Shown here: positions 1 to 64,000 of the stretch, one piece after another | How positions within the stretch are numbered: position 1 is the stretch's first letter | How the letters are laid out: each line of letters starts with the position of its first letter | DNA from: Desulfohalobiaceae bacterium S24 | Lineage (GTDB): Bacteria; Desulfobacterota; Desulfovibrionia; Desulfovibrionales; Desulfothermaceae | Assembly: GCA_011389765.1 (NCBI GenBank) | Contig: JAABTT010000001.1 | Coordinates: forward strand, 62,001-126,000 | Direction of reading: 5' to 3' | Length of the DNA stretch: 64,000 bases | The notes under the pieces: model-generated | Database searches by the model: none | The model's input: the letters and a program-made list of their open reading frames with translations, nothing else | Told to the model about the DNA's origin: nothing | Position numbers and translations under genes: made by a program

Positions 1-172
1 GCCAGTCTCCGGGAGCGGTAGTGTCGGCTGAAATATAGGTGTAGCCATCCCGCTGTCCCAGGGAGGAGGTCTTGGATGTTCCAGTTCCTACAACCCGGTG
101 CCCTCTGGACAGCAGAAAGGGGATCAGATGGCTTCCGACAAAACCGGAGCCGCCGGTGACGAACACGTGCAT
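1..172 (-). CDS. NAD(P)-dependent epimerase/dehydratase, N-terminal part (cut by window edge)
   Basis: Reading the minus strand from an ATG at 172 gives a frame open to the window edge. It begins MHVFVTGGSGFVGSHLI, the Gly-rich nucleotide-binding signature (TGGSGFVGS) of extended short-chain dehydrogenases and epimerases. A GGAG ribosome site lies about 7 bases upstream. Only 57 residues are visible, so the substrate (sugar nucleotide, divinyl reductase-like or other atypical SDR) cannot be judged. It follows the thiol peroxidase gene in the same direction with a gap of about 40 bases and may be cotranscribed. The family call is firm; the function is open. Confidence 0.8.
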   Translation of the reverse strand, partial: MHVFVTGGSGFVGSHLIPFLLSRGHRVVGTGTSKTSSLGQRDGYTYISADTTAPGDW

Positions 173-213
173 GGGACTCTCCTCGATCTATGGATCCGCA
201 TTAAGGATAGAAT

Positions 214-810
214 TCAACCGGCCCGGCCATCGTCGCAGGGTTCGTCGGTATCCTGCGGTCTGGCGTGCTCCGCGGTCCTGCTGGTTGTGCAGACCTCCTC
301 CCCCGGCTTGGAGCGCAGGGCGGCCAAAGCCTGCTCGTAGTCCGGTTCCTCCGTAATTTCGTCGACCAGATGCTGGTAGAGAATCGTTCCTGTTTCATCC
401 AGGATAAACACGGCCCTGGCCAGCAGGCCGGCCAGGGGGCCTTCCTGGAGATGCAGGCCGTAACTTGTGCCGAAATCCCGATGCCGCATCTCGGAGAGGG
501 GAATGACCTCCTTGAGGCCTTCGGCTTCGCAGAATCTGGAATGGGCAAAGGGCAGATCCCTGGAGATGCACAGGGCAACGGCATTGTCCTGCAGGCTGAT
601 CTCCTGGTTGAAGCGGCGGACCGTGGCTGAACAGACCGGAGTGTCTACACTGGGGAAGATGTTGAGCACGATCCTGGAGCCTCGAAAATCCAATAGACTG
701 ACATCCGAGAGATCGGTCCGGGTCAAGGTGAAGTCCGGCGCCTTCCGGCCGGTCTCCGGGAGATCGCCGGAGGTCCGTGCCGGATTTCCTTTAAGAGTTA
801 CATTGGCCAT
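214..810 (-). CDS. tpx: Thiol peroxidase (atypical 2-Cys peroxiredoxin, Tpx)
   Basis: A cytosolic peroxidase reducing hydrogen and alkyl peroxides with thioredoxin-type electrons. Starting at the ATG at 810 (GGAGG six bases upstream), the peroxidatic cysteine is residue 60 in SVDTPVCSATVRRFN and the resolving cysteine is residue 94 in FCEAEGL, matching the spacing of the Tpx family. A TTG reading eight codons further upstream exists but has no better ribosome site. The protein is about 198 residues, roughly 30 longer than typical Tpx. The extra C-terminal tail is rich in Asp, Arg and Pro and has no recognised motif. It precedes the epimerase fragment on the same strand. Confidence 0.93.
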   Translation of the reverse strand: MANVTLKGNPARTSGDLPETGRKAPDFTLTRTDLSDVSLLDFRGSRIVLNIFPSVDTPVCSATVRRFNQEISLQDNAVALCISRDLPFAHSRFCEAEGLKEVIPLSEMRHRDFGTSYGLHLQEGPLAGLLARAVFILDETGTILYQHLVDEITEEPDYEQALAALRSKPGEEVCTTSRTAEHARPQDTDEPCDDGRAG

Positions 811-1096
811 AGAATCCTCCAGATGGAAATGCAAAACAGACTGTTCCTTTTACCTATCCAATGGGGATTAGAGCAGAGTCTGTATTGCAAATCGGTTTTT
901 TGCTTGTTTGTCGGAATTCCCGCTTAATTACAGAGCTCTTTACAGTACGTTAAAATTTGAAACCGCAGTGTATTTCAATACATGAGGATTTCAAAATTTT
1001 GCAGTGACGAAGTAGATGAGTGAGTTTCCGGCTAAACATTAAAGACTTGAATCAGTTTCGTCAAGAGGGCTGGAAAAACCAAGCCCGGGCTCGGCC
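811..1096. other. Intergenic region with palindromic dispersed repeat
   Basis: This gap separates tpx and the aldo/keto reductase, both on the minus strand. No convincing gene is seen. Its centre (about 928-1040) is the dispersed palindromic repeat described separately, whose other copies are near 24.3 kb and 25.9 kb. Confidence 0.6.
928..1040 (+). repeat. Dispersed palindromic repeat A, copy 1
   Basis: The block contains TACAGAGCTCTTTACAGTAC, then AAAATTTGAAACCGCAG, the inverted pair TGTATT/AATACA and a closing TTTCAAAATTTT, so most of it can fold into one long hairpin. The second half recurs at 24330-24418 and the first half recurs inverted at 25881-25916. It resembles a REP-like or small non-autonomous element. 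No coding frame is supported. Confidence 0.75.
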
Positions 1097-2293
1097 CTAT
1101 TCCAGATTCAAGTACTTCCGCCCCCAGGCGATACGCTCCTCCAGGCCGGAATCTTCAAGTTCATTGATCACGTTTTCCAGGAGCTCCGGGATCTGGAGTT
1201 CCTGGGGGCATTTGTCCAGGCATTCTCCGCATTGGATACACTGGGACGCGAACCCCGGTTGTCCGGAGATCATTCCGCTCAGGCGAATGGCGTAGACATA
1301 TTTGGTTTCCTCCGGACTGCCGAACATATGCATGGTGTTGTAGGTGTCGAAGCAGTTCGGGATATCCACGCCCTCAGGACAGGGCTTGCAGTAGCCGCAG
1401 CCTGTGCAGGGCACGGGCATGATCCGACGGTAGGTTTCCGCGGCCCGGCTGATGATTTTTTTTTCTTCGGAGTTCAGGGCATTGGGAGCGGCCCGCTCGG
1501 CGATTGCCAGATTTTCCCGGATCTGCGTTGCTTCATTCATGCCTGAGAGGACCGCAGTGACTTCGGGGTGGTCCCAGACCCATTGCAGAGCCCATTCCGC
1601 AGGGCTGCGCATTGTTTCAGCCTGCTGCCAGATGGAGGCAATGTCCGGAGGCGGGGGGCTCATTCCGAGGCTGCCCCCGCGCAAGGGCTCCATGACGATA
1701 ACCCCCAGTCCCCTGGCTGCGGCCAGGCGCAGTCCCGCAGTCCCGGCCTGGAGCTCTTCGTCCAGATAGTTGTACTGGATCTGGCAGACCTCCCAGGGAT
1801 AGGCGTCGACAATCTCTTGAAAATCCTGGAAAAGGCCGTGAAAGGAAAATCCGGCGTTTCTGATCCGACCGTCGGCTTTGGCCTGATTCAGAAAGTCCAG
1901 CACGCCGAGTTTTTGCAGATTGGCCCAGTGATAGCCGTTCAGGGCATGAAGGAGATAAAAATCGATTTGCTCTGTTTTGAGCTTTTGGAGCTGGGCGTTT
2001 AGATAAAAGTCCATATCCCTGCGGGAGGTCATCATCCAGGAGGGCAGCTTGGTGGCGAGGTGCACTTTTTCCCGGTAGCCGCCCGTAAGAGTCCGGCCGA
2101 GAAAATTTTCGCTCTCTCCGGAATGATAGGGCCAGGCGGTGTCCAGGTAATTGACCCCATTGTCAATGGCCAGGCGGATCAGTTCCGCGGCCTTGTCTTC
2201 GTTGATTCGGCCTTCCTGCACCGGAAGACGCATGCATCCAAAACCGAGAATGGAGAGCTTTTCACCTGTTTTCGGGACTTCTCTGTATTGCAT
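1097..2293 (-). CDS. Aldo/keto reductase with C-terminal 4Fe-4S ferredoxin-like domain
   Basis: A 398-residue cytosolic oxidoreductase of the COG1453 type. Residues 1 to about 280 are an aldo/keto reductase barrel: the start carries GFGCMRLP and NYLDTAWPYHSGESE, with the catalytic Asp and Tyr, and a later lysine/histidine region follows. The C-terminal part has a Cys group at residues 296-305 (CTGCGYCKPC) and a CIQCGECLDKC group from 352, which should bind iron-sulfur clusters. The family couples reduction of a carbonyl substrate to ferredoxin-type electron flow, but the substrate is unknown. The start ATG at 2293 lies nine bases after the small redox gene, so the two are probably one operon. 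Confidence 0.9.
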   Translation of the reverse strand: MQYREVPKTGEKLSILGFGCMRLPVQEGRINEDKAAELIRLAIDNGVNYLDTAWPYHSGESENFLGRTLTGGYREKVHLATKLPSWMMTSRRDMDFYLNAQLQKLKTEQIDFYLLHALNGYHWANLQKLGVLDFLNQAKADGRIRNAGFSFHGLFQDFQEIVDAYPWEVCQIQYNYLDEELQAGTAGLRLAAARGLGVIVMEPLRGGSLGMSPPPPDIASIWQQAETMRSPAEWALQWVWDHPEVTAVLSGMNEATQIRENLAIAERAAPNALNSEEKKIISRAAETYRRIMPVPCTGCGYCKPCPEGVDIPNCFDTYNTMHMFGSPEETKYVYAIRLSGMISGQPGFASQCIQCGECLDKCPQELQIPELLENVINELEDSGLEERIAWGRKYLNLE

Positions 2294-2302
2294 TGGTTTT
2301 CC

Positions 2303-2542
2303 TTATTGCTGTTCGCCGAGCCATTGCAGGACTTCGCCCGTGCTCGGGATTTTCCCCACGCATTTGACTTCGCCGTTGATGACCACGGCCGGGGTCCCCA
2401 GAACCCCGTAACTGGCGATGTCCATGGTTTTGGTCACTTTTTCGATGTCGGCTTTCTGACCGGTTTCGGCCAAGGCGCTTTTGACGACTTCTGCGGTTTG
2501 TTCGCACCTGGGGCAACCAGGCCCGAGAATTTTGATATCCAT
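2303..2542 (-). CDS. Small thioredoxin-fold redox protein (CPRC active site)
   Basis: A 79-residue protein of the redox-active disulfide protein 2 / archaeal-type glutaredoxin-like family. It begins MDIKILGPGCPRCEQT with a CxxC active site (Cys10 and Cys13) and has the cis-proline region GTPAVVINGEVK. It is likely to exchange disulfides or carry electrons in the cytosol. It sits nine bases upstream of the ferredoxin-tailed aldo/keto reductase and could supply or monitor its redox state, though this partnership is inferred from adjacency only. Length and motifs match the family. Confidence 0.88.
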   Translation of the reverse strand: MDIKILGPGCPRCEQTAEVVKSALAETGQKADIEKVTKTMDIASYGVLGTPAVVINGEVKCVGKIPSTGEVLQWLGEQQ

Positions 2543-2899
2543 TATCTGACTCCTTTACTTACGGTCGTCATAATTTCAGTTCTTCAGATGCCTCATTCTC
2601 TTGTCCGTCATTCCGGCGGAGGCCGGAATCCAGTCAGACTATGCTGTGATATAGGTCCTTCCAAGCAGGGTTACCACTTTCAATTAATTGCAGTTTCCAG
2701 ACTCGCTTCCATTTCTTGGAATGCCGAAATTGACCCTGAGAACGCGACAAGATTGTTCTTTTTCCTCATTTCCAGCCCTTCAAACTCATAAGTACGAAAA
2801 AAGCGGATGAAGCAATGTAGTAATCAGTCAGCAGTTCCTGTCAAGGCCCGGGATGGGACGGCCTCTCTCCAGGGGCTTCCAAAAGGGGGCTGAGTGTCC
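2543..2899. other. Intergenic region with one GTCATTCC-type hairpin
   Basis: No supported gene. The region contains ATTCCGGC-ggag-GCCGGAAT at 2611-2630 within a GTCATTCC...GGAATCCAG context, a widespread bacterial dispersed repeat type whose longer relative is near 38.55 kb. It probably holds the promoter of the small redox gene and the 3' end of the metY-metX-metW operon. Confidence 0.55.
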
Positions 2900-3526
2900 T
2901 TATCCGCCAATGAGGAAAATACCGTACGTGGCCCTGAGGTTGGTGAGAAAGCGGATCCGTCTGCCGCTTTTGTCATTGTTGTCTGTATTGATCGCAACTT
3001 CCTGGAGAATGTGGAAACCGACCTCCCGGGCATACTTTCTGAAATCCTTGATGGTGATTACTCTGATATTGGGGGTGTTGTGCCACTGATAGGGCAGCTG
3101 GGAGGATACCGGCGCCTTGCCGGTCAGCAGAAGCTGGAACCTGTTGACCCAATGGCTGAAATTGGGGAAGCTGACAATGCCCTTGTGGCCGATACGCAGC
3201 ATGGAGCGGATGATAACGGCCGGATCGTAAATCTGCTGCAGGGTCTGACTCAAGATTACATAATCAAATGTTTTGTCGGCATAGTCCTCCATCTCTTCGC
3301 TGATATCGCCCTGAATGACGGTAAGGCCTTTTTCAACACATTTGGAGACTTTGGACTCATCGATTTCAATGCCGGTGCAGCGGGCATTTTTGGAAATTTT
3401 TAAATGGTGCAGCAGTTCGCCTTCCCCGCAACCGAGGCCGAGCACCGTGGATTCGGATTCGACCCAGGAGCTGATGAGCTGCAGATCAAAACGGAGATCA
3501 GTGGGAGTCGATTTCAGAAAAGGCAT
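2900..3526 (-). CDS. metW: MetW, methionine biosynthesis methyltransferase-fold protein
   Basis: The 208-residue product has a Rossmann methyltransferase fold with the SAM-binding loop VLGLGCGEGELL near residue 30 and the acidic GIEID strand end. MetW proteins accompany MetX and are required for full homoserine acyltransferase function in several proteobacteria. The start ATG at 3526 lies 29 bases inside the 3' end of metX, which indicates translational coupling. Length and motifs are those of the family (about 195-210 residues). Confidence 0.93.
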   Translation of the reverse strand: MPFLKSTPTDLRFDLQLISSWVESESTVLGLGCGEGELLHHLKISKNARCTGIEIDESKVSKCVEKGLTVIQGDISEEMEDYADKTFDYVILSQTLQQIYDPAVIIRSMLRIGHKGIVSFPNFSHWVNRFQLLLTGKAPVSSQLPYQWHNTPNIRVITIKDFRKYAREVGFHILQEVAINTDNNDKSGRRIRFLTNLRATYGIFLIGG

Positions 3527-4661
3527 TGTTCAAAAAACCAGCAATCATGGACGTTAATTTCTCGTTGGGCAGTAAAAAGGCATCGTGCCCCCAGCCGGCC
3601 TCGATTTCGCAGAAACTGACTTCCAGGCCGCTCTTTTTCATGGCCTTGATCATTTCCCTGGATTGATAGGTCGGATACAGCCAGTCCGAGGTGAAGGAAA
3701 TCAATAAATATCTGGCCCGGCTTTTGGCAAAGGCGTCGACGATCGAACCGGCCCCGTGCTCCCGGCCCAGGTCGTAATAATCGGCCGCTTTCGTGATGTA
3801 CAAAAAGGAATTGGCGTCAAAGCGCTCCACAAATTTTTTCCCCTGGTAATGGAGATAGCTCTCCACCTGGAAGTCGGCTTCGAAATTATAGGAGAAATCG
3901 GATTTGGCCTGGAGCCGGCGGCCGAATTTCAAGCGCATGGATTCGTCGGACAAATAGGTGATGTGTCCGATCATCCGGGCCACGGCCAGCCCCAGATCCG
4001 GCGGTTTTTTGGAATAATAGTCCCCCTGATTCCAGTTGGGGTCGGCCATGATGGCCTGACGGCCGACTTCGTTGAAGGCGATGGCCAGAGCCGAGTGTCT
4101 GGGTGTGGTGGCGATGGGGATCGCCGTGGCCACCCTGTCCGGAAAACGGATGCTCCACTCCAGGACCTGCATCCCGCCCACGGACCCGCCGACAACCGCC
4201 AGGATCTTTTGAACCCCCAGGTGATCGAGCAGGACTTTCTGGGCCGAGACCATGTCTCCAATGGTGATGAGTGGGAATTTCAACCCGTAAGGGGTCTTGG
4301 TCCGGTGGTTGATGGAGGCGGGGCCGCTGGAGCCCATGCAGCTGCCAAGCACATTGGAGCAAATGACGCAATAGCGGTCGGTATCGATGCCTTTGCCCGG
4401 CCCGACCATGAATTCCCACCAGCCGGGTTTGGAGTCTTCCCGGGAGTAATAGCCTGCGACATGGCAATCCCCGGTCAGGGCATGACAGATAAGCACCACG
4501 TTGTTTTTGCGGCTGTTCAGGCGGCCGTACATCTCATAGGCGATGGTTGCCGACGCCAGGTTCTGCCCGTTATCCAGGGTCAGACCGTCCAGGTGCAGGA
4601 AGCGTTTTTTAACAATGCCCACAGACGGACCATGTTCGTCATGTTCGATATATTCGCTCAC
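3498..4661 (-). CDS. metX: Homoserine O-acetyltransferase MetX
   Basis: An alpha/beta-hydrolase fold acyltransferase that activates homoserine with acetyl- (or succinyl-) CoA for methionine synthesis. The nucleophile elbow reads VVGGSVGGMQVLEW; the acid lies in SFTSDWLYP and the histidine in GWGHDAFLL. The oxyanion-region motif HALTGD is present near the N terminus. I chose the GTG at 4661, which has a GAGG six bases upstream. A longer TTG frame to 4757 runs into the GAAATT repeat between metY and metX and has no ribosome site. With this start the protein has 387 residues, usual for the family. It lies between metY (upstream) and metW (overlapping). Confidence 0.93.
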   Translation of the reverse strand: MSEYIEHDEHGPSVGIVKKRFLHLDGLTLDNGQNLASATIAYEMYGRLNSRKNNVVLICHALTGDCHVAGYYSREDSKPGWWEFMVGPGKGIDTDRYCVICSNVLGSCMGSSGPASINHRTKTPYGLKFPLITIGDMVSAQKVLLDHLGVQKILAVVGGSVGGMQVLEWSIRFPDRVATAIPIATTPRHSALAIAFNEVGRQAIMADPNWNQGDYYSKKPPDLGLAVARMIGHITYLSDESMRLKFGRRLQAKSDFSYNFEADFQVESYLHYQGKKFVERFDANSFLYITKAADYYDLGREHGAGSIVDAFAKSRARYLLISFTSDWLYPTYQSREMIKAMKKSGLEVSFCEIEAGWGHDAFLLPNEKLTSMIAGFLNNAFSEIDSH

Positions 4662-4744
4662 CTGAAACCTCGTATGAAACTTCAACTGAAACCACGAACC
4701 GATCACAGGTCTCTCTTTCGCTCGAACGCTTCCGGCTCTTGGTT

Positions 4745-4787
4745 TTTTAATTTCCAATTTCGAATTTCAAATTTCCAATTTCCGTCT
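4745..4787. repeat. Short (GGAAATT)-type low-complexity repeat
   Basis: The metY-metX gap consists largely of AATTTCCAATTTCGAATTTC units. The same type of unit borders dispersed repeat B near 11.0 kb and 45.3 kb. It has no coding meaning and is the reason the longer metX start is disfavoured. Confidence 0.6.
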
Positions 4788-6068
4788 TTACCCCAGGGCC
4801 TGCTTCAGATCGGCCAGGACGTCCTCAGGGTGTTCCAGACCGATGGACAGCCGGATCATTTCCGGGGTGATGCCGGCCTCCTGCTGTTGTTCTTCCGTCA
4901 GTTGGGCGTGGGTGGTGCTCCCCGGATGCAGGGCCAGGCTTTTGGCGTCGCCCACATTGGCCAGGTGAGAAAAAAGCTGCAGCCTGTCAATGAAAGCGGC
5001 TCCGGCCGCCCGTCCCCCCTTGATCCCGAAGACCACCATCCCGCCAAAACCGTTTTTGAGATATTTTTTAGCCGCGGCATGGGACGGATCCGTTGTCAGT
5101 CCGGGATATCTGACCCACTCCACACCGGGGTGCTCCTGGAGGAATTCGGCGACCCGCAGGGCGTTTGTGCTGTGCCGGTCCATCCTCAGGGGCAGGGTCT
5201 CCAGACCCTGGAGAAAAATCCAGGCGTTGTCCGGGGACAGGCAGGCTCCCAGGTTGCGCAGGAGCACCAGGCGCAGGCGGGTGATAAAAGGGGGATGCTC
5301 GGCCTGGTCCAGGTCATGGGCGAAGCGCAGCCCGTGATACCCGGGGTCGGGTTCGTTGAAGGTCGTGAATTTGGGATCGCTCCAGTCAAAGGTCCCGGAA
5401 TCAATGACCGCCCCGCCGATGGCCGTGCCGTGTCCCCCGATCCATTTGGTCAGGGAATGGATAACGATATCCGCCCCATGTTTCACGGTTTGCAAAAGAT
5501 AGGGGGTGGTGAAGGTGGCGTCTACAATGAGCGGCAGATGGTACTTGCGGGCGATGGCGGCCACAGCCTCGATATCCGGAATTTCCAGGCTGGGATTGCC
5601 GATGCTTTCGATATACAGGGCTCTGGTTCTATCTGTGATTCGGGCTTGGAAATTGTCCGCCTTCCGGGGGTCCACGAAGCGGGTGGTAATCCCGAATTGC
5701 GCGAGAATGGAGTCGAAGAGGGTGTGGGTCCCGCCGTAGAGCTTCACGCTGGAGATTACTTCGTCGCCGGGGGTGCAGATGTTGATGAGGGCGTAGTGCA
5801 CGGCTGTGGTCCCGGAAGCCAGAGCCAGGGCGGCCCGTCCGCCTTCCAGGGCGCTGAGCCGGTCTTCCAGGACGGCGTTGGTGGGGTTCATGATCCTGGA
5901 ATAGATATTCCCCCTTTCCTGCAGGGAAAAGAGATTGGCGGCATGGGCCGTGTCTTTGAAGACATAGGACGAGGTGCGGTGCACCGGGACCGCTCTGGCC
6001 CTGGTCTCCGTATCCGGCTGCTGGCCGTGGTGCAGGCAGAGGGTTTCAAAGCGGTAGTGGCTGTTCAT
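4788..6068 (-). CDS. metY: O-acetylhomoserine sulfhydrylase (MetY/Met17 type)
   Basis: A PLP-dependent Cys/Met-metabolism enzyme that converts O-acetylhomoserine and sulfide to homocysteine. It has the ALASGTTAVHYALINI cofactor region, VDATFTTPYLL with the PLP aspartate, and the lysine motif HSLTKWIGGHG. The long insertion typical of the O-acetylhomoserine branch (GTFDWSDPKFTTFNEPDPGY) is present. The start is the ATG at 6068 behind GGGG; 13 extra upstream codons lack support. At 426 residues it matches family length. It leads the metY-metX-metW operon, a direct sulfhydrylation route that suits a sulfide producer. No SAM riboswitch is evident upstream. Confidence 0.93.
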   Translation of the reverse strand: MNSHYRFETLCLHHGQQPDTETRARAVPVHRTSSYVFKDTAHAANLFSLQERGNIYSRIMNPTNAVLEDRLSALEGGRAALALASGTTAVHYALINICTPGDEVISSVKLYGGTHTLFDSILAQFGITTRFVDPRKADNFQARITDRTRALYIESIGNPSLEIPDIEAVAAIARKYHLPLIVDATFTTPYLLQTVKHGADIVIHSLTKWIGGHGTAIGGAVIDSGTFDWSDPKFTTFNEPDPGYHGLRFAHDLDQAEHPPFITRLRLVLLRNLGACLSPDNAWIFLQGLETLPLRMDRHSTNALRVAEFLQEHPGVEWVRYPGLTTDPSHAAAKKYLKNGFGGMVVFGIKGGRAAGAAFIDRLQLFSHLANVGDAKSLALHPGSTTHAQLTEEQQQEAGITPEMIRLSIGLEHPEDVLADLKQALG

Positions 6069-6251
6069 GGGCAATCCCCGGAAGTGAAGTTGGATCAAGA
6101 CAATCAAAGATCAAACATACCTGAAAGCAGCGTGAGAGGCAAATGCCGGCTTCAAAGGTTTTTGATGCAGATCAAAGAAATGGATCTTGATTCTGCAGGC
6201 ATAGGATTTATACTTTGAGCTATGCCCATTGAAAAAGATAAGGAGGACGAT

Positions 6252-6968
6252 ATGCAATGCCCGGGTCAAGACAGCCGATTCTGGAAAACGGATGCCATTT
6301 ATGAGGCCAGGTGCCCGCAGTGCGGCAGAGACGTTGAATTCTTCAAAGACGATACCGCCAGGAAATGTCCCGCCTGCGGTCATCGCTTTGTGAATCCGGA
6401 GCTCGATTTCGGCTGTGCAGCCTACTGCCAGTTTGCCGAGCAGTGCCTGGGTTCGCTGCCCGGTGAATTCAAGGACATGCAGCAGGACATGCAGCAGAGC
6501 CTGCTCAAGGACAAAGTGCGGATGGAAGTGCGCCGTTCCCTGGGAGAGGATGGTCCGGGCATCCGCCGGGCTGCGGATACAGCGGCCTATGCGGAGCGGC
6601 TCGGCAAGGATGTAGGCGGCGATCTCGGGGTGATTCTCATGGCTGCCTCCCTGGCCGGCCTCGCCCGGCAAAAGGCCGGACAGGGACAGGACGGTCCGGA
6701 TCTTGCCCGGGGAATTCTGGAAAAGCTCGGGGCCAAGCCAGAGGTTATTGACCAGGTCTGCGATATCCTCGGTCGTCTCGATTTGCCTGGTCCGAATGAG
6801 GATTTAAATTTTCAGGTGGCGGCCGATGCGCTCTCTTTGGCTGCAATCGAGGACGCACCGGGTGATAAGGATGCAGCGCAGGACCGGGAAGCACTGATCA
6901 AGCGGACTTTTTTCACGAGCAGAGCGCGCGAACTGGCCAGAGAGAAGCTGGCCGATTTCCAGGCTTGA
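6252..6968 (+). CDS. Zinc-ribbon protein with degenerate HD (phosphohydrolase-like) domain
   Basis: The start is the ATG at 6252 behind AGGAGG; the first ATG at 6222 lacks a ribosome site. The 238-residue protein opens with a zinc ribbon (Cys21, Cys24, Cys39, Cys42) and three further cysteines (55, 59, 65). The rest follows the HD-domain layout: AYAERLGKDVGGDLGVILMA aligns with the region before the HD dyad, but LAG replaces the expected LLHD, and the later HH and DAD segments are also lost (ILGRLDLP, FQVAADALSL). It is therefore probably not a metal-dependent phosphohydrolase but a binding or regulatory relative. It is divergently transcribed from metY. Confidence 0.7.
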   Translation: MQCPGQDSRFWKTDAIYEARCPQCGRDVEFFKDDTARKCPACGHRFVNPELDFGCAAYCQFAEQCLGSLPGEFKDMQQDMQQSLLKDKVRMEVRRSLGEDGPGIRRAADTAAYAERLGKDVGGDLGVILMAASLAGLARQKAGQGQDGPDLARGILEKLGAKPEVIDQVCDILGRLDLPGPNEDLNFQVAADALSLAAIEDAPGDKDAAQDREALIKRTFFTSRARELAREKLADFQA

Positions 6969-7043
6969 CAGTTTATTGTCAAATCATATAATGATTTAAT
7001 CAATTCGGCATTGAACTTTCAGGACGCATACAGGAGGCATTCT

Positions 7044-8387
7044 ATGGGCAAAAAGAGGGAAAACGTCATCATCATGGGTGCGGCCGGCCGGGATTTTCAT
7101 AATTTCAACATCTACTTTCGAGACAACGAACGCTACACGGTCCTCGGATTTACCGCCACTCAGATCCCGGATATCGACGGCCGTCAGTATCCGGCCCAAC
7201 TGGCCGGCGCTCTCTATCCCGAGGGCATCCCCATCTATTCCGACAGCAGCCTTTTCCAGCTCATTACGGACAAGGCAATCGATCTCGTTGCCTTTTCCTA
7301 CAGTGACGTCCCGCACACCGAAGTCATGCACAAGGCCTCCATTGTCACCGCGGCCGGGGCGGATTTTATCATTATCGGGGCTCCCTACACCATGATCCCT
7401 TCGCAAAAACCGGTCATATCGGTCTGCGCCGTTCGAACCGGCTGCGGCAAGTCCCAGACCTCCAGAAAGGTGATTCAGATTCTGCGGGATATGGGCAAGC
7501 GGGTGGTGGCCATTCGGCATCCCATGCCTTACGGAGATTTGACCAGGCAGGTGGTGCAGCGCTTTGCTTCCTACGAAGATTTTGACCTGCATGCCTGCAC
7601 CATTGAAGAACGGGAAGAATACGAGCCTCATATCCGGATGGGCGCGGTGGTCTATGCCGGGGTGGATTACGGGAAAATCCTGGAGCAGGCCGAGCAGGAA
7701 GCGGATGTCATTGTCTGGGACGGGGGGAACAACGACACCTCCTTTTACAAGCCGGACCTGCACATCGTTGTCCTCGATCCCCATCGGCCGGGGCATGAAA
7801 CCCTGTATCACCCCGGCGAGACCAATCTGCTTCTGGCGGATGTGGCCCTGATCAACAAGGTGGACAGCGCGGTTCCGGAAAACGTGGAAAGGGTCCGCCG
7901 GGCCGTCGAGCAGAACAATCCCGCGGCCCGCATCGTCCTGGCCGATTCCGAACTGTTCACCGATGATCCGGAGCAGATCAAGGGGAAAAACATTCTGGTC
8001 ATAGAAGACGGCCCGACCCTGACCCACGGCGAGATGGCTTACGGGGCCGGAGTGATTGCCGCCCGTCGTCTGGGGGCCAAGCGCCTGGTGGACCCCAGAC
8101 CCTGGCTCGTTGGAAGCCTCCGGGACACCTTTGCCAAATACCCGAACATCGGGACCCTGCTGCCGGCCATGGGGTATGGGCAGCAGCAGATCCAGGATCT
8201 GGAGCAGACCATCAATCAGACCGAATGCGACCTGGTCCTGGCGGCCACGCCCATCGATCTCACCCGTTTGATCAGCATCAATAAGCCCATGCTGCAGGTG
8301 CGCTACGAATACAAGGACAACAGCGAGCCCACCCTGGAGTCGATCATTCGGGAGCGTCTGGGAGCGATCATTGCAAAAAAAGGATGA
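7044..8387 (+). CDS. Cyclic 2,3-diphosphoglycerate synthetase-like P-loop protein
   Basis: A 447-residue cytosolic protein of the cDPGS/COG2403 family. It begins with NVIIMGAAGRDFHNFNIYFR, a Rossmann-like region, and has a P-loop at about residues 128-139 (VCAVRTGCGKSQTSRK). Later segments include DVIVWDGGNNDTSFYKPDLHI and ALINKVDSA, typical of P-loop metal or GTPase relatives. The archaeal enzyme makes the solute cyclic 2,3-diphosphoglycerate; in most bacteria with homologues the product is unproven. The ATG at 7044 has GGAGG seven bases upstream; 11 earlier codons have no such site. Its 3' end runs convergently into the ketopantoate reductase fragment. Confidence 0.85.
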   Translation: MGKKRENVIIMGAAGRDFHNFNIYFRDNERYTVLGFTATQIPDIDGRQYPAQLAGALYPEGIPIYSDSSLFQLITDKAIDLVAFSYSDVPHTEVMHKASIVTAAGADFIIIGAPYTMIPSQKPVISVCAVRTGCGKSQTSRKVIQILRDMGKRVVAIRHPMPYGDLTRQVVQRFASYEDFDLHACTIEEREEYEPHIRMGAVVYAGVDYGKILEQAEQEADVIVWDGGNNDTSFYKPDLHIVVLDPHRPGHETLYHPGETNLLLADVALINKVDSAVPENVERVRRAVEQNNPAARIVLADSELFTDDPEQIKGKNILVIEDGPTLTHGEMAYGAGVIAARRLGAKRLVDPRPWLVGSLRDTFAKYPNIGTLLPAMGYGQQQIQDLEQTINQTECDLVLAATPIDLTRLISINKPMLQVRYEYKDNSEPTLESIIRERLGAIIAKKG

Positions 8388-8641
8388 GTCCTGCCCATGG
8401 CAACGACCTTTCCTCCGAAGATTTCGACTTCGGTTTTGCGTCCGGCCTCGATATCCTGAAGCATGGAGGTTTTTCCCTGCGGGGATAAGACCTCGAGAAA
8501 GGAATGCCATTCCTGGATGTCCCGGGAGGTCAGATCAATGCCCTGAATTTCTGCCAGGGCGGTAACTTCCTGCATCAGGGCTTCCATAAGATCCCGGGCC
8601 TCCGGCAAAGTCTGGAATAAACCGTTTTGGATTTTTTCCAT
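8303..8641 (-). pseudogene. Ketopantoate reductase (PanE/ApbA) C-terminal domain fragment
   Basis: The frame from ATG 8641 (AGGA upstream) begins almost directly in the C-terminal helical domain of 2-dehydropantoate 2-reductase. LPEARDLMEALMQEV is followed by KTSMLQDIEAGRKTEVE and FGGKVVAMGR, the substrate-binding region of the family. The whole N-terminal NADP Rossmann domain is absent. After GGKVV the frame leaves the family and continues as unrelated antisense of the cDPGS-like gene end (about 8303-8390). It cannot be a complete reductase. A ribosome site and open frame mean a short polypeptide might still be made. Confidence 0.75.
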
Positions 8642-8693
8642 AGATGTTTCCTCCTGAAACGGGATAACCCCCAAGTCCCGGATTCATAGCGGA

Positions 8694-9203
8694 TCAGCCG
8701 CAGCTGATGCGCCATTTGCAGAAAAGATCCTCGGGGTGGGGATCGGGCGGGGCGAACTCGCATTCCACCTTGATCCGGGGATCGATGACCTCGCAAAAGT
8801 GAACGAATTCCTTGCCGTGCATTTCCCTGCAGGCGTATTCCCCGAGCCCGTGCTTGAGACGCCCGAGCTGGGCCGGGCAGTTGTCCGAGGTCACGATGAG
8901 TTCGCTCCCCTTGTCCTCGATGCGGAAGGCGTCCATCAAAAACCAGGGATAATAGTTAATGGCCTGGAGAAAGCCCTGCAGTCCTTGGGCGGTGATATTG
9001 AAGCGCTCTTTGATGTCCCGGGCGGCGAGCCTGCCGACCTTGGCCCAGACCTCGGCGTTCAGGTCTTCGGCAGTGGCCAGGTCGAAACGCTTTTCCAACT
9101 TGATGAACCAGAAGGCGTCCACGACACGGTATTGCCAGAGCAGGGAACGGGCCAGCTGCTCCAGGTCTTCCCGCTCCAGGAGGGAAATCGGATCTTTGTG
9201 CAT
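8694..9203 (-). CDS. DUF6125-like cytosolic protein of unknown function
   Basis: A 169-residue soluble protein starting at the ATG at 9203. It shows a pattern I associate with the DUF6125 / L-2-amino-thiazoline-4-carboxylate hydrolase-like group of anaerobes: an N-terminal helical region with LLWQYRVVDAFWFIKLE, a central YYPWFLMDAFRIED, and a Cys-containing end (EYACREMHGKEFVHFCEV and a final PDPHPEDLFCKWRISCG). Seven to eight conserved-looking Cys/His suggest metal or substrate binding. Function is not known. It is followed downstream by the ketopantoate reductase fragment and preceded by the heptamer repeat region. Confidence 0.6.
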   Translation of the reverse strand: MHKDPISLLEREDLEQLARSLLWQYRVVDAFWFIKLEKRFDLATAEDLNAEVWAKVGRLAARDIKERFNITAQGLQGFLQAINYYPWFLMDAFRIEDKGSELIVTSDNCPAQLGRLKHGLGEYACREMHGKEFVHFCEVIDPRIKVECEFAPPDPHPEDLFCKWRISCG

Positions 9204-9239
9204 AGTTGTTGGCCTCCTTGGTGAATGTGAAAGCTGTCG

Positions 9240-9548
9240 GGCTCGGAATGCGGAGCGCGGAACGGGGAACGCGGAACGCGGAGTGCGGAACTCGGAACGG
9301 GGAACTGGGAACGGGGAACTCGGAACGGGGAACTGGGAACGGAACGGGGAACGCGGAGTGCGGAACGGGGAACTCAGAGAGCTGGCAGCTCAATAAGCTA
9401 TGCACTGGGCCCTCTGTTTTCTGCCTTCCGAGCTTCGCATTCCGCGTTCCGAGTTTTCCTATCCCATTAATTCCAGCATCCCAGCCTTCCATTCTGCTCC
9501 ATGCCCTCCTCTGCCTTCCGCGTTTCGCATTCCGCACTCCGCGTTTCT
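9240..9548. repeat. Heptamer repeat array, GGAACGC family, in inverted halves
   Basis: From about 9247 to 9382 the plus strand is a run of seven-base units (GGAACGC, GGAGTGC, GGAACTC, GGAACGG, GGAACTG). From about 9420 to 9545 units of the opposite sense occur (CGCGTTCCG, GCATTCCGC). The halves can pair. Frames read through it translate to low-complexity Arg/Gly peptides and are not genes. Confidence 0.85.
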
Positions 9549-10820
9549 TCACTGAATCTCCTCAAATTCATAATCCAAAAGATCCACGATCCGTTCATAG
9601 GTGAGCAGGATCTCCTGCGGGCTATTGCCCGGAATGTCCAGAAAGCAGTAGCGATAGCTCTGGGGGTTGTGCTTGTAATCGGAGAGATTGAATCCTTCCT
9701 GGATCAGATTGCGGATGACCACATCCGGGTAGAGGAGCTTGATGGCTTCGTAGCCGCTCTGGGTTGGAGTCTTGAGGATTTTTTTGTCGCTGAAGGAGTG
9801 GAGTTCGAAGTTGAAGCAGTAGGCATAGCGACCGGCGCTTGCCCCATGATTGTTGAACCGGGGTTTTTCTCCGACAGCCACCTGGAGCAGAAGATGCAGG
9901 GGGTCAAACCCGGTTACGGATTCAATGGTTTTGGCGAACTGGAAGGCGATGCGGCTGTTGATCTCAATAATTTGAAAGGTCTGTTTTTCGGTGTCCGCCC
10001 GCAGCTCGACATTGAAGAAGCTGTTGTCCAGCCCCAGGGCCGGAATCAGTCTTCGGACGGCGGCGATGATCTTCCCGTCCAGGTCGGAGCCAAAGGAATA
10101 GGGGAATTCGTGGCGATTGAAGATATGGGTCCCGGGATGAAAAACCGCCCGGGTCATTCCGAAGATGGAGACTTGGCCGTCAAAGATATAGCCGTCCACC
10201 GTGATCTGTTCTCCGGAGATGAGTTCTTCGCAGAGAAAATTGTTGCAGGTGGAGAGGTTATCTTCGGTCTGGTACTTGGGATTGATGGACAGGGCCTCGA
10301 GAAAGTAGCTGTTCTGGCGGACGATTTCGTTGCTCTCCAGACCGATATAATGGATGAGTTCGTCAAGAGAATCAATGATGTGACTGCCGAAAGAGATATT
10401 GGCCCGGCTTGGTTTGATAAAAAAGGGCGAGTCAAGCAGTTCGGGATCATTGAGCAGTTCAAGGGCCAGGCAGAAGCGCGGGGTATGCTCCGGGATATGT
10501 TTGCGCTGAATCCGTCTGGAAAGATATTTGTTTTGACAGTTGATGACGCTGTCCACCGAGGCAAAGCGTTTGCCGGTCTGGTCGCAGATGATGGCCGCGA
10601 ATACCGCGGAAGAGTCATGGGTGCCCACGACCCCGTCGTACATTTCAGGATAGCGTTTCATGAGCTCGATAGTCCGCAGCAGATAGTCTTTGACCCCGTA
10701 TTCCATGACCCGTTCACTGGTTTCCACGGCCAGATCGTAGGCGGGGTTTTCAGAAAAACTCTTCTCCACAACTTCCAGATCGCTGGCGTCACAGAGGTAG
10801 AGGATTTTTTTGTGCGGCAT
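9549..10820 (-). CDS. ATP-grasp domain protein (carboxylate-amine ligase-like)
   Basis: A 423-residue protein starting at the ATG at 10820 with GGAGG five bases upstream. After an N-terminal pre-ATP-grasp region (KKILYLCDASDLEVVEKSF) it shows ATP-grasp features: the nucleotide-binding strand SPFFIKPSRANISFGSH, the CEELISGEQITVDGYI segment, and the metal-ligating end FFNVELRADTE plus QIIEINSRIAFQF (Glu-x-Asn). Such enzymes ligate a carboxylate to an amine or thiol with ATP. The substrate is unknown and no biosynthetic partner is adjacent. The gene appears monocistronic. Confidence 0.85.
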   Translation of the reverse strand: MPHKKILYLCDASDLEVVEKSFSENPAYDLAVETSERVMEYGVKDYLLRTIELMKRYPEMYDGVVGTHDSSAVFAAIICDQTGKRFASVDSVINCQNKYLSRRIQRKHIPEHTPRFCLALELLNDPELLDSPFFIKPSRANISFGSHIIDSLDELIHYIGLESNEIVRQNSYFLEALSINPKYQTEDNLSTCNNFLCEELISGEQITVDGYIFDGQVSIFGMTRAVFHPGTHIFNRHEFPYSFGSDLDGKIIAAVRRLIPALGLDNSFFNVELRADTEKQTFQIIEINSRIAFQFAKTIESVTGFDPLHLLLQVAVGEKPRFNNHGASAGRYAYCFNFELHSFSDKKILKTPTQSGYEAIKLLYPDVVIRNLIQEGFNLSDYKHNPQSYRYCFLDIPGNSPQEILLTYERIVDLLDYEFEEIQ

Positions 10821-11181
10821 ATTCCCTCCGGGGATACTCTAAAATTGAAGGTTTAAGATTGAAGATAGAACATTGCTGAATATAAGAAAATCAAGAAGCT
10901 ATACTGCTCCAACGTACCTTTTTCAGGATTCTGTCGTTGAAATCAAAAGACAATCAGTCTTTGTTTCAAAAACCAAAATTGGATCAGTATACCCGCGGTT
11001 CACCCCGCGGGGAACTATTTCACTTCAGATTTAGAAATTCGAAATTCGAAATTTGATGAGGCTTTATAGAACACTCTGCATTTCTGCATTCTTTTCTTGC
11101 CAATTTCCAATTTCTTTCACAAGGACTGCAACTGAATTGGGAGTCACACTTTTCGTATTATCTCTGATACAAATTCATGGC
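10821..11181. other. Intergenic region, AT-rich, containing dispersed repeat B
   Basis: No supported gene. The 5' side of the ATP-grasp gene (promoter likely here) is followed by a GAAATT-bordered element at 11031-11118, listed separately. A short CCCGCGGTTCACCCCGCGGGG inverted sequence lies near 10992-11012. Confidence 0.5.
11031..11118 (+). repeat. Dispersed repeat B, copy 1
   Basis: A core of about 55 bases (GATGAGGCTTTATAGAACAC, then TCTGCATTTCTGCATTCTTT and TCTTG) is bordered by GAAATTCGAAATT on the left and CCAATTTCCAATTTC on the right, which are inverted relative to each other. The same unit, inverted and with few changes, lies at 45323-45424. The inverted borders make it look like a small non-autonomous element. 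Confidence 0.75.
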
Positions 11182-12429
11182 CTAAAGGCCCAGGGGCGTG
11201 GAGGTGTTCCAGTGCTGGGGGTCCACTTCCCCTTTGACCAGGGTGCCTTCCTTGAAGACCATGTGGATGCAGTCCAACTCCAAGAGGCAGTTGATGTTTT
11301 TGAGGGGATTCTGTTTCAAGATCAGACAGTCGGCCAGCTTGCCTTCCTTTAGGGTCCCGGTGCAGTGCCCGAGTCCCACCGCTTCGGCCGCGGTGCCTGT
11401 GGAGGCGATAATGGCTTCCATGGGGGACATGATCCCTTTTTCCACATACTGGACCAGCTCCATGCAGTTTTTGCCGTGAAAATTGTAGGGCGTACCCGCA
11501 TCCGTGCCCATGACCACCTTGACCCCAAGCTCCAGAGCCTTGTTCAGGGTCTCCACCCGGGTTTTGGAGATTTCTTCGGCCTTTTCAAACATGAATTTGG
11601 GGATGCCCCTTTTCCCGGCCGAGCGCAGCATCCAGAAATTGGAACTCAAGGTGGAAATGAGATAGACCCCGGCCTCGGCCATGAGCTTCAAAGCGTCTTC
11701 ATCAGCCAGGGTGCCGTGCTCAATGGTCCGAACCCCGGCCTTGACCGCGTTTTTGATGCCCTGGGCTCCGTGGGCGTGGGCCGCGGTGTGCTTGTCTTCC
11801 TTTTCCCCTTCCCTGACCACGGCCTGCATTTCGTCAATGTCCAAGAGGGGCGCCCCGGGAGTCCCTCCGGGATTCATGATGGCCCCGGTGGCCATAATCT
11901 TCAAGAGGTCGGCCCCGCCCTGCAGCTGCTCCCTGGCCGCCTTGCGGTTCTCATCAATGCCGTCCGCCTGGCGGTAGAGCTCCGGGAAGTAGCCGTTGCC
12001 GGCGGCGGTCATGCTGATGATCTTGCCGCAGGCCAGAATTCTGGGGCCGATGATGAGCTCTTCCTTGACGGCCCGTTTGACCGCGATGTCAATGAGATGG
12101 GCCGAGCCCATGTTGCGGACCGTGGTCACTCCGGCTCGTACCGTATTGCTCATCTCAATGGCCGAGCGGATGGTGCGCAGCTTATGCTCCACCAGGCTCT
12201 CGTGATAGGTGTCCGGCAGGCCGTGCATGTCCAGATGGATGTGGGCGTCGATGATTCCGGGCAGAACATATTTTCCGGAGAGGGTGTAAACCTTGGCCTT
12301 GGCCGGGATTTGAAGCGTTTCAGCCGGTCCCAGGGCCAGGATTTCCTGATCCTTGATGAGCAGGGAATAGTTCTCCAGGATCTGTCCAGTCCCGTCGATC
12401 ACTGTGGCGTCGTGCAGGCAGGTGTGCAT
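11182..12429 (-). CDS. Metal-dependent amidohydrolase (imidazolonepropionase/prolidase-like)
   Basis: A 415-residue cytosolic hydrolase of the amidohydrolase superfamily. The N-terminal beta-sandwich ([10 protein letters not shown]) is followed by [13 protein letters not shown] with the first metal-binding Hx[15 protein letters not shown] carries the bridging lysine. [14 protein letters not shown] and GVRTIEHGT carry further metal histidines, and [15 protein letters not shown] carries the catalytic aspartate. This layout is that of Xaa-Pro dipeptidase or carboxypeptidase-like members; substrate not assignable. Start ATG at 12429 has only a weak ribosome site. Its 5' end faces the decayed signalling cluster. 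Confidence 0.88.
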
Positions 12430-12574
12430 CGAATGTGGTCTCGCTGTGCGTGAAGCAGGTCAGAGTGATGTTGTGCAGACCGCATTGGATATAGCACAGC
12501 CCACGGTGCCTGGCAAGATTCGGAAACCGGGACGACCTGCACTGAGAGCGCGGTCCAGGTCTCCAGCGCTTTTC

Positions 12575-12604
12575 TTGACAATTTGTTTTATTTTGTTTTA
12601 TTTT
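12575..12604 (+). promoter_or_regulatory. Relict promoter of the decayed sigma-54 activator copy
   Basis: TTGACA at 12575-12580 is followed after 18 bases by TATTTT. Spacer sequence is nearly identical to that before the intact gene at 20643-20672 (ATTTGTTTTATTTTGTTT against ATATGTTTTATTTTGTTC), which supports common origin. Confidence 0.6.
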
Positions 12605-12610
12605 GATTCA

Positions 12611-13102
12611 CAGACTAAGGGCATCTCGGGAACGGATTCTTCTGTCCTGATCACCGGAGAAACCGGAACCGGAAAGGATGTGCTCGCCGAGCTTATCCAT
12701 CAGGAGTCCTCACGCGCTCAAGGTCCGCTTGTCAAGGTCAACTGCGGGGCCTTGCCCGAGACCCTGCTCGAATTCGAGCTCTTTGGCCATCAACGCGGGG
12801 GGGCCTTTACCGGAGCCACGGATACCAAGCCCGGGCGTTTCAAATCAGCCCACAACGGCACGCTGTTTTTGACGGAGATCGGTGATCTGCCTCTCATTCT
12901 CCAGGTGAAGCTCTTGTCCTTTGCGGGACAGGGGGGGGGCAGACGTCGCCTCTTAACTGGAACACTTTTTGCATATTTATCTTCATAAATTTCAGAAAAA
13001 AATACAGGGTCTTTCCGCCGAAAGCCAACAGATCCTGAGGCCCTGGGCTGGTCGCGTAGTACGCTTTGGCGCAAAATGAAACAATACGGTTTGAGCAACT
13101 AG
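12611..13102 (+). pseudogene. Decayed copy of sigma-54 activator
   Basis: The region matches the intact gene at 20680-22059 over its AAA+ core ([34 protein letters not shown]) and its C-terminal HTH (RSTLWRKMKQYGLS then stop). The PAS-containing N terminus is deleted. The [13 protein letters not shown] stretch carries an inserted codon. A second deletion after VKLLSF removes the central AAA+ part, and another joins SQQIL directly to the HTH region with frame changes. It cannot encode a working activator. It opens a decayed block that repeats the order of the intact cluster. Confidence 0.9.
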
Positions 13103-13159
13103 AACATTTTGAAACAATTTAAGACTAATTCAGGGAGTGTTCCTGTGGCGGCACGGCCA

Positions 13160-13310
13160 GGGTTTATTGAAAAAGGTGGAGGTCTATGATTCGGTCATTG
13201 GGAGTTATAAAAAAGCGGTCCAGGCTTTGGCTGAAGGCAGACTGCGATCGGAGATGATTTTCCGTGAAGATTGCGAACAGGGACAGGCGGGATCCGGCGG
13301 GCGCCACTGA
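13160..13310 (+). pseudogene. Decayed copy of NifX-like protein gene
   Basis: The sequence matches the 3' part of the intact gene at 22140-22532 (KVEVYDSVIGSYKKAVQALA and RLRSEMIFRED). The first two thirds are missing: the upstream leader is joined to the late coding part at GAAAAAGGT, a short sequence that occurs at both ends of the missing stretch in the intact copy. Confidence 0.85.
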
Positions 13311-13866
13311 AAGGACAGATGCTGCTGGTGTTTCTGATCAGCGTGCTCTTGATTTCTCTCGTCACCTATCGTTTGCTTGGCTTTGCCAAACGTCTGGAAA
13401 GCACCTCGGAAGCCCTGGACGTGAATGAAATCCTGCGCAATGTTGTCGGATTTATTCAGAAAGAAGCGGAGGATCAGAATGTGTCCATCGAATTCAATTT
13501 GCATGAAAATCTGGAGCATATCATTTCCGACCATGGTCAATTGGAGCAGGTCTTTTTGAATATCATCAATAATGCCCTGGCTGCAGTGGAAGATGAAGGC
13601 CGGATAGAAATCAGAACCTGGGAAGAATCCGGGTACATGGTTGCTGTATCCATTGCAGATAATGGCTTCGGGATGTCCACTCAAACCATGAACCATATCT
13701 TTGAACCGTTTTTCACGACGAAAAAGCAGTTCGGGACAGGGCTGGGATTGTCCATTACCTTCGGCATTGTGAAAAAACTGGGAGGGGAGATCAAGGTCGA
13801 GAGTCAGGTCGATGTTGGCAGTCGATTCATCATTTTTTACCAAAGCGACAAGGTGTTGTCAGTTAG
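13311..13866 (+). pseudogene. Decayed copy of dCache histidine kinase
   Basis: This matches the intact kinase (22564-24276) only in the second transmembrane helix (LKGQMLLVFLISVLLISLV) and the ATPase domain (FLNIINNALAAVEDEG, SIADNGFGM, TKKQFGTGLGLSITFGIVKK). The sensor domain and the dimerisation helix with its histidine are deleted, joining LISLV directly to TYRLLGFAKRLES. A one-base loss near the end shifts the frame; in the shifted frame the ending PKRQGVVS-stop is restored. Without the phosphoacceptor histidine it cannot act as a kinase. Confidence 0.88.
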
Positions 13867-13877
13867 GAGAACCTTGC

Positions 13878-14252
13878 ATGAGCCAGTTGAAGATATTGCT
13901 TGTCGACGATGAACAGGAGTTTTTGAGTGCTCTGGCTGAACGACTCGAACTGCGGGGCTATCAGGTGACTGCGGTCAACAGCGGCGAGGCGGCTTTACAG
14001 ACCTTTGAATCCGAAGTGCCGGACATTGTGGTCCTGGATCTCAAGATGCCCGGACTCAGCGGGCTTGATGTCTTGAAGCAGATCAATTCCTGGTTTGAGT
14101 TCGTACCGGTCCTGCTTTTGACAGGATACGGCTCCACAAAGGACGGTATGAAGGGCATGCACTACGGTGCTTATGATTATCTGATGAAACCCCTGAATAT
14201 TGACGATCTTATCGCCAAGATCCATGAGGCAGTCCAGGCCGTCAACTTTTGA
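13878..14252 (+). CDS. Single-domain response regulator (retained member of decayed cluster)
   Basis: A 124-residue receiver domain from the ATG at 13878 (GGAG upstream). It has the acidic pair in ILLVDDEQEF, the phosphoacceptor aspartate in IVVLDLKMPGLSGLDVL, the switch Thr in LLLTGYGSTKDG and the lysine in YLMKPLNIDDL. There is no output domain. It is a close paralogue of the receiver at 24438-24809 and is the only member of the first cluster copy without visible damage. It either decayed least or is still used, perhaps by the kinase of the intact copy. Confidence 0.88.
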   Translation: MSQLKILLVDDEQEFLSALAERLELRGYQVTAVNSGEAALQTFESEVPDIVVLDLKMPGLSGLDVLKQINSWFEFVPVLLLTGYGSTKDGMKGMHYGAYDYLMKPLNIDDLIAKIHEAVQAVNF

Positions 14253-14328
14253 TGGTCTCCACCAGAAAGGGAATAAGGCCCGGATCAGGAATGACTGATG
14301 ATGAGGCAAAAAACAGAGGAAGGGCACC

Positions 14329-14514
14329 ATGAGCAACCGAATGGAGCGGGTTGAAGTTTTCTGGGGCAAGATTATCGCCGGATATACGCATGAAATTAAG
14401 AACATCCTGGCAACCATAAACTGTGCAGGGACCTGCAGGGCCGCTTGCAATGGGATGACTCCGACCAGGTTCCTGACCCTCACCTTACCCCAGGCACCTT
14501 CCACCTCTGGGTAA
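14329..14514 (+). pseudogene. Decayed copy of kinase-like protein
   Basis: The first 31 codons (MSNRMERVEVFWGKIIAGYT, then HEIKNILATIN) match the start of the intact gene at 24846-25511. A large deletion then joins to its final part: LQGRLQWDDSDQV corresponds to LQTDLQWDASGSV, with a frame change before LTLTLP. It stops just before the Mrp operon, so the Mrp genes begin right where this cluster copy ends. Confidence 0.85.
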
Positions 14515-14533
14515 GCCCTCAGTAAATAAGATC

Positions 14534-17362
14534 ATGAATATTGCGTTGATAGCCCTGCTTCCTCTGCTGGGGGCTTTCATACCCTGTCTGTTTTACAACC
14601 GCAATCTCAATGCCGCGTCTGCCGGTGTGATTGCCGGGTTTTCCCTGTTACTGCTGCTGCTCCAGGCACCGGCCGTGTTTTCGGGAGATATCCCCCTTTA
14701 CACCCGGTCCTGGATCCCTGCCATGGGGCTTACCTTTGCATTCCGGGTCAGCGGGTTCGGGTTTTTGTTCGCCCTGCTGGTACTTGGCATCGGGCTGCTC
14801 ATTGTTTTGTACGCGCGCTATTACATTGCAGCAGAAGACCCCATGGGACGATTTTACACCTACCTGCTTTTTTTCATGGGCTCCATGCTGGGCATCGTGC
14901 TGTCGGAAAACCTGCTCCTGTTGATGGTGTTCTGGGAACTGACCAGCATCAGCTCCTTTCTGCTCATCGGTTTCTGGCGCGACCGGACCGATGCCCGCCA
15001 GGGTGCGTTCATGGCCCTGGTGATTACCGCGGGGGGCGGGTTTGCCATGCTGGCCGGATTTCTTCTGCTGGGCCATATCGTGGGCAGCTTTGAACTGACC
15101 GACATTCTGGCAGCCGGGCAGATCGTCCAGGCCCATCCCCTGTATCCAGTCACCCTGATCCTGATTCTGGCAGGGGCGTTCACCAAGTCCGCCCAGTTCC
15201 CCTTCCAGTTCTGGCTGCCCCATGCCATGGCAGCCCCCACACCGGTGAGTGCCTTTTTGCACTCCGCCACCATGGTCAAGGCCGGGGTATTTCTGCTGGC
15301 CCTGTTGGTCCCGGTACTGTCCGGGACGGCGTTGTGGTTCACCATTGTCACAGCCACCGGTTTGATTACCCTGGTGTTTGCCGCCTACATGGCCATGTTC
15401 AAGGACGATCTCAAGGGGCTGTTGGCCTATTCCACAGTGAGCCACCTGGGGCTGATTACCTTTCTGCTGGGACTCGGTACCCCGTTGGCGGTATTTGCCG
15501 CCGTGTTCCACATTTTCAACCACGCCGCCTTCAAGGCAGGCCTGTTCCTGCTGGCCGGCATCATTGACCATGAAACCGGCACCAGGGATATCCTGCGGTT
15601 GTCCGGTCTGAAAAAGACTATGCCGGTGACGGCCGCCCTGACCGTCATCGGGAGCGGTGCCATGGCAGGTGTGCCTCTGTTCAACGGATTTTTGAGCAAG
15701 GAGATGTTTCTGGCTGAAACCCTTGCACCCGGCCTGACAGGGGCCTGGTCCTGGATTTTACCTGCGGGCGCCGTCCTGGCCGCCGCATTTGCGGTGGCCT
15801 ATTCCATCCGCATGCTGCATGGGGTGTTCTGGGGAAAGCCGGCAGAGGACCTGCCCAGCCACCCCCATGAACCGCCCGTGGGCATGATCCTGTCACCGGC
15901 GTTTCTGATGGCTGTGTGTGTCCTGGTGGGAATTTTTCCTGCCTTTTTTGCCGGTCCCCTGGTCAAGGCCGGGGCCGGTGCCATCCTGGGGCCGGACATG
16001 CCTCCCTACCACATGGCTGTCTGGCATGGATTCAATATGGCCTTGATCCTGAGCATTATCGCCCTGGCAGGGGGAGTCGTGTTTTACCGGCAGCGGCAGA
16101 GATTGTTTGACGCCCATGTGTGGTGTTCCCGAAACCTGGACGGCAAAACCCTGTTTGAATCACTGGTTTCGCAGATGGTGCACATCGGCGAGATGGTCAC
16201 CGGATACACGGAAAACGGGTCATTTCAACGCTATTCAGCCTTGCTCATCGGATCAGCCCTCGTGCTGGGCGTCAGCCCGTTTGTCAGGGACAGCGCCCCG
16301 TTTCTGGGCTCTGTGCCTCTGACCATACCGGACCCGGTCACCCTGGTCATGGGACTGATTCTCATCAGTGCAGCCATTGCCACCGTGGTCACCCACCGCA
16401 TCCGAATACTCTCCATCATCATGCTGGGCACGGTGGGCTTGATGGTGTCCTTGGCCTTCAGCCGATTCTCCGCACCAGATCTGGCCTTGACCCAGATCTC
16501 GGTGGAACTGGTCACCATCATTCTCATGATGATGGCCCTGCATATGCTGCCACGCATCACCCCGAAGGAATCTTCATCCTGCCGCAAATGGCGGGATATT
16601 GTCCTGTCTGTGCTGGCCGGTGGCGGTGCTGCCGCAGTAATGATGGCAGTCCTGACCCGGCCCTTTGACACCATCTCCGATTTTTTTCTGGCCCACAGTG
16701 TACCCGGGGGCGGGGGCAGCAATGTGGTGAACGTGATCCTGGTGGATTTCAGGGGATTTGATACCCTGGGAGAAATTACCGTCCTGGTGATTGCCGGACT
16801 GGTGATCTATGCCCTGCTGCACAATTTTGATATCACCGGACCCCGCACCGATGCCCAGGGATACCCCTGGAGCCGGGACCGGTTCCCCATCATCCTGGTC
16901 AATATCACCCGCCCCCTTTTGCCCCTGGCCCTGCTTTTTTCCGTGTACATTTTTCTCCGGGGGCACAATGATCCGGGGGGCGGGTTTATCGCTGGGCTGA
17001 TAACCGTTGCTGTTCTGATCCTCCAGTACATTGCCAGCGGCATTGTCTGGACCCGGCCCCGGTTTCATTTTGACAACCATGTGATCATGGCACTGGGCCT
17101 GATCGTTGCCCTTGTCACCGGTTTCGGCAGCTGGGTGGTGGGATATCCATTTCTCACCAGCACCTTTGCCTATGTCACCCTGCCTCTGGTGGGAAAATTT
17201 GAAATCGCCAGTGCCATGGCCTTTGACCTTGGGGTTTATCTGGCAGTGGTGGGATCTATCATGCTGGTGTTGGTTAAACTGGGCACCATTAACTCATCTG
17301 ATGCCCAGATCGTTTCAACCACTTTTCAGCGTGAAAAAGAGATACAAAAGGAAGGCCATTAA
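14534..17362 (+). CDS. mrpA: Mrp Na+/H+ antiporter, fused subunits A and B
   Basis: A 942-residue integral membrane protein. Residues 1 to about 480 are the proton-pumping antiporter domain, homologous to complex I NuoL: MVFWELTSISSFLLIGFW, PFQFWLPHAMAAPTPVSAFLHS and ATMVKAGVFLLA are family hallmarks, with the helix glutamate and lysines present. About 560-790 is the MrpA-specific C-terminal part. The last 150 residues are MrpB (LLFSVYIFLRGHNDPGGGFI). A and B are fused as in some proteobacterial systems. It imports protons while expelling sodium, giving pH and salt homeostasis. The start ATG has only a weak ribosome site. Its stop overlaps mrpC. Confidence 0.93.
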   Translation: MNIALIALLPLLGAFIPCLFYNRNLNAASAGVIAGFSLLLLLLQAPAVFSGDIPLYTRSWIPAMGLTFAFRVSGFGFLFALLVLGIGLLIVLYARYYIAAEDPMGRFYTYLLFFMGSMLGIVLSENLLLLMVFWELTSISSFLLIGFWRDRTDARQGAFMALVITAGGGFAMLAGFLLLGHIVGSFELTDILAAGQIVQAHPLYPVTLILILAGAFTKSAQFPFQFWLPHAMAAPTPVSAFLHSATMVKAGVFLLALLVPVLSGTALWFTIVTATGLITLVFAAYMAMFKDDLKGLLAYSTVSHLGLITFLLGLGTPLAVFAAVFHIFNHAAFKAGLFLLAGIIDHETGTRDILRLSGLKKTMPVTAALTVIGSGAMAGVPLFNGFLSKEMFLAETLAPGLTGAWSWILPAGAVLAAAFAVAYSIRMLHGVFWGKPAEDLPSHPHEPPVGMILSPAFLMAVCVLVGIFPAFFAGPLVKAGAGAILGPDMPPYHMAVWHGFNMALILSIIALAGGVVFYRQRQRLFDAHVWCSRNLDGKTLFESLVSQMVHIGEMVTGYTENGSFQRYSALLIGSALVLGVSPFVRDSAPFLGSVPLTIPDPVTLVMGLILISAAIATVVTHRIRILSIIMLGTVGLMVSLAFSRFSAPDLALTQISVELVTIILMMMALHMLPRITPKESSSCRKWRDIVLSVLAGGGAAAVMMAVLTRPFDTISDFFLAHSVPGGGGSNVVNVILVDFRGFDTLGEITVLVIAGLVIYALLHNFDITGPRTDAQGYPWSRDRFPIILVNITRPLLPLALLFSVYIFLRGHNDPGGGFIAGLITVAVLILQYIASGIVWTRPRFHFDNHVIMALGLIVALVTGFGSWVVGYPFLTSTFAYVTLPLVGKFEIASAMAFDLGVYLAVVGSIMLVLVKLGTINSSDAQIVSTTFQREKEIQKEGH

Positions 17363-17712
17363 TGGAAATACTGGTTGCAGCAAGTGTCGGGGTCATGGTT
17401 GCCTGCGGTGTGTATCTGATATTGCGGGCAAGGACCTTTCCCGTTGTCGTCGGCCTGACCCTGATTAGCTTCGGTGTTAATATTTTTTTATTTGCCACCG
17501 GCAGACTGCACACCAACCTGCCGGCCATTATTACCTCTGAACAGATTCGGTATGCAGATCCTTTGCCCCAGGCCCTCGTGCTGACAGCCATTGTCATCGG
17601 CTTTGCCATGATCGCCTTTGTGGTGGTGCTGGCCTTGCGGGCCAGTGGCGAACTGCATACCGACCATGTGGACGGGCAGCCGGATGACGGCCGGCAAAAG
17701 GATGGACCATGA
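17362..17712 (+). CDS. mrpC: Mrp antiporter subunit C
   Basis: A 116-residue membrane protein with three helices, homologous to NuoK. MEILVAASVGVMVACGVYLI starts the first helix. ARTFPVVVGLTLISFGVNIF is the conserved second segment, and DPLPQALVLTAIVIGFAMIA is the family signature of the third. It overlaps mrpA by one base (TAATG) and overlaps mrpD by four, so translation is coupled. The charged C-terminal tail is short, as is normal. It is needed with A and D to form the ion path. Confidence 0.94.
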   Translation: MEILVAASVGVMVACGVYLILRARTFPVVVGLTLISFGVNIFLFATGRLHTNLPAIITSEQIRYADPLPQALVLTAIVIGFAMIAFVVVLALRASGELHTDHVDGQPDDGRQKDGP

Positions 17713-19280
17713 ATCACCTGGTTGCTGCACCTCTGCTGCTGCCCCTGCTCACGGGCGCATGGCTGGTTCTGGGTGTTGACCGGCCCATAGCCCGGCATCG
17801 GGCATTTTCCCTGGCCGGATGCCTGGCGCTCACCCTGATAACCGGTTTGCTGCTTTTCCAGAGCATCACCGGGCCTGTCCAGGTGTATGTACTGGGTAAC
17901 TGGTCCCCGCCATTCGGCATTGTCCTCGTCCTGGACCGGCTTTCTGCCATGATGGTTTTCATAACTGCTTTGCTGGGCTTTTTAAGCCTGGTGTATGCGG
18001 TCCACGGCACAGATCTGGAGGGGAAAAATTTTCATGCCCTGTTCCAGTTTCAGCTGCTTGGAATCAACGGGGCCTTTCTCACAGGGGATATTTTCAATCT
18101 GTTTGTTTTTTTTGAAATTATGCTCTTGGCCTCCTACGGACTGGTGCTGCACGGCGGGAGTGGCCCCCGGATCCGGGCCGGCATGCATTACGCCCTGCTC
18201 AACCTAGTGGGCTCCAGTATCTTTCTGGTGGGGGTGGGCATCCTGTACAGCCTACTGGGAACCCTGAACATGGCGGATCTGGCGGTGCGCATTATTCAAG
18301 CCCCGGAGAGCAGCGCCGCCCTGATCCAGGCCGGGGGACTGATTTTATTTGCCGTGTTTGCCCTGAAAGCCGCTCTCCTGCCTGTGTGCTTCTGGCTGCC
18401 GGCCGCTTATAGCTTTACCAGTGCGCCGGTGGCTGCCCTGTTTGCCGTCATGACCAAGGTGGGGGTGTATGTGATTCTCCGGGTATTTACCCTGATCTTC
18501 GGAGACCATGGCGCTGCCGGTGCCAACCTCCTGGCACCCTGGCTGCAGCCGGCGGCCCTGATCACCCTTGCCGCAGGTACCGCCGGTCTCCTGGCGGCCC
18601 AAAACCTGCGGCGGATCACCGCCTTTCTTGTCATTGTGTCCGTGGGAACCCTGCTGGCGGTGGCAGGCACCTTGGAACAGGATGCCATTGCCGCTGCCAT
18701 TGTGTATCTGCCCCACACCACCTTCATGACAGGGGGCATGTTTTTGGTGACGGACATGATCGCACAGCAGCGCCCGGATGCCGGGGCGAAACTCATCCCT
18801 GACCAGCCGGTGCAGCAGCAGACCCTGCTGGGTCTTCTGTTTATGGGGACCGCCATTGCCATTGCCGGTCTCCCCCCTTTGAGCGGGTTCTTTGCCAAGG
18901 TGATGATGCTCATACATGTCCAGTACTATTCCGGAAGTGCCTGGATCTGGTTTCTCATTCTTTTCGCGGGATTTCTGGGCCTTATCGCCCTGGGCAGGGC
19001 CGGCAGCATTATTTTCTGGAAAACCCTGCCTGTACAAAACATAAATTCAGCCGAAGGTGCCGGCACCCGCCCGAGCAGGCTGCCGGTTTTCGGCCCGATT
19101 TATGTATTGCCTGCCGCGGCCCTGCTGGGAATCAGCCCCCTGCTGGTGATATTCGGACAGCCCATGGCACGGTTTGCCGACACCGTGGCAGCACAGCTGG
19201 TTGAACCGGTTCTTTATATTGAAGCGGTGCTGGGGCTGGAGCGCGCAGCTTTATTCTTTGCGCATACAGGAGGTTTATGA
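17709..19280 (+). CDS. mrpD: Mrp antiporter subunit D
   Basis: A 523-residue multi-helix antiporter-like subunit homologous to NuoM/NuoN. Markers include IFNLFVFFEIMLLASYGLVL with the conserved glutamate, LKAALLPVCFWLPAAYSFTS with the helix-breaking lysine region, and SAPVAALFAVMTKVGVYVI. It forms one of the two proton/cation channel-like modules of the Mrp complex. It starts within the mrpC stop (ATGA overlap) and ends overlapping mrpE. Length is standard for the subunit. Confidence 0.94.
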   Translation: MNHLVAAPLLLPLLTGAWLVLGVDRPIARHRAFSLAGCLALTLITGLLLFQSITGPVQVYVLGNWSPPFGIVLVLDRLSAMMVFITALLGFLSLVYAVHGTDLEGKNFHALFQFQLLGINGAFLTGDIFNLFVFFEIMLLASYGLVLHGGSGPRIRAGMHYALLNLVGSSIFLVGVGILYSLLGTLNMADLAVRIIQAPESSAALIQAGGLILFAVFALKAALLPVCFWLPAAYSFTSAPVAALFAVMTKVGVYVILRVFTLIFGDHGAAGANLLAPWLQPAALITLAAGTAGLLAAQNLRRITAFLVIVSVGTLLAVAGTLEQDAIAAAIVYLPHTTFMTGGMFLVTDMIAQQRPDAGAKLIPDQPVQQQTLLGLLFMGTAIAIAGLPPLSGFFAKVMMLIHVQYYSGSAWIWFLILFAGFLGLIALGRAGSIIFWKTLPVQNINSAEGAGTRPSRLPVFGPIYVLPAAALLGISPLLVIFGQPMARFADTVAAQLVEPVLYIEAVLGLERAALFFAHTGGL

Positions 19281-19804
19281 TGCACAACCACAAAAAACCG
19301 TTCCTGTCTGCCCAGCGCTGGCTGCCCCATCCTTTGATGACCCTGATGCTGATTATCATCTGGCTGCTGCTGGTGAACGCCATTTCTTTTGGCCATATCA
19401 TTTTAGGAATCCTGTTCGGGGTAGCCATCCCCTGGTTCACCAACCGGTTCTGGCCGGAACGGCCCAAGATTGCAAAACCTGTGCAGTTGGTACGCTTTTT
19501 CTTCGGCACCTTTTTGCGGGACATCATTGTTGCGAACCTTAATGTGGTGCGGTTGACCCTGCAGTCCGACATCTCACAGCTGCAGCCCGAATTCATCGCT
19601 GTGCCCCTGGATATTGCAGACCAGATGGTGATTTCCATTCTGGCCAGTGTGATCTCTTTGACCCCGGGTACCGTGTCTGCAGAAATCACTTTGGACCGGC
19701 GTGTTCTGATCGTCCACGGCCTGGACATACCGGATCAAAAAGCAGCTGTCCGAACCATTAAAACCCGTTATGAAGCCCCTTTAAAGGAGATTTTCTCATG
19801 CTGA
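19277..19804 (+). CDS. mrpE: Mrp antiporter subunit E
   Basis: A 175-residue protein with two N-terminal membrane helices and a cytosolic C-terminal domain. LMTLMLIIIWLLLVNAISFG forms the first helix, and the conserved sequences LGILFGVAIPWFTNRFWP and SVISLTPGTVSAEI are typical of MrpE/MnhE. AGGAGG precedes the start inside mrpD. It overlaps mrpF by seven bases. It is required for assembly or full activity of the complex in known systems. Confidence 0.93.
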   Translation: MMHNHKKPFLSAQRWLPHPLMTLMLIIIWLLLVNAISFGHIILGILFGVAIPWFTNRFWPERPKIAKPVQLVRFFFGTFLRDIIVANLNVVRLTLQSDISQLQPEFIAVPLDIADQMVISILASVISLTPGTVSAEITLDRRVLIVHGLDIPDQKAAVRTIKTRYEAPLKEIFSC

Positions 19805-20067
19805 ACATTGCCGTCATTATCGCATTTACTTTGATTGTCATCGCCCAGGTGCTGAACTTGTACCGGCTGTTCAATGGGCCGAGTCTGCCGGACAGGATCC
19901 TGGCCCTGGATAATATGTATATTGATGCCATAGCCCTGTTTATTCTGGTGGGAATCCATTTCAGTTCCAAAGCCTATTTTGAAGCAGCACTGATCATTGC
20001 AGTCATGGGGTTTATCAGTACGGTGGCCACCAGCAAATACCTCACCAGAGGCGATATTCTTGAATAA
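19798..20067 (+). CDS. mrpF: Mrp antiporter subunit F
   Basis: An 89-residue membrane protein with three predicted helices. LYRLFNGPSLPDRILALDNM is the family signature (GPxxxDRxxA), followed by YIDAIALFILVGIHFSSKAY. Its length fits MrpF. Fifteen bases separate it from mrpG, with an AGGAG in the gap. Confidence 0.93.
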   Translation: MLNIAVIIAFTLIVIAQVLNLYRLFNGPSLPDRILALDNMYIDAIALFILVGIHFSSKAYFEAALIIAVMGFISTVATSKYLTRGDILE

Positions 20068-20082
20068 AACAGGAGAAGACCA

Positions 20083-20403
20083 ATGGTTGTTGTTGAATGT
20101 ATCATATCGTTTTTTCTAATCCTGGGGGCGTTTTTTGCCCTCACCGGTTCCATCGGTCTGTATCGGATGACCAACTTTTTCACCCGGCTCCACGGCCCCA
20201 CCAAAGCCACCACCCTGGGGGTGGGCAGTATGGCCCTGGCATCTGCCGTGTATTTCAGTTTCCAGGGAAACGGCATCAGCCTGCACGAGGTGCTGATCAC
20301 CCTGTTTTTGTTCATCACCGCACCGGTGAGTGCCCATTTTCTGGCAAAGGCGGCCCTTCACCTGCGGATGCACAAAAATACGGAGGCCTTGCCTCCCCGA
20401 TGA
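20083..20403 (+). CDS. mrpG: Mrp antiporter subunit G
   Basis: A 106-residue membrane protein closing the operon. GAFFALTGSIGLYRMTNFFT and RLHGPTKATTLGVG are the MrpG signature, followed by LHEVLITLFLFITAPVSAHF. All seven Mrp functions are therefore present on one transcript (AB fusion, C, D, E, F, G). A clear terminator is not visible after it, and 267 bases later the intact signalling cluster begins. Confidence 0.93.
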   Translation: MVVVECIISFFLILGAFFALTGSIGLYRMTNFFTRLHGPTKATTLGVGSMALASAVYFSFQGNGISLHEVLITLFLFITAPVSAHFLAKAALHLRMHKNTEALPPR

Positions 20404-20642
20404 GTGAGTGTTTATAAACCGGCGATGAAAAGGGTCCAATACCGGGTTTTTTGAGGCTAGGTTGGACGTTCAAATTCTCCAGCCTTTACTTGTGATACTG
20501 GCAAAGGAGGTTTCTTCACTGATCAAACTGGCAATCGTATATTCTCATAAAAACAGAATTCTTTGGAATTGCTGAACACAGCTGCCTCGTCCTGGCAAGA
20601 ATCATGACGGCTGTCTTACTTGCCGTTTGCCGTCCTGAAGGC

Positions 20643-20672
20643 TTGACAATATGTTTTATTTTGTTCTATTAT
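20643..20672 (+). promoter_or_regulatory. Sigma-70 promoter placed for leaderless start
   Basis: TTGACA (20643-20648), an 18-base spacer and TATTAT (20667-20672) form a near-consensus promoter. Transcription would begin near 20679-20680, exactly at the ATG at 20680 of the activator gene, and there is no Shine-Dalgarno sequence. A leaderless message is therefore likely. The relict copy at 12575-12604 keeps the same arrangement. Confidence 0.65.
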
Positions 20673-20679
20673 GTTTAAT

Positions 20680-22059
20680 ATGTACAGTCCATTTGAAACG
20701 CCGCTTCCCTATCAACAACTGATCAACAGAATCCCGCAAAGTCTTGTCCTTCTTGACACACAGCAGCGGATTGTCTTTCTGAATCAGGCCATGGAGGCTT
20801 TGACCGGCTTTTCCCAGGAGGAGGCGGCGCAACTTCCCTGTTGCTTTGTCATCAGGAGCAGTCTTTGTGGTTTGCAATGCCCCCTCAAAAAGATGAATGT
20901 CCATTCCGAGCCCTTTTCTGTAGAAGGGGACATTATCAATAAACAACGCCAGAAAATTCCTGTTCGCCTGACCAGTGTGCCCTTGCTGGATGATCAGGAA
21001 AATCTCGCTGGCTGGCTGGAATGTTTTGACGACCTCCGCTCGATGCAGGAGGTTGCGGCCAGGAAGGCCGAGAATTTTGGACTGGGACCGCTGATCGGCA
21101 GCAGTCATGAGATGGAAAAGATTTTTGACTTGACCCTGGCAATCGCGGGAACCGATTCTTCGGTTTTGATCACTGGTGAAACCGGCACCGGCAAGGACGT
21201 TTTGGCCGAAGTCATTCACCAAGAATCTTCACGACAGCAAGGGCCTTTTATCAAGGTAAACTGCGGGGCTTTGCCTGAGACTCTCCTTGAATCCGAGCTT
21301 TTTGGCCACCATAAAGGGGCTTTTACCGGGGCCACGGAAAATAAGCCGGGACGCTTCAAACTTGCCCATAACGGCACGCTTTTCTTGACCGAGATCGGCG
21401 ATTTGCCGCATATCCTCCAGGTTAAGCTTTTGTCCTTTTTGGATGATCAGGTGATCTATCCCCTGGGAAGCACCAAAGGACTTCAGGTCAATGTTCGGGT
21501 CATTGCCGCTACCAATCGAAATCTCAATGCCATGGTCCGGGAAGGGCGTTTTCGAGAGGACCTCTATTATAGGCTGCATGTGGTCCAGGTCCATCTTCCT
21601 CCTCTGCGGGAGCGGGGAGCAGATATCGGGTCTTTGTTGGAACACTTTTTGCACACCTATATTGATAAATTTCAGAAAAAAATACAGGGCTTTTCTGCCG
21701 AAAGCCAACAGATCCTGATGGCCTATGCCTATCCGGGCAATGTGCGGGAGTTGAAAAATGTCGTGGAGTTTGCTGTGAATATCTGCGATGGGATCGAAGT
21801 CGAAGTCCGCCATCTGCCCGCGTATCTGAAGGACGCGCTATCCGGGGACCGCGACCATGATCTTCAAGTGGGGCCAGGCCCTGGACCAACTGAAGGGGGC
21901 AGGGCGCTCCGGCAGGAGACCTGGTCAGAAACTGAAAAAGAGATGATCCGCAGCGCCCTGGTTCGGAACAAGGGGAAAAAGCAAAAGGCGGCTGAGACTC
22001 TGGGCTGGGCGCGCAGTACGCTTTGGCGCAAAATGAAACAATACGGCTTGAGTGATTAG
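20680..22059 (+). CDS. PAS-containing sigma-54-dependent transcriptional activator
   Basis: A 459-residue enhancer-binding protein. Residues about 10-120 are a PAS domain (QSLVLLDTQQRIVFLNQAME) with several cysteines (PCCFVIRSSLCGLQC) that could sense redox or bind metal. The AAA+ domain has Walker A GETGTGKD, the sigma-54 contact motif GAFTGAT and [10 protein letters not shown] as Walker B region. The C-terminal Fis-type HTH ends GWARSTLWRKMKQYGL. There is no receiver domain, so input is through the PAS domain. It heads the intact signalling cluster. I prefer the ATG at 20680 because the first ATG (20671) overlaps the -10 element. Target promoters were not identified. Confidence 0.92.
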   Translation: MYSPFETPLPYQQLINRIPQSLVLLDTQQRIVFLNQAMEALTGFSQEEAAQLPCCFVIRSSLCGLQCPLKKMNVHSEPFSVEGDIINKQRQKIPVRLTSVPLLDDQENLAGWLECFDDLRSMQEVAARKAENFGLGPLIGSSHEMEKIFDLTLAIAGTDSSVLITGETGTGKDVLAEVIHQESSRQQGPFIKVNCGALPETLLESELFGHHKGAFTGATENKPGRFKLAHNGTLFLTEIGDLPHILQVKLLSFLDDQVIYPLGSTKGLQVNVRVIAATNRNLNAMVREGRFREDLYYRLHVVQVHLPPLRERGADIGSLLEHFLHTYIDKFQKKIQGFSAESQQILMAYAYPGNVRELKNVVEFAVNICDGIEVEVRHLPAYLKDALSGDRDHDLQVGPGPGPTEGGRALRQETWSETEKEMIRSALVRNKGKKQKAAETLGWARSTLWRKMKQYGLSD

Positions 22060-22139
22060 AACTTTTTGAAACTATTTGAGACAAGCCCAGGGCTGTGTTT
22101 TAGTGGCGGCACGGTCAGGGTTTACTGAAAAGGTTTGTG

Positions 22140-22532
22140 ATGTCGACTGTTCTCATTCCCATTCAGGGACACTATGTGGCCCCGCGTTTCGATCTTACTC
22201 CCGAAGTCTGGCTTGGCCGATATGATCAGCCGGACCGCGAGCCTCAGGGCAAGGTCCTGGTCTTGGCCCATCCTTCTGCGGATAAGGTCTGCCAGATGGT
22301 CTTGGATGAACGTGTTACCGTTGTCGTCTGCGGTGGTATCGAGGGCCAGTATTTCGAGTATCTGATATGGAAAAAGGTGGAGGTCTTTGATTCGGTCATC
22401 GGGAGCTACAAAAAAGCGGTCCAGGCTCTGGCCGAGGGCAGACTGCGATCGGAGATGATCTTCCGTGAAGATTTCGGACAGGAACAGGCGGGGGCCGGCG
22501 GACGCCATGGATACGACGCACAGAACCCCTGA
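22140..22532 (+). CDS. NifX/NifB-type (dinitrogenase FeMo-cofactor domain) protein in signalling cluster
   Basis: A 130-residue protein from the ATG at 22140 (AAAAGG upstream; the preceding in-frame GTG is less likely). It has the NifX-like layout: VLIPIQGHYVAPRFDLTPEV, then a strand-helix region, VTVVVCGGIEGQYFEYLIWK with the conserved Cys-Gly-Gly-Ile, and VFDSVIGSYKKAVQALAEG. Relatives bind iron-molybdenum cofactor precursors or other metal-sulfur clusters. No nitrogenase genes are nearby. It lies between a sigma-54 activator and a histidine kinase, which suggests a sensory or carrier role tied to this circuit. That role is inferred from context. Confidence 0.78.
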   Translation: MSTVLIPIQGHYVAPRFDLTPEVWLGRYDQPDREPQGKVLVLAHPSADKVCQMVLDERVTVVVCGGIEGQYFEYLIWKKVEVFDSVIGSYKKAVQALAEGRLRSEMIFREDFGQEQAGAGGRHGYDAQNP

Positions 22533-22563
22533 AAAAGGCCCAGGCAATGAGGATCGGAATCAT

Positions 22564-24276
22564 ATGAAGGCGAAGTACCTGACTACTCTTATTTCCCGGA
22601 TCCGAAAAGGAACAGGGGAGAACGGAAACCGGTATCAAAAACTTCGCATCCGGATTGCGGTGGGCATGTTCGTGGTCACCATCCTGCCTTTGAGCATCAT
22701 GCTGGTCATCAATCAGCATAATTTCCAGAAATCGCTCAAGCAGGAAACCGTATCCCAGCTTCGGACTTTGGCCTCGAAAACCAAACATTCCTTTGAGCTT
22801 TTTCTCCAGGAACGATTGAGTGCGGTGCGCTACATTGCACATGCCTACAACTTTGAGCAACTCAAAAGTCCTGACAAGCTTCAGGAGATATTTTATACGA
22901 TTCAGGAAAATTTTTCCGGCTTTGTCGATCTGGGCCTGATCAATCCGGAGGGTATCCAGATCAACTATATCGGCCCTTATGATCTTCTGGGCAAGGATTA
23001 TGCTCAAACCGATTCGTATCAAGGAGTTCAAGTGAGTGGCGACTGGATCAGCGAAGTCTTTCTTGGCTATCGCAAATTCCCGCATATTGTCATGGCAGTG
23101 GAACGTAGGCGGGCTTCCGGTCAAAACTGGATACTTCGTGCGTCCATCGATATCGACACCTTCAACGAAATACTCGGCGCCATGGGGCTGGACCCGGAAA
23201 GCGACGCGTTTTTGATCAATCAAAAAGGATTGCTGCAGACTCCATCCAAATTTTACGGAGAAATCTTGACCCCCGTTCCCCTGAGTGTTCCACCCAAAAC
23301 CATGCAGCCCTTCGTGCGTGAGACCGAAGACCGGCAGGGGCGGGAGATTTTTCTGACCTATGCCAATCTGGCCAACCAGAAGTTCATCCTGACCATCGTC
23401 AAACCCAAAGCGAGTTTTTACAAGTCCTGGTATGCGCTGAAAGGGCAGATGCTACTGGTGTTTTTGATCAGCGTGCTCTTGATCTCTCTCGTCATCTTCA
23501 GGTTGACCGGGCATATGGTCAGACAGATCAAAGATGCGGACGAGAAGCGAGAAATCGCCTTTCGTGAGCTGGAGCACAGCCACAAGTTGTCCTCCATCGG
23601 GCAGATGGCCGCCGGGGTGGCCCATGAGGTCAACAATCCACTGGCCATTATCAACGAAAAAACCGGCTTGATGCAGGATCTGCTGTTAGCTTCGCCGGAG
23701 ATGGAAAAACGCGATAAATTTTTGAGCCTGGCGGATTCGATTCTACAGTCTGTAGAACGAGCCCGGGGCATCACCTATCGTTTGCTTGGTTTCGCCAGAC
23801 GCCTGGAAAGCAGTTCGGAGGCTTTGGATGTGAATCAGGTCCTGAACAATGTCGTGGGTTTTATTCAGAAAGAGGCGGATGATCGCAACGTCTCCATCCA
23901 GCTGGACCTGCAGGAAAGCTTGGATCGGATTGTTTCAGATCAGGGGCAGTTGGAGCAGGTTTTTTTAAATATTCTCAACAATGCCCTGGCAGCTGTCGAA
24001 GACGAAGGCCGGATTGAAATTCAATCCTGGGAAGAATCGCCGGAAATGATAGCTGTCTCCATTGCGGACAACGGCTCTGGGATGTCCAAAGAAACAATGG
24101 ATCATATTTTTGAACCTTTTTTTACAACCAAAAAACAATTTGGAACAGGGCTTGGATTGTCCATTACCTATGGAATTGTGAAAAAATTGGGCGGCGAGAT
24201 CAAGGTTCAGAGCCAGATTGATGTCGGCAGCCGGTTTGTCATTTTCATACCGAAGCGGCAAAGTGTCAGGAGTTAG
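22564..24276 (+). CDS. Membrane histidine kinase with periplasmic dCache-like sensor
   Basis: From the ATG at 22564 the product has about 570 residues; a start at 22507 overlapping the previous gene is possible. A first helix (VGMFVVTILPLSIMLVI, about 33-49) is followed by a periplasmic sensor of about 240 residues resembling dCache domains (FSGFVDLGLINPEGIQINYI). The second helix is GQMLLVFLISVLLISLVIF. The dimerisation helix has AAGVAHEVNNPLAIINE with the phosphoacceptor histidine. The ATPase domain has NILNNALAAVED, DNGSGM and GTGLGLSITYG. It presumably phosphorylates the adjacent receiver at 24438 and perhaps others in the locus. Confidence 0.92.
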   Translation: MKAKYLTTLISRIRKGTGENGNRYQKLRIRIAVGMFVVTILPLSIMLVINQHNFQKSLKQETVSQLRTLASKTKHSFELFLQERLSAVRYIAHAYNFEQLKSPDKLQEIFYTIQENFSGFVDLGLINPEGIQINYIGPYDLLGKDYAQTDSYQGVQVSGDWISEVFLGYRKFPHIVMAVERRRASGQNWILRASIDIDTFNEILGAMGLDPESDAFLINQKGLLQTPSKFYGEILTPVPLSVPPKTMQPFVRETEDRQGREIFLTYANLANQKFILTIVKPKASFYKSWYALKGQMLLVFLISVLLISLVIFRLTGHMVRQIKDADEKREIAFRELEHSHKLSSIGQMAAGVAHEVNNPLAIINEKTGLMQDLLLASPEMEKRDKFLSLADSILQSVERARGITYRLLGFARRLESSSEALDVNQVLNNVVGFIQKEADDRNVSIQLDLQESLDRIVSDQGQLEQVFLNILNNALAAVEDEGRIEIQSWEESPEMIAVSIADNGSGMSKETMDHIFEPFFTTKKQFGTGLGLSITYGIVKKLGGEIKVQSQIDVGSRFVIFIPKRQSVRS

Positions 24277-24329
24277 TGTCTGAACGGAAACAGCGATCGG
24301 ACGTCAATTTGCCCAGATACGAGGAACAC

Positions 24330-24418
24330 GAAAATTTGAAACCGCAGTGTATTCGAATACATGAGGTATTTACAATTAGGCAATGACGAAGGAGATGGGT
24401 GCGTTTTCGGCCAATCAT
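24330..24418 (+). repeat. Dispersed palindromic repeat A, copy 2
   Basis: AAAATTTGAAACCGCAG followed by TGTATTCGAATACA (a perfect palindrome) and ATGAGG matches copy 1 at 928-1040, which has TGTATTTCAATACA at the same place. The following GCAATGACGAAGGAGATGGG also matches. It lies between the kinase and receiver genes. Confidence 0.78.
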
Positions 24419-24437
24419 GAGTGAGGAGGACGGTGGG

Positions 24438-24809
24438 ATGAAGGTATTGAAAATTTTGCTTGTTGATGATGAGCAGGAATTTGTGACTGCCCTGGCGGAG
24501 CGTTTGGAATTGCGGGGGTATGAGGTCAGGGCTGTCAACAGTGGCGAAGAGGCCTTGCAGGTCCTTGAAGCCGATGTGCCGCAGGCTGTGGTTCTGGATC
24601 TTAAAATGCCGGGTTTGAGCGGGCTTGAAGTTTTGAAGAGAATCAAGGAACAGTTTCAGTCCTTGCCTGTTCTGCTTTTGACGGGCTATGGCTCTACAAA
24701 AGACGGCATGAAAGGCATGCAGTTCGGGGCCTATGATTATTTGATGAAGCCTCTGAATATCGATGATCTCATTACGAAAGTTCATGAGGCGGTCAATGCC
24801 TCTCAATAA
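24438..24809 (+). CDS. Single-domain response regulator
   Basis: A 123-residue receiver from the ATG at 24438 behind GAGGACGGTGGG; earlier in-frame ATGs lie in the repeat. It has ILLVDDEQEF, the aspartate in AVVLDLKMPGLSGLEVL, LLLTGYGSTKDG with the switch Thr, and MKPLNIDDL with the lysine. There is no effector domain. It is the probable cognate partner of the upstream kinase and a paralogue of 13878-14252. Confidence 0.93.
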   Translation: MKVLKILLVDDEQEFVTALAERLELRGYEVRAVNSGEEALQVLEADVPQAVVLDLKMPGLSGLEVLKRIKEQFQSLPVLLLTGYGSTKDGMKGMQFGAYDYLMKPLNIDDLITKVHEAVNASQ

Positions 24810-24845
24810 AAATGGCTTTAAGGCATTCAAAAGTGAGTCAATACT

Positions 24846-25511
24846 ATGAGTAGTCGTCTTGAACGGATAGAAGTATTTTGGGGCCAACTCATGGCCGGAT
24901 ATACACATGAAATGAAAAACATTCTGGCAACCATCAATGAGTCCGGCGGTTTTATCGATGATATTTATAGGCTTCACAAACAGAATGATCCGGCCTATCA
25001 GAAAAAAATCCAAATATCTTTGGATATTATCCGCCAGCAAGTGGAACGGGGCGAATTGCTTTCCAGTCAGCTTAATGCCTTGGCCCACAGTCCGGATCAG
25101 GAGATAGGCTCGATTTCCCTTCAGGACACCGTGTCCGTGCTGGTGGGACTCTACGAGCGTTTTGCCAGGCGAAAAAAAGTGACCCTCAAGCTCGATGCGC
25201 CTTCGGAAGGATTGAGCATGACCACAAATCAAGTCCTCATGATGCATCTTGTTTTTGTGGCCTTGGAATGGACGCTTTCTGGATTCCAGTCAACAGGTGA
25301 AATCCTGATTCGTCCTCGGAAAGGCCATTCCGGATATTTGCTTGAAATTGTCTGCTCCGGAGAACATCTTTCCCATGATACCGCAGGCGAATATTGGAGC
25401 CTGATGCACGATTTGGGCGACAAACTGCAGACTGACTTGCAATGGGATGCATCCGGATCGGTCTTGAGTCTGGCCTTTCCCGTGGAGCTTTTCGGGCCTG
25501 CTTCCAGATAA
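24846..25511 (+). CDS. Histidine-kinase-like protein with degenerate ATPase domain
   Basis: A 221-residue soluble protein with no close named family. Near the N terminus AGYTHEMKNILATINESGGF resembles a kinase H-box, with His21 as possible phosphoacceptor. A helix follows with LDIIRQQVERGELLSSQLNA. The second half looks like a remnant of a HATPase domain: in the N-box position it has LMMHLVFVALEWTLSG rather than Asn-containing sequence, and there is no G1 or G2 glycine box. It could act as a phosphotransfer or scaffold protein for the neighbouring receiver. A strong terminator follows, so it closes this transcription unit. Confidence 0.65.
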   Translation: MSSRLERIEVFWGQLMAGYTHEMKNILATINESGGFIDDIYRLHKQNDPAYQKKIQISLDIIRQQVERGELLSSQLNALAHSPDQEIGSISLQDTVSVLVGLYERFARRKKVTLKLDAPSEGLSMTTNQVLMMHLVFVALEWTLSGFQSTGEILIRPRKGHSGYLLEIVCSGEHLSHDTAGEYWSLMHDLGDKLQTDLQWDASGSVLSLAFPVELFGPASR

Positions 25512-25540
25512 TACGAATAGGCAACACGATATCGGTTCAC

Positions 25541-25587
25541 CTAAAAAAGGGGGCCGGGAGCGAATCGTTCCCGGTCCCCTTTTTTAT
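25541..25587 (+). terminator. Rho-independent terminator of the five-gene cluster
   Basis: AAAAAAGGGGGCCGGGA pairs with TCCCGGTCCCCTTTTTT across a nine-base loop, 30 bases after the kinase-like gene. The A/T flanks make it bidirectional in form. Confidence 0.9.
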
Positions 25588-26351
25588 GCGACGTATACCA
25601 GAAGTTGGCATAATTTGCTGTTTGTATCTGCCTTCAATAAAAAAAGACCTACGTTCAAGACCATATTGCAGACATCTTACAGAGATTGCGACATTGAATC
25701 TTAACCTTTTTAAATAATGAACAATATACGGAATGTTGTTAAAATTGGACATTCTTTTGGTTTCAGATTTCTGGTGTCAGGAAAAGAAAGATAAATCTAT
25801 ATCAAGGCGTTAAGCCCTGGCACCCGACACCTGAAACCTCAAAAAGAGGCAAGTAATATCACAAAATGTCCAATAATTCCTTCAAATTTTCGCGTACTGT
25901 AAAGAGCTCTGTATTGTTTTAAAATGTTCCATTTTGATTTAAAACATAAGGTTTCAAAATGTCTTCCGAGCTAATGGTGCTTGTTGCAGTGAAGGTTGAA
26001 AAAAGCCGGATCTGAAGAAAGTGTTCAGGCCAAAAAAATTGAAAGCGGCAATTTCAGCCAGATTTGTTCACTGCAGATAGCTTTTGGAGCGACTTGTGCC
26101 GGAAGTCAAAAGCAAACAGGAAAAAGGGATTGTAAATGGCATGAAAAATGCAATAGAGAAGATACCTGAGATTGAGCATCTTCAGGATAGTCTTTAAGAA
26201 GGACATGCTCCCTTCAAGGCTTATTGACAGATATGCAGCGCAGCAATCTTCAAAACAAAAAAAGGGCTCAATCTCAGGATAATCATGACTGTCGATAAGG
26301 TAGGTATTCTAACAGGGACCGAGCACAACAAGTCGAGGAAAGGAGAAAAAA
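25588..26351. other. Long intergenic region with repeat debris
   Basis: No gene is supported. It holds an inverted partial copy of repeat A (25881-25916) and a pair of GGTGTCAGG / CCCGACACC sequences (about 25773-25835). A 37-codon frame (about 26083-26197) from a TTG has no ribosome site or recognised homology and may be a relict. The promoter of the small FAEA-motif gene at 26352 must lie near the 3' end. Confidence 0.5.
25881..25916 (-). repeat. Dispersed repeat A, partial inverted copy 3
   Basis: On the minus strand this reads TACAGAGCTCTTTACAGTAC, then GCGAAAATTTGAA, matching the first 35 bases of copy 1 (928-964). The palindromic second half is absent. Confidence 0.7.
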
Positions 26352-26546
26352 ATGAAAAATTTACTCGAAAAAATTGAAAACATTTTGGTGGCTGCCAGCT
26401 TTGCCGAGGCCAATGCCCATGATACTGCCAGAGAATATATGGGCGCGACACCGGCTCAAGGCAATATGGGCCGACAACTTCAGAACTTTTTGGAGGATAT
26501 CGGTCTGCAGGATGTTCCAGTAACCTATGGCATAGCCAGATTATAA
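26352..26546 (+). CDS. Small FAEA-motif protein
   Basis: A 64-residue protein from the ATG at 26352 with AGGAG upstream. Its first half, LLEKIENILVAASFAEANAH and DTAREYM, repeats almost exactly the C-terminal tail of the receiver encoded next and resembles the tail of the following pseudo-receiver. The second half (QLQNFLEDIGLQDVPVTYGI) is unlike them. There is no signal peptide or membrane helix. I do not recognise a named family. The shared helix suggests a docking or dimerisation element common to proteins of this locus. Confidence 0.7.
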   Translation: MKNLLEKIENILVAASFAEANAHDTAREYMGATPAQGNMGRQLQNFLEDIGLQDVPVTYGIARL

Positions 26547-26573
26547 TAAAAATCGAGACAATTGGAGGATACA

Positions 26574-27035
26574 ATGAGTGAGATCAAAGTGCTTTTAGTG
26601 GATGATGAAAAGGAGTTCGTCAATTCTCTGGCGGAACGTATTGAAATGCGGGATTTGGGCTCAAAGATCGCTTATGACGGAGAACAGGCCATGCGCCTGG
26701 TTCAAGACGAAATCCCTGATGTTGTGGTCCTCGATCTCAGAATGCCCGGCATTGATGGAATCGAGGTCCTGCGCCGGATGAAGAAACAGTATCCAAAGGT
26801 GCAGGTGATCGTCCTCACCGGCCATGGTTCCGAAAAAGACGAGCGAATGGCCAAGGAGCTCGGAGCTTTTGAGTATTTACAAAAACCAACGCCCATCGAG
26901 CAGCTGACCAAACTCATCAAACGGGCCTATAAAGAAAGAGTCGAAGACACCATGGTGGCGGCCACATTTGCTGAGGCCGGCGATGATGCAACCGCAAGGC
27001 AGACCTATGCCCGGAGTAAGAAAAGCAAAGATTAA
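26574..27035 (+). CDS. Response regulator with FAEA-motif tail
   Basis: A 153-residue protein from the ATG at 26574 behind GGAGG; the TTG reading 12 bases upstream includes that ribosome site. The receiver has VLLVDDEKEF, the aspartate in VVVLDLRMPGIDGIEVL, VIVLTGHGSEKDE and the lysine in YLQKPTPIEQL. After about residue 120 comes the tail ERVEDTMVAATFAEAGDD with ATAR, shared with the neighbouring small protein. No DNA-binding domain. It probably works through protein contacts mediated by the tail. Confidence 0.9.
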   Translation: MSEIKVLLVDDEKEFVNSLAERIEMRDLGSKIAYDGEQAMRLVQDEIPDVVVLDLRMPGIDGIEVLRRMKKQYPKVQVIVLTGHGSEKDERMAKELGAFEYLQKPTPIEQLTKLIKRAYKERVEDTMVAATFAEAGDDATARQTYARSKKSKD

Positions 27036-27065
27036 AAAGCCTTTCTGCATATCAGGAGCCGGCAG

Positions 27066-27629
27066 GTGTCGATTTCAGTAGTGATTGTCTGCTTTGCCGA
27101 AGTTTTCCAGGACTACTTGAAGTCTCATTTCAAGGAGAAAGAGTGTCGGATCAGAGAAGCGGGAACAATTTCCGAGATCATGGAGTGCGCCGCCGCTGAA
27201 GCCCTGGACGTCCTTCTCCTGGATTTGACTGAAGAACGGCAGCGTGGTCTGGAAATTATCCGGCAGATTCACGCCAATTATTCACAGATCCCAATTGTGG
27301 TCGTGGTCCGTAAGGATGATGTTCAAACCTCCATTGCCGCGATGAACTCAGGGGCGTATGATGAGCTGTCCGATCCATTTGACTGGAATGTTCTGGATTC
27401 AAAAATTGAAGCGGCCTTCCAGGAAAAAGTACGAAAGGAAAAAGCAGCACAAAAGGTTGGTTTTTTTCAAAAAATCGAAGATTACTTTGCAGCTGCAGCT
27501 TTGGCGGAGCAGAGATCGCCGGAAATGGCCAGAAAGATAATCGCGGTTGGGAAGACGGGCAGAAGGCCCAGCGGAGACTTTGCGCCTTCTCTGCCAAAAT
27601 CGAAAAAGAGTCGCAGGAGAGATAAATGA
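27066..27629 (+). CDS. Degenerate receiver (pseudo-receiver) with FAEA-like tail
   Basis: A 187-residue protein from a GTG at 27066 with AGGAG upstream. The fold is receiver-like: the aspartate position is kept (VLLLDLTEERQRGLEIIRQI), but the acidic pair is replaced (VVIVCFAEVF) and the conserved lysine region reads DELSDPFDW, without lysine. Phosphorylation is therefore doubtful. The tail has FFQKIEDYFAAAALAEQRSP and EMAR, related to the FAEA motif of the two genes before it, and ends in a basic stretch (KSKKSRRRDK). It overlaps the CBS gene by four bases. Confidence 0.78.
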   Translation: MSISVVIVCFAEVFQDYLKSHFKEKECRIREAGTISEIMECAAAEALDVLLLDLTEERQRGLEIIRQIHANYSQIPIVVVVRKDDVQTSIAAMNSGAYDELSDPFDWNVLDSKIEAAFQEKVRKEKAAQKVGFFQKIEDYFAAAALAEQRSPEMARKIIAVGKTGRRPSGDFAPSLPKSKKSRRRDK

Positions 27630-28204
27630 AAGATACCTTTGTTAGGAGTATGATGGTTCCCTTGGAACAGTATGCCACGGTGTCCGAGGAGGCCACCCTG
27701 CATGAGGCGGTCCTGGTCCTGGAAGAAGCCCAGAAGAATTACCTCAAAATCAGTCAAAAAAACATCTATCCCCATCGTGCCATCCTGGTGCTGGATGAAC
27801 ATGGACAGGTTGTGGGGAAGGTCAGTCAGGTGGATGTCATCAAGGCTTTGGAGCCCAAATATCAAGAACTGATCTCATCGAAGAATATGGCCAGCATGGC
27901 CACCAGCGGCTTTAGTACAGAATTTTTACGGAATATGTTAAGACCCTACGGTATGTTCAGCAAACCGTTGGATTTTTTGTGCCAGAAGGCGGCCAGGGTC
28001 AAGGTCAAGGAACTGATGTACACCCCGGATCAGGGGGAATTCGTGAACGTGGATGATTCTATGGATATCGCCGTGCATCAGTTTATTATGGGCCGTCATC
28101 ATTCCCTGCTGGTCATGGACGACCATGAGGTCATTGTCGGGATTCTGCGACTGGTGGATGTTTTCAATGAAGTCGCCTCGGCGATCAAGGCTTGTAAGAT
28201 TTGA
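27626..28204 (+). CDS. CBS-domain protein
   Basis: A 192-residue soluble protein with two CBS motifs. The first covers MVPLEQYATVSEEATLHEAV to AILVLDEHGQVVGKVSQVDV; the second covers VKELMYTPDQGEFVNVDDSM to LLVMDDHEVIVGILRLVDVF. CBS pairs bind adenine nucleotides and adjust partner activity. A helical insert separates them. The ATG overlaps the pseudo-receiver stop, so they are coupled. In this locus it may convey energy state to the receivers or to the downstream anion carrier. Confidence 0.9.
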   Translation: MKDTFVRSMMVPLEQYATVSEEATLHEAVLVLEEAQKNYLKISQKNIYPHRAILVLDEHGQVVGKVSQVDVIKALEPKYQELISSKNMASMATSGFSTEFLRNMLRPYGMFSKPLDFLCQKAARVKVKELMYTPDQGEFVNVDDSMDIAVHQFIMGRHHSLLVMDDHEVIVGILRLVDVFNEVASAIKACKI

Positions 28205-28243
28205 TAGTTGGAAGTTCCAGTTTATCAGGGAGAGGAGGCAAGC

Positions 28244-28687
28244 ATGAAGATACGCGTGTTATTGGTGGATGATGAACAGCAGTTCCTTGATCAACTCGCA
28301 GAGCGCTTGAAGATCCGGGAGTATGATGTAAGCACCTGCCTGAGCGGAGAGGAGGCTCTGGAAAAAGTCAGGAAGTACAACTTCGATGTGTGCATTCTGG
28401 ATGTGGCCATGCCCGGCCTGGACGGCATCGAAACCCTCAGAGAGATCAAACGCCTCAAACCCTTGATCGAAGTCATCATGCTCACCGGCCATGCCACGGT
28501 CGAGTCCGCGATAGAAGGAATGAAGCTCGGGGCCTTTGATTATCTTCTCAAGCCCACCCAAACTGACGATCTCGTAATTAAGGTTGAAACGGCAAACAAG
28601 CGAAAGGCCGAGCAGGAAGAGCGGATTCGCCAGGCCAAAGTCAAAGAGATCGTTTTGTCACCCAGGTCGGTTCTATCGAAGGAATAA
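28244..28687 (+). CDS. Single-domain response regulator
   Basis: A 147-residue receiver from the ATG at 28244 behind GAGAGGAGG; 12 earlier codons are not supported. It has VLLVDDEQQF, the aspartate in VCILDVAMPGLDGIETL, VIMLTGHATVESAIEG and the lysine in YLLKPTQTDDL. The tail ANKRKAEQEERIRQAKVKEI is a charged helix and resembles that of the receiver after the carrier gene. No output domain. Confidence 0.92.
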   Translation: MKIRVLLVDDEQQFLDQLAERLKIREYDVSTCLSGEEALEKVRKYNFDVCILDVAMPGLDGIETLREIKRLKPLIEVIMLTGHATVESAIEGMKLGAFDYLLKPTQTDDLVIKVETANKRKAEQEERIRQAKVKEIVLSPRSVLSKE

Positions 28688-28788
28688 TCTTCAACATTCT
28701 TAATAATAATAGGTAGTTGTCTTGGAAACATCCAGGCAAGAACAGGAAAGCTGCGTCCATTGTCTGACTCAATACTGGAGGAGCGTTC

Positions 28789-30399
28789 ATGCATCACGAA
28801 AATGAAATTTCACAAAATGGCGGTCTGTTGTCCAATAAGACTTTTTGGCTCTGTATCGGGGCAGGGGTATTTTTTCTGATCGCCTTTATTCTGCCGACTC
28901 CGGAAAGTCTGGTTGTGGTGGTTCAGGAGAATGGATTTGCGCAGCAGATGATCGATTGGGGGGTGGCCTCAAATGCCCTGGAGGCCGCGGACAAGACCAT
29001 GATCGTCTTAGGGATCATCCCCATGGCGGTCATTTTTTTTGCCACCGAAGCCATCCCCATCGGCTTGACCGGCTTGCTCATGCCCATGCTGGCCTATTTT
29101 CTGGAACTGATGCCGAAACAGATGATCGGCAAGACTTTTGCCGGGGATGCGCCCATGTTTCTGCTCGGTGTTCTGGCCATGGGCGTGGTCGTGGTGGAGG
29201 TCGGCCTGCACAAGCGTCTGGCCACCTGGATTCTGGGTTGGACCAAAGGTTTTCTCCTGCCCATTTTTGTTCTGTCCATCAGTATGGCCGTTATCGGATC
29301 CTTTATATCGGCCCATGCCATGTGCGCTTTTATGACCCCGGTCATGATGGCGGTCTATTACGGGGCCGTGGCCGCCAACAGCCCAAACGGCGAAATCCGG
29401 CATGATCCGGCATTGGCCAAATTTCTGCTCTTCACCCTGTGTTACGCCCTCAATGTCGGCGGGGTCGGCTCTCCGGCGGCCGGAGGACGGAACGTGATCA
29501 TGATGGGCTTTTGGAGCGGGTATGATGTCCCCATGGATTTTTTCACCTGGATGAAATACGGCTTCCCCATGGTCCCGGTTTTAGGCTTGATGGTGGCCGT
29601 GTATATGGTCTTTTTCTTTTCCAAAAAAATCAAAACCCGTGACTTGACGCCCGGTCTTGCGGCCATCAAGGAGGAGACCAGGCGTATGGGTAGGATGAAA
29701 TACGGCGAATTCGTCGCCCTGGGCATGCTTATCCTCATCCTGGGGCTCTGGATCTTCGGTGGTCACGGCCTGGGACTCGGCGGCCCTGCCTTGTTGGCTC
29801 TTTTGATTCCGGTGATTTTCCGGATCACCGCCTGGCAGAAAATCCTCCAGGGCGTCTCCTGGGACGCCTGGTTCATGTACTGCGGGGCCCTGACCATGGG
29901 CGCTCTGCTCAAGGACAGCGGCGCGGCCCTCTGGCTGGCCCAATCCGTGATGAAGTTTTTGACCCTGGCCCATATGGATGAAGGCTTCGGCCTCTGGGTC
30001 GGGCTGTCCGCATTTTCCGGGCTGATGACCAACTTCATGTCCGATGCCGGGACAACGGCCCTCTTGGGTCCCATCGTCATCCCCATCGGGATCATGTCCG
30101 GCCATGTGGGCGAGCCCTGGGCCTCGGGAATGGCCGTGGCCTTTGCCACCTCCTTTGCCCATTTCCTGATTGTAGGTACCCCGAACAACGCCATTGTTTA
30201 TGGTCTGGGCACCTATCCGGATACCGGGGAGCGGGCCATCAAACCCATTGATTTTCTGAAATACGGTTTTCTGCTCTGGGTGTTGTCCATGCTCGTGGTC
30301 TGGGTTGTCGGCTTTTTGGGGACGTTCTGTCTGCTCGGTTTTCCCGAGGGGATACTGGAGACAGCCAAGACAGTACTGGAGAGCGGGGCAGCTGACTGA
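28789..30399 (+). CDS. DASS/SLC13-family anion:sodium symporter
   Basis: A 536-residue membrane protein with about 12 helices, start ATG at 28789 behind GGAGG. It has the two substrate-site signatures of the divalent anion/sodium symporters: ALNVGGVGSPAAGGRNVIMM in the first half and FAHFLIVGTPNNAIVYGLGT in the second, plus NFMSDAGTTALLGPIVIPIG. Likely substrates are dicarboxylates, tricarboxylates or sulfate; sequence alone does not decide. It lies between two single-domain receivers and after a CBS protein, which suggests the circuit senses or controls uptake of this anion. Confidence 0.9.
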   Translation: MHHENEISQNGGLLSNKTFWLCIGAGVFFLIAFILPTPESLVVVVQENGFAQQMIDWGVASNALEAADKTMIVLGIIPMAVIFFATEAIPIGLTGLLMPMLAYFLELMPKQMIGKTFAGDAPMFLLGVLAMGVVVVEVGLHKRLATWILGWTKGFLLPIFVLSISMAVIGSFISAHAMCAFMTPVMMAVYYGAVAANSPNGEIRHDPALAKFLLFTLCYALNVGGVGSPAAGGRNVIMMGFWSGYDVPMDFFTWMKYGFPMVPVLGLMVAVYMVFFFSKKIKTRDLTPGLAAIKEETRRMGRMKYGEFVALGMLILILGLWIFGGHGLGLGGPALLALLIPVIFRITAWQKILQGVSWDAWFMYCGALTMGALLKDSGAALWLAQSVMKFLTLAHMDEGFGLWVGLSAFSGLMTNFMSDAGTTALLGPIVIPIGIMSGHVGEPWASGMAVAFATSFAHFLIVGTPNNAIVYGLGTYPDTGERAIKPIDFLKYGFLLWVLSMLVVWVVGFLGTFCLLGFPEGILETAKTVLESGAAD

Positions 30400-30427
30400 T
30401 TTTATTTTGCACAAGGAGTGAACAAAA

Positions 30428-30859
30428 ATGAATCCCTATATTCTTTTAGTCGATGATGAAGTGCAGTTTGTCGAAACCATGCAGAAGCGACTGGTCAAGA
30501 AAGGCTTGAAAGTTGCCGCCGCTTTGAGCGGTTCAGAAGCTCTGGACGTGCTCGGTAAGCACCGGAATATCGACGTGGTGATCCTGGACGTCAAGATGCC
30601 CGGCATGGATGGGCTTGAAACCCTACAGGAGATCAAAAAGAGGCTCCCCCTGGTGGAAGTGATCATGCTGACCGGACATGCCACAGTGGAATCCGCTGTG
30701 CAGGGCATGAAGCTCGGGGCCTATGATTACCTGATGAAGCCCTGCGATCAGGAGGAATTGCTGGACAAGGTCCATGAGGCGGTGGGGGTCAAACGCAACA
30801 GAGAAGAAAAGATTCGTGAAGCCGCGGTCAAAAATGCCTTATCCGGCTTTCAGGATTAA
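30428..30859 (+). CDS. Single-domain response regulator
   Basis: A 143-residue receiver with ILLVDDEVQF, the aspartate in VVILDVKMPGMDGLETL, VIMLTGHATVESAVQG and the lysine in YLMKPCDQEEL. The C-terminal helix (KRNREEKIREAAVKNAL) resembles that of the receiver at 28244. AAGGAG precedes the ATG. It is followed by a truncated sensor gene, so a kinase partner may have been lost here. Confidence 0.92.
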   Translation: MNPYILLVDDEVQFVETMQKRLVKKGLKVAAALSGSEALDVLGKHRNIDVVILDVKMPGMDGLETLQEIKKRLPLVEVIMLTGHATVESAVQGMKLGAYDYLMKPCDQEELLDKVHEAVGVKRNREEKIREAAVKNALSGFQD

Positions 30860-30927
30860 AATCAGACTTCGTAAGTGTCTGACAAATTTGGTACTTAACT
30901 ATTTATAATGTTTGGATTGTCTTCAAA

Positions 30928-31059
30928 ATGCTGCAGCGTCTGAGCCTGCGCTCAAAAATCATATCTCTGATTCTGGCCATGGGCAGCATTTCCATAGCCG
31001 GCTTTTTTTCTCATCACCATCATGGTGCTGGCGGCAGAAATGTGCTTGCGTGCAGCATT
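30928..31059 (+). pseudogene. Truncated sensor protein, N-terminal fragment
   Basis: From the ATG at 30928, LQRLSLRSKIISLILAMGSI resembles the cytosolic start and first transmembrane helix of a sensor kinase or chemoreceptor. After about 25 codons the similarity ends in a His/Gly-rich stretch and the frame stops at 31131. A kinase gene would be expected after the receivers. It is probably the remaining 5' end of one, cut off by the adjacent foreign segment. Confidence 0.5.
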
Positions 31060-31097
31060 GATGCCGCTCCAAAAAATGGATTTTTTGCAGCGGCATC
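31060..31097. terminator. Stem-loop at the junction of the foreign segment
   Basis: GATGCCGCtcCAAAAAA pairs with TTTTTTGcaGCGGCATC around a short loop, in total 38 bases. It lies just after the stop region of the convergent SDR gene and may terminate that transcript, although a long U tract is absent outside the stem. Confidence 0.5.
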
Positions 31098-31104
31098 TTA
31101 TATT

Positions 31105-31791
31105 TCACCATTCAATGATATCTTCAAATAGGGAATAGAATTTACCATGCTCTAGTAATTCCAGCATTGAAAATAATTTCTTTGCAGCTTCTTCAGCGGT
31201 TCTATCTGCATCTGAGGAGGCTATTTCCGTTGTTAAACGCCCAGGATGAATTGAGCAAATCCTTATGCCCTTATCTTTAAATTCTCGACACAGACATTGC
31301 GTGAGCATGTTTTGTGCAGCCTTGGCAATTCTATACGAATAGGAGCATTTTACATTATCAAGCTCTCCTTTTGAAACTTTTGAAATTGATCCAAATCTTG
31401 ATGAAACATTAATGACTACACCATCTTTGGATAAAAATGGTAAGACGGCTTGAGTAACTCGAAATGCTCCGATGCAATGGACATCAATCAAAGATAACAC
31501 TTCATTTGCTATTGTTTCATCAAGATGAGCTCCACTGCCAGGAATGCCTGCATTGTTTATTAGGACATCAACGGCCCCATTCTCCTTCAAAGACTCGTGT
31601 ATTGTTGATTGAACTTCATCGCTGGTGATATCTGAGATTATTGGAATGCAATTAGGCAGTTCTTTTAATTCATTTATGCCTTTATCATTCCGGATGACAG
31701 ATAGAACATTCCACCGATTTGAAATGAACTGCTTTGTAAGGGCTAAACCTAACCCTCTTCTCGCTCCTGTTATTAGGACTGTTTTGTTCAT
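31105..31791 (-). CDS. Short-chain dehydrogenase/reductase
   Basis: A 228-residue cytosolic NAD(P)-dependent oxidoreductase. It has VLITGARRGLGLAL (cofactor Gly motif), LINNAGIPGSGAH, the catalytic serine in VVINVSSRFGS and the YxxxK pair in YSYRIAKAAQNM. IHPGRLTTEIASS is the typical substrate-loop start. The gene is AT-rich with A/T-ending codons, unlike its neighbours, and so is the next gene upstream on this strand; both look recently acquired. Substrate unknown. Confidence 0.9.
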   Translation of the reverse strand: MNKTVLITGARRGLGLALTKQFISNRWNVLSVIRNDKGINELKELPNCIPIISDITSDEVQSTIHESLKENGAVDVLINNAGIPGSGAHLDETIANEVLSLIDVHCIGAFRVTQAVLPFLSKDGVVINVSSRFGSISKVSKGELDNVKCSYSYRIAKAAQNMLTQCLCREFKDKGIRICSIHPGRLTTEIASSDADRTAEEAAKKLFSMLELLEHGKFYSLFEDIIEW

Positions 31792-31849
31792 AATTGACTA
31801 AAATATAACGCGCTACTAATCAGTCGCGCGGCTTTTTGCGTCGGCTGTA

Positions 31850-32464
31850 TTAGCTTTGTTGGGCGAAGATCATATTAATGAAACTTGTTTTTTTCAATTC
31901 CAGACGACACTTTGCAAGGTAACATCCCAAATCAAAAGCTTCTTTCAGTGACAAGATGATGACGTTTGACTGTGTTGCTTTCCATCTTTCGGCCGCTGAA
32001 AACGAACTGAAATAATGTACATGATTGCAAAAAGTATCACACACATCACAGCACGTACTTGGGTTCTTTGGAACTACTAAAGATAAGACTATGCCTTCCG
32101 GTGAGACACGTTTGACAGCTTTTGATGAAATAGTGAGCTTTATCAAGGTGCCTGTGTTTGGACAAAGCGACTCCACATTAGCCTGCTGTCCAAGTAAAAC
32201 AGGATACATAAGCGTATCAAGCGCACACCATGTGTATAAATCCTTACAGCCTACTTGAAATAAATATGGCGTTGGGGGCAAGGACAATCCTGATGCGATA
32301 ATATTTCCAGCCTGATTATATTCAACGTACGGTAAGGATAATAGCGTCAGTTTGACACTCTCATGAGACATGTTGCTTACGCTTGCCAAGTAGTCAATTC
32401 TCACGGGCTGACCATTTACCAGGCACCGTAAAATGTTAGTTTTGTTTGTTGGTTTCGGAGGCAT
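31850..32464 (-). CDS. merB: Organomercurial lyase (MerB-type alkylmercury lyase)
   Basis: A 204-residue cytosolic enzyme that cleaves carbon-mercury bonds. An N-terminal winged-helix-like region precedes the catalytic part: YTWCALDTLMYPVLLG has the catalytic cysteine (Cys80) and aspartate (Asp83), and DTFCNHVHYFSS has the second catalytic cysteine (Cys146). Cys101 in SLCPNTG matches the structural cysteine, with the same 21-residue spacing as in known MerB. I use the ATG at 32464; a TTG five codons earlier is possible. The gene is AT-rich, and no merA, merR, merT or merP is in the window. It lies next to the SDR gene, suggesting joint transfer. Confidence 0.85.
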   Translation of the reverse strand: MPPKPTNKTNILRCLVNGQPVRIDYLASVSNMSHESVKLTLLSLPYVEYNQAGNIIASGLSLPPTPYLFQVGCKDLYTWCALDTLMYPVLLGQQANVESLCPNTGTLIKLTISSKAVKRVSPEGIVLSLVVPKNPSTCCDVCDTFCNHVHYFSSFSAAERWKATQSNVIILSLKEAFDLGCYLAKCRLELKKTSFINMIFAQQS

Positions 32465-32526
32465 TCTATGCTGATCCAACTCCGCTTCTATTGAAATAGA
32501 GACCAGGAACCTTAAAAAAAGTCGCC

Positions 32527-33248
32527 TCAGTCGGTGTGGAGGAAGGGAGGATGCTGCTTCCAGAAACCGGTGGCCTGCTCAAAGGCGTGGGCGAGCTGCA
32601 GCACGGCGAAATCCTCACCGGGCCTCCCCACGATCTGCACACCCACGGGCAGGCCTTCCGGAGTGAACCCGCAGGGCACCGAGATGGCAGGGAGACTGAT
32701 CGTGCTGATATAGTAGCACGTTTTCATCCAATCGATATAGGTGTCCAGGTCTTGAATATTTCATCGGCATCTGAAATCGCGGGACAGCGGGTTCAGAAAC
32801 CGGCTTCCGGGTTCACGGTTTTTCCAAAGACCGGATTAAAGGTTTGCGAGCCGGCCCCGAACTCCGGGGTATTGGTCTTGCCCAGGGAGATGGCTCCGGC
32901 CTTTTTCAGCCGTTCCACGATCAGGCCGTCCTCGTCCGGAATATAGTCCTGAAAGGCCAGAGATCCAAACGTGGTCCGTATGCCCTTGGTCGGAACAAGA
33001 TCTTTATGGGCAATCGGCAGGCCGTGCAGGGGGCCGGGGGCTTGATTGGTCGCCAGCGCCCTGTCGGCGGCGGCAGCCTGATCCATGGCCTGTTCCGGGA
33101 GCAGGGTCACAATGGCATTGACCTGGGGATTGGCCCGATCGATCTGGGCCAGATGCGCCTGCATGACCTCGACGGCCGACAATTCCCCGGCCCGGATGCT
33201 CCGGGCAAGCTCCCAGGCCGGGAGGAAGCATATCTCGTGATTTGTCAT
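32527..33248 (-). pseudogene. Amidase (GatA-like amidase signature family), internally deleted
   Basis: The N-terminal 150 residues, from MTNHEICFLPAWELARSIRA, match amidase signature enzymes, with the catalytic lysine region in LPIAHKDLVPTKGI and the segment GKTNTPEFGAGS. The frame then stops (around 32793). The remainder to 32527, read in another frame, is the family's C terminus (TYIDWMKTCYYISTI, PAISVPCGFTPEGLPVGVQI). The middle, with the catalytic Ser-Ser, is missing. The enzyme cannot be functional. Confidence 0.88.
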
Positions 33249-33339
33249 TGTCTGCTCCTTGTGTTTTCAGGGAAACGAAGTAACAATCTGTCCATAGACA
33301 TATGATACGAATGAGGCCTCTGTCTATAGCGAAAAAAGG

Positions 33340-33866
33340 CCTATCATATCTGTTACAGCTTCCCCAAAAAGGTCGACAGCCGGGGGTATACCATTTCTGC
33401 ATCGGTTGTGGATACCCAGGGCCGCCTGGCGGCCAACTACGACAAGTGGCATGTCTGCAGTACCGGGGTCTGCCGGGAAAAAGACTTTTTCCTTCCCGGC
33501 GAGCGTCCCCTGGAAACATCCGAGGTCCGCGGCGTCCGGGTCGGACTGGCCATCTGCTACGATGTTCGTTTCCCGGAAGTCACGCGGAAGCTCGTTTTGG
33601 AAAAGGACATCGCCCTGTTGCTCCATCCCGGCGGCTGGCCGCGGGATGCGGGATTTTATACCTGGCATACCTTTGTCCAGACCAGGGCCATGGAGAACGC
33701 TGTCTTCATCATGAGCACGAACTGGGCCGGTCCGGACAAGGGCGAAACCGCTTTTTGTCCTCCGTTTGTGGACGGCCGGGACCTGAAGCTGGAAAAGCAA
33801 GGAATCGTCCAAAGTGGGGGGCTCGCCTTCTTCTCTGATTTCCAAAGTTCGAGAGAAGAGGGCTAA
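33340..33866 (+). pseudogene. Carbon-nitrogen hydrolase (nitrilase superfamily) fragment
   Basis: The open frame shows the middle and later parts of a nitrilase-fold hydrolase: TISASVVDTQGRLAANYDKW with the catalytic lysine, VGLAICYDVRFPEVTRKL with the catalytic cysteine, and FVQTRAMENAVFIMSTNWAG. The N-terminal part with the catalytic glutamate is absent upstream, where no family sequence is seen, and the end after about 33820 loses similarity. It lies divergently beside the broken amidase; the two may once have formed a nitrogen-compound catabolic pair. Confidence 0.8.
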
Positions 33867-34168
33867 AATATTGAGGATTTTTTGGAAGCCGGGATCGCTC
33901 CCAGCTCCCCGCTCAAGGTTGCAGACAAAAGCCCTGGAGTCGCCGGCTTTTTGAACCATCTCGGTTTGATCCCACCCTTTCTGGCGGCGCAGGGCAGTGG
34001 TTGCACTCGTTCGTCGTCCCGCTAGAGCAGGTAAAATTCTCGCATTCGGATTGGAGTTTCAGGAACGATTTGGCTTGGTGGCCGAATTTTCAAGCATATG
34101 GGCCCTTTATCCGCGCGTTTTTTACGTCGGCTGAAATGGCGATGTTATGTGATTTTACAACTCAAGCC
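33867..34168. other. Intergenic debris before the toxin-antitoxin pair
   Basis: No supported gene or recognisable domain. Frames here are short. The sequence continues the run of broken genes that begins at 30.9 kb. Confidence 0.5.
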
Positions 34169-34204
34169 TTGACATTTTGGTCATAATGGTCATAATGACC
34201 AAAA
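34169..34204 (+). promoter_or_regulatory. Promoter and palindromic operator of toxin-antitoxin operon
   Basis: TTGACA at 34169-34174 is followed after 16 bases by CATAAT. It overlaps the inverted repeat TTTTGGTCAT ... ATGACCAAAA (34175-34204), which also contains a direct repeat GGTCATAAT. This is the expected layout of a site bound by the antitoxin (or complex) for autoregulation. Confidence 0.7.
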
Positions 34205-34216
34205 AGGAAGTCGAAT

Positions 34217-34498
34217 ATGGGAAACAATATCTCCGTGGCCGAGGCAAAAGCCACTTTCTCAGAATGCATACGGAAAGTTGAAGCGGGCAACCCAGTCCTT
34301 ATCACAAGGCGTGGGAAACCAGTCGCTGCTCTAGTGAGTCCCGGTGATCTCGAACACCTTGAACGCTTGAGGAAGGCAGGTCCGGAGAGTGGGCTCGCCA
34401 GTATTGCCGGCGGTTGGGAGAATAGTGAAGAATTGGCCTCAATTCTTGACGCCTCCCCTCGGCAGGGACAACGAAACACCCCTGATCTCGACCACTGA
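34217..34498 (+). CDS. Type II antitoxin, Phd/YefM family
   Basis: A 93-residue antitoxin. MGNNISVAEAKATFSECIRK and PVLITRRGKPVAALVSPGDL form the Phd/YefM DNA-binding domain. The C-terminal stretch is the likely toxin-neutralising part. GGAAG precedes the ATG. Two bases separate its stop from the PIN toxin start, and a palindromic operator lies just upstream. Confidence 0.9.
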   Translation: MGNNISVAEAKATFSECIRKVEAGNPVLITRRGKPVAALVSPGDLEHLERLRKAGPESGLASIAGGWENSEELASILDASPRQGQRNTPDLDH

Positions 34499-34500
34499 CT

Positions 34501-34923
34501 ATGGCATTCCTCTTTGACACTGACGCAATTTCGGAGCTTCTCCGCCCGCGGCCCGCAACAGCCTATGTGAAATGGATAATGGGAGTTGCTCGCGAAGAGC
34601 AATTCACAAGTGCTGTTGTTATCGGCGAATTATACAAAGGTGCCTATCGTTCCAATGACCGCGAACGCCACATATCAAATATCGAGCAGCGAGTTCTGCC
34701 TGCCGTCACTGTTCTGCCTTATGACATCGGCATTGCTAAAGTTTTCGGCAGCATCCGTGCACATCTCGAAGATACAGGTATGATCCTTCCTGATGCGGAC
34801 ATTCAGATTGCGGCTACAGCCATTGGTCATAATCTGGAGCTTATTACCGGGAACCTTCGCCATTTCAAGCGGATCTCAGGTCTAAAGCTCAACCATGTCC
34901 TCGCAAACTCACGAAACCGATAA
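34501..34923 (+). CDS. Type II toxin, PIN-domain ribonuclease (VapC-like)
   Basis: A 140-residue PIN-domain nuclease. The acidic residues are Asp6 (FLFDTDAISELL), Glu43 (VVIGELYKGAY) and Asp100 (LPDADIQIAATAIGH), with Asn118 in ITGNLRHFKRISGL. All active-site positions of the VapC type are present, so the toxin appears intact. It is translationally coupled to the antitoxin. Probable targets are structured RNAs such as tRNA, by family knowledge. Confidence 0.9.
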   Translation: MAFLFDTDAISELLRPRPATAYVKWIMGVAREEQFTSAVVIGELYKGAYRSNDRERHISNIEQRVLPAVTVLPYDIGIAKVFGSIRAHLEDTGMILPDADIQIAATAIGHNLELITGNLRHFKRISGLKLNHVLANSRNR

Positions 34924-35080
34924 GTTCCATTTCGCACACGGCGGCACATATCGATAGATTTCAACCTTGCTTACGGCAATGTGGAGTATATAGAACTTCA
35001 GAAGCGGGGTGGACGTTGGGAATAACTCTTTCTTGCAAGCTATATCAGGGCTCTTCCGGGTTTTTATTTTAAATAGTTAG

Positions 35081-35111
35081 GTGTCAGCCCTGCCGCTGGC
35101 AAAGCTGACAC
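35081..35111 (+). repeat. Stem-loop family C, member 1
   Basis: GTGTCAGC pairs with GCTGACAC around a GCC-gct-GGC inner hairpin. It shares CAGCCCTGCCGCTGGCA with the stem-loop at 38410-38440 and is related to that at 41384-41412. Confidence 0.7.
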
Positions 35112-35169
35112 TTGCATTGTAAACATAGCCCGCTATTGCGAGGAATCTTTGACGAAGCAATCTCCTAGG

Positions 35170-35219
35170 AGCTGATTTGTTCAGAGAAATGAGGACCACA
35201 AATCAGCTTGCAATTTTTT
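35170..35219 (+). terminator. Possible terminator or leader hairpin before the activase gene
   Basis: AGCTGATTTGT and ACAAATCAGCT are perfect inverted arms with a 17-base loop, followed after five bases by TTTTTTC. It may end the toxin-antitoxin transcript, although it is nearly 250 bases away. Confidence 0.45.
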
Positions 35220-35288
35220 CTCATTTTATTAGTCTTGTAAGTGGAACTGCTCGAAAATCGAAAATTCTACAGCGGCAGGACGACGACC

Positions 35289-38200
35289 ATGAAACAGGAA
35301 TATGTTGTTGGGATTGATGCCGGATCGGTCAGCGTCAACTGCATTGTGATCGATTCGCAGAAAAAAATAGTCTATGAGCATCCCTATCGCCGGCATTTTG
35401 GTCAGGTCCAGAATACCGTGGAGGAAATACTGGGGGAAGTGGGGCAAGGCTTTGGCCAGGACTGTTTGGAACATATCAGTTTTACAGGGAATTACGGAAA
35501 ACTGCTGGCCGAAAAACACCATGGATATTTTGTGCTGGAATCCATTGCCCAGATTGTGGGCACGATTTTCATCCTCCCGGACTGCAGGTCGATCATCAGT
35601 ATGGGCGGGCAGGATACTGCGGTATACCAAATCGTTCATCAGAACAATCTGTGGGAACTGAAGTCCTTCAATACCAACGGGCCCTGTGCGACAGGGACCG
35701 GCTCGTTTATTGATCAGCAGGCCCAGCGATTGGCAACTTCACTCTATGATGAAGAAAAATCGAACCATAAGATTGAGGATGTTTTACATGATTTTATTGG
35801 ATTAGGAATGAAAAGCCGGAATCCGGCGCATGTCGCGTGCAGGTGTACTGTGTTCACAAAATCGGATATGATTCATCTGCAAAACAAGGGTGAGCCCTTA
35901 GAGAATGTTATCTATGGACTGCATGTCGGAAATGCTCGAAATTATATGAGCACTATAATTAATAACAGGTCCCTTGAAGAGCCCATTGTCTTTATAGGGG
36001 GTTTGACGTTAAACGCGCTTCAAGTGAAGAGCTTAAAGGAATATTATCCGAATCTCTGTGTACCGGATTATAACACCTCTGTCGGCGCCCTGGGGTCTGC
36101 TCTTCAATTCCTGAATGAAGACGGCAAAATATCGCAGAGGACTGCAACACGCAAGAAAAATGGCTTCGACGAGAACACGTATTCAGAACAGCACGAAATA
36201 CAGCGTACCTCACGACTCGCATTAGAAAAGAGCGTCTTTCCGGATGATAATGAAGTTGAAAATTTTCATTTTGAAGATGTCCAGGATGTCATTATCGGGA
36301 TTGATATAGGGTCTACGACAAGCAAATCAGTCGTTATTTTAAAAGAAAAGAATACAATTATACATAAAAAATATCTGCCGACCCAAGGGAAGCCCATACA
36401 GGTTACAAAAGTCCTGCTGGATGAAATTCAGCAAAAGTTTGGGGGGATGATACATATAAGAGGTCTGGCCACTACAGGATCCGGACGGTATGTTGTCGGC
36501 GATTTTTTAAATGCAGATTTGATCATCGATGAAATAACGGCTCATGCCAAAGGTGCGGTGCACAGAGACCCTGCGATTGATACGATTTTTGAAATAGGGG
36601 GGCAAGACTCAAAATATATCAGTTTGCAGAACACCTATCCCCTGGATTTCGATATGAACAAAGTCTGCTCAGCAGGGACCGGGAGTTTTTTGCATGAGCT
36701 GGCCAATAAATTTGATATCAATATCGTCAACGAATTCCAAAATGTTGCCCTGTCCTCCCATTCACCGGTGAAACTGTCCGAGCGGTGTACGGTCTTTATG
36801 GAATCTGATCTGGCGGCCTATGATCAGATGGATATTCCCAAACAGGACCTAATGGCCGGCCTGTGTTTTGCAATCGTTGCCAACTATCTGAACCGGGTGG
36901 TTGGCAAACGGACGATTGGAAAAAAAATCATGTTCCTGGGAGGGCCGTCGCTGAACAAAGCCGTGGTTGCAGCTTTTGAAAGCACATTGGGTGCGGAGAT
37001 TCTTGTCCCCAAACATCGCGAAGTGATGGGGGCCTTTGGCGCCGCCGTCAGCCTGAAGGAGAAAATTGATCAATCCCCTTCGCTGCAAACAGGTTTCCGA
37101 GGGATCGAACAGGTTCTCAACGATCAAATGGAATATTCCGAGATCATTTGCAGGGCGGATCCCGACTGTCATAATATGTGCAAGTTGAAAGTCTATAATT
37201 TTGGAGGAAAGAAGAGTATCTGGGGCGGTGAGTGCGGACGATATGAGACGGTTCAGAATGTTTCGCATAAGACGGAAAATATCTTTGAACTCTGGCATCA
37301 GATATGGGACAAGCACATGAGCGGCCTGCAGAATACCTGTCCTGATGACGACCGGCCGCGGGAACAGGCGGGGCGGACAAGCATCGGCATCCCAAGGGCC
37401 TTGTTCACTTTTCAAACAGCTGTTTTTTGGGCCTCGTTGTTTACCGATCTGCACCTGGAGGTGCTTCTTTCGCCGAAAACAAACAGGAGAATTGTTCAGG
37501 ACGGGGTTCATCATGTCGCGGCCGAAACCTGCTTTCCGGTGAAAGTCGCGCATGGCCATGTCCAGGCGCTGCTCGGAAAGACAGATTATCTCTTTCTGCC
37601 GACCATAATCAATATGGGCACGCCCCGGGCGGCTGAAAGCGGATTTTATTGTCCGCTGGTTCAATCATTTCAGTATATTGTGAGGCAGGCTCTGGAAATT
37701 GACAGTGATAGTCTGGTGAACCCCACGGTGCATATGAAGCTTGGCAGGGAGAAATTGGCAGCTGAATTATATCCTCAAATTTCAGAAAAATTGCCTGTCC
37801 GGAAGAAAGATTTCCGGAAAGCCCTGGATTCGGCTCTGGACCGCCATGAAAGCTTTCTGCGGGAATTGCAGGAAGCCGGTTCCGAGAGAATCGACTCTTT
37901 CAAGGCCGAAGCATCCCCGCTCATTATTGTGACCGGCCGGCCTTACAATTTATATGATGAGCGGATCAATCTGCGGCTCGGGCAGAACCTGTCCAAGCTC
38001 GGCATACAGGCGATGCCCATGGATTTTTTAGACACCTCCGCAGTAGATTTATCTGATTTTCCCTCAATGTACTGGGGCCTTGGGGCTCAGATTCTGCGAA
38101 CGGCACGGTATATACAAAATCATGCCAATTGCTATGGATTGCATATCTCCAATTTCAGCTGCGGGGCTGATTCATTTCTCGAACATTTTTATAAGTATAT

Positions 38201-38351
38201 CATGGGCGACAAGCCGTATCTTCTGCTGGAGCTTGATGAACACAGCTCTGCATCCGGAATCATGACCCGGCTGGAAGCATTCAAAAACGTCGTTGAAACC
38301 TATCACCGGAAACAAATGCAGATTGAGAAGGATGAAGCCTACTTCAATTGA
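35289..38351 (+). CDS. 2-hydroxyacyl-CoA dehydratase-type activase, two ASKHA domains plus DUF2229
   Basis: A 1020-residue cytosolic ATPase of the HgdC/BadF/BadG type. Residues about 4-270 and 335-590 are two ASKHA units: each has the start motif (VVGIDAGSVSVNCIVID; VIIGIDIGSTTSKSVVIL), the cluster cysteine segment (TNGPCATGTGSFID; NKVCSAGTGSFLHELANKFD) and a second cysteine (RCTVF). Residues from about 660 on are the DUF2229 part (SIGIPRALFTFQTAVFWASL, HHVAAETCFPVKVAHGHVQA). Such proteins use ATP to drive a single electron onto an iron-sulfur partner enzyme. I chose the ATG at 35289 (AGGA upstream). The 38794 gene corresponds to the usual C-terminal part of the full-length family. Confidence 0.88.
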   Translation: MKQEYVVGIDAGSVSVNCIVIDSQKKIVYEHPYRRHFGQVQNTVEEILGEVGQGFGQDCLEHISFTGNYGKLLAEKHHGYFVLESIAQIVGTIFILPDCRSIISMGGQDTAVYQIVHQNNLWELKSFNTNGPCATGTGSFIDQQAQRLATSLYDEEKSNHKIEDVLHDFIGLGMKSRNPAHVACRCTVFTKSDMIHLQNKGEPLENVIYGLHVGNARNYMSTIINNRSLEEPIVFIGGLTLNALQVKSLKEYYPNLCVPDYNTSVGALGSALQFLNEDGKISQRTATRKKNGFDENTYSEQHEIQRTSRLALEKSVFPDDNEVENFHFEDVQDVIIGIDIGSTTSKSVVILKEKNTIIHKKYLPTQGKPIQVTKVLLDEIQQKFGGMIHIRGLATTGSGRYVVGDFLNADLIIDEITAHAKGAVHRDPAIDTIFEIGGQDSKYISLQNTYPLDFDMNKVCSAGTGSFLHELANKFDINIVNEFQNVALSSHSPVKLSERCTVFMESDLAAYDQMDIPKQDLMAGLCFAIVANYLNRVVGKRTIGKKIMFLGGPSLNKAVVAAFESTLGAEILVPKHREVMGAFGAAVSLKEKIDQSPSLQTGFRGIEQVLNDQMEYSEIICRADPDCHNMCKLKVYNFGGKKSIWGGECGRYETVQNVSHKTENIFELWHQIWDKHMSGLQNTCPDDDRPREQAGRTSIGIPRALFTFQTAVFWASLFTDLHLEVLLSPKTNRRIVQDGVHHVAAETCFPVKVAHGHVQALLGKTDYLFLPTIINMGTPRAAESGFYCPLVQSFQYIVRQALEIDSDSLVNPTVHMKLGREKLAAELYPQISEKLPVRKKDFRKALDSALDRHESFLRELQEAGSERIDSFKAEASPLIIVTGRPYNLYDERINLRLGQNLSKLGIQAMPMDFLDTSAVDLSDFPSMYWGLGAQILRTARYIQNHANCYGLHISNFSCGADSFLEHFYKYIMGDKPYLLLELDEHSSASGIMTRLEAFKNVVETYHRKQMQIEKDEAYFN

Positions 38352-38793
38352 ATGCTGGGGGATAGAATTGAAGATTGAAGATTGAAGATATACCAGCATG
38401 AGGTTTCAGGTGTCAGCCCTGCCGCTGGCAGGTCTGACACATATTTATTTGATATTTATTACAATACCACGATTAAACTGTTTTGCTATTCATTTTGCAA
38501 TCCACGACTGCCAGTTTGATCAGAGAAAGAAACTATTGGTCGACCACCTCCGTCATTCCGGCGGCTTGTCACGCCGACTTGTCACGGCGTAACTTCTTTG
38601 TGAAGCCGGAAGCTCTGAGCGAAGGCGGAATCCGGAATCCAGACTGAAAATGTAAAAGCTGGACCCCGGTCCCGGATCGGGGTCCGGGATGACGTTCCTG
38701 CGCCGGGGTGACGGAGGAAGAAAAATGAAGTTTCATACGTGTCGGGAAAGGCAAAATCAAAGCTAAGTTGGAGCAGTATATAAAGGCTATATC
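38352..38793. other. Repeat-filled gap between the two activase-related genes
   Basis: No gene. From left to right it has GATTGAAGATTGAAGAT, stem-loop family C member 2 (38410-38440), and a GTCATTCCGGCGGCTTGTCA ... GGAATCCAGACTG dispersed element (about 38550-38645). Then follow a perfect CCGGATCGGGGTCCGG-type inverted stretch and a GTGACGGAGGAAG end. It resembles stacked repeat insertions. Confidence 0.65.
38410..38440 (+). repeat. Stem-loop family C, member 2
   Basis: GTGTCAG-c-CCTGCC-gct-GGCAGG-t-CTGACAC forms a nearly perfect hairpin, 59 bases after the activase stop. It may terminate or stabilise that transcript; no U tract follows. It shares its central 17 bases with the member at 35081. 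Confidence 0.7.
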
Positions 38794-40173
38794 ATGTATC
38801 GCAATGAAACATCCAGCTTTCAAACACTAACCCAGAAACTGGGTCAATTCGACCTGTCCGGGAAAAAATTTCTCATTCCGGAAATGAATCGGATTGGGTG
38901 TCATCTTCTGGCGAGTGTCTTTCAAGGCTTTGGCATCGATGCCGAGGTAATGCCGACATTTCAGAATCTGAAGAAGGGGAAAGAGGCCACATCCGGGAAG
39001 GAGTGTTTTCCGTGTCAGGTGACCCTCAGTGATCTTTTCAATTATCTTGATGCAGAAAAAAATCGATTGGGCGCTTTCTTTGACCCCGAAAAGTATGTCT
39101 ATTTCATGCCTGAGGCGACCGGTCCCTGCAGGTTCGGAATGTACAACAAATTTCAGAGACTCGTTCTCGATTCGATCCCGGAATACAAAGACGTGAAGAT
39201 CGGTTCATTGACAACTGAGAATTCATATTCCCTGGAAGGCATGGTGGATCCATCCCAGACCCGCCAGTTTCGAAAAAAAGCCTATCTTTCTGTTATCGTG
39301 GGAGATATTTTCGATCGTTTGCTCTGGCGCATACGTCCCTATGAAACCGAATCCGGCGCCGCAGATGCATGGATGCGCAAGGCTCTGGACGATATGTGTC
39401 GCTTTTTTGCAGAATCAGGACCGCAGATACAACTCGAGGCCTTAAATGAGGGCATAACAGACATTATTCAGGACGGGAAAAAGATCATTGACCCCCGGAT
39501 TGAACGGAAACCGCGAGTCGGAATCGTCGGGGAGATCTACCTGCGATCGCACACCCATTCCAATCAGGATCTCGTCCGCCTCCTCGAGCGCTGCGGTGCC
39601 GAGGTCGTCGTGGCCTCCATCACCGAATGGATGGATTTCACGGCCTACGATCATGTCCGGCGATCTTTCAAGGAGTGGGTCCTTGCTTGCAAATCGGCCA
39701 ATTTCAAGGAATCTTTTGTGCATTTGAAGAAATACCTCACATACCGACTCACATTGAAATATCAGGAAAAAATGCAGCATATTTTGTATGGCAATGCACA
39801 GCAGTCCATCGACTTGGAACATCCGTCTCGTGTCGCAGATTTGGAAAAAATTGTTTTGGAAAACGACATCTACACCTTTGAAGTCGGAACAGAAGCCTCT
39901 CTGAGTATTGCCGGTCTTTTAGAGTATGCACACGATCACTATGACGGCGTCGTGAATGTGTACCCCTTCACCTGTATGCCTGGAACGATTACTGCCTCAG
40001 TGGCCAAGCCGCTCATGAGTCAACTGGACATGCCTTGCCTGGACCTGGCCTATGATGAGACGATTCAGCCCGGACGAGAAGCGACCATCGAGACCTTTAT
40101 GTATCAGGTCAAAATGCGGCATGAGCATAGAATGCAAGCTTTTGGGTTGCAGGCGGAGCCGGCATTAGCCTAA
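38794..40173 (+). CDS. Activase-associated iron-sulfur protein (C-terminal module of the activase/HgdB-like family)
   Basis: A 459-residue cytosolic protein. It contains cysteine motifs typical of the last third of long CoA-dehydratase activases and of HgdB-like proteins: TSGKECFPCQVTLSDLFNYL (about 65-85), ATGPCRFGMYNKFQ (about 110-123) and VYPFTCMPGTITASVA (about 390-405). These probably bind a 4Fe-4S or double-cubane-type cluster. PRVGIVGEIYLRSHTHSN is a Rossmann-like segment. In many organisms this module is fused to the preceding 1020-residue protein. Here it is a separate gene after a repeat gap, with its own weak ribosome site (AAGG). The electron acceptor is unknown; no hydroxyacyl-CoA dehydratase subunits are in the window. 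Confidence 0.8.
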   Translation: MYRNETSSFQTLTQKLGQFDLSGKKFLIPEMNRIGCHLLASVFQGFGIDAEVMPTFQNLKKGKEATSGKECFPCQVTLSDLFNYLDAEKNRLGAFFDPEKYVYFMPEATGPCRFGMYNKFQRLVLDSIPEYKDVKIGSLTTENSYSLEGMVDPSQTRQFRKKAYLSVIVGDIFDRLLWRIRPYETESGAADAWMRKALDDMCRFFAESGPQIQLEALNEGITDIIQDGKKIIDPRIERKPRVGIVGEIYLRSHTHSNQDLVRLLERCGAEVVVASITEWMDFTAYDHVRRSFKEWVLACKSANFKESFVHLKKYLTYRLTLKYQEKMQHILYGNAQQSIDLEHPSRVADLEKIVLENDIYTFEVGTEASLSIAGLLEYAHDHYDGVVNVYPFTCMPGTITASVAKPLMSQLDMPCLDLAYDETIQPGREATIETFMYQVKMRHEHRMQAFGLQAEPALA

Positions 40174-40856
40174 GCCAGGCTTGTAAAGCCTTCGGCCAGG
40201 TCTTCCAGGGCCGCATCGTTGAGAATGGTGATGGTACGACGCTCCATTTTGATAATGCTTTCATCGCTCATCCGCTTGAAGACTCTGGACAGAGTTTCCT
40301 GGGTCGTGCCCAAAATTTTAGCCAGAGTGCCCTTGGTGACGTCCAGGTGAACGGTTGCTTGGCCTCCGCTTTCATCCTGCAGGTGCATGAGGTAAGTGGC
40401 CAATCGGCTGGGGAGCTCTTTCAGGGTTAAATCCTCAATCGTATTTGTGAAGTCCCGGAGTCTTTTCGCCAGAACAGCAAGCATGTTCATGGCCAGGGAG
40501 GGATCCCGGGCAAAGAGGTCCCGGAGGTGATCCCGCTGAAAAAAGAGCAGCTCACAGTTTTCATGGGCCTGGGCGTGGGCCGGGAAGGTGCTTCCGGCAA
40601 AGACCGGGACTTCACCGATGGGATGGCCAGAGCTGAAGATGTGCAGGATCTGCTCCTTGCCTTCGGGGGATAGCTTGTAGACCTTGACCTTGCCGGATTG
40701 GACCACATAGAAGCCCTCGGCCCGCTGATCCTGGCGGAAGATGGTTTCTCCTTTGACATAGGATTTCCAGCGGCAGATCGACTCGATTTCCCTGAGTTGA
40801 TCGTCCTTTAGTCCCTGAAACAGGGGAATGTCGTTCCAGGCAATGGTCTTGGGCAT
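40170..40856 (-). CDS. Crp/Fnr-family transcriptional regulator
   Basis: A 228-residue regulator. The cyclic-nucleotide-binding-like beta-barrel covers about 20-130 (GETIFRQDQRAEGFYVVQSG, HIFSSGHPIGEV). The helix-turn-helix is near 175-200 (LDVTKGTLAKILGTTQETLS, RVFKRM). The Fnr N-terminal cysteine set is absent, so it is not an Fe-S oxygen sensor of Fnr type; the barrel may bind a nucleotide or other effector. The start ATG at 40856 is 20 bases after the ferredoxin stop, so both are likely on one transcript. It converges with the preceding activase-associated gene, overlapping by four bases. Confidence 0.92.
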   Translation of the reverse strand: MPKTIAWNDIPLFQGLKDDQLREIESICRWKSYVKGETIFRQDQRAEGFYVVQSGKVKVYKLSPEGKEQILHIFSSGHPIGEVPVFAGSTFPAHAQAHENCELLFFQRDHLRDLFARDPSLAMNMLAVLAKRLRDFTNTIEDLTLKELPSRLATYLMHLQDESGGQATVHLDVTKGTLAKILGTTQETLSRVFKRMSDESIIKMERRTITILNDAALEDLAEGFTSLA

Positions 40857-40876
40857 CCGGCCGGCACCTTTTCCCT

Positions 40877-41071
40877 TTACTCTGCCCGGGAAATACACTC
40901 CACCGGGCAGGAATCAATGGCCTCCTGGATGTCTTCTTCAGAACCCGCCTGGGAGTCAATGACATAAGCCAGTTCATTGTCGGCGTCAAAACCGAAGACA
41001 TCGGGACAGATCTCCACACAGCTTTCGCAGCCGGTGCATTCCTCCTGATCAATCACAACTTCTTTGCTCAT
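40877..41071 (-). CDS. 4Fe-4S ferredoxin (Desulfovibrio ferredoxin I type)
   Basis: A 64-residue electron carrier starting at the ATG at 41071 behind GGAGG. Cys12, Cys15, Cys18 and Cys55 are the expected ligands of one 4Fe-4S cluster (ECTGCESCVEICPDVF; DSCPVECI), with Cys22 and Cys59 additional. The second cluster motif is incomplete, as in ferredoxin I of Desulfovibrio. It is the first gene of a pair with the Crp/Fnr regulator. Confidence 0.93.
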   Translation of the reverse strand: MSKEVVIDQEECTGCESCVEICPDVFGFDADNELAYVIDSQAGSEEDIQEAIDSCPVECISRAE

Positions 41072-41383
41072 GTTCAACCTCCATTGAATGCGTTTTTCTT
41101 CATAGTGAGCTTCATTTTGGTCCAAATTTTGGTATCGGCCTGATAATATAAATGAAAATTGAATAATGAAGACCTCAATTTATGATGACAGTAAGTATAG
41201 AGCAATTTGTCATTGCCTTCAACCCACAGAGAGCCAGAACCCGAAATTTCACCCTCTATCCTTCTTGACCGGCATGATTAAATATCAGAGGATAAGAGTC
41301 GCTGCTTGGGGCTCAGGTGATTTTTTCAAGATCAACAGCCGAACAGCGTATAGGTGTATTATATTAAATATCAAATAGATGTA
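41072..41383. other. Intergenic region between ferredoxin and lipoprotein genes
   Basis: AT-rich sequence with no supported gene. It should hold divergent promoters for the ferredoxin-regulator pair and the lipoprotein pair. It ends at a perfect hairpin (41384-41412). Confidence 0.5.
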
Positions 41384-41412
41384 TGTCAACTTTGCCGGAG
41401 GCAAAGTTGACA
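41384..41412 (+). promoter_or_regulatory. Perfect hairpin directly before the lipoprotein ribosome site (stem-loop family C-like)
   Basis: TGTCAACTTTGCC-gga-GGCAAAGTTGACA has 13-base perfect arms. GAGGAG, the ribosome site of the first lipoprotein, begins one base after it, so the hairpin may shield or stabilise the 5' end of the message. Its TGCC/GGCA core and GTCA/TGAC flanks resemble the hairpins at 35081 and 38410. Confidence 0.65.
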
Positions 41413-41425
41413 GAGGAGAAGTATT

Positions 41426-41917
41426 ATGAAAACAGTCAATGCCTTGCGCTATGGATTGGCATCATGCGTTTTGCTGCTTCTCATCGGTTGTGCCGGGTTC
41501 GGAAAATTGCAGGTCGAGTGTCTTTACAATTGCGAGCAGGATGTGCAATCTCTTGTGGACAACTTTGACGACTTTTTTGTCTACTACGCAGGACAGGATA
41601 CGGATTTGGCCGCGGCCATACTGTTTGACCCCCGGGACGACGACAGGCAGATCCGGCCCGGAAGATGGAAGCCCCTGAAGGAGCCGGACGAAGCCAGGCA
41701 TATCATTGACATTATGGAGGCCGGAGTGCAATTTTCTCCGAAACTCTACACAGTGCTTGGTGAACAGCAAAAAGTGTACGGCTATCTGTATACACCCTAT
41801 CAGCACGTGCCTGTCAAGCAGGTGGCTCCCGGTGTTGTTCGGCTCAATTATCTTCCACAACCGCGGCATCTCCAGTACGATACCGGGGCCGGGCCCTACA
41901 TGCATGTAAATGAGTGA
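41426..41917 (+). CDS. Putative lipoprotein, tandem paralogue 1
   Basis: A 163-residue exported protein. The signal peptide (residues 1-21) ends in a lipobox LLIGC with lipidated Cys22. The mature part has two more cysteines (VECLYNCEQDVQSLVD) that could form a disulfide or bind a ligand. It also has AAAILFDPRDDDRQIRPGRW and VYGYLYTPYQHVPVKQVAPG, both nearly repeated in the next protein. No named family is recognised. It overlaps the upstream region of its paralogue and is clearly cotranscribed with it. Confidence 0.82.
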   Translation: MKTVNALRYGLASCVLLLLIGCAGFGKLQVECLYNCEQDVQSLVDNFDDFFVYYAGQDTDLAAAILFDPRDDDRQIRPGRWKPLKEPDEARHIIDIMEAGVQFSPKLYTVLGEQQKVYGYLYTPYQHVPVKQVAPGVVRLNYLPQPRHLQYDTGAGPYMHVNE

Positions 41918-41930
41918 TAAGGAGCGAGAC

Positions 41931-42431
41931 ATGGACATGATTAAACACTGGATGTTTTGGCTGTCGCTTGGAGTGATCCTGTCGGCTGCCGGCTGTGCCG
42001 GATTCGGAAGCTTGCAGGTAGAATGCGCCTATAATTGCGGATATGAAGTGCAGGCCATTCTGGACGATTTCGAGGACTATCATGTTTATTACTCCGGGCA
42101 GGATCCGGATTTGTCGGCGGCGATCCTTTTTGATCCCCGAAATGACGCCAGGCGGATACAGCCCGGCAGATGGAAAAAAGTGGTTGACAAAGATCTTGCC
42201 CGGGACATCATCCGGGTTTTAGAGGCGGATCCACAATTTCAGCCGAAATTTATGCGGGTTCTCGGGGCCAAAGACCAGGTCTACGGCTATTTGTATACGC
42301 CGTACCGGCATGTCCCGGTCAAACAGCAGGACCCGGGGGTCATAAAAATCTATAACCTCCGCCAGCCGGCCCATCTGCAATACGATAACGGCGGCTCTGA
42401 GGTTCAGAATATTCAAGGCTTTGAGCGTTGA
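41931..42431 (+). CDS. Putative lipoprotein, tandem paralogue 2
   Basis: A 166-residue exported protein from the ATG at 41931 behind GGAG. The lipobox is SAAGC with Cys22, then AGFGSLQVECAYNCGYEVQA. The body follows paralogue 1 closely (SAAILFDPRNDARRIQPGRW, VYGYLYTPYRHVPVKQQDPG, QPAHLQYDN). They arose by tandem duplication. Both would lie on the periplasmic side of a membrane. Function unknown. Confidence 0.82.
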   Translation: MDMIKHWMFWLSLGVILSAAGCAGFGSLQVECAYNCGYEVQAILDDFEDYHVYYSGQDPDLSAAILFDPRNDARRIQPGRWKKVVDKDLARDIIRVLEADPQFQPKFMRVLGAKDQVYGYLYTPYRHVPVKQQDPGVIKIYNLRQPAHLQYDNGGSEVQNIQGFER

Positions 42432-42503
42432 GACTGCAGGAGATATTTGCAGCCCCGCAAATCAGGATGGTTCATCTGTGAAACTATAATGAAGGAGGCT
42501 GCC

Positions 42504-43310
42504 ATGCCTTTTATGCAATGTCACGATATTCAAATCTTTTACCAGATTGAGGGCTCCGGCTTTCCTGTACTTTTTATCGGGGGCCTGGGCGGGGGAAGCT
42601 GGTCCTGGTCCCGGCAAATTCCTTTTTTTGCCGATACCTATCAGAGCATCGTATTCGATAATCGCGGCGCCGGCCGGACCGACGCACCGCCCGGCCCCTA
42701 CAGCATGGAACAGATGGCCATTGATACCGTCCGGCTTCTGCATGGACTGGAGGTGGAAAAGACCTTTGTGGTCGGCCTGTCCATGGGGGGGATGATCGCC
42801 CAGGAACTGGCCATGCTGCTTTCTCACCGCATCAAAGGGCTGGTGCTGGGCTGCACCCATCCCGGGGGCGATCTTCAGATCAAGGCCGAGGATTGGGTCT
42901 ATGAGCAGCTTCTCCAGAATCAAGGCTTGAGCCAGGACGAAATCATCACCAAGAACATTCCTCTGCTTTTCAGCCCAGCGACCCGGGAGAACCGCCCTGA
43001 AACCCTGGATGCCTATAGGAAACAGCAGCTGGCGGCGTCGGAGCAGCCGGAGCATGCCTTTCAGGCCCAATATCAGGGAATCCAGGGTTTTGATTTTTCA
43101 TCTCGACTTTCCAAAATGCCCGTCCCCACCCTGGTGATCACCGGCAGTGAAGATATCCTGGTGCCGCCGGAAAATTCCAGGATCATGGCCGAGACCATTC
43201 CTTTGGTTGAGCTCAGAGAGTTGCCTGAAACCGGGCACGCCCTGCATGTGGAACAGACCGAGGCCTTCAATCAGGCGGTCCTGGACTTTTTTCAAAGACA
43301 TGCCTTATGA
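42504..43310 (+). CDS. Alpha/beta-hydrolase
   Basis: A 268-residue cytosolic hydrolase from the ATG at 42504 behind AGGAGG. FYQIEGSGFPVLFIGGLGGG carries the oxyanion region. The nucleophile elbow is GLSMGGMIAQELAM, the acid lies in LVITGSEDILVPPEN and the histidine in LPETGHALHVEQTEAF. It resembles 3-oxoadipate enol-lactonase or esterase-like members, but substrate is not predictable. It overlaps the DUF364 gene by four bases, suggesting a shared job. Confidence 0.88.
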   Translation: MPFMQCHDIQIFYQIEGSGFPVLFIGGLGGGSWSWSRQIPFFADTYQSIVFDNRGAGRTDAPPGPYSMEQMAIDTVRLLHGLEVEKTFVVGLSMGGMIAQELAMLLSHRIKGLVLGCTHPGGDLQIKAEDWVYEQLLQNQGLSQDEIITKNIPLLFSPATRENRPETLDAYRKQQLAASEQPEHAFQAQYQGIQGFDFSSRLSKMPVPTLVITGSEDILVPPENSRIMAETIPLVELRELPETGHALHVEQTEAFNQAVLDFFQRHAL

Positions 43311-44035
43311 TCATCGATGATGTGCTGTCCCAACTGGATGGCGATGCCCCGGTCAAAGACATCCGGCAGGGAGTCTTTCATACCGGGGTCTGGACCAGGC
43401 ACTGCGGCCTGGCGGCCTCGCTGCCCAGGGACGCTTTGCAGCATACCCCGCCCCTGGTGAGGGAACCAGGGCAGCTCTTGAAGAAAAGCGCCCTGGAGCT
43501 GACACAGTTTGTCTATTCCGAGCGTATCCTGGAAGCGGCCATGGGCATGGCCTGCCTCAATTCCCTGCTCCAGGTGCCGCTCGACGACTGCCAGGAACGC
43601 AATGCCGCAGAAATCATCCTGGAGAAGGGGCAGGGAAACAATGTGGCCATTGTCGGTCATTTCCCCTTTATCCCCAAGGTCAGGGAAGTGGCCCGCCAGG
43701 TCTGGGTCATTGAAAAGAATCCCGGACCCGGGGATCTCCAGGCGTCCGAGGCCGAGACGTATCTGCCCCAGGCCGACCTGGTGGCGATCACCGGGACGGC
43801 CTTCACCAACCACAGCATTGATGCCCTTCTGGCATGGTGTGATCCCGGGGCCTATGTCCTGATTCTGGGGGATTCCGCCCCCATGTCCAGGGTTCTTTTT
43901 GCCTACGGGATCGATGCGGTCGCCGGCACCTGGGTCGCGGACCCGGAACTCGCTCTGCGCTGTGTGAGTCAAGGGGCCAATTTTCGCCAGATCCAGGGAG
44001 TAAAGCGTCTGACCTTGTGTAAGCACAGTGCATAA
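43307..44035 (+). CDS. DUF364 domain protein (Rossmann-like, possible metal/chelatase-related)
   Basis: A 242-residue cytosolic protein with the two-part DUF364 layout. The N-terminal segment has GVFHTGVWTRHCGLAASLPR. The C-terminal Rossmann-like part has NVAIVGHFPFIPKVREVARQ, VWVIEKNPGPGD and ADLVAITGTAFTNHSIDALL. Relatives are linked to metal or cofactor handling in anaerobes, but no reaction is proven. It starts within the hydrolase stop codon and is followed by a terminator. Confidence 0.85.
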   Translation: MIIDDVLSQLDGDAPVKDIRQGVFHTGVWTRHCGLAASLPRDALQHTPPLVREPGQLLKKSALELTQFVYSERILEAAMGMACLNSLLQVPLDDCQERNAAEIILEKGQGNNVAIVGHFPFIPKVREVARQVWVIEKNPGPGDLQASEAETYLPQADLVAITGTAFTNHSIDALLAWCDPGAYVLILGDSAPMSRVLFAYGIDAVAGTWVADPELALRCVSQGANFRQIQGVKRLTLCKHSA

Positions 44036-44065
44036 ACACTGTGGCGACAGGGCTCGTCTCCATAC

Positions 44066-44108
44066 ATTACCCATTTTGCGCCAGGCGCGAAATGGGTAAT
44101 TTTTTTTA
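44066..44108 (+). terminator. Rho-independent terminator
   Basis: ATTACCCATTTtGCGC pairs with GCGCgAAATGGGTAAT around a three-base loop and is followed by TTTTTTT. It closes the unit ending with the DUF364 gene. Confidence 0.9.
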
Positions 44109-44365
44109 AGCGGGTCCAGGGGCCGCAAGGGTTTCAGAAATGCACTCCTGTTGAGGCAAGGGTTGCAGAATTGCGTCAACCGAATCGGTCTTTTGGCTGT
44201 GGCGCACGGATTCACACGAGTCCGGTCTTGCGGTCTGCGGCACGAAATATGCAAATAAACCAGGTGCAGGTTGTCACTGCATTGGTACGTCCCTTGGAAA
44301 TCAACAGCAACAAGCCGGCTCTTTCAGTAAGCAGGAGACCGGCTGTGCTTGAGGAGGAAACAGGT
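44109..44365. other. Intergenic leader of the NifX-like gene
   Basis: No supported gene; a frame to the NifX-like gene exists upstream of its ribosome site but lacks family sequence. The promoter presumably lies here; no operator or riboswitch is recognised. Confidence 0.45.
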
Positions 44366-44998
44366 ATGAAAATCGGTATCTCAGCGACTGGTCCTGATCT
44401 TGAAGCCCAGGTGGAGCCCCGCTTCGGCAGGTGTCCCTATTTTTTGATTGTCGATCCGCAAAGCCTTGATTTTGAGGCCTTGGAAAATCCGAGCACGGCT
44501 TCCATGGGCGGCGCCGGGATTCAGTCCGCCCAACTGATGTCGGACAAAGGGGTATCCACGGTCCTGACCGGCAATTGCGGGCCCAATGCGTTTCGAACCT
44601 TTGAAGCGGCCAATATCCAAGTGGTGACCGGGGTGAGCGGCCCTGTTCGCCAGGCAGTGGAACAGTTTCAATCAGGCGCTTTGAATCCGAGCGGGTCCGC
44701 GAATGTCGACAGCCACTCCGGCATGGGCGGCGGAAGCGGCCGAGGCCGGGGCCTGGGTATTGGTGGCGGCGGCGGAAGCGGCATGGGACGCGGACTGGGT
44801 CGAAGCATGGGGACCGGAGGCGGTATGGGTCAGGGCCGGAGAATGAACACCGGTCAGGTTGAGCCTTCAGGGACTCCTGGCGAACAGAGCCGGTCCGGAG
44901 GCCAGGAACGATCCGATGAACTCAAGCGCTTGAAGCAGGAAACGGAAGCCTTGCAGAAACGCATTCAGGAGATGGAGTCCGGCGGGGAGAAAGCATAG
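44366..44998 (+). CDS. NifX/NifB-type domain protein with Gly-rich tail
   Basis: A 210-residue protein from the ATG at 44366 (GAGGAGG upstream). Residues 1 to about 110 are a dinitrogenase iron-molybdenum cofactor domain: MKIGISATGPDLEAQVEPRF, GRCPYFLIVD, and STVLTGNCGPNAFRTFEAAN. About 120-175 is a Gly/Arg/Met/Ser-rich low-complexity linker (GRGRGLGIGGGGGSGMGRGL). The end, about 185-210, is a charged coiled-coil helix (DELKRLKQETEALQKRIQEM). Small proteins of this type are common in sulfate reducers and are proposed to handle metal-sulfur clusters. No nitrogenase is nearby. Confidence 0.85.
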   Translation: MKIGISATGPDLEAQVEPRFGRCPYFLIVDPQSLDFEALENPSTASMGGAGIQSAQLMSDKGVSTVLTGNCGPNAFRTFEAANIQVVTGVSGPVRQAVEQFQSGALNPSGSANVDSHSGMGGGSGRGRGLGIGGGGGSGMGRGLGRSMGTGGGMGQGRRMNTGQVEPSGTPGEQSRSGGQERSDELKRLKQETEALQKRIQEMESGGEKA

Positions 44999-45322
44999 GG
45001 CATAGGGCAGAGGGAAGTCGGAAGTCGGAAGTCGGATGTCGGATGTCGGAGGTCGGGAAGAGGGAATGATGAAGGACATCGGATGTCGGGCGGAGGAAAG
45101 AGGGGAAGAGGGAAGTCGGATGTCGGAGGGCTGGAAGAGGGAATGATGAAGGACATCGGATGTCGGGCGGAGGAAAGAGGGGAAGAGGGAAGTCGGAAGT
45201 CAGATGTCGGAGGTCTGGAAGAGGGAATGATGAAGGACATCGGATGTCGGGCGGAGGAAAGAGGGGAAGAGGGAAGTCGGTGGTCGGTAGGCAAAGGGAA
45301 GGGTGCAGAGGGAAGAACAAGA
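44999..45322. repeat. Heptamer array merging into a 77/84-base minisatellite
   Basis: GGAAGTC/GGATGTC heptamers begin right after the NifX-like gene. They are followed by three copies of a longer unit, each starting GAATGATGAAGGACATCGG at 45064, 45141 and 45225. The periods are 77 and 84 bases, differing by exactly one heptamer. Frames through it are not genes. Confidence 0.88.
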
Positions 45323-45424
45323 AGGAAATTGGAAATTGGAAATTAACAAGAAAAGAATGCAGAAATGCAGAGTGTTATCGAAAACCTCATCCAATTTCTA
45401 ATTTCCAATTTCCAATTTCAAATC
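45323..45424 (-). repeat. Dispersed repeat B, copy 2 (inverted)
   Basis: The minus strand matches 11031-11118: GATGAGG...AACACTCTGCATTTCTGCAT and TCTTTTCTTG, bordered by GGAAATTGGAAATT in inverted orientation on both sides. It lies between the minisatellite and the CGGC gene. Confidence 0.75.
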
Positions 45425-45427
45425 CGG

Positions 45428-45814
45428 TTACTGCGAATTGAATTGCTCCACCTGATAATTGTTCGGTAGATGGGCCGAGCCCTTGACGCAGGGAAGGCCG
45501 GTCTGGTCGGTGATGGTTTTGGCGAGTTCATCCAGACCTTCAAAAAAGCCCTTGCCCAGGTGCCAGGTTTTGCTTTCGTCTTTGTGACAGAAGGCGCAGG
45601 TCACAAAATGAATGGTGTCTGCGCCTTTTTGTTTGAGGATATCGGCCATGGCGAGATTATTTTCCAGGGAGGTCTGGAGGCTGAAGACACCCACCAGCCG
45701 GGCCTGCTCATAGGAAGCAAAGCCTTGACGGCAGCCTTCAATGGACCGAATGCAGGAGGTCAGGGGGCAATTGTTTTCATTGTCTCGACAGCGGAACAGG
45801 CCAATGTTTTTCAT
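45428..45814 (-). CDS. CGGC-domain protein
   Basis: A 128-residue Cys-rich cytosolic protein of the CGGC family. MKNIGLFRCRDNENNCPLTS has the first Cys group, CIRSIEGCRQGF the second, and THFVTC-like IHFVTCAFCHKDESKTWHLG the third. The family is probably metal-binding; function is unknown. The start ATG at 45814 has GGAG upstream. It is common in anaerobes next to redox genes. Confidence 0.85.
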   Translation of the reverse strand: MKNIGLFRCRDNENNCPLTSCIRSIEGCRQGFASYEQARLVGVFSLQTSLENNLAMADILKQKGADTIHFVTCAFCHKDESKTWHLGKGFFEGLDELAKTITDQTGLPCVKGSAHLPNNYQVEQFNSQ

Positions 45815-45859
45815 GCGCTTCTCCTTTTTTTCGTTGCACTGCCTTGATTTCGGGTCATG

Positions 45860-46111
45860 TCAATCCCGCGGATAGAGGCTCCACATCCGGGCCAGTTCAT
45901 CGTCTTCGCAGTGCAGTTCCGTGACCTGTTCCAGGCCTCCATCCCGGATCAGGTCCACCCCGTTTCCCGGTATGACCCGCCCGACATCTGCAACCGGAAC
46001 ATCAAGGCGGTGCAAGGCCTAGCAGACCTGCCCCACTGTGTCGGCCGGGACAGCCGCCGCAATGGTCCCCGAGGAAATCATGCGCAGGGGATCAAAGGAA
46101 AATTTTGACAT
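45860..46111 (-). pseudogene. AIR synthase-like (HypE/PurM/ThiL fold) C-terminal fragment with stop
   Basis: Reading the minus strand from an ATG at 46111 behind AGGAGG gives MSKFSFDPLRMISSGTIAAA and VPADTVGQVC, then a TAG, then ALHRLDVPVADVGRVIPGNG to the end at 45860. DPLRMISSGT and the GIPVADIGRV-like segment are typical of the C-terminal domain of AIR synthase-related proteins. The N-terminal ATP-binding half is missing and the frame is broken, so this is a relict. Confidence 0.7.
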
Positions 46112-46232
46112 CGAGTCCTCCTGTCACAATTTAGCAAGAGTCGTGCCAGAGCCTGGAAATCTGGACGTATTTGCGGCTGCCCAGCGTGACGGGGTCCATA
46201 GAGTTGTGCAGCTGCGACCCTTCAGGACGTTC

Positions 46233-47393
46233 TCACTGCAGGGAGGCGAGGTAGGCTTCCAAGCGGTCCATGGCTTCATTGATCGCATCCCGGCCGATGG
46301 TAAAGGCGATTCGGATGCAGTCCTTGTATCCTGATCCAAAGGCTTCACCCGGAACCACAACCACCTGCTGCCGGTCCAGGAGGTCCAGGGCGAACTCGCG
46401 GCTGTCCCGGGAAAAATGGCTGATGTCCGGGAAGACATAAAAGGCGCCGTCTGCACGGGTTAGCCTGATATGATCCATAGCGGCCAGACGTTTACAGATC
46501 AGATCCCGCCTGCTTTCGAATTCATGATACATAGCCGTGAACAGTTTTTGGTTCTTGAGTGCAGCCAAAGCGGCCCGCTGGGAAACAGATGACGCGCAGG
46601 AGGTGTAGTAGCTGGCCACCTTGATCATCGGGGTGATGAGCCACTCGGGGCCGAAGGCGTATCCGATGCGCCAGCCGGTCATGGCAAAGGATTTGGAGAA
46701 GGAATGGACCACCACGGTCCGCTCCTCCATTCCGGATAAGGAGCGGATACTTCTGGGAGTTCCGGAGGTGAAGCACAGACGTTCATAGACCTCGTCGCTC
46801 AAGACAAGGAGATCGTGACGTCTGGCAAAGGCGGCTATCTCTTGGAGCAGCGCTTCCGGGTAGACAGCCCCTGAGGGGTTGTTCGGCGTATTGAGCAGGA
46901 GGGCTTTGGATTTTGGAGTGACAGCTCGCTCCAAGTCCTCGATCCTGGGCATGAATCCGTCGGCCGGCCTGGTGTGCACCCCGGCGACGACGCCCCCCAC
47001 CCATTCCACCTGGGGCTTGTAGGAGGGAAAGTAGGGCTCCGGGATGATCACTTCATCGCCGGGTTCCAGAGTCAGTCGAAAGAAAGCATTCAAAGCGCCC
47101 ATTCCGCCGTGGGTGACCACCAGATTGCGGGTGCTCAGGGACTCTCCATTACGTTCCTTAAGATACGCGACCACCGCCTGGAGCAACTCAGGATCGCCCT
47201 GGGCCGGAGTGTAATGCGTGGCGCCGTTTTCGGCGTCCTGCAGGGCGAGGCGTGATATTTCAGCCGGGGTGTGGAAGTCTGGTTCTCCAATCCCCAGGGT
47301 GATGACTTTTTCATAGGCGGCAGCCCGCTGGGACATCTCTCGAATCACGGAAAAAGGCACCCGGTTGACCGGTTCGGCAATGCGCTGCTTCAT
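46233..47393 (-). CDS. PLP-dependent aminotransferase, aspartate/aromatic class I family
   Basis: A 386-residue cytosolic aminotransferase. THGGMGALNAFFRLTLEPGD starts the cofactor region, LLLNTPNNPSGAVYPEALLQ has the conserved Asn, VLSDEVYERLCF the Asp and Tyr, and HSFSKSFAMTGWRIGYAFGP the PLP lysine. The C-terminal arginine is in GYKDCIRIAFTIG. Its amino donor is not assignable. It is downstream of the TRAP transporter genes on the same strand after 332 bases, so it may be part of the ornithine/citrulline catabolic region or a separate unit. Confidence 0.92.
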   Translation of the reverse strand: MKQRIAEPVNRVPFSVIREMSQRAAAYEKVITLGIGEPDFHTPAEISRLALQDAENGATHYTPAQGDPELLQAVVAYLKERNGESLSTRNLVVTHGGMGALNAFFRLTLEPGDEVIIPEPYFPSYKPQVEWVGGVVAGVHTRPADGFMPRIEDLERAVTPKSKALLLNTPNNPSGAVYPEALLQEIAAFARRHDLLVLSDEVYERLCFTSGTPRSIRSLSGMEERTVVVHSFSKSFAMTGWRIGYAFGPEWLITPMIKVASYYTSCASSVSQRAALAALKNQKLFTAMYHEFESRRDLICKRLAAMDHIRLTRADGAFYVFPDISHFSRDSREFALDLLDRQQVVVVPGEAFGSGYKDCIRIAFTIGRDAINEAMDRLEAYLASLQ

Positions 47394-47725
47394 GATGTCG
47401 TACTCCTTTGGGATATTGAAAACTGAAGATTGACGATTTAAGATTTCGGAATCGGCATCGCTATCAGGATCGGGATGGAAGTCTTCATCCTCATCATATC
47501 AATTCTCGATACCGATCCTGATTGTGATTCCGACTTCGAGGAAAAACAGTGAAGTTTCATAAAAGGGAAAGAGAAGATGACCAATCACAATTGTGCCTGA
47601 ACGCGCTAGGGCACTGTATCCATTCTTGAAACGGCTGTAAAATGGAAAATTAAACGAAAGGACGTGCCGGATTTTCGAGCCTTCATGCCCGAACACAGTC
47701 AATTGGAGCTGTCTTGTCGCTCCAG
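47394..47725. other. Intergenic region between dctM and the aminotransferase gene
   Basis: No supported gene. It includes an inverted pair of TCGGAATCGGCATCG-type units (about 47448-47475 and 47506-47535, TCGATACCGATCCTGATTGT). The aminotransferase promoter should lie near 47400-47450. Confidence 0.5.
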
Positions 47726-49006
47726 TCAAACATAGCCCAAGAGCCTGGGGATGGTCATGATCAATGGCGGAAAGTAGGTGACCAGGAACAGGACCCCGAA
47801 TTCGAGCAGCAGGAAGGGAATCACGGCCCGGGTGACTGTGGGCAGGGCCATGTTCGTCACCCCGCAGACTACGAAAAGACAGACCCCGAGAGGTGGGGTG
47901 AGCAATCCCACCACGATGTTCAACACCATGATGAAACCGAAATGCAGGGGATCGATGCCTACGGAGGTGGCTACAGCCATAAGCGTGGGAGCCAGGATGA
48001 TGATTGCGGCCCCGCCTTCTAAAAACATGCCGATGAAGACCAGAAAAATATTTAAAAAAAGCAGAATCAAATAGGTGTTGGTGGTCATGCTGAGCATGCC
48101 CTGGGCGATTTTCTGGGGAATTTGTTCTGCGGTTAAAATCCAGGCAAAGACATTGGCCATGGCAATGATCAACAAAAGGACGGCGGTGGTGGTTCCGCTG
48201 CTGATCAGGATCTGGGGCAGATCTGACACTTTGAGTTCCCGGTAGACGAAAAGCCCGATGAACAAGGCATAAAAAACGGCAACCACAGCGGCTTCAGTGG
48301 GTGTAAACACTCCGCCGAGGATCCCTCCGAGAATGATCACCGGGGCCAGAAGGGCCGGCCCGGCTGCTTTGAAGGATTTCAAAAAACGGCCCAGGGAGTA
48401 GGGAACATCGTCTTTAGGATATTTATGCCGAATGGCGATCACATAGGAGAGGACCATCATGGAGACGCCCATGAGCAGGCCTGGGATGAGGCCGGCGGCA
48501 AACAGGGCCCCGATGGACAATCCAGTGGTCACCCCCATGATGACCATGAAGATCGAAGGCGGGATGATCGGTCCCATGGTGGAAGAAGCGGCAGTGACCG
48601 CGGCTGAAAAGGCCTTCCCGTAACCTTTTCTGACCATTCCCGGAACCAGGATGGTGCTCATGGCCGAGGTATCCGCCACGGCTGATCCGGATATGCCGCC
48701 GAAAAACATGGAGGCGACAATATTGGTATGGGCCAACCCGCCCCGGACGCGGCCCACCAAAACATTGGCGAAGTCAATGAGCCGGTTGGTGGTGCCGCCT
48801 TTGTTCATCAATTCTCCGGCCAGAACAAAAAAGGGAACGGCCATCAGGGGAAAGGAGTCGATGCCGGTAAACATGCGCTGGGCCATGAGGGTCAGCGGGA
48901 TATCGGCCTTGAGCAGTGCGGCAAAGGAGGTGATCCCCAGGCAGAAGGCCACGGGAAAGCCCAGGAGCAGGGTCGATAAAAAAACAATGACGATCAGGGT
49001 GACCAT
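47726..49006 (-). CDS. dctM: TRAP transporter large permease subunit DctM
   Basis: A 426-residue membrane protein with about 12 helices. Family segments are AVPFFVLAGELMNKGGTTNR, SMFFGGISGSAVADTSAMST, AAVTAASSTMGPIIPPSIFM and LTPPLGVCLFVVCGVTNMAL. It is the sodium-coupled translocation subunit. It lies 161 bases after dctQ on the same strand. Length and motif order are normal. Confidence 0.94.
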   Translation of the reverse strand: MVTLIVIVFLSTLLLGFPVAFCLGITSFAALLKADIPLTLMAQRMFTGIDSFPLMAVPFFVLAGELMNKGGTTNRLIDFANVLVGRVRGGLAHTNIVASMFFGGISGSAVADTSAMSTILVPGMVRKGYGKAFSAAVTAASSTMGPIIPPSIFMVIMGVTTGLSIGALFAAGLIPGLLMGVSMMVLSYVIAIRHKYPKDDVPYSLGRFLKSFKAAGPALLAPVIILGGILGGVFTPTEAAVVAVFYALFIGLFVYRELKVSDLPQILISSGTTTAVLLLIIAMANVFAWILTAEQIPQKIAQGMLSMTTNTYLILLFLNIFLVFIGMFLEGGAAIIILAPTLMAVATSVGIDPLHFGFIMVLNIVVGLLTPPLGVCLFVVCGVTNMALPTVTRAVIPFLLLEFGVLFLVTYFPPLIMTIPRLLGYV

Positions 49007-49167
49007 GACGGATGAATTTCACCTAAGTTCAGATAGTTCAGCAATTCCTTTGGAATTGGTTAAGAGTATACCAATCCAATTTGGGTTTGTATCGGCAAAG
49101 ACGATGATTCCCAGGGTTCATCGCCAGAATGTAAAAAATTTTTCCGGAGCATTACCTATGGGACGTT

Positions 49168-49692
49168 TTATAGTGTACTGCTCACCATATCCCGCTTGAT
49201 ACCGGCTTCTGTGGGAAAGAATGTATGCAGGATACCGGCCGTTAACTCGATGATCATCAGCAAAGCCCCTGCGAATATGGCCAAATATGGATAAAACATG
49301 GGGACTTCCATGGAAGGTGAGCGTTGACTGGCGTTAAAGACGGCCATGGTCCAGCCTTCCTTGGCGACGATAGAAAGAAATCCGATCATGGCCAGTTGGG
49401 TGCCCGTCACCACCCACTTCTGGAGAGCAGCTGGAAATTGTTCAACGAGAATCGAGACGCCGATGTGCCGGCCGTGACGCAGGGCCACGACCGAACCCAG
49501 CATGCCCATCCAGATCATGAGATAACGGGCGAATTCTTCAGACCAGGGGAAGGGGACGTAAATTACAAAACGAAAGATAATCTGAAAAAAAATGGCCAGG
49601 GACATAGCCATGCCGGTCACGACCAGCCCCCAGGCGGCGAATCGATTGGTTCCGTTTGCCAGGTGATTGACGATACACGATATGCGTTTCAT
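49168..49692 (-). CDS. dctQ: TRAP transporter small permease subunit DctQ
   Basis: A 174-residue protein with four predicted helices. LAIFFQIIFRFVIYVPFPWS followed by EEFARYLMIWMGMLGSVVAL is the signature of DctQ, and RHGRHIGVSILVEQFPAALQ follows. It is the scaffold for the large subunit. Between it and dctP lies a compound palindrome. Confidence 0.94.
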   Translation of the reverse strand: MKRISCIVNHLANGTNRFAAWGLVVTGMAMSLAIFFQIIFRFVIYVPFPWSEEFARYLMIWMGMLGSVVALRHGRHIGVSILVEQFPAALQKWVVTGTQLAMIGFLSIVAKEGWTMAVFNASQRSPSMEVPMFYPYLAIFAGALLMIIELTAGILHTFFPTEAGIKRDMVSSTL

Positions 49693-49708
49693 GCACCTTC
49701 CTCTTTCT

Positions 49709-49745
49709 GGAGGATTCGAACCTCCGGATTCGAATCCGGAGGTTC
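49709..49745. promoter_or_regulatory. Alternative hairpins between dctP and dctQ
   Basis: GGAGG-ATTCGAA-CCTCC (49709-49725) and the perfect 28-base palindrome GAACCTCCGGATTC/GAATCCGGAGGTTC (49718-49745) share the CCTCC block and so cannot form together. It lies just downstream of dctP on its strand. A role in keeping the binding protein message more abundant than the permeases, or attenuation, is plausible. Confidence 0.6.
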
Positions 49746-49755
49746 GGCCAGTCTC

Positions 49756-50844
49756 TTATTCAGGGAGTTGCCCGTATTTTTCATTGGCCATGTCAATATG
49801 TTCCTGGATGATGGCCCCGGCCCGGTCCCCGACTTTAGCTTCCGCGGATTTTGCGGCTTCAAGGGCCTTGTCCACCCATTCCTGACCGGCTTTTTGGGTG
49901 ATGAATTCCAAGGCCGGGGGTTGCGAAATTTCTCGGAATTGTTCCAGGCTTTCGGCCGTGGGCTTGTTCACGTTCATGCCCTTGGCCTGGAGTTTTTCCA
50001 GGCCCTGGATATTGGCTTCCTGGGAGAAGCCGTTGTGCACGGCGGCGAGCACATCCGCGGCCTCGGCAACTACTTCCTGCTGCTCAGGCGTGAGTTTATT
50101 CTGGAAAAAACTCTCGTTGATGAACACGAAAATAGGGTTGTAGAGATGGCCGTCCAGAATCATCTCGTCCTGGACTTCATAGAATTTCATGTCATGAATG
50201 AGGACAATCGGGCACTCCATGCCGTCCACCACGCCCTGCTGCAGGGCCATGTACAGCTCGCCAAAGGCAATTGGGGTGGGATCGGCGCCCAGGGCCTTGA
50301 CCATTTCCATGTGCGCCGGGTTTTCCATGGTCCGGATTTTCAAGCCCTTCATATCTTCAGGGGTTTTCAGAGGCCGCTGGTTATTGGTGAAGTGGCGGTA
50401 CCCGTTCTCGGTGATTGAGAGGATGCGCACCCCGGTCTCAGCGAGAAAGGCTTTGTTGAACTGCCGTCCGAAGTCTCCGTTGAAGGCTTCCCAGGCAGCC
50501 GGGGCGCTGGAAAAAAGATAGGGAATGTCGAAGACCATGACTTCGGAGAAAAAGCCCGGGACCGGACCCGAAGACAGGGTGCCCATTTCAATGGTGCCGA
50601 GTTTGACCCCTTCCAGGGCTTCCCGTTCGCTCCCGAGGGCGGAGGCGTGATAGGGCTCAACAACAACCTCGCCGTTGGTGCCCTTTTCTACCATATGCTT
50701 GAAGATTTTCACCGCCTTGACGGTGCGGTTGTCTTCATTGGCGGGTCCGGAATTGGCGAGTTTGATGGTTGTTTTGGCGGCAGCGCCGGTGCTTAAGCCT
50801 AGCACAAGAAGCAGGATCAGGAGTGTGAAGAGTTTTTTTTGCAT
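49756..50844 (-). CDS. dctP: TRAP transporter substrate-binding protein DctP
   Basis: A 362-residue periplasmic binding protein. The start is the ATG at 50844 behind GGAGG. Residues 1-23 are a signal peptide (FTLLILLLVLGLSTGAAA). Mature segments include KLANSGPANEDNRTVKAVKI, GLKIRTMENPAHMEMVKALG with the conserved Arg that binds a carboxylate, and ALQQGVVDGMECPIVLIHDM. The substrate must carry a carboxylate. Given the neighbours, citrulline, ornithine or another amino acid is a reasonable guess. Confidence 0.92.
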   Translation of the reverse strand: MQKKLFTLLILLLVLGLSTGAAAKTTIKLANSGPANEDNRTVKAVKIFKHMVEKGTNGEVVVEPYHASALGSEREALEGVKLGTIEMGTLSSGPVPGFFSEVMVFDIPYLFSSAPAAWEAFNGDFGRQFNKAFLAETGVRILSITENGYRHFTNNQRPLKTPEDMKGLKIRTMENPAHMEMVKALGADPTPIAFGELYMALQQGVVDGMECPIVLIHDMKFYEVQDEMILDGHLYNPIFVFINESFFQNKLTPEQQEVVAEAADVLAAVHNGFSQEANIQGLEKLQAKGMNVNKPTAESLEQFREISQPPALEFITQKAGQEWVDKALEAAKSAEAKVGDRAGAIIQEHIDMANEKYGQLPE

Positions 50845-50957
50845 AGTGGCCTCCTTGTTGTTTGCAGTTTGTTTCGACAAAGAAGAATGTGGATGAGTTT
50901 TGGTCAACGCTCTCTATACGTAGAAAAGATCGGGCCTGTCAAACCTAGGGACGATCT

Positions 50958-53009
<2,052 letters not shown>

Positions 53010-53026
<17 letters not shown>

Positions 53027-53045
53027 TCATGGTTTTTCAGCAATG
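53010..53045 (-). terminator. Perfect hairpin overlapping the rocD stop codon
   Basis: CATTGCTGAAAAACC pairs with GGTTTTTCAGCAATG, 15-base perfect arms around AGTCAT. On the minus strand the first arm is the last codons of rocD and the loop contains the stop. It may terminate or attenuate transcription between rocD and argF; there is no external U tract. Confidence 0.6.
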
Positions 53046-54232
53046 ACGGATTCGATTTGTTCCAATGCCCAGTCCACCTCATGTTTCTGGATCACAAGGG
53101 GCGGGGCGAAACGGATGGTGTCCTCATGGGTTTCTTTGCAGAGTATGCCCTTTTCAGCCAGCTTCAGACAGTAGGGCCTGGCTCCGCCGGCCTCGGGGAC
53201 AAGCTCCATGGCGATCATCAGACCCCGGCCCCGGATGTCTTTGACGAGGGGAGAGGAAATTTTTTTCAGTTCACCGAGAAAATAGTCGCCCATATTCAGG
53301 GCATTTTCCAGCATGTTGTCTTCCTGCAGGACCTGGAGAGCGGTGCGGGCCACGGCGCAGGCCAGGGGATTGCCCCCGAAGGTGGAGCCGTGTTCGCCGG
53401 GCTGGAGGACGTCCATGACTTCCTTGTTGGAGAGAATGGCTGAAATCGGGAAGTAGCCTCCGGACAAAGCCTTGCCCACCAGGGTCAGATCGGCCTCTAT
53501 GCCTTCGTGCTCTTCGGCCAGGATCTTCCCGGTCCGCCCCAGTCCGGTCTGGATTTCATCCAGGATGAGGACAACGTTCTTCCGGCTGCAGATTTCCCGA
53601 ATGGCTTGTAAATAGCCGTCCTGGGGAATGATCACCCCGGCTTCTCCCTGGATGGGTTCCACGAGGAACCCGGCGGTATTCGGTGTGATGGCCGCCTCCA
53701 GGGCCTCGGAATCGCCAAAGGGGATGATGGTGAAGCCCGGGGTGAAGGGCCCGAAGCCGGATCTGGCCTTTTCGTCCGTGGAAAAACTGACGATGCTGAT
53801 GGTCCGGCCGTGGAAATTGTTGGAGCAGACAATGATTTCGGCCTGGTTTTCCGGGATGCCCTTGACGGTGTAGCCCCACTTCCGGACCGCCTTGATCACG
53901 GATTCCACCGCCTCGGCGCCGCTGTTCATGGGCAGGACCTTGTGCGAGTTGGTCAGTTCGCAGATTTCCTTATAAAAAGGACCGAGCTGATCGTTGCGAA
54001 AGGCCCGGGAGGTCAGAGTCAGTTTTTTGGCTTGGGCAACCATGGTCTCCATGATTTTGGGATGGCAATGTCCCTGGTTGACCGCGCTGTAGGCGGCCAG
54101 GCAATCCAGATATTGTTTGCCGTCCACATCCCAGACCCAAACGCCTTGGCCTTTGGTCAGGACCACATCCAGGGGTTTGTAATTATGGGCCCCATACGTG
54201 TTTTCAAGATCGAGAAAATTTTGGGTTTGCAT
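53027..54232 (-). CDS. rocD: Ornithine aminotransferase
   Basis: A 401-residue PLP enzyme that converts ornithine and 2-oxoglutarate to glutamate 5-semialdehyde and glutamate. [20 protein letters not shown] binds cofactor, [20 protein letters not shown] is the substrate-facing region, [16 protein letters not shown] has the PLP aspartate, and [18 protein letters not shown] the lysine. [17 protein letters not shown] is typical of the ornithine branch. The upstream regulator overlaps its start by 29 bases, so expression is coupled. Confidence 0.92.
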
Positions 54233-54995
54233 TCTGTCTCCTTTCTTGGCTGGGGTTCATCGAGCTCTTGGAAGCGCTCGTTTCTGCGTGTTGTTCATCC
54301 ATATACCGACTGAATCTGCGGACATGGCTCTGCATCAAGGAGCGGACCACGGTGGCCTGCTTTTTCTCCAGGGCCTCGATGATGTCGCGCAAGTCCTGAT
54401 AGTTTTCCTGGAGAAATCGTTCATCCCGGAGGGGATGATCTTCGTAATAGCGCCGGATATTGTCATGCACCATGCGCAGCACAAATTCGTAGACCCGATT
54501 GCCGGCGATTCTGGCAATGGCCACATGAATCGCATTGTCCACGCGGATGAATGGCTCCCAGGCCGCGGCGCCCTGCTCCAAAAGCTCCCCGGCCTGAGTC
54601 AGTTGTTTTTTGATGGCTTGGATATCTTCGGCAGTGGCCCGCTGGGCTGCCAGGGCCGCCACATTGCCTTCCACGCCTTCCCGGAATTCGGAGAGTTCCG
54701 ATAGAGGTATCTTCCGGTGTCGGACCAAAAGGGCCAGACTTTCCACGGCGGGTTCGGTGTCCGGCATTTTGACCACGGCCCCGCCCCGTGAGCCGCGCTT
54801 GACATCGATAAGTCCTTTCTGCTCCAAGACTCGCAGGGCCTCGCGAAGCGGGGCCCTGCTGGTTTGGAACATCTCCACCAGATCACGCTGGGCCGGAAGT
54901 TTATCGCCAACCTGGAGACGGCCTTCAAAAATTGCAGCTTCGATCTGAGCGGCCAGATCTTCGAATATGCGGTTTTGCTGGTATTTTTTGAACAT
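54204..54995 (-). CDS. FadR/GntR-family transcriptional regulator
   Basis: A 263-residue regulator. The winged helix-turn-helix is at about 10-75 ([40 protein letters not shown]). The C-terminal FCD-type ligand-binding domain includes [20 protein letters not shown] and the metal-binding histidines in [10 protein letters not shown] and VHDNIRRYY. It overlaps rocD and presumably controls this catabolic operon in response to an amino acid or organic acid. Divergent from the PAS gene. Confidence 0.92.
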
Positions 54996-55328
54996 CGTGC
55001 TGCTGCGGCATTTGAAATTGGAAATTCAAAAATCTTTACCGTATGCAAAATTTGCAGTCATTTTTGGAGATTGTTTTGTTTTTTGCCGGATAAAAGGGCT
55101 ATGGGTCACCCATTACCATCAAAAAAACAGACATGTCAAGATTCAGGTTCAGATCCGTCGGCCTTGACTTCGCGGCTGCGACTTTTCCAGGCGACAAGGA
55201 GAGGACAAGGTTGGATTGATGCGGCCCGTTTCGGGTCAGGGTGGAAAGCTGGTGGAAAAGATCGATTCCTGGTAGAATCACCTGAAGTTTCACCAGAAAT
55301 GCAAATGATTTTCCAAAGGAGACCCGTG
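54996..55328. other. Divergent promoter region
   Basis: Between the FadR-type regulator and the PAS gene, with no supported gene. GAAATTGGAAATT occurs near 55013-55025. Both promoters and any FadR-type operator should lie here; no palindrome stands out. Confidence 0.45.
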
Positions 55329-55688
55329 ATGCACCCGGACAGTCCTGAGATCTGCTCCAGCATTGTCGAATGCTTCCCCTATCCCATCGTGTTTGTGGAC
55401 ACCGGCCACACCATCCGCTATCTCAACCGGGCGGCCCGGTTTCATTATTACGAGGAACGCGGGCATGCCGATCTGATCGGACGCTCCATCTTCGACTGTC
55501 ATCAGCATCAAGCCAGCCGCACCAGGATTGAAAACTATCTGGAGTTTTTCAAAAAAGACAGTAAAGAGGTTTTTCTCGGCCTTTCGGACCGCAACCTCAG
55601 GATCTATGTCTCGCCGGTTCGGAACGCTGAAGGAACGCTTATCGGCTACTACGAGCGCTTTGAGCTGAATCTTCAAAAAGAGCTCTGA
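55329..55688 (+). CDS. Single PAS-domain protein
   Basis: A 119-residue cytosolic protein from the ATG at 55329 behind GGAG. The entire length is one PAS domain: SIVECFPYPIVFVDTGHTIR, YLNRAARFHYYEERGHADLI, SIFDCHQHQASRTRIENYLE and PVRNAEGTLIGYYERFEL. His and Cys in DCHQHQ could coordinate a cofactor. No output domain, so it must act through a partner. Similar stand-alone PAS proteins occur in sulfate reducers. Confidence 0.85.
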   Translation: MHPDSPEICSSIVECFPYPIVFVDTGHTIRYLNRAARFHYYEERGHADLIGRSIFDCHQHQASRTRIENYLEFFKKDSKEVFLGLSDRNLRIYVSPVRNAEGTLIGYYERFELNLQKEL

Positions 55689-55780
55689 ATATTTTGAATT
55701 CCTGAGCCGATCGCCTGCTTTGGCTTCCAGATCGGGGAGCCGGGATCTCTCCGGTTTGTCCATAGGGCCCGTGTCTGATT

Positions 55781-55969
55781 TCAGGCCTTGCCTTTTTTCT
55801 GCATGATTTTCTGGTGATGTTCCGAGCCTTCCCGCACCATTTTCACGCCGCAGTCAGGACAGCGGACATCAATACAGCGGACCCCGCTGCGGTGGGGGAG
55901 TGTTTTCTCGCATTTCGGGCAGACGCACTGGCCGCCTGCCCCCATCTCATGTTTTCGATCTACCGGCAT
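55781..55969 (-). CDS. Small zinc-ribbon protein
   Basis: A 62-residue protein from the ATG at 55969 behind GGAGG. It has two Cys pairs, CVCPKCEKTLPHRSGV and CIDVRCPDCGVKMVRE, which form a zinc ribbon. The ending EGSEHHQKIMQKKGKA is basic. It resembles short ribbon proteins common in anaerobes, but no function is established. Confidence 0.78.
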   Translation of the reverse strand: MPVDRKHEMGAGGQCVCPKCEKTLPHRSGVRCIDVRCPDCGVKMVREGSEHHQKIMQKKGKA

Positions 55970-56164
55970 AGTCTCCTCCTTAAAAAACTTGACAATGCTA
56001 AAAAATCCGGGAACACCTTGTCAATGCCATGGGAAAATTAAAAATGATATATGGATCCAATCTTGGTTTTTGGCAGCAAAGACTGCCGATCCCAAAGCTC
56101 AGGGCTTTCTTGTAAAGATGCTAAGTTGGGTCAGTGGCACATTGAACTTTGAGAGGAGGCGGGA

Positions 56165-57133
56165 ATGAACAACGCAGGCATGGATGCGATTTTTCGGGAT
56201 CTTATTCGTCTGACCGGTGAAGTTTCCCGGGGCAACTACGATAACGCCAGAGAAATTTTTGAATTTACCAAAACGGATCAATATCCGGAACTCATCTCCG
56301 AACTGGCCGAGACCTTCGGCATGATGCTCGTCCAGGTGGAGGCCCGGGAGTACCGTCTGGAGCAGATGATCGAGGATTTGAATCAAAAAAAGCAGGAACT
56401 TGAAGAGACGCTTCGCAAAGTGGAACTTTTGGAAAATGTGAAGACTCATCTCGGCAAGTTTGTTCCGGAATCGGTGAAGCGGATCATTGAGGCCAGACCG
56501 GATGCCCCCGATCTGGAAAAAACCCCGCAGGATGTCTCGGTCCTGTTTTTGGATATCGCCGGATACACCAGTTTGAGCGAAACCGTACCCCCGGATAAGA
56601 TGAACTATTTGATTGAGACCTATTTTTCAGGCTTTTTGGATCATATTCACCAAAACAAGGGCGATATCAATGAAACAGCCGGGGACGGCCTGATGATCAT
56701 CTTTCAGGAGGCGGACAAGACGCTGCATGCCAGAAATGCTGTGAAAACGGCCCTGGCCATTCAAGAAGCCACGGCTGGGATCAATAAAAATCTTGAAGGG
56801 CGCTTTGAGACCGTGGTGGTCAATATCGGCATCAATTCTGGCATCGCCTCGGTGGGCTCCACCCGCTTCGAAGGGATCACCGGCACCCGTTGGACCTATA
56901 CCGCATCCGGTCCGGTGACCAACGTCGCGGCCAGAATCGGTTCTCTGGCCAAGCAGGGAGAGATTCTGATCGGCGAAGCCACGGCCCAGCTGATCGAGGA
57001 CGCCTTCCCTTTGCAGCCGGTTGGCAAGCGCGAGCTGAAAAATGTCTCCAGGCCCTTGGAGATTTTTCAGGTAGCTCCGGGAGTTAAAACGGGCAGTCCT
57101 GAAATTCAGGGAATGGCTGAAAAGAGACCCTGA
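56165..57133 (+). CDS. Class III adenylate/guanylate cyclase-domain protein
   Basis: A 322-residue soluble protein. Residues about 1-55 are an N-terminal helical region, about 60-95 a coiled coil (RLEQMIEDLNQKKQELEETL) that leads into the cyclase domain at about 120-300. Metal-binding aspartates are Asp130 (LFLDIAGYTSLSE) and Asp174 (TAGDGLMIIF). GINSGIASVGSTRFEGITGT and the transition-state Asn/Arg segment GPVTNVAARI are present. It likely makes cAMP; the coiled coil may be a dimer switch. Followed after three bases by the GDPD gene. Confidence 0.9.
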   Translation: MNNAGMDAIFRDLIRLTGEVSRGNYDNAREIFEFTKTDQYPELISELAETFGMMLVQVEAREYRLEQMIEDLNQKKQELEETLRKVELLENVKTHLGKFVPESVKRIIEARPDAPDLEKTPQDVSVLFLDIAGYTSLSETVPPDKMNYLIETYFSGFLDHIHQNKGDINETAGDGLMIIFQEADKTLHARNAVKTALAIQEATAGINKNLEGRFETVVVNIGINSGIASVGSTRFEGITGTRWTYTASGPVTNVAARIGSLAKQGEILIGEATAQLIEDAFPLQPVGKRELKNVSRPLEIFQVAPGVKTGSPEIQGMAEKRP

Positions 57134-57136
57134 TCC

Positions 57137-57952
57137 ATGCCTGAAAAAGGAAATATTCTGCTGTCCGAAGGGATGAAAAGCCGTTTGATGCGAAGCAGTG
57201 ACCTGTATCAGCGGCTCAGACCCCGTTTCCGTCCGGAATCTGAGAAACTCAGGCAATGCCGGATCATTTCTCATCGGGGCGAACATGACAATGTCCGGGT
57301 GTTTGAAAATACCCTGCCGGCTTTTGAACAGGCTGCGGCGGCAGGGGTCTGGGGCCTGGAGTTCGATGTCGCCTGGACCCGTGACCTGCATCCCGTGGTC
57401 CATCACGACCCTGATCTGCAGCGTGTTTTCGGTAGCCCCGGATGCTTGCGCCGGATGGATCTGCCTGAACTCAAAGCCCGGTGTCCATTGGTTCCCACCC
57501 TGGAGGAGGTGGTCCGGGCCTTTGGCAAACGGGTGCATCTGATGATTGAGATCAAGGCCGCGGCCTTGATCGATCCCCTCCGCCAGAACGCAATCCTGCA
57601 GTCCTGTCTCGCCGGTTTGCAGCCCCAGATTGATTATCATTTGCTCTCCCTGAGCCCGGATCTTTTCGAGGCCATGCCCTGGGCTGCCTCCCGGACCTGG
57701 ATCGCCGTAGGGGAGCTGAATCTGGGCAAGATGAGCCGGTTCGCTCTGGAAAGGAATTTACAGGGTATTGCCGGCCATTATGCCCTGGCCACCAGAGCCT
57801 GCTTGAACCGGCATCACAGCCGTGATCAAAAAGTGGGGACCGCCTATCCCGGATCAAAGAACTGCCTGTTTCGGGAGATCAATCGCGGGGTGGACTGGAT
57901 TTTTTCCAACCGGGCCGTCGCCATGCAGTCCCTGATCCATAGGCTGCTTTAG
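57137..57952 (+). CDS. Glycerophosphodiester phosphodiesterase family protein
   Basis: A 271-residue phosphodiesterase. IISHRGEHDNVRVFENTLPA has the catalytic histidine and glutamate, WGLEFDVAWTRDLHPVVHHD the metal glutamate, aspartate and second histidine, and HLMIEIKAAALID the next glutamate. These are the GDPD active-site residues. There is no signal peptide, so it is cytosolic. The C-terminal GVDWIFSNRAVAMQSL is typical. Likely cotranscribed with the cyclase. Confidence 0.88.
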   Translation: MPEKGNILLSEGMKSRLMRSSDLYQRLRPRFRPESEKLRQCRIISHRGEHDNVRVFENTLPAFEQAAAAGVWGLEFDVAWTRDLHPVVHHDPDLQRVFGSPGCLRRMDLPELKARCPLVPTLEEVVRAFGKRVHLMIEIKAAALIDPLRQNAILQSCLAGLQPQIDYHLLSLSPDLFEAMPWAASRTWIAVGELNLGKMSRFALERNLQGIAGHYALATRACLNRHHSRDQKVGTAYPGSKNCLFREINRGVDWIFSNRAVAMQSLIHRLL

Positions 57953-57957
57953 GAGAC

Positions 57958-58195
57958 GGAAGTCGGAAGTCGGAAGTCGGAAGTCGGAAGTCGGAGGTCG
58001 GAAGTCGGAGGTCGGAAGTCGGAAGTCGGAAGTCGGAGGTCGGAGGTCGGAAGTCGGAGGTCGGAGGTCGGAAGTCGGAAGTCGGAGGTCGGAGGTCGGA
58101 AGTCGGAAGTCGGAAGTCGGAAGTCGGAGGTCGGAAGTCGGAAGTCGGAAGTCGGAAGTCGGAGGTCGGAGGTCGGAAGTCGGAAGTCGGAAGTC
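57958..58195. repeat. Array of 34 exact-length heptamers (GGAAGTC/GGAGGTC)
   Basis: The 238 bases consist of 34 consecutive seven-base units without interruption, each GGAAGTC or GGAGGTC. It ends three bases before the stop codon of the four-helix-bundle gene. No coding content. Confidence 0.95.
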
Positions 58196-58198
58196 GGA

Positions 58199-58606
58199 CT
58201 AAGATTCAGGTTTTATAAGAAATGAATCGGGATTAATGATCATTGCTCCGATCATTGCTCCGATTGATTCGCTTTCGCCGGCCATTTTTTTATGTTCCGT
58301 TTCATTGATGTAGTGGCAGTCTCTGGCAAAGTCGAGCCAGCTGTCAGTTTCACTGTTTTCGCCATCTGCGTCAGTCAACTTGCTGATAAAATGCGCCTGA
58401 TACCTTCGTTTCGCCCAGGCCTCTCGTATATTTGTACACACAGAGCGAGATGATCTTCGTATTTGGTCAGTCAGTGAATACTTTTCTTCTGGAGGCCAGT
58501 GTTTGCTGATTTCAAAAATCTGCATCGCAAGCGAATAAGCTTTTTGATACACTTCTAAATCTTTTTCCGAATTTATCCGTCTGGAAATTCGCTTTTTTTT
58601 GTCCAT
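58199..58606 (-). CDS. Four-helix-bundle protein (23S rRNA intervening-sequence type)
   Basis: A 135-residue all-helical protein of the TIGR02436/S23 family. NSEKDLEVYQKAYSLAMQIF is the first helix, KYSLTDQIRRSSRSVCTNIR the signature second segment, and AHFISKLTDADGENSETDSW a third; the family has no known enzymatic role. The ATG at 58606 has GGAG upstream. The gene is tightly enclosed by the heptamer array on one side and GACGTCC repeat units on the other. I read this as a mobile or repeat-linked cassette. Confidence 0.88.
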   Translation of the reverse strand: MDKKKRISRRINSEKDLEVYQKAYSLAMQIFEISKHWPPEEKYSLTDQIRRSSRSVCTNIREAWAKRRYQAHFISKLTDADGENSETDSWLDFARDCHYINETEHKKMAGESESIGAMIGAMIINPDSFLIKPES

Positions 58607-58629
58607 TTTTCCGATCTCCTTTTTTTTCC

Positions 58630-58754
58630 AATGCCTGCTCCGACGTCCCTCTTTTTCCCCTCTTCTTCCCGACGTCTGACGTCCGTCCTCCGACGTCCCT
58701 CTTTTTCCCCTCTTCTTCCCCCGACGTCTGACGTCCGCCCTCCGACGTCCTTCT
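58630..58754. repeat. GACGTCC-type direct repeats beside the four-helix-bundle gene
   Basis: Two direct copies of about 50 bases begin with CTCCGACGTCCCTCTTTTTC at 58638 and 58688, with a partial third at 58740. On the minus strand they resemble the AAGAGGGGAAGAGGGA block of the 45-kb minisatellite. Opposite sense to the array at 57958-58195. Confidence 0.75.
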
Positions 58755-60095
58755 TCAGCCTTCCCCATCATCCGCCAGGGCGGGAATCTGCTCCCGGCCT
58801 TTGGCTTCATCCACAAAATAGAGCAAGACCCCGCCAATGAAAAACAACAGCACGATGGAACCCAGACTCCAGCGGGTGGCCAGCTGGCCGATCTGGAGCA
58901 ATTGCTCAGCAGTCGGCGTGTCCGGGAACAGCATCCTGCGGACCAGTAAGCCCACACCGCCCATCAAGGCCGGCCCCAGAATGGCGGCAAATTTTCCCAG
59001 CATGTTATAAAAGCCATAATATTCAGCGCTTTGATTCCAAGGGATCAAGCGGGCGTAGTAGGAGCGGCTCAAGGCTTGAATCCCTCCCTGAACGAGGCCG
59101 ATCATCACGGCCAGTCTGTAAAATTCATGGGTGGTCTGCATCGTGGTCCCCCAGAGGGTAATGCCGATATAGGCTCCGATGGCCAGGAAGATCGCCCGGC
59201 GCACCCCCCAGACCTGGCCAAGCTTTCCAAAGATGAGGGCGGCCGGGAAGCCGACAAACTGGACGATGAGCAGGGCCAGGATAAGATCGTTGGTCTGAAA
59301 GCCCAGGGACAGACCATAGTCCACGGCCATCCGGATGATGGTGCTCACCCCGTCCATGTAAAACCAGTAGGCCAGCAGGAAGAGGAAGATGACTTTCATG
59401 TGTTTTATTTTTTTGAATGTCCTCAGGAGTTGCCGGTAGCCTTCCGCAATGGCGGTTCGTGTGCCTTTGATTCTTTTTTCTCTGCTTTCAGGGACCCAAA
59501 AAATCGTGAACAGGGTGAACAGCCCCCACCACAGGGCTACGGAGACAAAGGAGACCCGCACGGCCAGGCCGGCGTCCGGCAGGCCGAAAAATCCCGGGTG
59601 CAGGGTCATCAACACATTGAGCAGAAACAGGAGGCCGCCGCCTAAGTAGCCCATGGAAAACCCCAGGCTGGAGACCCGGTCGATGCTCTCTTCCCCGGCC
59701 ACAGTCGGCAGCAGGGAATCGTAAAAGACATTGGCCCCGGAAAAGCCCACAACACCCAGGGAGTAGACCAGGATGGCCCACAGCCAGGCTCCCTGCTGGA
59801 CCCAGAACAGGGCGGCTGTCATGCCAACACCCAGATACGCGAAGAAAATCAGGAATCTCTTTTTGGCATAGCCCTTGTCCGCTATAGCTCCCAGGACCGG
59901 GGCCATGAAAGCCACGCCCAGACTGGCCAGGGAGTTGCCAAAACCGAGCTGGGCCGTGCTCATATTGATGTCTGTCCCGGCGCTCCAGTACTGCTTGAAA
60001 AAAATGGGGAAGAAACCGGCCATGACCGTGGTGGCAAAAGCGGAGTTGGCCCAGTCGTAGAGGACCCATCCCCAGACGGATTTTCTGTTTTGCAT
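58755..60095 (-). CDS. MFS transporter, UMF1/BtlA-like family
   Basis: A 446-residue membrane protein with about 12 helices. VWGWVLYDWANSAFATTVMA is the family-specific N-terminal motif. AFMAPVLGAIADKGYAKKRF is the MFS loop 2-3 motif and ALSRSYYARLIPWNQSAEYY a second-half motif. Substrate is unknown. The ATG at 60095 behind GAGG is preferred to a GTG two codons earlier. The C terminus is close to the GACGTCC repeats. Confidence 0.9.
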   Translation of the reverse strand: MQNRKSVWGWVLYDWANSAFATTVMAGFFPIFFKQYWSAGTDINMSTAQLGFGNSLASLGVAFMAPVLGAIADKGYAKKRFLIFFAYLGVGMTAALFWVQQGAWLWAILVYSLGVVGFSGANVFYDSLLPTVAGEESIDRVSSLGFSMGYLGGGLLFLLNVLMTLHPGFFGLPDAGLAVRVSFVSVALWWGLFTLFTIFWVPESREKRIKGTRTAIAEGYRQLLRTFKKIKHMKVIFLFLLAYWFYMDGVSTIIRMAVDYGLSLGFQTNDLILALLIVQFVGFPAALIFGKLGQVWGVRRAIFLAIGAYIGITLWGTTMQTTHEFYRLAVMIGLVQGGIQALSRSYYARLIPWNQSAEYYGFYNMLGKFAAILGPALMGGVGLLVRRMLFPDTPTAEQLLQIGQLATRWSLGSIVLLFFIGGVLLYFVDEAKGREQIPALADDGEG

Positions 60096-60405
60096 GATCA
60101 CCCTCGCGCGTGGTGGTGATTGAGAACAGGACTGTAGCCTTGAAGCAGTGGAGCGGTCAAATCAGATATTTATGATTTTCGCTCCCGCTCTTTCTACTTT
60201 CCAACTTTCGACGCTTGCTACGGCGACGAGTCACGGCGAAGACTCTTTGCGAAGCCTGGTCCGATCTCCCTCTTCCTTTCTTGCCGACCTCCGATATCCG
60301 ACGTCCGACTTCCCTCTGCTCCCTGTTCTGGACGGCCGGTCCGCTTTCTGGTAAGAATTCAAGAGATAAGGCGCCAACCCTGTTCGTTTTAAAAAGGAGA
60401 TGAGT
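60096..60405. other. Divergent promoter region with repeat relics
   Basis: Between the MFS and ferritin-like genes. It has a CTACGGCGACGAGTCACGGC-type dispersed repeat (about 60217-60262) and heptamer-like GACCTCCGATATCCGACGTC units (60286-60320). No gene. Confidence 0.5.
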
Positions 60406-60873
60406 ATGCAATTCGACAGCCTGGAGGCAATTCTGGATTTTGCCGTTGAAAAGGAGATTGAGGCCGCTGATTTCTATCGGACCGTGGCCGGGGAGGAACG
60501 CTACGCCGACACCAGCCGAATGTTTCAGGAATTTGCCGCTGAAGAAGAAAAACATCAAAAGCTGCTTGAAGATTTTAAGGAAAAGGGGATCAGCAAAAGT
60601 CTCGAGGACTATCAGCTACGCTGGATTCGTGATATCAAGCGAAGCGATTTTGTGGTGGAGCAGCAGTATCGTCCCGGCATGCCCTATCAGGACATCCTCA
60701 TGCTGGCCATTAAGCGTGAAGAAAAGGCCCTGGCCCTGTATAACGATTTTCTGGAGCAGGTGGAGCATCCCGACAGCAAGAAACTCTTTCAGGTCCTCTG
60801 TCAGGAAGAGGCCAAGCATAAGCGCGGCCTGGAGAACCTGTACGACGATTACATGGCCGAGTTGGGTGATTGA
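60406..60873 (+). CDS. Ferritin-like/rubrerythrin-domain protein
   Basis: A 155-residue four-helix di-iron protein. Ligand helices show AVEKEIEAADFYRTV, FAAEEEKHQKLLED, AIKREEKALALYNDF and CQEEAKHKRGLENLY; ExxH motifs appear twice. It lacks the rubredoxin tail of rubrerythrin. The family detoxifies peroxide or stores iron. The ATG at 60406 is six bases after AAGGAG. It is followed seven bases later by the photolyase gene, which suggests a stress-response pair. Confidence 0.9.
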   Translation: MQFDSLEAILDFAVEKEIEAADFYRTVAGEERYADTSRMFQEFAAEEEKHQKLLEDFKEKGISKSLEDYQLRWIRDIKRSDFVVEQQYRPGMPYQDILMLAIKREEKALALYNDFLEQVEHPDSKKLFQVLCQEEAKHKRGLENLYDDYMAELGD

Positions 60874-60879
60874 CGGCCT

Positions 60880-62268
60880 ATGGACACGTCCCCTGTTGAG
60901 GCTGAGCGCATTCAGCCTTTAAACCGGAAGCCTGTCGGAAAGTCCGGATATGTGCTGTACTGGATGCAGCAGGCCCAGCGGGCTTTTGAAAACCCGGCGC
61001 TTGAGTACGCTGTTGCAGAGGCGAACCGCCTGCACAAACCATTGCTGGTGGTTTTTGGCTTGAGCGGGGACTACCCGGAGGCCAATCGCCGGCATTTTAT
61101 CTTTCTCCTGGAAGGCCTGCGGGAAACCCGTCAGGATTTGGCTGAACGAGGGATTCCGCTGCTGGTGCAGAGTGGGCATCCGCCGGAGGTGGCTCTCAGG
61201 GCGGCGCAGCAGGCCGCCCTGGTGATCTGCGATCGGGGCTATCTCCGGCACCAGCGGCAATGGCGGCAGGAGCTTGCCGAACAGGCCGCCTGCCGGGTGC
61301 TCCAGGTGGAAGGCGAGGTCGTGGTCCCCACTCATGTGGTTTCCACAAAAGCGGAGTACGCGGCCCGAACCATCCGCCCCAAGATTCAGCGGAGGGTTAT
61401 GGACTATCTGTTCGACTGTCCGGCCCTGGACCTCGAGCATCCTGCCCGGGAGCCGGATCAGGATTGTCTGGATGTGGAACATCCGGAGCCTCTCCTGACA
61501 CAGCTCGGGATTGACGAGGATGTTGGGCCGGTTTCCCGGTTTTTTAGAGGCGGAACGAGCCGGGCCAAACAGCTTTTTTCGGATTTTCTCGAAAGCAGCT
61601 TTGCCCATTACAGCAGCAACCGGAATCAACCCCAGACCGACGATGTCTCCCATATGGGCATGTATCTGCATTTCGGGCAGATTTCCCCTGTCTGGCTGGC
61701 CCTGGAGGTTCAGAAGCTCGAGGCCGGCTTGTCCGAGCAAAAAGCCGCTTTTTTGGAAGAATTGATTGTCCGGCGGGAGTTGGCCATGAATTTCACGGAG
61801 TTCACTCCGGATTATGACGCCTATTCCTGTATTCCGGCCTGGGCTGCTGCCAGTTTGGACACCCATCGGCAGGACTCCCGTTATCCCTGCTATACGCCGC
61901 AGCAGATGGAAGCGGCTGAAACCGACGATCCCTATTGGAATGCGGCCATGGAGGAGATGAAGCTCACCGGGTATATGCACAATTACATGCGCATGTACTG
62001 GGGGAAGCAGATCCTCAAATGGTCGGCTGATCCACGTGAAGCCCACGCTTTGACCCTGAGACTGAACAACAAATATTTCCTGGACGGGCGGGACCCCAAT
62101 TCCTATGCCGGGGCAGCCTGGATCTACGGGGTCCATGACCGTGGCTGGCCCGAACGACCGGTGTTCGGCAAGGTCCGCTCCATGACCGCGGGCGGCCTGG
62201 AGCGCAAATGCGACATCCAGGGCTATGTCCGAAAAGTCGAGGACTTGCGCCGTCAGGCGGAGAGTTGA
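60880..62268 (+). CDS. phr: Deoxyribodipyrimidine photolyase, class II
   Basis: A 462-residue flavoprotein that repairs cyclobutane pyrimidine dimers with light. The N-terminal antenna domain (SGYVLYWMQQAQRAFENPAL) is followed by the FAD domain: RNQPQTDDVSHMGMYLHFGQ, RRELAMNFTEFTPDYDAYSC, and MHNYMRMYWGKQILKWSADP. DGRDPNSYAGAAWIYGVHDR and GWPERPVFGKVRSMT are class II signatures. Presence in an anaerobe implies light exposure in its habitat. Confidence 0.94.
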   Translation: MDTSPVEAERIQPLNRKPVGKSGYVLYWMQQAQRAFENPALEYAVAEANRLHKPLLVVFGLSGDYPEANRRHFIFLLEGLRETRQDLAERGIPLLVQSGHPPEVALRAAQQAALVICDRGYLRHQRQWRQELAEQAACRVLQVEGEVVVPTHVVSTKAEYAARTIRPKIQRRVMDYLFDCPALDLEHPAREPDQDCLDVEHPEPLLTQLGIDEDVGPVSRFFRGGTSRAKQLFSDFLESSFAHYSSNRNQPQTDDVSHMGMYLHFGQISPVWLALEVQKLEAGLSEQKAAFLEELIVRRELAMNFTEFTPDYDAYSCIPAWAAASLDTHRQDSRYPCYTPQQMEAAETDDPYWNAAMEEMKLTGYMHNYMRMYWGKQILKWSADPREAHALTLRLNNKYFLDGRDPNSYAGAAWIYGVHDRGWPERPVFGKVRSMTAGGLERKCDIQGYVRKVEDLRRQAES

Positions 62269-62274
62269 TGAAGA

Positions 62275-62490
62275 GGGAAGTCGGTGGTCGGAGGTCGGTG
62301 GGCGGACGTCGGATGTCAAGTCATAACCCCGTAGGGGCGATCCTTGTGATCGCCCTGGTCGGTGGTCGGAGATCAGAGATCAGAGGTCGGAAGTCGGCAA
62401 AGACCAAGCAGGGGGGGAAGAGAGAGGTCTGAAATCTGAAATCTGAAATCGGCAATCGAAAATCGGAAATCGGATATCGGATATCGGATA
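62275..62490. repeat. Heptamer-type array after the photolyase gene
   Basis: GGAAGTC, GGTGGTC, GGAGGTC, GGTGGGC, GGACGTC and GGATGTC units are interrupted by CCCCGTAGGGGCGATCCTTG, a sequence with the CCCCGTAGGGG palindrome. They resume as GGTGGTCGGAGATC, then change to TCGGAAATCGGATATCGGAT. It ends at the start of the DMT transporter gene. Confidence 0.75.
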
Positions 62491-62494
62491 TCGA

Positions 62495-63403
62495 ATGGTG
62501 AATGAAGAACAGAAACACTCAGTGATCATTGGATCCGTCGCAGCGGTGATGGTGGTATTTTTCTGGTCGGGATGGATTGTCGTCAGCCGGTTTGGGGTGA
62601 CCAACAGCCTGACCGTCTACGATATCGCCGGTCTCCGCTTCAGCATCGGGGCGCTGGCGATTCTGCCCTATATGATCTGGAGCCGGGCCTGGCGGGGCCT
62701 GACCCCGAAGCGGGTCCTGGTCTTGACCTTCACCTCGGGCATTCCCTACGCCCTGCTGTCCTATTTCGGCTTCAGCCTTGCCCCGGCGGCTCACGGCGGC
62801 GTCTTCCTCAATGGCTGCCTGCCGCTGTTCACCGCACTGTTCGGGTGGATCTGGCTCGGTCAGCGCAGTCGACCCTCGCAGATGCTCGGGCTGGGGATCA
62901 TTCTGGTCGGGGTGATTCTGGTCAGCAATGAAGGCTTCGGCATTCCCGGAAGCGAAAAGGCCTGGTTGGGTGATTTCTTCTTCCTTGCCGCCATCGCCCT
63001 GTTTGCCCTGTTCATGATCGCCAACAGGCTCTGGTCCATCACCCCTGCCCAAGTCCTTTTTTCCGCAACCCTGGTCAGCGCCCTGATATATGTTCCGTTT
63101 TGGGTCCTGCTGCTGGAGAGCAATATGGCCGGCGCCCCCAGTTCGGAAATCCTGTTGCAGGCCGGCTATCAGGGTCTGGTTCCCAGCGTGATGGGGATGA
63201 CCTGCCTGAATATTGCGATCCGGAATATCGGGGCCCGGACCACATCCCTGTTTCTTTCCGCCGTGCCGGTCCTGGCCGCACTGGCTGCGATTCCGATCTT
63301 ACTGGAGATCCCCGGACCCCGCGCCTGGGCGGGCATGCTGCTGGTCAGCTTCGGAATACTTCTGGCCATGGGGCTCATGGAGCGAAAGAAAGCGCTCCCG
63401 TGA
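62495..63403 (+). CDS. DMT-superfamily transporter (EamA type)
   Basis: A 302-residue membrane protein with ten predicted helices in two EamA repeats. The first repeat has FWSGWIVVSRFGVTNSLTVY and ALLSYFGFSLAPAAHGGVFL; the second LGDFFFLAAIALFALFMIAN and LNIAIRNIGARTTSLFLSAV, then AMGLMERKKALP at the C terminus. It likely exports metabolites or amino acids; the substrate is unknown. The start lies at the edge of the repeat array (ATG at 62495), with no clear ribosome site. Confidence 0.9.
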   Translation: MVNEEQKHSVIIGSVAAVMVVFFWSGWIVVSRFGVTNSLTVYDIAGLRFSIGALAILPYMIWSRAWRGLTPKRVLVLTFTSGIPYALLSYFGFSLAPAAHGGVFLNGCLPLFTALFGWIWLGQRSRPSQMLGLGIILVGVILVSNEGFGIPGSEKAWLGDFFFLAAIALFALFMIANRLWSITPAQVLFSATLVSALIYVPFWVLLLESNMAGAPSSEILLQAGYQGLVPSVMGMTCLNIAIRNIGARTTSLFLSAVPVLAALAAIPILLEIPGPRAWAGMLLVSFGILLAMGLMERKKALP

Positions 63404-63490
63404 ATGACATTTGATGTCGGATCAATCACTGGAAGCAGCTATCTGTCAGTTTTGGCAGGAACGGTAGAAATCTGACCAAGGAGCAAGCAA

Positions 63491-64000
63491 ATGGATTTCA
63501 AGATGCATTTTGAAAGGGCCTGGAAGCTGACCTTCAGCTTTATCGTTCCGCTCCTGCTCCTGACGCTGGTCATGGTCGGGGTGAGTTTTCTGAGCCTCGG
63601 GATCCTGGCCCCGGTAACCATGGCCGGCTATTTTCAGTCCCTGCTCCTGCTGGTGCGGGAAGGGCGGGAGCCCCGGGTGCAGGACGTCTTTTCCCAGATG
63701 CGGCTGTTCTGGCCCCTTTTGGGCTTTTCAATCCTGTTTTTCATTGCCGCCGGCATCGGTTTTCTGCTGCTGGTCCTGCCGGGCATCCTGATCACCCTCG
63801 GGGTCTCCTTTGCCTGCCTGTATATGCTCTTTTTCATGACCGACCGCAGGCTCAGCCTGGTCGAAGCGGTGCGCCAGAGCTATGACCTGACGGTTCGCGG
63901 CAGGATTGCGGATCAGATCGTGGTCTTCGTGATCTTCATGGGTTTGAGCTCCATCGGCAGTTCCCTGTTCATCCTCTGGCTTTTCACCCAGCCCCTGGCC
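63491..64000 (+). CDS. Integral membrane protein, partial at window end
   Basis: The frame from the ATG at 63491 (GGAG upstream) remains open to the end. FERAWKLTFSFIVPLLLLTL, LGILAPVTMAGYFQSLLLLV and LLLVLPGILITLGVSFACLY are hydrophobic helices, and MTDRRLSLVEAVRQSYDLTV is the soluble signature of DUF975/GDPD-membrane-domain-like proteins. The carrier of such domains usually has five to six helices; only 170 residues are visible. Function unknown. Confidence 0.8.
   Translation, partial: MDFKMHFERAWKLTFSFIVPLLLLTLVMVGVSFLSLGILAPVTMAGYFQSLLLLVREGREPRVQDVFSQMRLFWPLLGFSILFFIAAGIGFLLLVLPGILITLGVSFACLYMLFFMTDRRLSLVEAVRQSYDLTVRGRIADQIVVFVIFMGLSSIGSSLFILWLFTQPLA

Follow-up and report, generated by a model that had tools for sequence, protein, structure and literature searches.

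The locus lies in a 64,000-nucleotide stretch of DNA from Desulfohalobiaceae bacterium S24, analysed as a whole and called the window here, and comprises two transcription units with a strong terminator between them (Table 1). Unit 1 encodes a sigma-54 activator (S54), a NifX-like protein, a histidine kinase (HK), the receiver RR1 and a kinase-like protein (HKL); unit 2 encodes a 64-aa protein, the receiver RR2, the pseudo-receiver dRR, a CBS protein, the receiver RR3, an anion carrier and the receiver RR4. The sigma-54 activator, kinase, receivers, kinase-like, NifX-like and CBS proteins and carrier listed in a first-pass annotation of this DNA were all found in place by open reading frames, Pfam and alignment. 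The small open reading frame of the 64-aa protein had been missed by it. The start of HK was set at 22543, and the open frame permits 22465. The terminator is a 21-pair hairpin with a U-rich 3′ arm; it was assessed separately from the sigma-70 and terminator pattern scans, which performed at about the shuffle level and were not used. The control unit is present a second time, in decayed form, at 12.6-14.5 kb of the window. With regard to a reading as a defence system, PADLOC returned zero matches for five of the locus proteins.

Table 1. Features of the two-unit locus (window coordinates)
Feature	Position	Strand	Evidence
S54: PAS + sigma-54 activator (AAA+) + Fis-type HTH	20671-22059	+	Pfam
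NifX-like protein, weak PF02579 match	22137-22532	+	Pfam, below cut-off
HK: membrane histidine kinase, dCache-like sensor	22543-24276	+	ORF, Pfam
RR1: single-domain receiver, key residues intact	24435-24809	+	Pfam, alignment
HKL: kinase-like protein, candidate histidine phosphotransferase	24846-25511	+	Family alignment, predicted model
Intrinsic terminator 3′ of HKL, end of unit 1	25542-25586	+	Hairpin z -8.2
Candidate enhancer repeats	25916-25964	+	GTTTCA comparison with shuffles
Candidate -24/-12 sigma-54 promoter, start of unit 2	26136-26152	+	Pattern match
64-aa protein (sORF)	26352-26546	+	Conservation, pS/pN
RR2: single-domain receiver + C-terminal tail module	26574-27035	+	Alignment
dRR: pseudo-receiver + C-terminal tail module	27066-27629	+	PF00072, alignment
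CBS protein, two CBS motifs	27626-28204	+	Pfam
RR3: single-domain receiver	28238-28687	+	Pfam, alignment
DASS/CitMHS-type anion carrier	28789-30399	+	Pfam, VcINDY alignment
RR4: single-domain receiver	30428-30859	+	Alignment, all key residues present

Carrier homologues with 62-90% identity were found in 80 GTDB contigs; because several of these loci pair within one MAG (L043/L050, L044/L048, L099/L105 and L101/L108), locus counts do not equal counts of independent lineages. The first-pass annotation had staked its proposal on conservation of the neighbourhood beyond this strain, and the order activator, NifX-like protein, kinase, receiver, kinase-like protein was indeed found again in other genomes, indicating that the cluster is more than a chance assembly. 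The CBS protein lies near the carrier in 51 of 64 testable loci. No CBS match of the same family was present within 2 kb in the other 13, two of which (L066 and L076) have a different CBS-domain protein adjoining the carrier. The number of receivers differs among loci, with none nearby in 28 of the 80 (some on short contigs), and several loci have additional kinases.

S54 has no receiver domain by Pfam. Its PAS domain carries a C-x8-C-x3-C motif, present in 11 of 12 distinct proteins (the window included), and a NifX-like gene lies directly 3′ of S54 in all 11 other loci with the same S54 type. The NifX-like protein of the window matched PF02579 at 21.1 bits, under the cut-off of 26.3 and covering only positions 38-93 of the 94 in the profile; therefore, we call it NifX-like and not NifX. 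VAPRFDL is a family motif of these proteins, and GKxSQxD and GILRLxD are conserved in the CBS protein; the window was entered twice in the alignment tally behind these motifs, and the carrier and S54 counts are of distinct proteins. In HK, the HisKA and HATPase_c domains scored above their Pfam cut-offs and dCache_1, at 44.4 bits, just below its cut-off of 45.

Upstream of unit 2 lies a candidate -24/-12 sigma-54 site, ATGGCATGAAAAATGCA, which scored 19.2 of 21.7 against a general sigma-54 consensus with position weights. Sigma-54 matches are not in surplus over the whole window (30 seen versus 34.9 expected), and the match of the window is itself among the weaker ones (3/201 in a shuffle test). 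Of the 23 loci that have an RR2 homologue, 18 show a match of at least 19 of 21.7 upstream of unit 2, as compared with 40 of 460 random windows of equal lengths and a single one of 33 carrier loci lacking the S54/HKL/RR2 set (400-bp windows). L050, which shares its contig with L043, was left out of this count. As for the five loci with no match of at least 19, L043 and L099 are near contig ends, L096 and L129 have no S54 of the same type in the available sequence, and L085 scores 18.2. About 170-220 bp upstream of the promoter are the repeats GTTTTAAAATGT...GTTTCAAAATGT, and, of 18 regions lying upstream of this promoter, 17 contain GTTTCA, where shuffles predict 3.5 (L048, whose genome is shared with L044, was left out). 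The comparison of loci thus gives good support to conserved control of unit 2 by the predicted sigma-54 promoter. Since this promoter precedes the carrier unit, S54 would have a direct transcriptional target, and the earlier proposal that output proceeds through protein contacts does not hold for contacts as the sole route.

The four intact receivers keep the acidic pair, the phospho-Asp, the Thr and the Lys (DD/D/T/K). At 124-153 aa they are too short for an output domain and contain no other domain, in agreement with the first-pass statement that no receiver carries a DNA-binding domain. RR4 was outside the Pfam search, and its identity as a receiver comes from alignment. dRR matched PF00072 at 52.6 bits, and its key positions read C,F/D/V/D. 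We rejected the possibility that it is a decaying gene, since the pseudo-receiver recurs in 17 aligned proteins, in many of which the phospho-Asp column holds Ser or Asn; as judged from this alignment, dRR is a conserved pseudo-receiver. One tail module is common to RR2 (VEDTMVAATFAEAGDDATARQ), dRR and the 64-aa protein, the last having a single copy of this FAEA module and a conserved C-terminal end. The open reading frame of the 64-aa protein is conserved and gave a pS of 0.81 versus a pN of 0.19 against a relative. Among the 24 entries that have an RR2 homologue, the tail module was not found at E 1e-3 in four (L096, L097, L098 and L129), and it turned up in L070, which has no such homologue; the E-values of the tail model are partly circular because the homology seeds came from these same loci. 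A TPR identity of the module was rejected, as all TPR matches were sub-threshold.

HKL matched no Pfam family. It consists of a DHp domain, with the His in THEMKN, and an ATPase-like domain without an N, G1 or G2 box. All full-length family members (20/20) retain both the phospho-acceptor His and the surrounding THExxN box; three genuine kinases and a truncated sequence were removed from this set. By motif scan, the H-box was present and the N, G1 and G2 motifs were absent in 19/19 scanned members; G1 and G2 were present in 21/21 HK proteins and in 16/16 members of another kinase group. For HKL of the window, the absence of the ATP-site motifs was read by eye. The absence of these motifs led us to reject HKL as an active kinase. 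The predicted model shows the DHp and ATPase-like fold (pLDDT 83.2; DHp helices 2-42 and 49-80). Foldseek placed ordinary kinases on top and 4qpj and 4qpk ('phosphotransferase') at ranks 43 and 47, and for the ATPase-like domain the fit to general kinases is no worse than that to ChpT. We regard HKL as a probable phosphotransferase of the ChpT/Spo0B/PhyT kind. Because HKL keeps the His and lacks the ATP-site motifs, the phosphorelay suspected in the first-pass annotation is likelier than was argued there.

The carrier matched PF00939 at 103 bits (cut-off 27) and TIGR00785 (dass) of NCBIfam at 156.3 bits, below the curated 198.6, and we therefore call it DASS-like, of a divergent branch. Its best solved relative is VcINDY, a dicarboxylate carrier; SNT motifs line the carboxylate site of VcINDY. 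Both motifs are replaced in the carrier, which has S-A-H and S-D-A where the VcINDY alignment has SNT/SNV. Among 74 distinct proteins of the carrier family (partial sequences up to 480 aa long were dropped), the H is conserved in 72, the D in 74 and Arg234 in 74. The replaced and conserved residues suggest what the substrate may be. The carrier occurs in 19 of 297 genomes of the phylum, and 18 of these 19 have dsrA, versus 144 of 297 overall (Fisher p 1.3e-5, for genomes that are related and not independent); dsrA was not found in the carrier genome G007 (85% complete). Within the family, 5 of 11 genomes have the carrier and 9 of 11 passed the dsrA cut-off, indicating that many sulfate reducers manage without it. 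A divalent oxyanion, sulfate, is the most likely substrate. Of the two anions named in the first-pass annotation, sulfate or a dicarboxylate, sulfate, or an inorganic anion like it, is the better guess and a dicarboxylate is less favoured, given dsrA, the motifs and PMC11887813.

On balance, we lean towards a self-contained uptake module for a sulfate-type anion, switched by sigma-54 and with a relay running from kinase to receiver to phosphotransferase to receiver; the direction of the relay, the targets of the receivers and the substrate are deduced from the comparisons above. S54 would bind the GTTTCA array and fire the sigma-54 promoter, a step well supported by conservation, so that the carrier and its receivers would be made only on demand; the Cys motif of the PAS domain and the NifX-like protein may gate S54. 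The dCache kinase would sense an outside ligand and phosphorylate RR1, and the His of HKL would take the phosphoryl group and hand it to the receivers of unit 2. The most speculative step is the last, in which phosphorylated RR2-RR4 might modulate the carrier or the CBS protein, with competition from the pseudo-receiver and 64-aa protein through the shared tail, and the CBS protein might contribute an adenylate (ATP/AMP or APS) check. Gating of the finished carrier by lone receivers, with the receivers, pseudo-receiver and 64-aa protein competing via the tail for the carrier or CBS protein, is a tentative idea to which we give a minor chance. Under it, the external signal read by the kinase, the internal adenylate state read by the CBS protein and sigma-54 transcription would meet on one sulfate-type carrier. 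The rate and energy cost of sulfate reduction are set by its first step, the uptake of sulfate, and what is known of carrier regulators in sulfate reducers comes mainly from genome context. If the receivers act on the carrier, the endpoint of the phosphorelay would be unusual, transport instead of a gene; a relay that ends on a transporter and has a built-in competitor, a microprotein that copies the receiver tail, would be a new kind of two-component output. The promoter, likely enhancer, probable phosphotransferase and shared receiver tail are concrete parts that can be tested.

HKL could instead be a pseudokinase that binds and restrains a partner, tying the kinase pathway directly to S54; all output would then be transcription, and the receivers would merely tune HK or HKL. 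NifL restrains the activator NifA, and RetS and DivL act on kinases; DivL, RetS and the NifL-NifA complex are among the structural matches of HKL, which shares its unit with the sigma-54 activator. However, a pure scaffold has no need of the invariant His and THExxN, and the four adjoining intact receivers need a phosphate source, so that we find this reading rather unlikely. The receivers might also be independent phosphate sinks or orphans of unlinked kinases, in a cluster kept by gene-order inertia, as their varying number, the loci with none nearby and the extra kinases would allow. Against this, the S54-NifX-HK-RR1-HKL order recurs along with the sigma-54 promoter and the slot for a pseudo-receiver, and we hold this reading to be improbable. 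The decayed control-unit copy might hint at a chance cluster or at decaying genes in one strain, but nothing is decayed in the copy at 20.7-30.9 kb and its neighbourhood occurs widely, which leaves that explanation a negligible chance and puts it out of consideration.

Transport of a dicarboxylate or other organic anion, with the sulfate link reflecting the shared ancestry of sulfate reducers, would fit a Pfam CitMHS score as high as that of Na_sulph_symp, VcINDY as the nearest solved structure and the 126 of 144 dsrA genomes without the carrier at the threshold used. The replacement of both SNT motifs, the invariant Arg234 and the dsrA association speak for an inorganic anion instead, and the published related clusters, as far as described, are assigned to sulfate (PMC11887813). 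We consider an organic substrate doubtful and retain a sulfate-type anion as the preferred reading.

The first-pass annotation knew of no described system of this composition, but clusters of DASS, two-component and CBS genes in Desulfosarcina and other sulfate reducers were published in 2025 and assigned to sulfate uptake (PMC11887813, the sole paper on such a cluster found in our literature search). Its authors propose that the kinase senses sulfate and the CBS proteins energy state. As described there, the Desulfosarcina variabilis-type clusters resemble the window in DASS, many two-component genes, CBS, a cache-sensor kinase and occurrence in sulfate reducers, a likeness of gene make-up and not of compared protein sequences. 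They differ in having two DASS carriers in 30.5 kb, where the window has one, and response regulators called WalR type (DNA-binding), where the window has only single-domain receivers. In the main text of PMC11887813 the terms phosphorelay, receiver and NifX are absent and sigma appears once, on other genes; the terms sought for a sulfate carrier are absent from PMC4641369 and PMC12316311. Related clusters are already known in outline, and the wiring and promoter of the window look new. The proposed relay resembles SdrG-PhyT-PhyR, CckA-ChpT-CtrA and Spo0F-Spo0B, as outlined in PMC5898713 and PMC3433190, in that a degenerate-kinase phosphotransferase is fed by a lone receiver; ChpT has a DHp and an ATPase-like domain without ATP binding. 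The PhyR, CtrA and Spo0A relays in these accounts end on a transcription-controlling regulator, whereas the receivers of the window all lack an output domain.

The same genome contains an SLC13/TrkA_C locus (G000:C105, L130), where, as in the window, a carrier of the IT superfamily lies beside a kinase and a sigma-54 activator. Its neighbours bear the same tail module, there on USP-like proteins, and its activator is of NtrC type with its own receiver, unlike S54. The orp cluster of Desulfovibrio vulgaris holds a NifX-superfamily protein (ORP), unlike which the NifX-like protein of the window is under the PF02579 cut-off, and the orp set is not known to include a kinase, receivers or a carrier. 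As predicted for the window, a local sigma-54 activator (DVU2106), with upstream sites, drives adjoining operons in the orp system (PMC3897727).

The locus is a real and conserved module, a variant of a kind of cluster already published (PMC11887813, in the text available), with a regulatory layout that looks new. The first-pass annotation had described it as a multi-receiver locus with an activator, a NifX-like protein, a CBS protein and a DASS carrier, and every protein named there was found; the NifX-like protein falls short of the cut-off for PF02579, and the cache domain narrowly misses its own. Unit 1 encodes a PAS/sigma-54 activator (S54), the NifX-like protein, a histidine kinase (HK), a receiver (RR1) and a kinase-like protein (HKL), and unit 2 encodes a 64-aa protein, RR2, a pseudo-receiver (dRR), the CBS protein, RR3, the carrier and RR4. 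The additional 64-aa ORF, in the gap upstream of RR2, has homologues at the equivalent position in other loci, and its differences from the homologue in locus L044 concentrate at third codon positions (17, 10, 37; pS 0.81, pN 0.19). A separate PF02579 (NifX/ORP-type) protein, with a full match of 86 bits, is encoded outside the locus.

Coordinates of the features discussed
Feature	Sequence	Position	Strand
Second control-unit copy, decayed	window	12600-14500	
Presumed Mrp-type antiporter genes	window	14534-20403	
Unit 1	window	20671-25511	+
-24/-12 site	window	26136-26152	
Unit 2	window	26352-30859	+
64-aa ORF	window	26352-26546	+
DASS/CitMHS-type carrier	window	28789-30399	+
Separate PF02579 protein	window	44171-44998	
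PPDK_N/PEP-utilizer protein	L081	9041-11638	
Apparent receiver/Lon-protease-like fusion	L130 (G000:C105)	3367-5502	-
Second carrier system	L130 (G000:C105)	6055-13153	

Searching GTDB genomes with the carrier as query gave 100 relatives, of which the best 80 (62-90% identical) were retained, with titles mostly of Desulfobacterales, Desulfobacteraceae or Deltaproteobacteria and three of Candidatus Zixiibacteriota. Where both flanks extend for 700 bp or more (64 loci), a CBS homologue lies within 2 kb of the carrier and on the same strand in 51. The S54 type is present in 11 loci, where the NifX-like gene follows immediately downstream (11/11), HKL is usually also present (9/11) and the order S54-NifX-HK-RR1-HKL, then small protein, pseudo-receiver, RR2, CBS protein, carrier and receivers, is almost invariant. 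There are thus two kinds of locus, a simple one of carrier and CBS protein and an elaborate, window-like one. Within the window's family the carrier occurs in 5 of 11 genomes, and dRR matches at E <1e-15 are confined to the same five. On the Zixiibacteriota contigs (L113, L116 and L119) the CBS homologue adjoins the carrier, which suggests either inter-phylum transfer or an ancient pair. PPDK_N/PEP-utilizer proteins near carrier clusters in 11 loci, and TauE-type proteins in others, are possible further parts of large clusters. A second carrier, 39% identical, is found in the same genus (L047, G007:C117), flanked by two kinases and two receivers.

The units are separated by a hairpin of 21 pairs, U-rich in one arm (z -8.2), and then about 550 bp. 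We scored this region for the -24/-12 consensus of sigma-54 promoters with our own weights (maximum 21.7) in the 23 loci whose RR2 homologue is 52% or more identical. A match of at least 19 occurred upstream of unit 2 in 18 of the 23, compared with 40 of 460 random windows of equal lengths, and the shuffle p was <=0.05 in 20. Among control loci with the carrier and an upstream CBS gene, lacking this S54, HKL or RR2, 1 of 33 reached 19 within 400 bp, a shorter search length than in many of the 23 loci. The site in the window scores 19.2 (p 0.015) and is retained in two same-genus sequences. Of 18 promoter-upstream stretches of 260 bp, 17 contain GTTTCA on either strand, against 3.5 after shuffling; copies often lie near -113, -89 and -79. 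The array looks like a candidate enhancer for the neighbouring activator. Transcription of unit 2 is very probably activated by S54. The C-x8-C-x3-C motif in the PAS domain of 11 of 12 distinct S54 proteins suggests that the input is a metal, a cluster or a redox signal. A second copy of the control unit in the window (pieces of S54, NifX, HK and RR1 and the start of HKL) has decayed, being about 76-92% identical in DNA and scattered over frames with stops; its RR1-like piece is almost complete in a single frame.

The histidine of THE-x-x-N is kept in all 20 full-length HKL members. A motif scan of 19 members detected the H-box in every one and no N, G1 or G2 box; the same scan found G1 and G2 in 21/21, 16/16 and 14/16 members of the adjacent, a second and a third kinase family, respectively. 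The HKL model (21 sequences; pLDDT 83.2, pTM 0.77) has a DHp hairpin and an ATPase-like domain. This anatomy, with the DHp histidine kept and the ATP-site boxes gone, resembles that of ChpT, Spo0B and PhyT, degenerate kinases that transfer phosphate according to the available portions of PMC5898713 and PMC3433190. The nearest folds are kinases: Foldseek and VIA both group the model with histidine kinases, and the entries named 'phosphotransferase', 4qpj and 4qpk, come at Foldseek ranks 43 and 47. HKL is rather likely to be a phosphotransferase.

The genome of the window (G000; window at C1:62001-126000) is a 3.5-Mb draft of 137 contigs, 94% complete. Its dsrA scores above the family cut-off, and the nearest carrier among named GTDB contigs (90% identical, L050) belongs to a MAG labelled Desulfohalobiaceae; on these grounds the organism is regarded as a dissimilatory sulfate reducer. 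With the carrier called at E 1e-60, 19 of 297 genomes sampled from the phylum had it (13 at >=69% identity, 6 at 37-43%); dsrA was present in 18 of the 19, versus 144 of 297 overall (Fisher p 1.3e-5, relatedness ignored); the exception is 66% complete. In the family, dsrA is above cut-off in 9 of 11 genomes irrespective of the carrier, and G007 (85% complete) has the carrier and no dsrA match. The carrier therefore accompanies sulfate reducers and is not required by all of them. It passes PF00939 and CitMHS and fails TIGR00785 (156.3 versus 198.6). Because both SNT-type motifs are substituted in alignment with VcINDY, its best solved relative (S-A-H and S-D-A), and His176, Asp419 and Arg234 are kept in 72, 74 and 74 of 74 distinct proteins, the pocket appears to fit an inorganic oxyanion; import of sulfate or a similar oxyanion is rather likely. 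According to PMC11887813, Desulfosarcina variabilis carries a 30.5-kb cluster in which two DASS sulfate transporters are accompanied by CBS proteins and numerous two-component genes, and related clusters occur in 26 species; the authors propose that the kinase senses outside sulfate and the CBS protein APS, ATP or sulfate. In Desulfobacterium autotrophicum, DASS genes are induced at high or low sulfate (PMC5840216, in part). Upstream of the intact locus, following the decayed copy, lie genes that we take to encode a multi-subunit Mrp-type Na+/H+ antiporter; if the carrier is coupled to Na+, a sodium gradient could drive it. No antiporter recurs among the neighbour families shown for other carrier loci.

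Among 17 aligned dRR-type proteins the lysine is substituted throughout and the acidic pair broken; the phospho-accepting Asp is present in the window and its genus, and many others have Ser or Asn at that position. The dRR model preserves the receiver fold (pLDDT 82.7), with helix 5 continuing as a helical tail that is modelled less confidently. RR2 and dRR end in a tail module (approximately E-D-x-M-V-A-A-x-F-A-E-A-G-E-x-x-T-A-K/R), of which the small protein has one or two copies. When 26,453 six-frame pieces from 89 sequences were searched with its profile, 42 matches at E <=1e-3 were obtained in 21 sequences, 20 of them with an RR2 homologue. The tail module in G000 accompanies anion carriers of the SLC13-type superfamily, as all five copies lie beside them, three at the locus and two, one in a USP-like protein, adjoining another SLC13-type carrier on contig 105. 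Through this module the receivers may make contact with a shared partner. The CBS protein motifs GKxSQxD and GILRLxD retain their Asp in 54 and 55, respectively, of 55 rows, two of which are the window's; this would fit binding of an adenylate. That the receivers would act after synthesis on the carrier or the CBS protein is the weakest step and rather doubtful; the joint statement, in which S54 would drive unit 2, HKL serve as phosphotransferase, the substrate be sulfate or a similar oxyanion and the receivers target the carrier or CBS protein, is slightly favoured. On contig 105 (L130) the second carrier system comprises the two tail-module proteins, a CitMHS/TrkA_C carrier, Cytidylate_kin2, a kinase and an NtrC-like activator, and the same contig carries an apparent fusion of a receiver with a Lon-protease-like part, named by reading the sequence.

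Follow-up and report, generated by a model that had tools for sequence, protein, structure and literature searches.

A ~30-residue FAEA module shared by receiver, stress-type and membrane proteins encoded with anion transporters, and its possible role in docking

We describe a module of ~30 residues, the FAEA module, that is common to three consecutive + strand genes (26352-26546, 26574-27035 and 27066-27629) of the DNA stretch analysed here (64,000 nucleotides from Desulfohalobiaceae bacterium S24, hereafter the window), and that recurs in many other genomes on receivers, universal-stress (Usp)-type proteins, membrane proteins and small proteins of little else. The same short module is found on several proteins of one operon, whether free, in tandem or membrane-fused, and docking is therefore the best explanation of its occurrence. 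From gene linkage and protein architecture, we lean towards the reading that the module brings two-component, stress-type and membrane proteins together at anion transporters by homotypic stacking of hairpins, and that transporter control would follow from this assembly. The original prediction, which regarded the shared segment as a possible docking helix holding a signalling complex together, is partly supported, and the system seems to be one that deals with anion transporters.

The window carries a cluster of the receiver type, which consists of genes for a sigma-54 activator, a NifX-like protein, a kinase, a receiver, a kinase-like protein, a small module protein, one or two module receivers, a CBS protein and an SLC13 transporter. 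The features of this cluster are the following.

20671-22059, + strand: PAS sigma-54 activator, upstream; recurrent in receiver-type clusters
22137-22532, + strand: NifX-like small protein (family C10), recurrent in receiver-type clusters; Nitro_FeMo-Co E 3.9e-4, under the cut-off
22465-24276, + strand: dCache-type sensor histidine kinase; HATPase_c 1.2e-24, dCache_1 1.9e-11 (just below its cut-off)
24399-24809, + strand: receiver-only protein
24846-25511, + strand: kinase-like protein with a HisKA-like THEMKN box and a degenerate ATPase part
26352-26546, + strand: stand-alone FAEA protein, 64 aa; orthologues 70% identical in the genus and 34-50% in other relatives
26361-26444, + strand: FAEA module of the stand-alone protein, residues 4-31, KIENILVAASFAEANAHDTAR; profile match 52.2 bits
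26487-26543, + strand: C-terminal tail of the stand-alone protein, FLEDIGLQDVPVTYGIARL, conserved in the alignment and typical of receiver-type clusters
26574-27035, + strand: receiver with C-terminal FAEA module, 153 aa from the ATG; Response_reg E 2.7e-28
26925-27008, + strand: FAEA module of the first receiver, residues 118-145, RVEDTMVAATFAEAGDDATAR; profile match 45.9 bits
27066-27629, + strand: atypical receiver with FAEA module and basic tail, 187 aa; Response_reg E 5.8e-14
27459-27545, + strand: FAEA module variant of the atypical receiver, residues 132-160, KIEDYFAAAALAEQRSPEMAR; profile match 44.1 bits
27626-28204, + strand: CBS-domain protein, recurrent in receiver-type clusters; start overlaps the preceding stop
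28208-28687, + strand: receiver-only protein without the module, ATG at ~28244
28789-30399, + strand: SLC13/DASS-type anion transporter; CitMHS 2.9e-30, Na_sulph_symp 2.7e-29
30428-30859, + strand: receiver-only protein

Gaps of 27 and 30 bp separate the three module genes, and the last of them overlaps the CBS gene by 4 bp. The phospho-acceptor site of the first receiver is intact (DD, D54, T82 and K104 conserved); in the atypical receiver, the active-site acidic pair, Thr and Lys are not conserved, as read by eye. A promoter scan found no sigma-54 promoter above chance immediately 5' of the small gene, and a sigma-70 promoter scan performed no better than on shuffles. The sole exact sigma-54 consensus (TGGCAC-N5-TTGCW) within the window lies at 46133-46148 on the - strand. 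The small proteins of receiver-type clusters carry a second motif at the C-terminus, FLExVGLxxVxVxYGIAxL (26487-26543 in the window), which is duplicated in loci L066 and L067. In L066 (7067-8572), a transposase-like sequence reads in frame into a gene with two module copies.

The segment reported for three consecutive proteins of the window proved to be real. A profile made from the sequences of other genera, with the copies of the window and of its own genus excluded, scored 54.5 bits in the 64-aa protein, 43.5 bits in the first receiver and 24.1 bits in the atypical receiver (E values of 6e-15, 2e-11 and 2e-5, respectively, for 20,000 sequences), against a top score of 10.4 bits among 9655 shuffled proteins. 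The consensus given in the original prediction fits the first two proteins exactly, and the third copy, bearing LAEQ where the others have FAEA, is a genuine but weaker variant, as had been claimed. Pairwise identity among the three copies is only 30-40%. The module was also correctly assigned to the N-terminal half of the 64-residue protein. Its placement at the tail of both receiver-type proteins holds for the first receiver; in the atypical receiver a basic tail of 27 residues follows the module, and the third copy is therefore not at the extreme C-terminus. Profile searches elsewhere recovered strictly linked, co-directional genes, contrary to the outcome that would have refuted the original prediction. 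A chance amphipathic helix is ruled out by this strict linkage together with the specificity of the profile against shuffles.

A scan of 84,980 species found the module in Nitrospirota and Desulfobacterota-type MAGs, with a few other carriers from Latescibacterota and Melioribacteraceae, one Deferribacteres and one Thiotrichaceae. Carriers amounted to 53 of the 395 genomes of Desulfobacterota, the phylum of the window (search with the 30-residue profile), 47 of the 148 genomes in the phylum of a Nitrospirae MAG locus (L121) and 12 of the 299 in that of a Thiotrichaceae MAG locus (L144). Among Desulfobacterota, dsrA was present in 50 of the 53 carriers versus 140 of 342 non-carriers (Fisher p 1.5e-14, genomes being counted as independent despite their kinship). 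We gathered 272 distinct module proteins from 141 loci, which were drawn from many MAGs, with a few overlaps among them and with mechanical gene calls. They comprise ~95 small proteins, 56 receivers, 11 TM11-type membrane proteins and 108 proteins of 126-300 aa that are mostly Usp-type, albeit size classes partly replace annotation here and the Usp-type takes in a small number of long tandem proteins. A Pfam Usp match (E <=0.01) was obtained for 24 of 48 sampled Usp-type hosts, and no match for the remainder.

The position of the module depends on the host. In receivers it is invariably C-terminal, after receiver alpha5; in Usp-type hosts it is N-terminal or internal; and in the membrane hosts (the 80-130 aa TM11 proteins, which are encoded beside TauE, plus one other membrane protein) it is N-terminal. 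Stand-alone module proteins of 50-125 aa bear one or two copies, and longer ones up to five (L109). As the position varies by host and the module also occurs alone or as two to five tandem copies, it is a transferable module rather than a family-specific tail. The association with receivers put forward in the original prediction is borne out by 56 of them and extends further, to Usp-type, membrane and tandem-repeat proteins. The C-termini of TM11 proteins in five loci (L072, L096, L097, L115 and L198) show an RPRPRLR-like tail resembling the Arg/Pro tails of small proteins in Usp-type clusters.

Structure prediction gives the module as a helix-turn-helix hairpin, which describes it better than the 'helix' first proposed, albeit the segment is indeed helical by model. 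Residue frequencies across 296 modules are high at A15 (96%), F18 (88%), A19 (98%), E20 (92%), G22 (85%) and A27 (93%), and the first helix bears a wide arc of hydrophobic or small residues. In an AlphaFold2 model of the receiver, alpha5 and the first module helix form one helix (108-134), and a second helix (138-150) follows after a turn; confidence in the module part is modest, with pLDDT ~74 dropping to 53. The model of a two-copy small protein contains two hairpins (H2-19/H23-30 and H41-52/H56-62), and the conserved tail takes the form of a short helix. The mean pLDDT is 76.8 and the pTM 0.49, and the packing between the hairpins is not fixed by the model. Receivers and Usp proteins commonly dimerise, and the unbroken passage from alpha5 into the module in the receiver model would suit an oligomerisation helix that only self-dimerises each host, as an extension of receiver alpha5 and of the Usp dimer. 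We regard this as improbable, for it leaves unexplained the 50-65 aa proteins of little but module, the tandem arrays and the strict co-occurrence in adjacent genes.

Neither Pfam, NCBIfam nor the PDB sequences hold a curated entry that covers the module, in agreement with the original remark, in which it was not recognised as a named domain. Searching the PDB by fold yielded nothing significant (best E 1.7), and several of the weak matches were TPR proteins. The module and the TPR share the spacing of a small residue, an aromatic residue at +3, Gly at +4 and Ala at +5, corresponding to TPR positions 8, 11, 15 and 20, as well as the helix-turn-helix form (predicted for the module). They may also share a tandem period of ~34 (mostly 31-36, mode 34, in tandem copies). 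They differ in that the module is usually single-copy, has a strongly fixed FAEAG(E/D) core and occurs in anion-transporter signalling operons. A designed-TPR sequence among the PDB sequences can be aligned with the module, and one of 16 small proteins gave a TPR match at E 0.0045. Nevertheless, no sampled protein reached a TPR gathering cut-off (e.g., 13.5 vs 26.3 and 14.2 vs 27), the best scores per protein being about half of the cut-off, and for this reason we do not class the module as a TPR. The TPR is a protein-protein interaction unit, and we propose the same role for the module, which, judging from the models and the residue pattern, may work like a TPR-type hairpin. The residue spacing, the 34-residue tandem period and the weak scores for TPR_4, TPR_6 and TPR_12 would also fit an ordinary TPR fragment, a single unit gained repeatedly for generic peptide binding with no special system behind it. 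Besides the unmet gathering scores, the strong fixation of FAE (88/98/92%) and a linkage to operons and transporters that is unlike the scattered use of TPRs speak against such a fragment, and we give it little credence.

All 129 pairs of neighbouring module genes are co-directional and 120 of them lie <300 bp apart, kinship of genomes being ignored in these counts. Besides the receiver-type cluster, a Usp-type cluster was recognised, in which a small module protein and one or two module Usp proteins occur with SLC13, or with a membrane protein, TauE and Usp, along with a kinase and a sigma-54 regulator. Typical and atypical receivers with the module form adjacent pairs, and the gene set is kept while its order is swapped between lineages. 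Of 42 clusters in 20 genomes, 29 lie no more than 6 kb from a TauE/SafE or SLC13 (CitMHS-type) transporter gene, compared with 1.4 expected from the background density found by searching 20 genomes; these clusters were hand-picked from the list of module matches, and a few of them share a contig. In Pseudomonadota, some clusters lie next to SulP permease genes, accompanied in L205 by DabA and DabB, which makes anion transport, and not sulfate alone, the shared theme. In L203-L206, all from Pseudomonadota, large neighbouring genes are sized and ordered like SulP and DabB/DabA, with Pfam identification in L205 only.

A separate small module protein was lacking for 8 of 13 TM11 proteins with a fused module vs 5 of 23 TM11 proteins without one (Fisher p 0.03), as would be expected if fused and separate partners can replace each other. 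Five Desulfovibrionales loci (L068, L094, L110, L111 and L113) contain a receiver with the module and no adjacent stand-alone partner. More generally, a module neighbour within 3 kb was absent for 17 of 57 module genes of receivers and for 26 of 112 of Usp-type proteins, with some contigs ending early. These gaps count against docking, as do the low identity among the three copies of the window, the modest confidence of the models and the outcome of the fold search. No strict match between the number of small-protein copies and that of module receivers was seen, the respective counts being 1 and 2 (the window and L104), 2 and 2 (L062) and 2 and 1 (L084).

If the module does work like a TPR-type hairpin, a lone copy would not be self-sufficient and would rely on others to stack against. 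This points to assembly in trans. Each partner protein would supply one hairpin, the hairpins of several partners would stack into a single helical array, and the stand-alone or tandem-copy protein would serve as the scaffold. Signalling outputs, i.e., receiver phosphorylation state and nucleotide- or CBS-type sensing, would then be gathered beside the SLC13, TauE/SafE or SulP transporter, and the two-component system could tune transporter activity as well as expression; gene linkage is what points to a direct action on the transporter. In its most specific form, it is attractive to speculate that the system is a split-TPR scaffold, in which single hairpins of the operon proteins assemble in trans around the tiny stand-alone or tandem protein and couple receivers and Usp-type sensors directly to SLC13, TauE/SafE and SulP in sulfur-cycling bacteria. 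We put this forward tentatively, as less probable than the general docking role.

Alternatively, the module may be a recognition tag for one shared partner (a kinase-like protein, a membrane protein or the transporter) that does not bind itself, with the stand-alone proteins acting as competitors or adaptors for the same site. Some operons with a single module protein (L094, L110 and L113) fit this idea, as does a module-less kinase-like protein of ~230 aa that often precedes the module genes in receiver-type clusters, and the conservation of E20 and A15/F18/A19 hints at a specific surface. Nevertheless, no single non-module family is present in all clusters, since what receiver-type clusters have in common with Usp-type ones is limited to generic genes of unrelated families (kinase, sigma-54 regulator and transporter), and stacking accounts equally well for the tandem copies and fusions. 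We therefore hold a common receptor to be rather unlikely, albeit a more serious contender than dimerisation or an ordinary TPR fragment, and retain docking by homotypic stacking as the preferred reading.

Little is known about how sulfate reducers sense and regulate their uptake of sulfate and other oxyanions. One module tagging the regulatory partners of the candidate SLC13 and TauE/SafE transporters in Desulfobacterota, Nitrospirota and some Pseudomonadota offers an entry point to the system as a whole, assigns to a family many proteins of 50-70 aa that otherwise have no match, and makes a concrete assembly model testable. A search of the available literature with the motif string FAEAGE returned no paper. 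The module family is undescribed and its kind is known. Short docking modules, such as those of cohesin-dockerin and the docking helices of polyketide synthases, serve other multi-protein systems. The likeness lies in one short module on several operon partners plus a stand-alone adaptor or scaffold, and no sequence relation is claimed; the difference is that the FAEA module would join receivers, stress-type and membrane proteins.

Loci of a similar kind are on record in Desulfovibrio. SLC13 and TauE/SafE transporters have been surveyed, their substrates and regulation being for the most part unsettled (PMC5840216, PMC4641369), and nine sigma-54-dependent operons of D. vulgaris are listed there as encoding TSUP- or PSE-family transporters with no substrate data (PMC4641369). 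The available parts of the accounts of these transporters and of the D. vulgaris and D. alaskensis G20 loci below make no mention of the module. In D. vulgaris, DVU0539-0545 encode a kinase, a regulator, two universal stress proteins, a PSE-family transporter and a 133-aa membrane protein, and show genetic phenotypes under molybdate, an oxyanion stress (PMC10102598). Compared by gene set only, this locus is like the FAEA clusters in kind and differs from them in transporter family. Likewise, the nitrate-resistance locus of D. alaskensis G20 and D. vulgaris comprises TauE, a conserved protein, a kinase, a receiver and PPDK (PMC4001038), and the FAEA clusters L098, L116 and L120 adjoin a similar module of TauE, a ~228-aa protein and a PPDK-like protein, a likeness in gene order and annotation only.
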